Shown here piece after piece: positions 1 through 26,046 of a stretch of 26,046 nt of DNA. Under the pieces are notes generated by a model. That model worked only from the letters and a program-made list of their open reading frames with translations. It had not been told where the DNA came from and did not search any database. Position 1 is the stretch's first letter, and every line of letters starts with the position of its first letter. The stretch lies in the IMG/VR virus record IMGVR_UViG_3300036985_002547, positions 1 through 26,046 of that record. One strand, written 5' to 3'. Source of the stretch: a virus. The position numbers and the translations under genes are program-made.

Positions 1-73
1 ATCGTTTCAGGTACACCCAAAACAAAGAGAGCAGAAACATTGTCATCCCGAATGCGTAGAAATGAACATCCAT
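1..73 (-). CDS. Partial small membrane protein, cut by left edge
   Basis: An ATG at 73-71 opens a frame that stays open for 24 codons to the window edge. The translation begins MDVHFYAFGMTMFLLSLFW and is strongly hydrophobic from about residue 8 to 22, as for one membrane-spanning helix. It starts 20 bases after the stop of the previous gene on the same strand, fitting the close spacing of this operon. I see no clear ribosome binding site, and only the N-terminus is present, so the protein cannot be identified. It could be a chance frame. Confidence 0.4.
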   Translation of the reverse strand, partial: MDVHFYAFGMTMFLLSLFWVYLKR

Positions 74-93
74 TGAGGAGTCGCCCGGGGCTA

Positions 94-414
94 TCACGAG
101 TCTAGTTCTCCGAGTTCTCGCAGAAGGGAAAACAGGTCAAAGCCTGCCTGCATAGTCAAGTGCTCGTAGTCATCTCGGGCATTTTCGGGAGTGTAGGTGT
201 TCTCTCCTAAAGATCGGAGCATCTGCGAAAAGTAAGCCACAGTTGAGGTGAGTGTCAGTATTATGTCGCCACACAACTCCTCGACAGTAGCCTTGTCGCT
301 CGCGCACTCATGACCAAACATATCCTCAGGAGTCAGGGTTGCGCTACACTCGGGGCATCGGCGCATAGCCATATGGGCAAATACTCGTAGAAACTCGTTG
401 CTGTCAGTAGTCAT
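94..414 (-). CDS. Small unknown protein with a Cys-pair (zinc-ribbon-like) motif
   Basis: A 106-aa protein read from the ATG at 414-412, whose ATGA overlaps the TGA of the preceding gene, so translational coupling decides the start; a longer in-frame start at 429 would lie inside the upstream gene. Near residue 19 it has RRCPECSATL followed by GHEC about 15 residues later, which looks like a small zinc-binding knuckle (CxxC, then H/C). The rest is predicted helical with a hydrophobic stretch EELCGDIILTLTSTVAYF. I do not recognise the family. It is the second gene of the transcription unit driven by promoter P-A. Confidence 0.65.
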   Translation of the reverse strand: MTTDSNEFLRVFAHMAMRRCPECSATLTPEDMFGHECASDKATVEELCGDIILTLTSTVAYFSQMLRSLGENTYTPENARDDYEHLTMQAGFDLFSLLRELGELDS

Positions 415-833
415 CGCGCCAACGCCCAAGTGTGATACCCAATACGGTTGTTCAGGTCAAGAGCGTCAAATGTGCTTACGCCATAATCGTCTATGACATA
501 CACGAACTCAGCGCCACACAGGTCATTCTCCAAGTCTTTAGGCCATAAGGTAATCCAACTGTTGAGGTCATCAGCGTCATCGTGTATATCACCGTATCCA
601 GCAACCCGACTCGGAAGAGTCGCGTCTTCTTTTGCGTGTTGATCTACGATGCTCCATGAGAAGTTTCTCATAATCAAGGTATCAAGAACCTTCGCATACC
701 CGTCCCGGCGAACTAATGCGCCAAGCGTCGGGACCATTCTCTCCGGGTAGTTATCCCAATGTGCGTATCGGCCGCCGTACACGGCAGTGTCTCCCTCGCC
801 AGCTTTTATTGCGATTATTCCTCTAGTAGCCAT
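411..833 (-). CDS. Conserved phage protein of unknown function (MATRG... type)
   Basis: A 140-aa protein starting at an ATG preceded by GGAGG with 8-base spacing. It is the first gene after promoter P-A. The N-terminus MATRGIIAIKAGEGDTAVYGG, then AHWDNYPERMVPTL, and later GAEFVYVIDDYGVSTF, resembles, from memory, a family of small phage proteins of unknown function that begin MATR/MATRS and carry an H(W/Y)DGYP motif. No enzyme motif is visible. Being the lead gene of a separately promoted unit suggests a regulatory or host-takeover role rather than a structural one, but that is inference. Confidence 0.75.
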   Translation of the reverse strand: MATRGIIAIKAGEGDTAVYGGRYAHWDNYPERMVPTLGALVRRDGYAKVLDTLIMRNFSWSIVDQHAKEDATLPSRVAGYGDIHDDADDLNSWITLWPKDLENDLCGAEFVYVIDDYGVSTFDALDLNNRIGYHTWALAR

Positions 834-865
834 AGCGTAATCCTCCCTGTAAGTGTGAACGGAGT

Positions 866-940
866 GTCCACTTCAGGAAGTATAGCCGACCCGAGTCGGC
901 AGGTCAAGGATTAAAGGGAGATTTCTTTAGAAATCTTTTT
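866..940 (-). promoter_or_regulatory. Promoter P-A with operator-like palindrome and upstream AT box
   Basis: On the minus strand: TTGACC (907-902), 17 bases, TATACT (884-879), about 45 bases before the ATG at 833. The spacer is filled by the inverted repeat GCCGAC-TCGG-GTCGGC (900-885), a likely operator. Eighteen bases upstream of the -35 lies AAAAAGATTTCTAAA (940-926). The 75-bp block matches P-B at 21561-21635 at 72 positions. Confidence 0.85.
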
Positions 941-942
941 CG

Positions 943-1389
943 TCAGGCTTCGGGGTCCGTTATCGGCTCCGATGTGAATACCGGATCGTCAGCGTCAGGC
1001 TCAACTTCTTCGGTGACATTTATTACGACGTCTGCTTTTGGCTTCTTCTTGCCTGAGGGCGCTTCGCTGTATTTAGCGATGCGAGCACCATACGCCGTGT
1101 GACAGGCCTGACTAATAGACAGCAGTATCGCACCCTGAGCAGCTGAGGGTTCTTCTTCTGCCTCGACTGCGATGACTCCGTGCGAGCCTGCTCGTAGCAC
1201 TAGGACTTGACCTGACGCTGTGATGAGAGCGAGGGCAGAATGTAGGGCCTTGCTTAGGGCAGTCTCCGAGTCGTCAGTGCTTACCGTGATAACGGTCAAG
1301 TTCTCACCCTCGCTCCGGGAGCGATAGTTAGCGCGAGAGTCTAGGTAGAACGGAACATTGGACGCTTTTAGAGCTTCGTGAAGGTTCAT
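943..1389 (-). CDS. Unknown protein at the end of the tail gene run
   Basis: A 148-aa protein with ATG start and AGGAG at 9-base spacing, 12 bases after the preceding collar-domain gene stops, so probably last of the tail operon. The N-terminal ~100 residues look like a compact alpha/beta domain (TVITVSTDDSETALSKAL, then QVLVLRAGSHGVIAVEAEEE). The C-terminal ~45 residues are charged and low-complexity (SGKKKPKAD, then an acidic EEVEPDADDP tail), probably disordered. I do not recognise a family. The gene's stop codon is only three bases from the AT box of promoter P-A, so a new transcription unit begins immediately after it. Confidence 0.7.
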   Translation of the reverse strand: MNLHEALKASNVPFYLDSRANYRSRSEGENLTVITVSTDDSETALSKALHSALALITASGQVLVLRAGSHGVIAVEAEEEPSAAQGAILLSISQACHTAYGARIAKYSEAPSGKKKPKADVVINVTEEVEPDADDPVFTSEPITDPEA

Positions 1390-1401
1390 TCGTAGTTACT
1401 C

Positions 1402-2730
1402 CTAAGTCTTGACGATGTAGTACAGAACGGCGTAAGGCTGAAGGTTCCCGGACGAGGCGGCGACAGAGGAGGCTCCCGTGTTAGGAGTGGACTCTGATCC
1501 CGTACTAGGCGTAGATACGCCTCCCGACGTCCCGGAGAAGGGAGGCACATCGACATTGTGATCGTGAACACCTGATCCTACGAGACTCCAGTCCTTGTCG
1601 TAGCTGTGAACGTGATAGTTCGGTGTACCATAATCTACGGTTGGCGAAAGTATATCCGTAGAGGCATCCGACGTCATAGTAGGTGAACCCGTATAAGTAG
1701 TCATAGCTGCTGCCGCTGAGGCAGAACCCGTGTGCGTATGCGTACTATTAGTCGTCTGTCGCATTAATACGCCGTGATCGTGATTCTCGAGGTTCGAAGT
1801 GTTAAGCAGGTCGTGATAATGACTGCCGCCGTTGCCCGTAGTACCCGAGCCGGTGTAGGAGTGATCGTGAAGGGCTGTACCACTCTGAAAATCGGCGTGA
1901 TCGTGGTCAATGGTGTGCGTATGAGGCATCGTGTGCGTATGAGGCATCGTGTGCGTGTGAGGTGCTGTCGAGGTCTTGGAGCCTCCTGTTTCTCCTAGAC
2001 TGTCAAACTCAGTCTGAGAAGCGTCATACATAACGGGCACTCGTCCAGTCAGTATCGGAACCCTAAACATTCCCGAAGCCGGGGCAGCCTGTCCTCCCGA
2101 CGTGGCGTAGGTGCTTCCGAGCACAGCATACAGCGCAGGGTAGGCAGTAGTCGAGTAGGCAGTTCCGTCACATAGCAAGTATCCCGTAGGAGCAGAAGCG
2201 CCTGCGTAGGCCGATACCGTTCCACTCGGAAGAGTCGCCCCGATAACGGTGGCTTGAGATCGAAGGTTAATAACGTCTGCGCTCGTAATAGTACCCGTAG
2301 CTGCGGCGACGACGACCCGAGCCAACTGAAGAGACGAAGCTGGCACTGCAGGATCTACAGGAGTAGCCGAAGCGACACCCGTAACGACAGCAACAATAGC
2401 GTCATCGCCTGCCGCGCCTCCGGCGTTCGGATCGCGAACCTGAAGAATGACTATGTCGTACCTAGTGCCAGACCCGGGTGCTGCGGCTATCGCTAATGAC
2501 GGTGTAGAAGTCTCTGCTCGACATAAATACTTGCCCTGAAATGACTGGTCAGTACCAGCAACTACAGCAACTCCAGCCGCCACATCTACCGTCATAGCGG
2601 CAGGTGACGAAGCTGTCACCTCAAAAGAGGCAGATCCTATGACCCCGGCTTCCCAAAGGTTATCGTATAGGACTCGGTCAATGCGAGCAGGGTAATCTAG
2701 ATTCTGAAGCCAGTTAGGTGTGACAGTCAT
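1402..2730 (-). CDS. Tail fibre / receptor-binding protein with collar domain
   Basis: A 442-aa protein. The first ~160 residues (MTVTPNWLQNLDYPARIDR... then RYDIVILQVRDP) look like a fibre base that attaches to the tail. Residues ~165-235 are a phage tail-collar domain: LPSGTVSAYAGASAPTGYLL, then TAYSTTAYPALYAVLGSTY and FRVPILTGRVPVMYD. The C-terminal ~200 residues are rich in His-X-His pairs (PHTHTMPHTHTMPHTHTIDH), a pattern that in T4 long-tail-fibre-type tips coordinates metal ions, and end in QPYAVLYYIVKT, typical of such fibres. Start: no good Shine-Dalgarno; TAGTAT lies 6 bases before the ATG. Probable role is host recognition at the virion surface. Confidence 0.85.
   Translation of the reverse strand: MTVTPNWLQNLDYPARIDRVLYDNLWEAGVIGSASFEVTASSPAAMTVDVAAGVAVVAGTDQSFQGKYLCRAETSTPSLAIAAAPGSGTRYDIVILQVRDPNAGGAAGDDAIVAVVTGVASATPVDPAVPASSLQLARVVVAAATGTITSADVINLRSQATVIGATLPSGTVSAYAGASAPTGYLLCDGTAYSTTAYPALYAVLGSTYATSGGQAAPASGMFRVPILTGRVPVMYDASQTEFDSLGETGGSKTSTAPHTHTMPHTHTMPHTHTIDHDHADFQSGTALHDHSYTGSGTTGNGGSHYHDLLNTSNLENHDHGVLMRQTTNSTHTHTGSASAAAAMTTYTGSPTMTSDASTDILSPTVDYGTPNYHVHSYDKDWSLVGSGVHDHNVDVPPFSGTSGGVSTPSTGSESTPNTGASSVAASSGNLQPYAVLYYIVKT
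1921..1956 (-). repeat. 18-bp tandem repeat encoding a His-rich PHTHTM unit
   Basis: Two perfect copies of an 18-base unit (1921-1938 and 1939-1956), with a diverged third copy on each side, encode the repeated PHTHTM motif of the collar fibre. Such exact in-frame repeats can expand or contract by slippage without breaking the reading frame. Confidence 0.75.
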
Positions 2731-2765
2731 ACCAGCATACTACACTACGCGAGTCCTAAAGCGAG

Positions 2766-3098
2766 TCATTCGAGTTTCATAATGTACGGGAACGGAGCGA
2801 TAGGAGCGATAGTAGGCAGGACTATGTTCGCACCTGACTTATACGCAACAGGCAGTACGGCCCACAGCGCCGGGTACAGAGTCTGACCGCCGACTATCGT
2901 GGCACCGTTCAGAAGTGCCCAACCTGTCGGGGCAGTAGGAGCAACATATAACAAGATAGTCCCTACGGGACTGAGCGCAGAACTAGCGACGTCGTGGCGG
3001 TGTGCTAAAGCTTCGAGGTTGATAAGACGACTCTTACTGTCGGAGATCGAGGTTCCTAGAGCATCTACCGGGGAAGTAGTAGTCCGGGGACGAGTCAT
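2766..3098 (-). CDS. Short tail-collar-domain protein
   Basis: A 110-aa protein. Residues 1-40 are a predicted helical stalk (DALGTSISDSKSRLINLEAL). Residues ~44-110 are a short tail-collar domain: SPVGTILLYVAPTAPTGWAL, GQTLYPALWAVLPVAYKSG, then IVLPTIAPI and the terminal YIMKLE. The ~0.3-kb size and the close downstream fibre gene suggest an adaptor or a second receptor-contact protein. The ATG is preceded by AGGAT, which could act as a weak Shine-Dalgarno or as the -10 of a leaderless transcript (see promoter 3105-3133). It lies next to the repeat array at 3127-3303. Confidence 0.8.
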   Translation of the reverse strand: MTRPRTTTSPVDALGTSISDSKSRLINLEALAHRHDVASSALSPVGTILLYVAPTAPTGWALLNGATIVGGQTLYPALWAVLPVAYKSGANIVLPTIAPIAPFPYIMKLE

Positions 3099-3104
3099 AG
3101 AGCA

Positions 3105-3133
3105 ATCCTAGCCTGTCGAGGAGTCAGCGTCAA
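3105..3133 (-). promoter_or_regulatory. Possible promoter giving a leaderless fibre transcript
   Basis: Minus strand TTGACG (3133-3128), 17 bases, TAGGAT (3110-3105). The expected transcription start falls on the A of the ATG at 3098. The -35 sits inside the last unit of the repeat array. The -10 is weak (4 of 6), and the same bases could serve as a ribosome binding site, so this is tentative. Confidence 0.45.
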
Positions 3134-3303
3134 TCAGTAATGGTCACGGGTAATCACGTATAATCAGTCTCAATCACGAATAATCACGGTAATCAGCAGT
3201 AATCAGCCTCAATCACCGTAAACAGCGATAATCAGCAGTAATCAGCAGTAATCAGCAGTAATCAGCCTCAATCACCGTAAACAGCGATAATCAGCAGTAA
3301 TCA
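3127..3303 (-). repeat. Array of ~18 imperfect 10-bp units (TGATTACTGC type)
   Basis: Read on the minus strand, units of 9-10 bases start with TGATT (sometimes TGTTT or TGACC) and follow each other without gaps: TGATTACTGC, TGATTATCGC, TGTTTACGG, TGATTGAGGC and variants. Six units form a 59-bp higher-order repeat that occurs nearly twice (3303-3245, then 3244-3196), and units diverge toward 3127. The first TGA is the stop codon of the gene ending at 3301. Because 10 is not a multiple of 3, TGA recurs in all three frames. The 10-bp phase places each unit on the same face of the helix. Confidence 0.85.
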
Positions 3304-4377
3304 GGGTTGCTCTACCTCAAGGGCCTGCATACGAACCGTCACTAGACCAGTGAATGACTGCGTAATAGTCTGTGTCACTACATCGCATATGACGGATTGA
3401 GCAGGCACTGTCACTATCGGACTCGTTGGATTACTAGTGTTGTAGACGACTGTCGCAGGCCTGACTACCGTGATAGTCTCGCCAAGAGCGTAGTCTGAGT
3501 CTGTGAAGAAGCGATGCGGCTCTAGCGAGAACTCGTAAAGTATCTGCGGACTCTGAGCAGTTGTCACTATGCCGGTTGCCTGCTCGGAGAGGTTGGCTTG
3601 AGTTTGCTCTTGGGGTAGTCCTCTGAACTTCTCCCACCTTCCCCGGGGATCAGTAGCGAGAGTGGCAGTAGTAGCTATGACTGCTGTCGTAGAAACTGAA
3701 TCACCCGTCACTACGGCGACGTTACCGAAGAGCGCCGACCCACTTGGCTTCGTAATCGTCAGAGCGTTAGCACCGATGACGACCGGCTGAGGGTTCGGAG
3801 TCGGAGGAGTTGTAGTGGACTGCGTGACGACAAGCCCCATAGAAGGTGTAATCTTCCACACTACTCCTGCGTCAATCTGCGACAGTTCTACGATTGAGTC
3901 CAGTATGTTAGCCCCAATCGAGTACGAGCGATCTCGAGGCACTACAGGCCCTGCTGAGGTAAGTGTAATACCATAGTTGCCGTTCGTCTGAGACTGAGTA
4001 TGTGCTATGAGGTTGTAGACAATGTCGCCCTGAGATACTGCCGTGTACGAGAGGGCAGAGTTCACATAACGCGATCCGAGAAGCCGCCTATAACAACAGC
4101 AAGTCACTCCGATAGTGTTCGCACCGTCATAGTTCCATTCCTGAACTACCTCAAGAACTCTAAACCTCTCAACTAAAACGCTGTCAAGATACAGCCATAT
4201 GTCTGTCTCTAACTCCTGTATTTGAGTGCCGGGGATACTGTCGCCCGGAGAGGCGAACGAGAAGGTACAGCCGTCATCAAGGTTCTTCGTCATCGACCAT
4301 TGGTCAAAGAATGTCAGTACGTCCGTAGGTCCTGATCCCGAAGAAGGGCCGAAGGTGACTAGGTAAGTGCCAGCCAC
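3301..4377 (-). CDS. Gp37-like minor tail protein
   Basis: A 358-aa protein that follows the Dit-like gene by 3 bases. The N-terminus LVTFGPSSGSGPTDVLTFFD, the early DGCTFSFASPGD and WLYLDSVLVERFRVLEV, and the central LDSIVELSQIDAGVVWKITP fit the siphovirus Gp37-like tail proteins (ReqiPepy6 Gp37 type), which form part of the tail tip baseplate hub. The order tape measure, Dit, Gp37-like, collar proteins is the usual one for actinobacterial siphoviruses. The stop codon is the first unit of the 10-bp repeat array. Family assignment is from motifs only. Confidence 0.75.
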   Translation of the reverse strand: MAGTYLVTFGPSSGSGPTDVLTFFDQWSMTKNLDDGCTFSFASPGDSIPGTQIQELETDIWLYLDSVLVERFRVLEVVQEWNYDGANTIGVTCCCYRRLLGSRYVNSALSYTAVSQGDIVYNLIAHTQSQTNGNYGITLTSAGPVVPRDRSYSIGANILDSIVELSQIDAGVVWKITPSMGLVVTQSTTTPPTPNPQPVVIGANALTITKPSGSALFGNVAVVTGDSVSTTAVIATTATLATDPRGRWEKFRGLPQEQTQANLSEQATGIVTTAQSPQILYEFSLEPHRFFTDSDYALGETITVVRPATVVYNTSNPTSPIVTVPAQSVICDVVTQTITQSFTGLVTVRMQALEVEQP

Positions 4378-4380
4378 GAC

Positions 4381-5259
4381 TCAGGAGTACCAGTTGTCGT
4401 ACCAGCACAATGTAAATGCCGGATCACCTGAGTATGAGGCAGCCTGCAGGCGTATCACATTCTGTCCCGGGACGAGTCTGATTTCATCCCAAGTCCAATC
4501 CTGAAAGTTCGTATAGCCATATACGGAGTCCGTAGGGTCGTTGTTGCGGAAGATAGTGCGCTCTTGAGTGTCGATGTTTATCGTCTGCCCGGCAGTCAAT
4601 GTCACTCCAACGAAGGTAATCGTCACGCTGTTTATTAGAATCTCCGGGTCAGTCACCTCAGCCGTAATAGTTCCTGTCCAGTCCATCGGAGCATTCCCTA
4701 ACGGAGTGAAGTATGTGTACCCGTACACCGGAGAGAATGGATATTCACGGTCAAAGTCAAGATCGTACACACGCCCGTCCTCGGCATTACCCGTCATCAA
4801 CGCCACAGCGCACGTCTCATCTATGGCTGTGGTGTAGGGATCCTGTGCTACCCACTGAAGAACTAGAGAAAGGTACTTAGGTGCATCTACTACTAGAGGT
4901 CCATCGACTCCCCTGACCGTTAGGGACCTGATAGTGGTGACGGTAGCGGCAGGAGGAGGACACCCGGGAGCCGACTGTTGCACTGACCACACAATCTGCG
5001 GACGATAACGAGGTGACAGATATGGAGTTACTAGGTCAAGGAGATCCTGCGTAGCCATCTTCGTTTGATCCAGTCTCAGACCTACCGTGACGGGCCTTGA
5101 GCCGAGATAGGTCGTAGTGTCTACCGATCCGTCAGAGAGGGATCTAGGAGTAGTCACCTCGCGCACCTCGGGCCACCCAATCTGAAAGTCAGTTACGACG
5201 AATCCATCAGCGCAGTCAAGGTCAAGTTGTCCTAAGGTAGATTCCGTCAGATACATCAC
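4381..5259 (-). CDS. Distal tail (Dit-like) protein
   Basis: A 292-aa protein immediately after the tape measure. The first half (DCADGFVVTDFQIGWPEVRE, then DTTTYLGSRPVTVGLRLD and RYRPQIVWSV) matches the pattern of siphovirus distal tail proteins, which form the ring joining tail tube and tip; the C-terminal half (INIDTQERTIF..., PGQNVIRLQAAS) looks like the second beta-sandwich. The GTG at 5259 overlaps the tape measure TGA, and GGAG lies 9 bases before it; the adjacent ATG one codon on is an alternative start. It acts in the virion tail tip. Confidence 0.8.
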   Translation of the reverse strand: MMYLTESTLGQLDLDCADGFVVTDFQIGWPEVREVTTPRSLSDGSVDTTTYLGSRPVTVGLRLDQTKMATQDLLDLVTPYLSPRYRPQIVWSVQQSAPGCPPPAATVTTIRSLTVRGVDGPLVVDAPKYLSLVLQWVAQDPYTTAIDETCAVALMTGNAEDGRVYDLDFDREYPFSPVYGYTYFTPLGNAPMDWTGTITAEVTDPEILINSVTITFVGVTLTAGQTINIDTQERTIFRNNDPTDSVYGYTNFQDWTWDEIRLVPGQNVIRLQAASYSGDPAFTLCWYDNWYS

Positions 5260-7538
5260 TGTGAGAAACTCCTTGCCCGTTCAGCTACCATAACCTTAGC
5301 CGCGAGTAGTTGAGCATCTATCGGCTCGACAAAAGTAGCATTTTGAATACTGACTGTCGCCCCGGAGTTGCCCCGAGCCAGTGCGGCGAGTCCGGACTGC
5401 TCCAGTAGTTCTAAGGCTCGCTGAGGACGTGACAGAGGAATGACTGCCTCAGCGCCAGCCTCAGCAATAATCGCAGGCTGACGAGAGTTGAAGATACCGC
5501 CCTGAGAGAGTTTGGGCGCATCACCGAAGGCAAAATCTATGTCTACGCCGAAGTCCCTCTGTAGACTCTTTATCTGCTTGGCCGTGAGTGCTTTGCTCTT
5601 GAGTTTTATCTTATAGTTACTGATGACACCTCGAATACCTGCTACGAGGGCTTCCCCGGCAGTCACGCCTGCCTGCTTAAACGTCGTGGCAGCGTTCAGC
5701 CCTATAGAGTTTCCGATGCTCTGTACCTCTGCTGTTAGTTGATTAGCCTTTAGCACTCCATCGGCAGTCGAGAGGATTTCGGTAGCAATCTTAGAACCTG
5801 TTTTTGCCCCTGCCGCTAATACTTGATCTAACGCCGGGCCTGACAAGTTAGCCGCTATAAGCCGATTAACGAGCACACCAAAATCCTTGACCTCGGCGGC
5901 TTGAGACTCTAGTCCTGCTATAAAACCTGTTTTAGTTTCTGCTCCAGTGTCATACGCCTTCTCGAACGAGAACGAACTGGTGACTGCTCCTGATACCTCT
6001 TTGGCGAAATCACCGAAGGCTGTTTGAGCGTCTTTCAGCACTTCCTTAGCCTTGGACAACTTATCGGTGAACGCAGCACCGAAGGAGTCACGGAGCGCCT
6101 TTATGGCTCCGGCTGTCTTGTCCGCAGCGTCAGTAGTCTTTTTCAGTCCTCCGGTGACTACTGGAGTCACGTCGGTGACTACTGTGCCGAGATCCTGAAA
6201 TGATTTCATAGATTCTTCTTCGGCTTTTCTGAAGTCTGTAGCGTCCTTCGTAGCCTTACCTGCCGCCTCGCCTATTCGCCCGAACGACACTTCACCTATC
6301 TCACCGATCTTGCCTATGTTGATACCGATCTTGCCGAATAGCCCGGTGAACTTGTTTATGCCTGCGGATAAGGTGTTGATAACCTTGATCCACGCGTTTA
6401 TCATGAACTCAAAATAACCGATGACGAGATTGAGGACCTTATTGACACCGTCCCGAAACCAGTCAATCTTCTTATACGCGAGGACGAACGCGCCAATCAG
6501 AACAACAATAGCGGCGACCATCAAGCCAATAGGATTTGCCATCATTTGAGCATTTAGCAACTTCTGAGCCGCTGACGCTATCACCGTGTAGGCCGCCTGT
6601 ACCTTCAGCGCAGCGTTCACTGCGAGAACCGCTATGGCAACTCCGGCGATCGTAGCGCCTAAGATCAGGGCGATGTTACGGTGTTCGAGGAAGAACCCTA
6701 CCACTACTCGAGTGGCTGCCGATAAAGCTTCCATAGCAGGAACAAGCAGGTCGCCAATCTTTGCCTTCATGTTGGTCATTTCGGCGGCAAGTATTCTCTG
6801 TCGGTTGGCGAGTCCGTCCGACGTGTTAGCGAAGTCGCCCTGAGTTTTATTAGTCTGCTCCATTAGAGCACCGTGCCGAGCCAGCACCTTCTCCTGCTCT
6901 GAGAGTTTGCCCGTTCCGTCACCTATTCCATTCGCTACGGCGTAGGCCTTAACGGCAGCCTCGGAGAGGTCTATGCCGAACCTCTTAAGTGGCTCAGTCT
7001 CTCCGGCGAGTCCACTCTGAAAGATTCTAGCAGCGTCGGCTACCTCAAGGTTCATAACAGAGGCAAAGTCAGCAGCACGCCCTGTTATGGACTCGATTGT
7101 TGCCGTCACGTCCCCTCCGGGACCGGCAATCTTCGTAGCGAACGACGAGAACTGAACGGCGAGGGAGTTGAAATCTGCCGAACTCAAGCCGACGGCAGTT
7201 GCGGAGTCCTTAGATAACTGAAGTATGCCAGCACTCGCCTTGCCGAAGGTGACATTGACCGCGTTTATAGACTCGCCTAAGTTGCTTGCCGCACCTACGG
7301 CACTCTTGGCTAAGGCTCCTATTCCGGCTAATGCTAGGCCTGCCGGGATTGCCGCCTTCTGTATGCCACCCTTGAGTTGATCGCCAAACGACTTAACACT
7401 GCCACCAGCATTCTTAGAGAACGCGTCAGCGGCTTTTTCGGCCTTGTCTAGTTCTGAGGTAACGCCCTGCTTCAGGTCCTGTCCGAACTTTGACGTATCA
7501 GCTCGAACCTCTACATAAGTTTCTCCTACGATAGGCAC
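5256..7538 (-). CDS. Tape measure protein
   Basis: A 760-aa protein, the usual size class for siphovirus tape measures. N-terminus PIVGETYVEVRADTSKFGQD is typical. Residues ~275-355 hold hydrophobic helices (IALILGATIAGVAIAVLAV and IGLMVAAIVVLIGAFVLAY) thought to help DNA ejection; the middle is Ala/Lys-rich helical; the end has GIFNSRQPAIIAEAGAEAVI, a common tape-measure C-terminal motif. At roughly 1.5 angstrom per residue the tail would be about 110 nm (inference). It lies directly after the frameshifted chaperone gene, as expected. The start is a GTG without a Shine-Dalgarno; TAGAGT sits 6 bases upstream. Confidence 0.92.
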   Translation of the reverse strand: MPIVGETYVEVRADTSKFGQDLKQGVTSELDKAEKAADAFSKNAGGSVKSFGDQLKGGIQKAAIPAGLALAGIGALAKSAVGAASNLGESINAVNVTFGKASAGILQLSKDSATAVGLSSADFNSLAVQFSSFATKIAGPGGDVTATIESITGRAADFASVMNLEVADAARIFQSGLAGETEPLKRFGIDLSEAAVKAYAVANGIGDGTGKLSEQEKVLARHGALMEQTNKTQGDFANTSDGLANRQRILAAEMTNMKAKIGDLLVPAMEALSAATRVVVGFFLEHRNIALILGATIAGVAIAVLAVNAALKVQAAYTVIASAAQKLLNAQMMANPIGLMVAAIVVLIGAFVLAYKKIDWFRDGVNKVLNLVIGYFEFMINAWIKVINTLSAGINKFTGLFGKIGINIGKIGEIGEVSFGRIGEAAGKATKDATDFRKAEEESMKSFQDLGTVVTDVTPVVTGGLKKTTDAADKTAGAIKALRDSFGAAFTDKLSKAKEVLKDAQTAFGDFAKEVSGAVTSSFSFEKAYDTGAETKTGFIAGLESQAAEVKDFGVLVNRLIAANLSGPALDQVLAAGAKTGSKIATEILSTADGVLKANQLTAEVQSIGNSIGLNAATTFKQAGVTAGEALVAGIRGVISNYKIKLKSKALTAKQIKSLQRDFGVDIDFAFGDAPKLSQGGIFNSRQPAIIAEAGAEAVIPLSRPQRALELLEQSGLAALARGNSGATVSIQNATFVEPIDAQLLAAKVMVAERARSFSQ

Positions 7539-7564
7539 AGCAACACTCTAGGGCACAGCAACAC
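7534..7564 (-). repeat. 13-bp direct repeat spanning the tape measure start codon
   Basis: GGCACAGCAACAC (plus strand) occurs at 7534-7546 and again at 7552-7564, 18 bases apart. The first copy covers the GTG start of the tape measure; the second supplies a decoy GTG followed two codons later by a stop. Confidence 0.7.
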
Positions 7565-7578
7565 GCAAACAGGTGTCA

Positions 7579-7610
7579 ATCCCAAAGAGACACGCCCGAA
7601 TCTTTGGGAT
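7579..7610 (-). other. Stem-loop between chaperone and tape measure genes
   Basis: A 10-bp perfect stem (ATCCCAAAGA at 7579-7588 with TCTTTGGGAT at 7601-7610) and a 12-base loop, extendable by GTC/GAC past one mismatch. No U-run follows on the minus strand, so it is more likely an RNA processing or attenuation structure than a classical terminator. Confidence 0.55.
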
Positions 7611-7626
7611 CGACAGGACCTGTACG

Positions 7627-8225
7627 CTAACTGACAAAAGAAGTCCAAGCGTCCTCGTCTGAGCCGTACCAAGACGGGACTCCGCGAATCCGATAATCCC
7701 GGGGAGGAGTCAAGGCCTCCTCGATTGCCTGAAGGTCATCTTCCGAAGCGTTCTCACGAATCGCATACAGATAGGTATTGACAGCACGATCAGCAGAAAG
7801 GTAAATAGCATCTACGCCTCGGACGGAGCAGTAGCCATCAAACTGTTGCCAGTTTCTGACAATCCAGTTGATAACGACTGCTCCTGCGTAGGGTTTATCT
7901 GACCAGTGTATTCCTGTACGAGTTCTTGAATCATCTCACTAAGCATTCCGAAATCTAAGTCCGGGGCTACAGTGCCGAAAGCTTCGTGCGAACTAGGCTC
8001 TAGGAAGTGCCGAATAATGTCGGTGAATGTCACCCTCTTCAGGTGTGCCGCAGCAATGTCATTCATACCCTCCGGGGCAGGACTCTGTAGGGCCTCAACA
8101 AGGTCTGCGATCTCGATAAGGTCCACCGAAGAGCGTAGTCGAATGGTCACGTCGTCGATCACCCACTCAATAGGATTAGCCCTACGACGGGCTGTGGCTG
8201 TGATGAAGGCGCGTTGTCTTGTCAT
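7627..8225 (-). CDS. Tail assembly chaperone, long form by -1 frameshift
   Basis: Slippage at AAACCCT (7896-7890) after 112 codons moves ribosomes into the -1 frame, adding 87 residues to give about 199 aa ending at the TAG at 7629-7627. The extension (YAGAVVINWIVRNWQQFDGY, then GVDAIYLSADRAVNTYLY, DDLQAIEEALTPPRDYRIRG and a final SWYGSDEDAWTSFVS) is compositionally a normal protein, lies in the only open frame there, and has no good start of its own. Paired short and long chaperones (lambda gpG/gpGT type) directly before the tape measure are a general siphovirus feature. They bind the tape measure and recruit tail tube subunits. The shift itself is inferred, not shown. Confidence 0.75.
7812..8225 (-). 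CDS. Tail assembly chaperone, short form (gpG-like)
   Basis: A 137-aa zero-frame product from ATG 8225 to TAG 7814-7812. The body (IEWVIDDVTIRLRSSVDLIE, VTFTDIIRHFLEPSSHE, then LSEMIQELVQEYTGQINPTQ) is acidic and helical, like chaperones encoded just upstream of tape measures. The frame is open further upstream to 8480, but that part overlaps the HK97-gp10-like gene and is not used. No clear Shine-Dalgarno precedes the ATG; instead an 8-bp hairpin (8228-8249) ends two bases before it, and TACCAT lies 7 bases upstream. Confidence 0.8.
   Translation of the reverse strand: MTRQRAFITATARRRANPIEWVIDDVTIRLRSSVDLIEIADLVEALQSPAPEGMNDIAAAHLKRVTFTDIIRHFLEPSSHEAFGTVAPDLDFGMLSEMIQELVQEYTGQINPTQEQSLSTGLSETGNSLMATAPSEA
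7890..7896 (-). other. -1 ribosomal slippery heptamer AAACCCT
   Basis: Minus strand A AAC CCT, read in the zero frame as ATA AAC CCT (codon starts at 7898, 7895, 7892), fits the X XXY YYZ rule. Both frames are open through the site. A 6-bp hairpin with a GCAA tetraloop (AAACTG/CAGTTT, 7855-7840) lies 34 bases downstream, farther than usual for a stimulator. Confidence 0.75.
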
Positions 8226-8227
8226 AG

Positions 8228-8249
8228 TGTTTATGGTAGCACATAAACA
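8228..8249 (-). other. Hairpin just before the tail chaperone start codon
   Basis: TGTTTATG (8228-8235) and CATAAACA (8242-8249) form a perfect 8-bp stem with a 6-base loop, ending two bases before the ATG at 8225. It occupies the position where a ribosome binding site would be and could tune chaperone expression. Confidence 0.5.
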
Positions 8250-8253
8250 GGTC

Positions 8254-8691
8254 TTATTTAGCGGCAGTAAGAGCGTCCCTGAGAAAAGGACGTGCCTTGA
8301 CACCCCGGCTTCGTTTAGCGTAGACGAATTGCTGAGTTGCGCCGCCCCGATACCTTCGTGTACCGGAGCCAGTGTTGTTGATTGCGGCCCACCGTAGTAC
8401 GCGAGCGCGAACTGGCAGAATGTACCCTCGACCTGCCTCAACTCCGGTTCCTTCGTGAACATACATCGCATACTCAACATTCGTACCGACTCGCCCGATA
8501 GGACTACCGTTTGCTGACCTCATCTCCATCGCTAAAGAAGCTCGAAGTCTTCCCTCGTCTACAGGGGCATTTCTCCTTGCCTGATTTAGAACTCGATTAG
8601 TACGGCGCTGTATGTCTGCCCATACTGCTCCTCGAGGAGAGGAGAGGAGCGTTCGTAGCGCCTCTTGGTCAATCTTTAGTGCGGCAGCCAC
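8254..8691 (-). CDS. HK97 gp10-like head-tail / tail completion protein
   Basis: A 145-aa protein starting at a GTG that overlaps the preceding stop by one base (TAGTG). The motifs QARRNAPVDEGRLRASLAME, GRVGTNVEYAMYVHEGTG and the closing VKARPFLRDALTAAK are the hallmark of the HK97 gp10-like family (tail completion or head-tail joining, 120-150 aa). The insert with YRGGATQQFVYAKRSRG before the PFLRDAL end is typical of actinophage members. It precedes the tail chaperone and tape measure, consistent with a role at the neck. Confidence 0.88.
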   Translation of the reverse strand: MAAALKIDQEALRTLLSSPRGAVWADIQRRTNRVLNQARRNAPVDEGRLRASLAMEMRSANGSPIGRVGTNVEYAMYVHEGTGVEAGRGYILPVRARVLRWAAINNTGSGTRRYRGGATQQFVYAKRSRGVKARPFLRDALTAAK

Positions 8692-8984
8692 TAACTGAGG
8701 CCTAGTGCCTTCGCTACGCCAGCCGCTATAGAACCTCCAACAGCACCACCAACAACTGCCACACCAGCAAGGAAGTAGCGCACCCCGGACACCTGAGTTT
8801 CTATGTTGTGAATGCGCTGCTCAAGGTCTTTGAGGTGATCTGAGCGCCGTTCTTCATTTTGGTCTATCTTGGCTGACAGCTTGTCTACCTTCTCAATAAT
8901 GTGTCCTAGCCTCTCAAACAGAACAGCAACAGCAACCTCCGGAGTCGTATCCGTCAGTATTTTAGGAGAACGAGAGGCAGCCAC
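8691..8984 (-). CDS. Coiled-coil protein with a C-terminal membrane segment
   Basis: A 97-aa protein from a GTG with AGGA about 8 bases upstream. Residues ~20-65 are a charged helical segment with heptad-like spacing (ERLGHIIEKVDKLSAKIDQN, then KDLEQRIHNIETQVSGV), and ~68-97 is a Gly/Ala-rich hydrophobic stretch (YFLAGVAVVGGAVGGSIAAG). This architecture resembles XhlA-type haemolysin/holin-associated proteins and small phage tail-module proteins. It sits among tail genes, not next to the lysis cassette, so its role is uncertain. Confidence 0.7.
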   Translation of the reverse strand: MAASRSPKILTDTTPEVAVAVLFERLGHIIEKVDKLSAKIDQNEERRSDHLKDLEQRIHNIETQVSGVRYFLAGVAVVGGAVGGSIAAGVAKALGLS

Positions 8985-8993
8985 GTCGTTATC

Positions 8994-10046
8994 CTAGTCT
9001 ATCCCGGCTGAGAAAAGCATCATCTTGAGATTGCCCTGAAGACGTTCGTTAGCAGGATCATACTCAAGGGCCTTCTGACACTGATACACGGCTTCGGGAT
9101 ACTGCTCTAACCTCCACAGCGCAATCGAGGCAAGATCGTGAGGACGAGCGCCCCAAGCCTCAGCCTCACACAGGTATTCCATCTGTTTCTCTGTTATCTC
9201 GAGTGCGCGACTCGTAGCAAGCAGACAGGCCTGCCAGTCAGAAATGTCGTGAAGATACTGAGCAAAATCAACAAACGGCTCGCGCCGATTAGGTGCTTCG
9301 AGCGTAGCCAACGTGTACCACCTCATCGGATCGTGACCCGATTTAGCAATAAAGCGCATCGCTGCTGCCCTCTCCGGAGTCCACAGAGCAGTAGGCAAGG
9401 CGAGGTATCTCTGAAACTCCTCTACGGCTTCGGGATAGCGTTTATGATAGTAGAGTTCTCGAGCATAATAGAATGCTGTGCGATCATCTGTTGGGGACTC
9501 GCGCTTGGCTAGTTCGAGTAGAGGGAAGTATTGTGAGCGTGATTTAGTGCTGTCCGGGTGATGATTTATCTCAAGGGCAATCCACTCCTGAATCTCTCCC
9601 GACGTTGCCGTAATCGTTTCGTGAACCGGGTGCTTCCAGCGATAACCCGTTCTGCGATGTATCTTGTCGCCGCCGTATGTCAGCCCGGGCGAGCCGTCAT
9701 CTTGATACGACCATACATACTGATAGCGCGGACGAGTCGTACTAGCCTTGACTGTCTCTAAGTGTTGTCGCCACCCCGGGACGAGCACTTCGTCAAGGTC
9801 AAGTGCGATACAGAAGTCCACGTCCGAGGGCAACAGTGCCAAAGAAGCATTTCGAGCGTCATCAAATCGCCAAGGAGAAATAGAAATCGGGACTACGGTC
9901 ACTCCGAGGCCCTTAGCAATCTTTATTGTCTTGTCGCTAGATCCCGTATCAGCAATCAACAGGTAGTCTGCCTCTCTCGCAGACTCTGCCCACCTCGCAA
10001 CAAACTGCTCCTCATTTAGCGCAATAGCATAAACAGCAATCTTCAT
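8994..10046 (-). CDS. Family 2-type glycosyltransferase with C-terminal TPR repeats
   Basis: A 350-aa protein. Residues 1-90 are a GT-A fold donor-binding domain: MKIAVYAIALNEEQFVARWA, DTGSSDKT (33-40), the RFDDARN motif (~60-66) and DLDE (83-86), the metal-binding DxD-type site. A central part (KHPVHETI, YYARELYYHKRYPEAVEEFQ) and residues ~250-345 (YPEAVYQCQKALEYDPANER) are tetratricopeptide-like helices that could bind an acceptor protein. It is transcribed with tail genes, following the fibre and its chaperone, so a likely substrate is a virion protein such as the Thr-rich collagen-like fibre; this is inference. Modification of host surface sugars is the alternative. Confidence 0.85.
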   Translation of the reverse strand: MKIAVYAIALNEEQFVARWAESAREADYLLIADTGSSDKTIKIAKGLGVTVVPISISPWRFDDARNASLALLPSDVDFCIALDLDEVLVPGWRQHLETVKASTTRPRYQYVWSYQDDGSPGLTYGGDKIHRRTGYRWKHPVHETITATSGEIQEWIALEINHHPDSTKSRSQYFPLLELAKRESPTDDRTAFYYARELYYHKRYPEAVEEFQRYLALPTALWTPERAAAMRFIAKSGHDPMRWYTLATLEAPNRREPFVDFAQYLHDISDWQACLLATSRALEITEKQMEYLCEAEAWGARPHDLASIALWRLEQYPEAVYQCQKALEYDPANERLQGNLKMMLFSAGID

Positions 10047-10121
10047 CCTTGTCCCCTCGTCAAAGACCTGAGTCTAATCGGCAGCGAGGCTACGAGGTAA
10101 CTCCTCTAAGCGATCTCGATG

Positions 10122-10487
10122 TCAGTGTGAGTGCGGTTCTTCGTTCGGTCCGTGAACGTGATCTTCCTCCGGTGGAAGAATCTGAACACTATAGGTTGCC
10201 CACCATAGCGGCCTGCCCGTACTCGGTGAATCCTGAAGCTCGTAACTTCCTTCACTGAGTTCTTCTAGTTCTACGGTAGAAATGTCTCTAAGATACTGCC
10301 TCCACTCGCGCCATTCCCTTTTCGTATCTTCGGCAAGCTGACAGTCTGATACTTGAGTCCAGTCGGAGTCCAACAATAGCGAGTTGCGGATCAACTTAAG
10401 AGCACTGTGATACTCGACAGGATTCTGCGCTCGAATAGGTGTTACTCCGTCTATACAGGCAGTGCTTTCGCGTAGGTAGATTTTCAC
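10122..10487 (-). CDS. Tail fibre assembly chaperone-like protein (APC type)
   Basis: A 121-aa protein from a GTG with AGGAG at 6-base spacing, directly after the collagen-like fibre gene. The core RNSLLLDSDWTQVSDCQLAE followed by WREWRQYLRDI is the pattern of the phage tail assembly chaperone family (Phage_tail_APC), in which a D.DW or D.T...D motif precedes a W..YRQ.LRDI helix. Members usually sit next to tail fibre genes and assist their folding or attachment, which fits the position here. The C-terminus is His/Glu-rich (EEDHVHGPNEEPHSH). Confidence 0.75.
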   Translation of the reverse strand: MKIYLRESTACIDGVTPIRAQNPVEYHSALKLIRNSLLLDSDWTQVSDCQLAEDTKREWREWRQYLRDISTVELEELSEGSYELQDSPSTGRPLWWATYSVQILPPEEDHVHGPNEEPHSH

Positions 10488-10511
10488 TTTATTCTCCTGT
10501 TCGTACCTTTG

Positions 10512-13329
<2,818 letters not shown>

Positions 13330-13330
<1 letters not shown>

Positions 13331-13827
13331 TAGATACTCCAGACCTTCTGTGAGAGTCCGATTGTAACGCGAGTCTCAACGGCAATACACCCACCCTGCG
13401 CTCCGGCGATAGTCTGCGACAGGTTTGCTCGCATCCAGTCCAGAGGGAGATCGGCACAGTCAATAGCGTTCCACACAATCGCACCGTCCTCGAGGAGCGT
13501 TGAATATGCGTTCTGAAGATCCTGCGTAGAGGGAGGTTGCCCACGATCACTCACACTAGGAAGACACCTCACTAGCAGAACAGCGAAGTCAATAGTAATG
13601 TCGCCCTTGTCGCAGTATTCCGGGCCGTTGGATTCACTAGGGAAGACTACCGAGCGATACGTGCGCTCCGGGGCTACAGCCAACAACCCACAACAGTCAT
13701 CCCACGCAACCTGACCAGCCGCCACATACGCACGATTTATAGGATCGCGCCCTGCCTGAACTAAGGCATCGTCTACGAGACACAAGAGCCAGTTACCGAC
13801 TGAGTAAGAAGAACGTCCATCGTTCAT
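13330..13827 (-). CDS. Tail completion / tail terminator-like protein
   Basis: A 165-aa protein with ATGA overlap to the preceding gene and GGAGG six bases before the ATG. It has a Cys-containing segment VAWDDCCGLLAVAPERTYRS followed by ITIDFAVLLVRCLPSV and a C-terminal AGAQGGCIAVETRVTIGL. The pattern of a Cys pair, an inner strand with a VLLVRC(L/V)P motif and a final QGGC.... strand is one I associate with the actinophage protein encoded between the head-tail adaptor and the tail genes, thought to complete the tail or neck. The exact role is inferred from position. Confidence 0.6.
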
Positions 13828-14534
13828 CGCACCCTCCGGGGTTGATCCGGTGAATAGACACCTGAGGCCTGATGAAGCCTGCCGGGATTCACGGATCGAA
13901 TAAACGCATCAGAAATAGGCAGTCCAATGCGATTCTGAGCCATTAGAACAGCAGCGTCCCCGAGATCGACTGTAACGCCCTGTCGAGTGACGGATACGAC
14001 ATTTGAGGCTAGTCTGCAGTCTCCTCCGGTGAGTCCTGCTAGAATCTCACACGCGAGTTCTCCGAGGGCTAGTTGTCCTAGTGACGGTACATCTATCCCG
14101 TAGGTATAAGAGACCACGATAGGAGCAATCGTGCACTCCTGCTCGCAGGGCCAGCACTCTCCGAGTCGCGCTAGGAGTCCTCTCTGAAGCTGATACTCGT
14201 CAGGGTCCAGTATGTCGCCATTGACTACGACAAGGTCAATAGATCGCACCGGAGTCTGAGCAAGCCGAAGTCGGCAACATAGTCGAGGATACGCCAAACC
14301 CCATTCACGCTGTAGTCTCCACTCTACCCCGGGTCCGAAATCATAACCCCAAGGGAACGCACACGTTCCAGCACACGGCATAGAGTATTCTTCGGTAGTG
14401 GAGCACACGCCATACCGACGTCCTGACAGCGCCCATAGCATTTGCTGTGCGCTCTCTCGGGCTACGAGAACAAGGTCTTCGTCCTCCTCAAGAATGTCAC
14501 AAGGCCATTTGATCGGCCAGTCTTCGCAGTTCAC
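13824..14534 (-). CDS. Head-tail adaptor (connector) protein, Cys-rich actinophage type
   Basis: A 236-aa protein from a GTG at 14534. The N-terminus MNCEDWPIKWPCDILEED, then QMLWALSGRRYGVCSTTEEY and CAGTCAFPWGYDFGPG, followed by RLAQTPVRSIDLVVVNGDI and a helical end GQLALGELACEILAGLTGGD, are features of the head-tail adaptor family found after the capsid gene in actinophages (HK97 gp6-like function). It would sit under the portal and join head to tail. The paired cysteines may bind metal or form disulfides. Alternative: another neck protein. Confidence 0.72.
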   Translation of the reverse strand: MNCEDWPIKWPCDILEEDEDLVLVARESAQQMLWALSGRRYGVCSTTEEYSMPCAGTCAFPWGYDFGPGVEWRLQREWGLAYPRLCCRLRLAQTPVRSIDLVVVNGDILDPDEYQLQRGLLARLGECWPCEQECTIAPIVVSYTYGIDVPSLGQLALGELACEILAGLTGGDCRLASNVVSVTRQGVTVDLGDAAVLMAQNRIGLPISDAFIRSVNPGRLHQASGVYSPDQPRRVR

Positions 14535-14596
14535 GGCCTAATCCTATACCTTCCTGTGTTCTCTACTGTACCTCTGTTGTTTCTTATCTTAAAAGA

Positions 14597-15253
14597 TTAC
14601 GGGGTAAGTGGAACGCAACCTGCAGTATCTGCAGGAGGCTGAACGTCTGTCACTACAACTCCGAACACATCGCCAGCAGGGAACGACACGATAAAAGGGT
14701 TAGAGGCGTATGGAGTAGTTCCCCAAGTAGCCGGTGCGGCGAAAGCTTCGCCCATAATCGAGGCTGTGAGCGAGCCGTTCTCAATAGTCAAGTCGCCGTC
14801 TACCTTGCCATTACGAACGAACGGCACAGAGAAATAACCCCACTCCGGGTTCGCAGGATCGCAGTCAGCGCCTGTCCTCTTAGTCCATACCTCAAGCGCA
14901 AAGGCCGTATCGTTAGGACTCGTACCCCACGACGCTCCGATAGTGTCGCCTCCGTCTACGACTGGATTAGCCGCAGTAAGAATGTCCAGCGCGTCAGGGT
15001 TCAGTTCGGCAAACTCAATAGTCACATTGACTCTCTTGAGAATGTCCGGGTCTTTGTCGTTGATACAGAGGTCGCCCCACGCAGATTTCTGCACATACTC
15101 GGTTCCAGCCTCAAACTCACCCGACAGGGTGACGCTAATGAAGCAATCCGACACGACGGTAGAGCAAGAGCCGTAATCAACATCTCCGCAGGAGTCGAGT
15201 CGAGTCAGTCGAACGGTCTTACCTTTTATTGACTTAAGAATCTGTGTTGCCAT
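14597..15253 (-). CDS. Major tail protein
   Basis: A 218-aa protein with a strong ribosome site (AAAGGAG, 7-base spacing). The sequence LTRLDSCGDVDYGSCSTVVS, then SGEFEAGTEYVQKSAWGDLC, the central FALEVWTKRTGADCDPANPEWG and FVRNGKVDGDLTIENGSLT fits the major tail tube protein of actinobacterial siphoviruses, which repeats as rings along the tail. In this family the LD.CG start, the E.WT...G..C turn and the ENG.LT strand are recurrent. It comes before the adaptor gene, earlier than in lambda-like order, but this order is seen in actinophages. Confidence 0.8.
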   Translation of the reverse strand: MATQILKSIKGKTVRLTRLDSCGDVDYGSCSTVVSDCFISVTLSGEFEAGTEYVQKSAWGDLCINDKDPDILKRVNVTIEFAELNPDALDILTAANPVVDGGDTIGASWGTSPNDTAFALEVWTKRTGADCDPANPEWGYFSVPFVRNGKVDGDLTIENGSLTASIMGEAFAAPATWGTTPYASNPFIVSFPAGDVFGVVVTDVQPPADTAGCVPLTP

Positions 15254-15265
15254 TGTATTTCTCCT

Positions 15266-16048
15266 TTAGGGAATCGTTCGATCAAGTGTTGTTTCTATTT
15301 TAGCCACATAGCAATCCCACCCAAGCACATAGTCTCTCTGAGCAACATACGACACTTCGTTGTCGGCCATAGCAATCGCAGACTCTCGGGTGTCTATGTC
15401 ACCTCGGTACAGGAGGATAGGCCCGGTAGCGAAGATTGCCGAGGTATTGACAATCGGTGACACCACGTCGTATCCGGCTCCTACGATGACAGGAGTTCCG
15501 AGGAGAGTCGTCATACGACCTCCCGATACCGTGAGGTTAGACCAGAGCATAGTCGCCGTCTGCCGACTCATGTGGATAATGCCAGTCCCGGGATACACCG
15601 CACCGATCTGCTGTTCAGCGACAGCTAGCGCATAGGTGACTGTGTTCGTGAGGACGTTGATAGTGATGTCAGGTGTAGCGTCCATATCAGTCCATAGCCG
15701 CTGTTCGGCGGCGAACTGTTCGCCATTGACTAAACGCTGAACTGTTTGATCTCTGTGCTCAGCAAGCGAGTGTCCGGGAATAGCGTCTGTGTTATACGCA
15801 TAAACAGTGAACGGTTCGTACTGCAGGATCGTACAGGCAGAGTTACTGACTAAGTCATCTCGCTCTTCTGCGATACAGGGACCAGCCGTAATGTAGTCCT
15901 CAATACACGCTTGAGTTTGCCACTGAACTCCGAGTCGCCAGTGTTCATCTGTCGTCAGTCGAGGTTCAGCAACAGAGAACAGGCCGAATGGATGTGGAAC
16001 TACTACGGGTGCTTCTACGAGTTGCCACGTATTTAAGTTCGTTCCCAT
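15266..16048 (-). CDS. Second capsid-like structural protein
   Basis: A 260-aa protein 40 bases after the capsid gene. The N-terminal part has WRLGVQWQTQACIEDYITAG and CTILQYEPFTVYAYNTDAIP, the middle a helix AAEQRLWTDM, then TGIIHMSRQTATMLWSNLTV, LLGTPVIVGAGYD, a strand FATGPILLYRGDI, and a final YVAQRDYVLGWDCYVAKIET. This order (E-loop-like start, long helix, PGTGIIHMSR, GTP.V.G.GYD) resembles the P-domain half of HK97-fold capsid proteins and proteins next to the capsid gene in actinophages. It could be a minor capsid, penton or decoration protein. No homology search was run. Confidence 0.6.
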   Translation of the reverse strand: MGTNLNTWQLVEAPVVVPHPFGLFSVAEPRLTTDEHWRLGVQWQTQACIEDYITAGPCIAEERDDLVSNSACTILQYEPFTVYAYNTDAIPGHSLAEHRDQTVQRLVNGEQFAAEQRLWTDMDATPDITINVLTNTVTYALAVAEQQIGAVYPGTGIIHMSRQTATMLWSNLTVSGGRMTTLLGTPVIVGAGYDVVSPIVNTSAIFATGPILLYRGDIDTRESAIAMADNEVSYVAQRDYVLGWDCYVAKIETTLDRTIP

Positions 16049-16088
16049 TGACCTGTCCTGTCTGTTACCTGTTAGTGCTTTTCTGAAG

Positions 16089-17669
16089 TTACGCTACTGG
16101 ACAGCAGCCTGTTACGCCATCAACGTCGTAGCCAACGGTCACTTTACGAGCGTCCGGTCCGAGTTGAGCAACGAGGTACATCTGCTCAGTCCAAGCGGCT
16201 GTGTAGTCGTTCGTAGCGTTGAGAACGCTGTCACGGATAACTCCGAGGTCAATCGTGCCACCATCACCTCGAACATAGCCACCTGCAGGGTAGAGGAGGA
16301 ACGTCATTGAAGTTGGGAAGTACGTCTTCGGAGTTGATGAGTAGAGCGGCTGATAGTCGTGAATGAACTGGACGCGAACCTTGCGTACTGCGAAGTGTGC
16401 GACAATGTCCTCATCTGTGACATTGGAGTAGCCCGGGGCGACGCGCATAGCGAAGTCGGCACGGATTAGTTCCTTAGTCCAAAGTGGGAACACGGCCTCA
16501 AGGATCGAGTTCACTGGCATCTTATACTGTGACCGATAATCTGCGACCTGCAGGTCGATCGCATTCAGAATCGTACCAGCGGCTGACGAAGCAACTGCTG
16601 ATACTGCTACTGCTGTTGCTGAAGCTGTGATCTTGCCTGTGACGAGTCCGGAGAGTCGATGGAGGTGAGCGTTGATGGTCAAGGCTACAAAGCGAGCAGT
16701 GAGTTCAGGGAACGCACGATCCGTCAGGTTGCCGTTCGTCAAGCACAGACCCTCTGCCTCAAGGCGATAGTCAGTGAAGGAAGGACAAGGAATGTAGAGA
16801 CAAGGCTTCGTAGCCTCGGGATCATCTTGATTAGCCTCAGTCCAACTCCACAGAGCGTCGTCTGCCTCGTCAATCCCTACGAAGTTAGGCACGTTCAGGC
16901 CGCCTCGGGTGATTTGTACGGTAGGAAGGTCAATAAGTCCGTCCGAACCCTCAATCCCAAACATTGAGTAAAGGTTGTTGCTTGGCGCACACCACCCGGA
17001 GGCAGTCAGTGACTGTGCAGGATCAGCAACACGGTCAAGAATGTCCATGTTGTATGAGAGGTCTGCTCCAAGTTTATTGTCATTTGGAATCTGAATCTGA
17101 GCAACTGGCACATAGCCGGAGCCGTTAGAGAGGGTACGAGCCTTTGCGTGAAGAGCCTTGGCGAGTCCGATCTTGTCGATTGTTACGCCACCTGCGTAGC
17201 CGGGAATGTCAGCGGCAGCAGTGATAACAACCTCAGCCGAAGGCTTAGGAGCCTCAGGACTGACCGAACGACGTGCTACGGCACGCGCTGAGGGAGCCTT
17301 TGGACTAATCTTGTCGGCGCTAGCAGTCACAAGGATACGCTCCTCAACTACTTCTGAGGCGCTTTCTGTTTCGCTGTCAGAGGTGTCAGGTGCATCTTCG
17401 GACTCTTGCACTTCAGGGTCAGCCACAGCGGCAGGGCGAAGGCGATCAGCCAGCACAGCAACTGCTTGAGCGGCTTCTTCGGCGGCTACATCGCGATTGT
17501 GAAGTTCGCCTCGAACTGCTTCAACAGCTTCTGCGATCTCGGTAAGGGTGGCGACGTCTGATGTGCCGTCATCCATCATCTTGTCGAACTCTGCGAGCAA
17601 GAGAGTCTCGACTGTTGCGAGTTCATCGTTGCTTGCTTTGATTAGGTCTTGTGGTACTGGTGTTTGCAT
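16089..17669 (-). CDS. Major capsid protein (HK97 fold)
   Basis: A 526-aa protein from the ATG at 17669, chosen because GGAGG lies 5 bases before it; the frame is open 12 codons upstream but without a ribosome site. Residues 1-85 are a helical Ala/Glu-rich segment (delta domain, probably built-in scaffold), ~85-150 an acidic then basic low-complexity linker, likely the protease cut region, and the shell domain follows: LSYNMDILDRVADPAQSLTA, then WSWTEANQDDPEATKPCLY, NAHLHRLSGLVTGKIT, YKMPVNSILEAVFPLWTKEL, and TFLLYPAGGYVRGDGGTIDL. The order after the protease and small MGCGC gene is the standard actinophage head module. The gene has its own promoter (17764-17792). Confidence 0.88.
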   Translation of the reverse strand: MQTPVPQDLIKASNDELATVETLLLAEFDKMMDDGTSDVATLTEIAEAVEAVRGELHNRDVAAEEAAQAVAVLADRLRPAAVADPEVQESEDAPDTSDSETESASEVVEERILVTASADKISPKAPSARAVARRSVSPEAPKPSAEVVITAAADIPGYAGGVTIDKIGLAKALHAKARTLSNGSGYVPVAQIQIPNDNKLGADLSYNMDILDRVADPAQSLTASGWCAPSNNLYSMFGIEGSDGLIDLPTVQITRGGLNVPNFVGIDEADDALWSWTEANQDDPEATKPCLYIPCPSFTDYRLEAEGLCLTNGNLTDRAFPELTARFVALTINAHLHRLSGLVTGKITASATAVAVSAVASSAAGTILNAIDLQVADYRSQYKMPVNSILEAVFPLWTKELIRADFAMRVAPGYSNVTDEDIVAHFAVRKVRVQFIHDYQPLYSSTPKTYFPTSMTFLLYPAGGYVRGDGGTIDLGVIRDSVLNATNDYTAAWTEQMYLVAQLGPDARKVTVGYDVDGVTGCCPVA

Positions 17670-17763
17670 TACTGCCTCCGTCAAATGGGGATTTGGATAG
17701 AACACGATGGAGCACGGCTCACACTCGCTATCCCGGTGCTAGGCACTCAGGAACTTGTGTGTC

Positions 17764-17824
17764 ACTCTATAGCTTCTCAACGATGTTGTCAAGCATCATC
17801 AGGCATTTATTTTAGAAATCTTTT
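17764..17824 (-). promoter_or_regulatory. Promoter P-MCP with the shared upstream AT box
   Basis: Minus strand TTGACA (17792-17787), 17 bases, TAGAGT (17769-17764), about 95 bases before the capsid ATG. AAAAGATTTCTAAA (17824-17811) lies exactly 18 bases upstream of the -35, as in P-A and P-B. The GC-rich spacer palindrome of those two is absent. The leader can fold a 7-bp stem with one bulge (AGCACCGG...CCGTGCT). Confidence 0.8.
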
Positions 17825-17834
17825 GACGGCTGAA

Positions 17835-17844
17835 AAGTCGACTT
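17835..17844. other. 10-bp palindrome AAGTCGACTT upstream of P-MCP
   Basis: A perfect palindrome five bases beyond the stop codon of the small MGCGC gene and just upstream of the AT box of P-MCP. It could be a protein binding site, but it is short and may be chance. Confidence 0.3.
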
Positions 17845-17848
17845 AAAT

Positions 17849-18043
17849 CTACGCACTAGCCTGACGGACGGAGCCGCCGATACGATTCGCATAGGCCTGA
17901 GCAGAACCTAAAGAAATAAACGCCCTGTTCGTGAAGACTCCGTTGAGCCATACCTCATACGAACCTTGAGCCTGATTGACTGAGCCGACATTCTGAACTC
18001 TGCCGTCCATAGGTCCACTCTTTTTTCTACACCCACAGCCCAT
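17849..18043 (-). CDS. Small MGCGC protein of the head module
   Basis: A 64-aa protein, ATG overlapping the protease TAA by one base. It begins MGCGCRKKSG, and the C-terminal half is SYEVWLNGVFTNRAFISLGS followed by QAYANRIGGSVRQ. Small proteins starting M(G)CGC with a YEV..(D/N)G...... A..YA.R.GG end lie next to protease or capsid genes in many actinophages. Function unknown; the Cys pair at the extreme N-terminus could bind metal. Last gene before promoter P-MCP. Confidence 0.75.
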   Translation of the reverse strand: MGCGCRKKSGPMDGRVQNVGSVNQAQGSYEVWLNGVFTNRAFISLGSAQAYANRIGGSVRQASA

Positions 18044-20169
18044 TACTTCTTATCCTTGACGCGTCGGGTGAGTTCGGCAACGCGATCTGAGGTAGAACGC
18101 CCGATAGAGGTGGCGATTCGTTCAGTTGCCCTCGTCATTGGACTGCTTGTGCGCTTCGTTTCGCCCTCGTAGGCAGGGAGCGACAGAGAAGCGACAAGCC
18201 CAAGGGACTCTCGGACTCGGATCTTCGGGAAGCCGGGTACATTTACTGCTAAAACGGCTACTAACTCAAGTGACCCACCGATACGCCGCCAGTCACCCGA
18301 TACATCAGCCGCCATCAGCGCCCTCACATCTTCTGCAGTCAGCCCGGGACGGAGGGAACCGGCTATCCATATACCGAAATCGTCTTCTCCTGCCGTCACG
18401 TCGGCTGCGGCTAGGGCCGTGTTATCGTAGTGCGCTGCTGTCTCGGAGGCTGAAGCGTGCTGAGAAGCGTGACCAGAGTTCATACTGATTTGCCCTACAG
18501 GGAAGCGTTGCCCGTCGTCACATAGGATTTCTCCTGTAAGGAAGTGGGCATACACGGCGACACTGTGCGGAGGCTGAATACAGCGATCCCCGAACCCGAC
18601 GTGACACTGACCCCACACGGCAAGGTGTCCATACACACGCCCGGAGTCATCGACCGTCAAAGGAGTCGGCTCTGAGAGTTGAGGGTTGTCGTACCATGAT
18701 GACGGAGGCACGACGGGAGGCTGAATAGGGTGGCCTGACGCGAGTATAGAACCTTGACCGTCACGACTTGACATTGACTTCTTGACCTTGTTTGCCCACG
18801 CCATACCCGGATCGCCGCCCCACAATGCCCAAGCAATACGACCTGCGGAGGGGAATCCGTCTTGTTCGGGGACGAAACCGGTGCCCTTCTTATCAACTTC
18901 GTGTCTTGAGAAGTATGACACCATTCTAGTAATCGTGTCCGGGGATAGATTCTTGCCGTTAGAAATGTCCCTTGCCCGGGCTACTCCGACTTCCGTGCCG
19001 CCTCTGCCGTATTCGGCTCGCCACTCCAGACCTCTCGTAGCCTCCTCCTGCGCTCCCTGTGGCGGCTGAAAGTTAATGTCGTCATAGGAGGCGAACGCCG
19101 AAATGTAACCTGTTGCTTCATTCTGACGGAAGATTGACGCAGTAAGCGCAGCGATATTCTCGATAAAGGCTTCCTGAAACGCCGGGAACGGCACAACCGT
19201 ACAGCCCATAACCCGTGCAGACGTGACACGCATTTTAAGACCGTCCATTGTCAGCGACACGTCGCCAGTCTCCGGATCTACTGTTTCTGCGGGAACCTCA
19301 CTAGGAACAAGAACCTCATACTCCAATGAGTCAAGGTCTACAGATACTCCTCGAAGCTCGCCGTTTCTGACGAGGTTCTGAAGGCCTACTGCCGTAGGAT
19401 CCTCTGACTTCACATAGGAACCGTAAGCGTGTATCTCTCGCCCGGTGCGCTCAATACGCGTCAAACGTCCTATCAGCACAGCGTTCATATGACCTTCGGT
19501 AGTACGGTCAGTCGCCATTAAGGGCAACGGCAGATCGCGCCACGACAGAGCGCCCTCCTCGATGTAGCGCCCGTCGCCAGTCCACACTCCCTCCAGCACC
19601 ATCATCGTGTGGAAGTCTTCGGATAGTTCTAGTTCCGTACCGTTGTCCATTACTTCTCCTTCTGTCCGGGCAATCCACGCATCGCAGGTACGCAAGGAAG
19701 CACACTTAAAATCAAACACTTCGCAGTATCCAAGATCGCCAGCATCCACAGCAGACCAGTCATCAGTCTCTCCGGATAAGCCGCTAGAGATACATTCCGT
19801 CATCGAGTCCGTAGTGTCAAAAGCAGCGCAGTTCCCACAGCGAGCAGTCTTGACTTCCTCTATAGACACCTTCCATCTGTCGGCCTTGACCTTCCAAAAG
19901 TCATCATTCGGCTCGCCGGGATTTAGGGGACCGTACTGCCCGACCTTGATAGCCTTCTCCCGATTCCTCAGGTTCACGGCAACGTCGCCTGTCGCAGGAG
20001 GACACTCCTGAGTCATCTCGCTTTCGTCATCTCCCCGACCTACCTCTACACTGACCTCAACCTCAACCGTGTGATTCATTTCTCCAACGGACGTGTCGTC
20101 AAGATTGTCGTACACAGGGACTATCTGTAGTTTCATAGGACCTAATGTAGCACCTAGCAGTGTCGTCAC
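18043..20169 (-). CDS. Capsid maturation protease, multidomain
   Basis: A 708-aa protein from GTG 20169 (GGAG 7 bases upstream; an ATG at codon 12 with AGGT is an alternative). Residues ~109-166 hold a Cys cluster (CGNCAAFD, then LGYCEVFDFKCASLRTCDAW, six Cys), probably metal or Fe-S binding. Residues ~215-285 look like a prohead serine protease core: EGHMNAVLIGRL (His ~227) and RNGELRGVSVDLD (Ser ~275). Residues ~370-470 carry RARDISNGKNLS, YFSRHEVDKKGTG and IAWALWGGDPGMAWA, a domain often fused to phage proteases. From ~490: PPSSWYDNP, GRVYGHLAVWGQCHVGFGDR, SGHASQ, HYDNT and SGDWRRIGGSLELVAVLAVN, the actinophage maturation protease type. It cleaves capsid precursor in the prohead. Confidence 0.82.
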   Translation of the reverse strand: MTTLLGATLGPMKLQIVPVYDNLDDTSVGEMNHTVEVEVSVEVGRGDDESEMTQECPPATGDVAVNLRNREKAIKVGQYGPLNPGEPNDDFWKVKADRWKVSIEEVKTARCGNCAAFDTTDSMTECISSGLSGETDDWSAVDAGDLGYCEVFDFKCASLRTCDAWIARTEGEVMDNGTELELSEDFHTMMVLEGVWTGDGRYIEEGALSWRDLPLPLMATDRTTEGHMNAVLIGRLTRIERTGREIHAYGSYVKSEDPTAVGLQNLVRNGELRGVSVDLDSLEYEVLVPSEVPAETVDPETGDVSLTMDGLKMRVTSARVMGCTVVPFPAFQEAFIENIAALTASIFRQNEATGYISAFASYDDINFQPPQGAQEEATRGLEWRAEYGRGGTEVGVARARDISNGKNLSPDTITRMVSYFSRHEVDKKGTGFVPEQDGFPSAGRIAWALWGGDPGMAWANKVKKSMSSRDGQGSILASGHPIQPPVVPPSSWYDNPQLSEPTPLTVDDSGRVYGHLAVWGQCHVGFGDRCIQPPHSVAVYAHFLTGEILCDDGQRFPVGQISMNSGHASQHASASETAAHYDNTALAAADVTAGEDDFGIWIAGSLRPGLTAEDVRALMAADVSGDWRRIGGSLELVAVLAVNVPGFPKIRVRESLGLVASLSLPAYEGETKRTSSPMTRATERIATSIGRSTSDRVAELTRRVKDKK

Positions 20170-20220
20170 GCTAGGACTCCGAAGTGTTATTTCTTACCTC
20201 AATCCCGGCGACGATTCTTT

Positions 20221-20260
20221 AAGAAAAAGCAGTGACCCTCAGCATTACGCTGAGGGTCAC
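20221..20260 (-). terminator. Rho-independent terminator after the P-B unit
   Basis: A perfect 12-bp stem GTGACCCTCAGC (20232-20243) with GCTGAGGGTCAC (20249-20260) and a 5-base loop, followed on the minus strand by TGCTTTTTCTT. It lies about 95 bases after the last gene of the P-B unit and 50 before the protease start. Confidence 0.9.
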
Positions 20261-20271
20261 GCTCGGAGAGG

Positions 20272-20337
20272 GTCGGAACAGGGTGCTGTTTAGTTGTCCC
20301 GACTAGAGACAGGCAATACCAAGAAGCCAAATGGTAT
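20272..20337 (-). other. Structured 3' untranslated region of the P-B transcript
   Basis: Two further hairpins precede the terminator on the minus strand: ATACCA/TGGTAT (20337-20332 with 20321-20316) and a 9-bp stem with one G-U pair, GTCGGGACA/TGTTCCGAC (20303-20295 with 20280-20272). Together with the terminator they make a run of three hairpins in about 120 bases with no gene. Confidence 0.45.
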
Positions 20338-20353
20338 GACCCGGCCCGAACCC

Positions 20354-20566
20354 TCACCAAATCTCATCGTCCAGCATTCTCCTAGCGCACCTCAAGGCTA
20401 ACTGTGTGGTGCTGTGTGCGTGTCCACATACAGTTTCTTCCTGTGTCCTCGGATCGTAGAACTGAACGAAATACTTCTGACTGCCCCAAGGACTTCGTGA
20501 GTAGGGTTTGACCTCAGCAAGGACGCGAGTCTTTGAGGAGGCTAGGACAAGATAACCCTCAGTCAC
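20354..20566 (-). CDS. Small unknown protein, last gene of the P-B unit
   Basis: A 70-aa protein. I chose the GTG at 20566, which overlaps the end of the preceding gene, because the longer frame up to 20641 runs entirely inside that gene. The product (MTEGYLVLASSKTRVLAEVK, then SQKYFVQFYDPRTQEETVCG and STTQLALRCARRMLDDEIW) looks like a small alpha/beta domain with a C-terminal helix that begins with a T-ALRCARR pattern. No family recognised. It is followed by the structured 3' region and terminator. Confidence 0.6.
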   Translation of the reverse strand: MTEGYLVLASSKTRVLAEVKPYSRSPWGSQKYFVQFYDPRTQEETVCGHAHSTTQLALRCARRMLDDEIW

Positions 20567-20810
20567 TGTCCCGACCCAACCGATACAGTTCCTTCGTCCA
20601 CTCCAACTCTGTCCACACAATCCCAAAGATTGAATCAACATTGTCGTAGCACACTCGACAGCAGGTTCCGTCGTCAGTTCCTGTACCCGTAGCCTGACAG
20701 CAGGGTGTCAGTGGATAGTACAAGTCACCGTTGCGAACAATCGTTGCCTTTATGTCACACCACTCACCTCCGAGGGTGTAGGTGCCGACAACTTCTGGAG
20801 CGCCGGTCAC
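20559..20810 (-). CDS. Small zinc-ribbon-like protein
   Basis: An 83-aa protein whose GTGA start overlaps the stop of the preceding gene. It contains YPLTPCCQATGTGTDDGTCC followed by RVCYDN: two CC/CxxC knuckles about ten residues apart, a plausible four-Cys zinc ribbon. Small proteins with a PCCGA...C..CY pattern are common in actinophages. The C-terminus is acidic. A DNA- or RNA-polymerase-binding role is possible for such ribbons, but nothing here shows it. Confidence 0.68.
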   Translation of the reverse strand: MTGAPEVVGTYTLGGEWCDIKATIVRNGDLYYPLTPCCQATGTGTDDGTCCRVCYDNVDSIFGIVWTELEWTKELYRLGRDSD

Positions 20811-21265
20811 TTCTTCACCTCCGAGGTCTTGACAGGAGGGTTCAGAACTGAACCGTTGATAACTCGGACTACAGTCTCACCGAAGTAGTATTCTGCTGTT
20901 GCCCTTCCTGTTAATACCTCAATACCGAGTATGCAATTCTTCTTCTTAGGGTTGATACCACCGAACGCAAACACTCGTTTACTGACGGTGAACAGAGTCC
21001 CGAGAGGCGCTGTCAGGACAGTCGGCTGAAACTCCTCGTCATACGATGTGTAGCCGAACTTCGTGTAATACTGAGCCTCCTTAGACGAGAGGTTCACGCC
21101 ATTAGGGCCTTCCTCAAGTGCCGTAGCCGTCACTTTATAGTCAAACCACTCACCACACCCAACGCTCGTCTTAGAGACAACTAGGTTGTGCTTCTTGAGT
21201 ATGTCTGTTACTGCCTGCTGAATCTCCTTGGAGACTGTTGAGGCAAGTTCTTTGCTGATGTTCAT
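20807..21265 (-). CDS. Unknown protein of the P-B unit
   Basis: A 152-aa protein, ATGA overlap with the preceding gene. The N-terminal helix is MNISKELASTVSKEIQQAVT, followed by LVVSKTSVGCGEWFDYKVTA, the middle GVNLSSKEAQYYTKFGYTSY, and a beta-rich end GTLFTVSKRVFAFGGINPKK and AEYYFGETVVRVI. I do not recognise the family; composition is that of a soluble globular protein. It is the second of four coupled genes between a promoter and a terminator. Confidence 0.68.
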   Translation of the reverse strand: MNISKELASTVSKEIQQAVTDILKKHNLVVSKTSVGCGEWFDYKVTATALEEGPNGVNLSSKEAQYYTKFGYTSYDEEFQPTVLTAPLGTLFTVSKRVFAFGGINPKKKNCILGIEVLTGRATAEYYFGETVVRVINGSVLNPPVKTSEVKK

Positions 21266-21525
21266 TGTGCTGTTCCTCTCGCTCTGAAATCAGCCTGTTC
21301 TGCGTTGCGTGCGTGATAATCGCAAGTCTCACAGCAATAGCCAAACTCAGCCATATAGGTGGCAACAGTCAGTGAGTCAAGACGTCGCCAAGTGCTGATT
21401 GGCGTAACATATTTCTTTCGGTTAGGGAGACTCGTCCAAGACGACCGGAGGTATGAACCTCCGTGCGTAAGGCAAGTTAGTTCTCCTTGCCCCTCGCTCT
21501 CAAAGTAAATCTGCTCTGTATTCAT
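21262..21525 (-). CDS. Small Cys/His-rich protein, first gene of the P-B unit
   Basis: An 87-aa protein with AGGAG 8-9 bases before the ATG and promoter P-B about 50 bases upstream. Residues ~16-22 have LTCLTHGG and residues ~62-70 YCCETCDYH, so two clusters (CxxH and CCxxCxxH) about 45 residues apart could bind one zinc ion. Between them PNRKKYVTPISTWRRLDSLT may form a beta-hairpin. Unknown function; as lead gene of a self-contained unit it may be a host-directed or regulatory protein. Confidence 0.7.
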   Translation of the reverse strand: MNTEQIYFESEGQGELTCLTHGGSYLRSSWTSLPNRKKYVTPISTWRRLDSLTVATYMAEFGYCCETCDYHARNAEQADFRARGTAQ

Positions 21526-21560
21526 AGGTTATTTCTCCTCTAGTCGGCAGTGAACGGGAC

Positions 21561-21635
21561 GTCCACTTCTAGAAGTATAGCCGACCCGAGTCGGCAAGTC
21601 AAGGATTAAAGGGAGATTTCTTTAGAAATCTTTTT
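21561..21635 (-). promoter_or_regulatory. Promoter P-B with operator-like palindrome and upstream AT box
   Basis: Minus strand TTGACT (21602-21597), 17 bases, TATACT (21579-21574); the spacer contains GCCGAC-TCGG-GTCGGC (21595-21580). AAAAAGATTTCTAAA (21635-21621) ends 18 bases upstream of the -35. It differs from P-A at 3 of 75 positions, and similarity continues into the leader (GTTCAC near +15). Confidence 0.88.
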
Positions 21636-21643
21636 AGCACTTT

Positions 21644-21696
21644 AGAAGCCTCCAGCCTCCTGTGTGAGGGGAGCCACAGGAGACTCGGAGACTTCT
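21644..21696 (-). other. Nested stem-loop after the endolysin gene
   Basis: An outer 10-bp stem (AGAAGCCTCC 21644-21653 with GGAGACTTCT 21687-21696, one G-U pair in the RNA) encloses an 8-bp stem (CTCCTGTG 21657-21664 with CACAGGAG 21675-21682). No U-run follows on the minus strand, so it is not a classical terminator; it may stabilise the 3' end of the lysis transcript. Confidence 0.5.
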
Positions 21697-21725
21697 CACG
21701 CAAAGATTGTCTAAGGAGAGGAGAG

Positions 21726-22292
21726 TCAGGTCTTGGTGATGACGGAGGGCCGAGGCAAAGACTTCCACGCCGTAGCCATCTTCTCAGCAGACTCTGCGAA
21801 CGCCGGAGCAATCTCCCAATGGAGCCACTGCCCTCCCGGAGTCCCGGCATTATCTTTCTCGGTATAAATCTTAATCCCGCTCGACACGTCAGCCCTGCTA
21901 CAGCGATACCCTCGGCCCCAAGCTTTCAGGGCACCTTTACCGTCAGGATCGTATGCGTAATCGTGCAACTCCTCTATGCCTAGTTCCGTAGCGTACATCA
22001 GACACCACTCCCACGCCTCTAAAGCTGTGACGCGATTGCTGTAGCCAGTATCTATCGCACGTCCTGTTGCGTGGACACTCATCCACTTCTTATAGTCAGG
22101 TAGCGCCTCTAGTTGCGCTTTATTCTTGTTCTGATACTGAGCCGGGGCAGATCGCATCGCTCTAACGGCTAAAATGCCGATGTTCTTCAGACCCCACCTG
22201 TGATGAAGGCAATCCATAAACTTCTGTACGCCCGGAGGGACAGCAGTGCCGATGGAGTTAAACCCTGTATAGGGACGTTTGGTGTTGCTCAC
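21726..22292 (-). CDS. Endolysin, M15-type peptidase
   Basis: A 188-aa protein, GTGA overlap with the preceding holin candidate. Residues 72-81 read SVHATGRAID, the SxHxxGxAxD zinc-site motif of M15 D-Ala-D-Ala / L-Ala-D-Glu peptidases (His74, Asp81), and QWLHWEI (His158) supplies the third ligand. W93 and the helix LEAWEWCLMYATELGIEEL lie between, as in the family. No cell-wall-binding repeat and no signal peptide are visible, so it would need a holin to reach the wall. It would cleave peptidoglycan stem peptides at lysis. Confidence 0.85.
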   Translation of the reverse strand: MSNTKRPYTGFNSIGTAVPPGVQKFMDCLHHRWGLKNIGILAVRAMRSAPAQYQNKNKAQLEALPDYKKWMSVHATGRAIDTGYSNRVTALEAWEWCLMYATELGIEELHDYAYDPDGKGALKAWGRGYRCSRADVSSGIKIYTEKDNAGTPGGQWLHWEIAPAFAESAEKMATAWKSLPRPSVITKT

Positions 22293-22480
22293 TTTCGGAG
22301 TCCGAAGCCGCTGTCATTCTTGTTGAGGAATCTTATAGCTACAGGCACAAGACTTGCCCATAGAGCATTGAGGGTTGCCATAGTGTCTCCTCCGGAGGCA
22401 GTGTAGGCGGCGATACCCGTTCCTACGAGCGCCCTTGCGTATGACTCTAGAATGGCACGATACTCAGGTTTCAGTTTCAC
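22289..22480 (-). CDS. Small holin candidate
   Basis: A 63-aa protein from a GTG with AAAGGAG seven bases upstream, overlapping the previous gene by 17 bases. It has a short charged N-terminus (MKLKPEYRAILESYARAL), a hydrophobic region GTGIAAYTASGG...LNALWASLVPVAIRFL, and ends NKNDSGFGLRK. Small actinophage membrane proteins ending in P.(I/V)R.LN.(N/D)D..FG and encoded next to the endolysin are commonly called holins. Directly before the endolysin gene, with start-stop overlap. Confidence 0.65.
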   Translation of the reverse strand: MKLKPEYRAILESYARALVGTGIAAYTASGGDTMATLNALWASLVPVAIRFLNKNDSGFGLRK

Positions 22481-22760
22481 TTCTTGTCTCCTTTGGTCTT
22501 GATTTCAGGCCGTTAGCCGATAGAACACCTGCGAGACTACCAGTCATAAAGACACACAGCGTTGATACTAGGTCAATAAAAGCAGTGTCATTAGGGGCTT
22601 GCTTGTTGATTGGCTGTGTGACAAAGACGAGCGAATAGAGCATTGTGCAGACCGATATGGAGAATACGAAGGCGAGAGTCAGACCGATGATAAAAATGAG
22701 CCTTGCGTGGATCTCCTCGGGCGTATGGCGCTTATCAGGGTTGCGTAATGTCGGTGACAC
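22464..22760 (-). CDS. Two-helix membrane protein, holin candidate
   Basis: A 98-aa protein from the GTG at 22760, chosen because GAGGAGG lies 9 bases upstream inside the lipoprotein gene. Two membrane segments are plain: RLIFIIGLTLAFVFSISVCT (~20-45) and FIDLVSTLCVFMTGSLAGVL (~62-82), ending in a charged tail (KSRPKETRSETET). The N-terminal HTPEEIHARL before the first helix and the SANGLK after the second recall, from memory, a conserved phage membrane protein next to lysis genes. With two helices and both ends probably cytoplasmic it would be a class II-like holin. Confidence 0.68.
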   Translation of the reverse strand: MSPTLRNPDKRHTPEEIHARLIFIIGLTLAFVFSISVCTMLYSLVFVTQPINKQAPNDTAFIDLVSTLCVFMTGSLAGVLSANGLKSRPKETRSETET

Positions 22761-22953
22761 TGGTCGATACCTCCTCAGGGATCAAGTCTTTCGTACAGGT
22801 ATCAGAAGCAAGACACGCCGGAGGCAGGCACTCGACAGATCCCCATTTCGCCGGGTTCTGACAGGGATAGCGATAACTGCCCTGATAGCCACACCCCGAG
22901 AATACCGTCAGCAGGCTCCCTATCAGTATCAGACGTCGTATAGACGATCTCAC
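22735..22953 (-). CDS. Small lipoprotein of the lysis cassette
   Basis: A 72-aa protein from the GTG at 22953-22951, whose GTGA overlaps the stop of the 56-aa membrane protein; the longer frame up to 23160 only shadows that gene. Residues 1-21 are a lipoprotein signal (RRLILIGSLLTVFSGC, Cys21), then YRYPCQNPAKWGSVECLPP and ACLASDTCTKDLI, four more Cys in a PC...C.PP.C....TC pattern. I recall similar Cys-rich lipoproteins beside holin-like genes in aquatic phages. The lipobox residue at -3 is Phe rather than the usual Leu. Likely outer-face membrane anchored. Confidence 0.68.
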   Translation of the reverse strand: MRSSIRRLILIGSLLTVFSGCGYQGSYRYPCQNPAKWGSVECLPPACLASDTCTKDLIPEEVSTSVTDITQP

Positions 22954-23120
22954 TCTTCGTCCTCGGGTCCTAGCGCGTGTAGAAACAGCTGAGTCGCCAC
23001 TATTGCGATAGAGAGGTAGCCCACGAACGCTCGAATCCACCCCGACAGGGTCAGATAAACGATGATAGCGGTAGCCCACACCCATAGGTTTTCTTTCACG
23101 AACTCTGTATGACGACTCAC
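22950..23120 (-). CDS. 56-aa two-helix membrane protein
   Basis: A short gene found by reading the gap between the PA14 gene and the lipoprotein. GTG (23120-23118) overlaps the PA14 gene's TGA as GTGA, with AAGGA five bases upstream; TGA at 22952-22950 overlaps the next GTG. The product is MSRHTEFVKENLWVW, then a hydrophobic run to about residue 50 (ATAIIVYLTLSGW, AFVGYLSIAIVATQLFLHAL) and an acidic end GPEDEE. Two short transmembrane helices joined by WIRAF are likely. Overlaps at both ends and a ribosome site support it as a real coupled gene; holin or antiholin is possible. Confidence 0.7.
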   Translation of the reverse strand: MSRHTEFVKENLWVWATAIIVYLTLSGWIRAFVGYLSIAIVATQLFLHALGPEDEE

Positions 23121-24364
23121 TTCTTCCTTTTACTGGTAGGTGGCGGGATAACTGTAGCAAGGCCCGTCGCCGCTATGAGTGTACGCCGTTCGCTTACCGG
23201 GATTCGTGATGATAGTGGTATGTAGGTGTCCGTCTTGCCGCCAAAGACATTGACCTTCTTCTCAAAACTCTTACGGATCGCAGGAGGAGCGCCCTGAACG
23301 GCGGCTACGAGTGCGATTCCTTCTTCTATCGTCAGAGCTGATTCCTGTATTGCGCTGAACACCTCCTCAGCCTCGCCCGGGGAGAGAGAACGCACTGCCT
23401 CCGGATCGGTAGCGACTGCTAGAGCCACCTCTGCCCTCAGTTCCGCGCTAGATTGCTCTTCGAGAACGCTGACTGTGGTGGTGGTGAGGAGGGTGCTCGT
23501 CACTACGGGCATTAGGGTACTGGTAGAAGGCACTGTAGTCGTGACAGGCTCTAGTATCGGCAGTGATGAGGACGTCGTTGTTCGTGGTGAGGTTGAGGTG
23601 GTCGAGGCTACTGAGGAGGAAGTTGTTGTTGCCTTTGCGGTGGTGGTGGTGGGGAGAGAGGCGAGCGTTGTGGTGGTCGTTGCGGGTTCGCTTTCTGTTG
23701 TGGTCGTTGCGGCTATCGTTGTTGGTGTCTCCGTCGTCGTCGTCGTCGCCGGGGCGAGCGTTGTGGTGGTGGAGGTGGTGGATGTGGTGGTGCTGGTCGA
23801 GGTTGTCGTGGTCGTGGTCTCGACTACGGGCAGTCCGTCGAGAGTGAAAGCTTCGGGAGGCACTATGTTCCAGTCGGCCTGATCGTTGTCTAACTGCCAC
23901 ATCAACATCGCACAGGTTCCGCCGCCGTTCTCATACACCCAACCGTCTAGGGCAAGAGGAGTCGCCGTAGCATAGAATCGCCGGGGAGCGTAATCAACGC
24001 TACATCCTTTGTCTGACCAGTCTCCGAAGGTAGTCCCGTCTATCGTGAAATGACTCCCGTCATCTGACGCAATAGCGAATCTCACAGAGGTCACTCCCTC
24101 GGGTATCGTAACAAAACCCTCGTAGTGAACTAAGAATAAGTCCCCTCCACACGTCCCGATTGGCTGATACTCGTACTGAATGTTGATGAACTCATCTACC
24201 CTAAATCCACACAACGGATATACGGAGTCCGAACGCTCCGGTGGAATCTCGGAGATCGTGTAGGCCTTGACACTTAGACCCGGCTCTAGGGCGCTGACCT
24301 GAGAAGGGAAGAGTGACCCAAAGGCTACGGCACACAGGCTAACGAAAGAGAGTAGCCGCCTCAC
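23117..24364 (-). CDS. Secreted PA14-domain protein with Thr-rich linker
   Basis: A 415-aa protein. Residues 1-25 are a signal peptide (MRRLLSFVSLCAVAFGSL, cut after VSA). Residues ~30-165 are PA14-like: LFLVHYEGFVTIPEGVTSVR, FAIASDDGSHFTIDG, then WVYENGGG and AMLMWQ. Such domains bind glycans. Residues ~180-305 are almost all Thr/Ser with some Ala/Pro/Val, a flexible, possibly glycosylated stalk. Residues ~306-415 are a helical domain (EAEEVFSAIQESALTIEEGI, FEKKVNVFGGKTDTYIPLSS) with a basic tail. The layout resembles actinobacterial surface proteins and suggests host origin. GTG start, no Shine-Dalgarno, probably coupled. Role unknown: cell surface alteration or adsorption. Confidence 0.78.
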   Translation of the reverse strand: MRRLLSFVSLCAVAFGSLFPSQVSALEPGLSVKAYTISEIPPERSDSVYPLCGFRVDEFINIQYEYQPIGTCGGDLFLVHYEGFVTIPEGVTSVRFAIASDDGSHFTIDGTTFGDWSDKGCSVDYAPRRFYATATPLALDGWVYENGGGTCAMLMWQLDNDQADWNIVPPEAFTLDGLPVVETTTTTTSTSTTTSTTSTTTTLAPATTTTTETPTTIAATTTTESEPATTTTTLASLPTTTTAKATTTSSSVASTTSTSPRTTTSSSLPILEPVTTTVPSTSTLMPVVTSTLLTTTTVSVLEEQSSAELRAEVALAVATDPEAVRSLSPGEAEEVFSAIQESALTIEEGIALVAAVQGAPPAIRKSFEKKVNVFGGKTDTYIPLSSRIPVSERRTLIAATGLATVIPPPTSKRKK

Positions 24365-24366
24365 TA

Positions 24367-24612
24367 CTAAGAGGGAGGGAGTTCTACCGGGGCGTATGGA
24401 TCGACGTCATCCCCGGCGAACGGGTGACGCTTCATATACTCGTCTATAGCGTCGGGGTAGCCGTTAGACACATAAATCACTAACTCCTCATTAGACAATG
24501 TTGCGAAATCAACGACAACAATCATCGGGTTTATGAAGTCGTCTACGATAACGATGACCTCGTTACCCTGAGTCTTCACCCGTCCATCGCTGTCAAATGT
24601 TGCTTCAGGCAT
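24367..24612 (-). CDS. Small acidic unknown protein
   Basis: An 81-aa protein whose ATG lies inside the last codons of the ADP-ribosyltransferase gene, with GGAGG at 6-base spacing. Sequence features: a beta-rich start EVIVIVDDFINPMIVVVDFA, then SNEELVIYVSNGYPDAIDEY and an acidic, Pro-rich end. No family recognised. It could be an immunity or partner protein for the preceding ART domain because it is coupled to it, but only position supports that. Confidence 0.68.
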   Translation of the reverse strand: MPEATFDSDGRVKTQGNEVIVIVDDFINPMIVVVDFATLSNEELVIYVSNGYPDAIDEYMKRHPFAGDDVDPYAPVELPPS

Positions 24613-26035
24613 ACTCGACCTCCGAGGAGTCTTGAGGTGAGGTCTGCGCGAGTGTCACTTGACCATAGTCACCGATTCTCTCACCCTTCCAGAAATCATA
24701 CATCAGACGTGCCGCAGGGTTCTTAGCATCTACCTTCTGTCGATAAATCTCTTGCTCTGAGAATAAGGCCGCTGACTTCATATGCCATAGATTAGCAGAC
24801 GGGCCGACTGCCGAGCCTGTGACTGCTTTGACCTTCTTCGCTGCTTCGCTGTAGTCAGCCACGACACGCATAACCCCGGCGACGGGATCCCACTCGGAGG
24901 ACACCACAGTAAGGTCGCCCGGGCGTAGCACGATCTCGTCGTATCCAACGTCGCCTGCGTGAACTCCCTTAGGCGCTCGAATCGTCCACTCTACGTGTAT
25001 CTTGCCCGGGTCTTCATACCTTCGATCATAGCCAGTTTTTGTTATTGACTGAGTAGACATAAACCCTCGTTGTTCTATTACCTGCCCGGGGAAGAGTTCC
25101 ATCGCGTCATTGACTAGCAGTTCCGTAGTACGACTCAGCACCGCATCCTCAGCTAGTGTTCCCTCCGTAAGGTGATTAGTCAGGCCTATCATCTGTTTCG
25201 TAGCAGCGTCTAGGGGCTCGCCCGAACGCATCGCCGCGTTCATTTCTAATGTCGGGGTATCGGCTACGACGTACCGTTCACGCGCACGCAGAAATCGGGT
25301 TGTAGTGCGGTCAGGCTCTCCGTCGATCTTGTAACCCTGCTCTACTCGTCGTTCTGCCCATCGCAGGGAGTCCGGATCTATCGCATCCTGCTGAACAAAC
25401 TTGAGCGTCATACGCTTGTTGGCTATCTCGTTCAGTTCATCGCTGACAGGTCTGATTTTCATCTCGTTTAGCCTATAAAGCATCTGTTCCTGATAATCTT
25501 GACCTCTGTTCTTGAAGGCTGTTGAGTTCACTTCCTTTAAGCGAGCGCGATATTCACGGTACATCTCTCGAGTCTCTTTCTTGAGAGCGTTGCTTCTGTC
25601 TGTCAGTTGTGTCAGTTCTGCCGCTTCGGACTCTGTCAGTACCCTCTTGATTACTCCTGAGGATTCCTGCAGGCTTGGGCTTACTACTCCCTTCGCTAGC
25701 TGTTCGGCCGCTTCCTTCTGTGCTTTCTCGTAGGCCTCAATGTTTGCCCTGTTTTGCTTCTTAAATCTTGCGATACGGTCAGCCTGACTTGAGCCTTCGT
25801 CCACTACCTCTTTCAGCGGAGCAAGCCGGGGTCCTCCGACCGGAGGCTTCCAGCCGAACACCTTGGCGTATTCCTGTGTTGCCACGTTCTTGCTCTTACC
25901 ACCTGAGGCATAGAAATCCGTAAAACATTCGGCATAGGCTTCAAACGCATTTGTTCTACCGTATCTTGAAAGTTCTGACCCGTCTTTGAAGTCCTCAAAG
26001 AGTCGAGTCAGAACTTTCAAGATACGGTAGAACAA
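24605..26035 (-). CDS. Head-associated protein with C-terminal ADP-ribosyltransferase, 5' end missing
   Basis: The frame runs off the reliable sequence at about 26010; the apparent TTG start at 26035 lies in the terminal inverted copy, so the N-terminus is not real. The first reliable part (ELSRYGRTNAFEAYAECFTD) resembles the region after HExxH in zinc metallopeptidase domains of phage/toxin proteins (S.YA.TN..E.FAE.F), where the Glu can bind zinc; HExxH itself would lie off the edge. Residues ~95-250 are helical. Residues ~295-385 are an ART domain: LSRTTELL (Arg302), QRGFMSTQSI (ST at 327-328), TIRAPKGVHAG, then GYDEIVLRPGDLTVV (Glu367). Probably modifies host proteins on injection. Confidence 0.72.
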   Translation of the reverse strand: MFYRILKVLTRLFEDFKDGSELSRYGRTNAFEAYAECFTDFYASGGKSKNVATQEYAKVFGWKPPVGGPRLAPLKEVVDEGSSQADRIARFKKQNRANIEAYEKAQKEAAEQLAKGVVSPSLQESSGVIKRVLTESEAAELTQLTDRSNALKKETREMYREYRARLKEVNSTAFKNRGQDYQEQMLYRLNEMKIRPVSDELNEIANKRMTLKFVQQDAIDPDSLRWAERRVEQGYKIDGEPDRTTTRFLRARERYVVADTPTLEMNAAMRSGEPLDAATKQMIGLTNHLTEGTLAEDAVLSRTTELLVNDAMELFPGQVIEQRGFMSTQSITKTGYDRRYEDPGKIHVEWTIRAPKGVHAGDVGYDEIVLRPGDLTVVSSEWDPVAGVMRVVADYSEAAKKVKAVTGSAVGPSANLWHMKSAALFSEQEIYRQKVDAKNPAARLMYDFWKGERIGDYGQVTLAQTSPQDSSEVEYA

Positions 26036-26046
26036 ATGCGTTTGAA
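25940..26046. repeat. Perfect 40-bp inverted repeat at the contig end
   Basis: Bases 25940-25979 are the exact reverse complement of 26007-26046, with a 27-base loop that itself holds CTTTGA/TCAAAG (25984-25989 and 25995-26000). The second arm ends exactly at the window edge. The loop sequence GAGTCGAGTCA ends with GTCA, complementary to TGAC at the arm start, as expected if a strand folded back and copied itself. Confidence 0.9.

Follow-up and report, generated by a model that had tools for sequence, protein, structure and literature searches.

The window, i.e. the whole stretch of DNA analysed here, is 26,046 bases long and makes up an entire IMG/VR record. Compared with the relatives described below, which measure 41-50 kb, it is part of a larger phage genome. 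It contains a block of virion genes (tail fibre, tape measure, collagen-like gene, head-tail adaptor, major tail protein, major head protein and portal), which read on the minus strand, as do the two promoter cassettes A and B. The capsid protein has distant kin in cultured actinobacterial phages (about 35% identity). The collagen-like gene is a long repeat gene (10512-12968), wherein a 41-bp stretch matches the collagen triple helix repeat gene of Actinomycetia phage DSL-LC01 at 97.6%; this was the only match in a near-DNA search of window positions 1-20000 against phage records. In addition, a gene at 8994-10046 resembles beta-1,4-glycosyltransferase, and decamer repeats of the GTAATCAGCA type, some of them intergenic, stand in tandem at 3125-3333 (families D4 and D5). 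A 46-nt inverted repeat (96% complementary, 15-nt loop) at the extreme end of the record, 25940-26046, is probably an assembly artefact of the contig end.

The first-pass annotation had described a 75-bp block at 866-940 that recurs at 21561-21635. The repeat was confirmed (72/75 identical, three differences), and it widens to 855-940/21550-21635 at 93%. Each copy carries, as proposed, TTGAC(C/T), a 17-bp spacer with GCCGAC-TCGG-GTCGGC, and TATACT; these elements read on the minus strand, which the earlier description had not given. The features of the cassettes, of the genes behind them and of the capsid-gene promoter are as follows.

94-429, minus strand: second small gene behind promoter A; TTG start, uncertain
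411-833, minus strand: first gene behind promoter A, 140 aa; 45 nt from the -10 box to the ATG, with AGGGAGGA ahead of the ATG
866-940, minus strand: promoter cassette A (upstream hairpin, -35, palindromic spacer, -10, first leader bases), 72/75 identical to cassette B
879-884, minus strand: -10 box TATACT of promoter A
885-901, minus strand: 17-bp spacer of promoter A, TGCCGACTCGGGTCGGC; 16-bp palindrome at 885-900, constrained core CCGAC-N4-GTCGG at 886-899
902-907, minus strand: -35 box TTGACC of promoter A; with the -10 box, 10/12 consensus positions
919-940, plus strand: hairpin AGATTTC-TTTA-GAAATCT and then a T run, part of the duplicated cassette A
17764-17792, minus strand: capsid-gene promoter TTGACA-17-TAGAGT; upstream motif AAAAGATTTCTAAA as in cassettes A and B; no palindrome
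20559-20810, minus strand: third gene behind promoter B, 83 aa; family also in G002, G013, G015, G018 and G019
20807-21265, minus strand: second gene behind promoter B, 152 aa; family 63
21262-21525, minus strand: first gene behind promoter B, 87 aa; relative in G002, 46% over 67 aa
21561-21635, minus strand: promoter cassette B, duplicate of cassette A
21574-21579, minus strand: -10 box TATACT of promoter B
21580-21596, minus strand: 17-bp spacer of promoter B, TGCCGACTCGGGTCGGC; palindrome at 21580-21595, operator core at 21581-21594
21597-21602, minus strand: -35 box TTGACT of promoter B
21614-21635, plus strand: hairpin and T run as in cassette A

Both promoters head short runs of small genes without assigned function amid virion genes, in agreement with the earlier description: promoter A precedes 411-833 and probably also heads 94-429, and promoter B precedes three genes. 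Among the genes scanned behind the two promoters, none matched a PHROG. Homologues of 411-833 in other viral contigs show 38-52% identity, and the palindrome promoter is absent from all eight records searched, so the operator does not travel with the gene. The G002 relative of 21262-21525 is likewise headed by a palindrome promoter (G002 46493), and a member of family 63 lies directly behind the G002 palindrome promoter at 5831; a search of viral contigs for relatives of 20807-21265 confirmed none. From the -10 box to the ATG, cassettes A and B have 45 or 48 nt with a ribosome site before the ATG, and folding of these leaders gave stabilities not clearly above those of shuffles. The hairpin at 919-940 is terminator-like on the plus strand, against antisense transcription; its z is -1.1 on that strand, which is not significant, and the sense-strand form (AGATTTC-TAAA-GAAATCT) reaches -5.4 kcal/mol with a z of -2.8.

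Within the window, the 16-mer palindrome occurs with up to three mismatches at just two places (four matches, counting both strands), a number reached by 0 of 100 shuffles. Meanwhile, hexamer pairs of the sigma-70-like type are at chance level in window positions 1-19999 (11 observed vs 11.8 in shuffles). Cassettes A and B are the product of one duplication and therefore not independent, and with hexamers at the chance rate the window alone gives weak to modest evidence. The 121-bp cassette used as a search query returned short, chance-like matches and nothing else.

Scanning TTGNNNNGCCGACNNNNGTCGGCTANNNT against 2.9 million viral contigs gave 17 stretches in 11 contigs. Thirteen records including the window, and later 17, were read, three of them having been found as capsid relatives. 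By their genes, the contigs with TTGNNNNGCCGACNNNNGTCGGCTANNNT and the three capsid relatives form one lineage, in which most contigs have virion genes in common with the window and the remainder have other genes in common. The lineage consists of uncultured phages of the actinobacteria type. The palindrome lies in the -35/-10 spacer at 43 sites by a first rule and at 44 distinct sites by a second; the spacer is 17 bp in nearly all of these promoters and 18 bp in a few, and nearly all are oriented with the genes. The "two-site regulon" suggested earlier proved too narrow, in that the window covers just 26 kb of a genome and every near-complete relative has several palindrome promoters. Among 440 palindromes matched in composition, CCGAC-N4-GTCGG came first in seven of the nine genomes bearing the core. 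In these nine genomes, 35 of 47 core sites stand in the promoter frame TTG-17/18-[TC]AnnnT, whereas of 711 other palindromes built alike (5-bp arms around a 4-bp centre) only 2 do. The Fisher p of about 1e-47 is descriptive, because the same data had drawn attention to the frame and some sites are inherited from a common ancestor; the contrast is far beyond what choosing the rule could yield. The palindrome set is a real, multi-site, phage-specific operator-promoter regulon exceeding two sites.

Palindrome pairs 46-47 bp apart are found at G018 17451/17497, G002 31729/31776 and G020 3200/3246, where one member of each pair has no clear promoter frame; they precede an HNH-type gene (G018, G002) or a different gene (G020) and are possible double operators. 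The repeats GGCTCGAGCC of G021 and TCCTCGAGGA of G023 are operator-like by count and were ruled out, being outside promoter frames. Other features of the lineage concern DNA modification: in L054 (G018 19901-39900), the stretches 3002-7098 and 10273-11067 hold ParB_N, Tet_JBP oxygenase, amino acid:DNA transferase (ADDT), P-loop nucleotide kinase and DpdA genes, a run of probable DNA-hypermodification genes, and an N6/N4 DNA methylase is encoded in G020. It is probable that the DNA of this lineage is modified.

The first-pass annotation had named loss of the palindrome with retention of the hexamers, in close relatives, as an observation that would speak against its proposal. The opposite was seen: the palindrome is kept while flanks, central bases and downstream genes have changed. 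At the 44 promoter-type sites, constraint is limited to the 14 bp of CCGAC-N4-GTCGG, of which the ten arm bases hardly vary and the four central bases do. The 16-bp palindrome described earlier is present at both window sites, but across the group its sixth, outer G-C pair is observed 25 times vs 22.8 from column composition, and an operator extended to this pair was rejected, the pairing being hardly above that composition. Some promoters occupy shared slots: window 885 and G018 13449 each follow a homologue of gene 943-1389, and window 21580, G002 5831, G018 40265 and G015 1839 each follow a homologue of gene 21726-22292. In G021, the palindrome has moved by 3 bp within an 18-bp spacer. This shift indicates that the palindrome is not merely part of an extended -10 element, and that the conserved thing is an operator rather than a fixed polymerase contact.

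A perfect stem with a variable 4-nt loop might also suggest that the palindrome functions by forming a hairpin, in DNA or in RNA, like those in the virion-RNA-polymerase promoters of phage N4. However, the stem sequence is invariant and shows no co-variation, the palindrome lies upstream of the predicted start, so the RNA from that promoter would not include it, the hexamers are of the host type, and a giant virion RNA polymerase gene is not among the called genes; we find this explanation hardly credible. Likewise, near-identical cassettes in G000 (two copies) and G001 (5550-5578, near-identical to cassette A), duplications in G018/G013 that take in the gene start along with the cassette, and the hairpin inside the cassette would fit a promoter cassette that moves among gene modules by recombination in the manner of T4-type PeSLs, with the palindrome as an incidental passenger. 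Such spreading probably does occur; however, the core persists at promoters that differ from one another in upstream sequence, central bases, -10, leader and gene, so spreading does not explain the conservation of the core, and as an account of the palindrome it is very improbable.

The capsid promoters (window 17792-17764, G002 9344, G018 44738) provide a natural contrast, having good hexamers without the CCGAC palindrome. The AAAAGATTTCTAAA upstream motif is common to the capsid promoter region (17788-17824) and cassettes A and B (family D9). The position of the start codons bears on the promoters themselves. Transcription had been predicted to start 6-8 nt past the -10, and in 29 of the 44 group promoters an ATG falls 6-7 nt past it, with none at 8-19 nt, in accordance with that prediction. 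An ATG at the predicted +1 is separate evidence for genuine promoters, and the messages from these 29 promoters look leaderless. Leaderless messages are common in actinobacteria. Cassettes A and B of the window belong to another class, with long leaders.

Among the relatives, G003 is the only one without the palindrome. It has the same virion genes and no CCGAC palindrome, and carries ten near-identical promoters with CAAGC-N9-GCTTG abutting the -10 (3249, 4717, 14584, 15423, 17102, 20296, 30998, 41554, 42279 and 42968; L048-L050). Their -10 is mostly TAGATT, and the start codon lies 7 nt on, i.e. they are leaderless. A AGATTCTTT-like motif stands upstream of most of them. The G003 palindrome promoter was absent from all other viral contigs searched, and G003 is probably an outgroup. 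Outside the phages, the promoter-type pattern gave 17 single hits in 84,980 bacterial and archaeal species, scattered over unrelated phyla and near the handful that a pattern of 18 fixed bases should produce by chance in 257 billion; the regulon is therefore specific to the phage lineage.

Phage_integrase, Resolvase and MerR_1 domains were absent from nine records, HTH_3 gave one sub-threshold match, in G021, and neither a clearly recognised repressor domain nor a clear cI/Cro-type gene was found among the genes scanned. End repeats of 114-173 bp suggest that G003, G023 and G024 are complete, which makes the absence of domains meaningful there. The phages of this lineage are probably virulent; with no integrase and no clear repressor domain, a lysogeny-type repressor is unlikely and lysogenic immunity is unsupported. 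The lack of a phage gene with a recognised repressor domain would also fit a host-encoded regulator, e.g. a LexA-like or other two-fold repressor whose switch the phage borrows. Actinobacterial LexA boxes have a related layout, CGAAC-N4-GTTCG, with the same N4 two-fold arrangement. However, no bacterial group is enriched among the scattered hits, the sister phage G003 has a different palindrome in similar slots, and repression by the host would be a hindrance to a phage that lacks lysogeny genes. We therefore regard a host regulator as unlikely, although one with different-looking sites elsewhere would be compatible with the scattered hits.

Each of the nine palindrome-bearing genomes profiled contains families 33, 34 and 35, all of which G003 lacks. 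Family 34 (alignment A1, 77-86 aa; members include L053:18690-18923 and L054:2745-3005) has a predicted four-helix fold (pLDDT 87) and weak matches to HTH_23 (E 0.055), to a viral winged-HTH model (TM 0.69, E 0.49) and to DnaA domain IV (Z 4.5); the helical fold matches, including that to DnaA domain IV, were judged uninformative. Searches of the A1 family against cultured phages and PDB sequences gave no match. In G018, G002 and G020, the A1 gene belongs to a gene run starting at a palindrome promoter, with a second palindrome nearby. A search by the A1 protein alone found four new contigs, G021 among them, and 4/4 have palindrome promoters, which is suggestive rather than proof because these contigs are members of the same lineage. 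Of the helix-turn-helix gene under its own palindrome promoter that the first-pass annotation had envisaged, one part holds in some of the group, where the operon of a small helical protein starts in this way; the DNA binding of that protein is only predicted. The A1 family is the best candidate for the palindrome binder, a tentative assignment that we hold to be rather more probably wrong than right; families 33 and 35 match its pattern of presence and absence. Family 49, considered as a divergent gene conserved everywhere, is most likely an antisense frame of family 30 or of neighbouring head genes.

Taken together, it is likely that 866-940 and 21561-21635 are repressible promoter cassettes, with the spacer palindrome serving as the operator for a phage-encoded DNA-binding protein that is symmetric and probably a dimer. 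The anatomy of promoter and operator, its conservation in phage relatives, the start codons at the predicted +1 and the restriction to one lineage can be read from the sequences; protein binding, repression as opposed to activation, its timing and the identity of the binder are what we infer. A dimer binding CCGAC-N4-GTCGG between the hexamers would cover ground needed by sigma-A RNA polymerase, and all operator-carrying promoters would shut together. In the simplest timing, the early small genes would go off once the regulator accumulates, and the operator-less capsid promoter would stay open. Repression is favoured because the two-fold site is centred in a 17-bp-spaced promoter, where a bound protein excludes RNA polymerase, and because 17-bp spacers come with near-consensus hexamers. 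The palindrome might instead be an activator site, as the poor -35 in G003 (GTGCAA) and in part of G019/G024 (TTGCGC, TTGCCC) would allow. However, the known spacer-acting activators of the MerR family need 19-20-bp spacers, whereas the spacers here are 17 or 18 bp with hexamers often near consensus, and the nine records are devoid of MerR_1; activation is thus quite improbable. A wider interpretation of the repressible promoters is possible yet doubtful: a virulent actinophage lineage may have one self-made shut-off regulator of about 80 aa, acting through a spacer operator at many small-gene, mostly leaderless promoters, and a sister phage may have rewired ten of these to another palindrome within an unchanged layout.

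Almost no uncultured phage has a promoter map, and here the sequence alone yields a consistent set of promoters, an operator and many start sites for a phage group that has no closely related cultured member among the records searched. G003, in which the layout is kept and the palindrome is another, offers by contrast a case for how a whole regulon changes its operator. Moreover, the 14-bp core and the candidate protein of about 80 aa are small enough for one gel-shift experiment.

Several known systems resemble the palindrome promoters in part. In the temperate Streptomyces phage phiC31, which has a known repressor and a serine integrase, the c repressor binds conserved inverted repeats (CIRs). 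As with the CIRs, two-fold operators are scattered here through an actinophage genome and overlap early promoters; unlike phiC31, no integrase was found in nine records and the site is mostly inside the spacer. The palindrome presumably also differs in sequence from the CIRs. MerR-type spacer operators have spacers of 19-20 bp (17-18 bp here) and a MerR-family regulator, for which no MerR_1 match was seen in nine records. For T4-type PeSLs, we know of no operator in the promoter spacer. PeSLs (Arbiol 2010, Comeau 2014, as cited in PMC4503421) are mobile cassettes of promoter and stem-loop between gene modules; in the present lineage, hairpin and promoter occur together, duplicated in G000 and present in G001. 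The stoperators of cluster A mycobacteriophages (L5, TipsytheTRex) are 13-bp, asymmetric and monomer-bound, and also stop elongation (PMC9283540). Cluster A and the present lineage both repeat one short sequence genome-wide at promoters and intergenic places, whereas here it is a symmetric palindrome mostly in the promoter spacer. In cluster K, SAS/ESAS lie ahead of some of the small non-structural genes, with an inverted-repeat consensus that differs between subclusters; each ESAS is a pair of imperfect 17-bp repeats separated by a variable spacer, next to the ribosome-site-like SAS, a GGGATAGGAGCCC element at the start codon (PMC3203893). Repeated sites with inverted repeats ahead of small genes are common to both, but ESAS are not described as lying within the -35/-10 spacer, in which a single 5+5-bp palindrome stands here, with many leaderless starts; no SAS-like element was seen at the palindrome site contexts read. 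Distributed operators are thus already known in actinophages, and the present set differs from each known system by at least one of the following: the absence of a recognised repressor, symmetry, spacer placement and leaderless starts.
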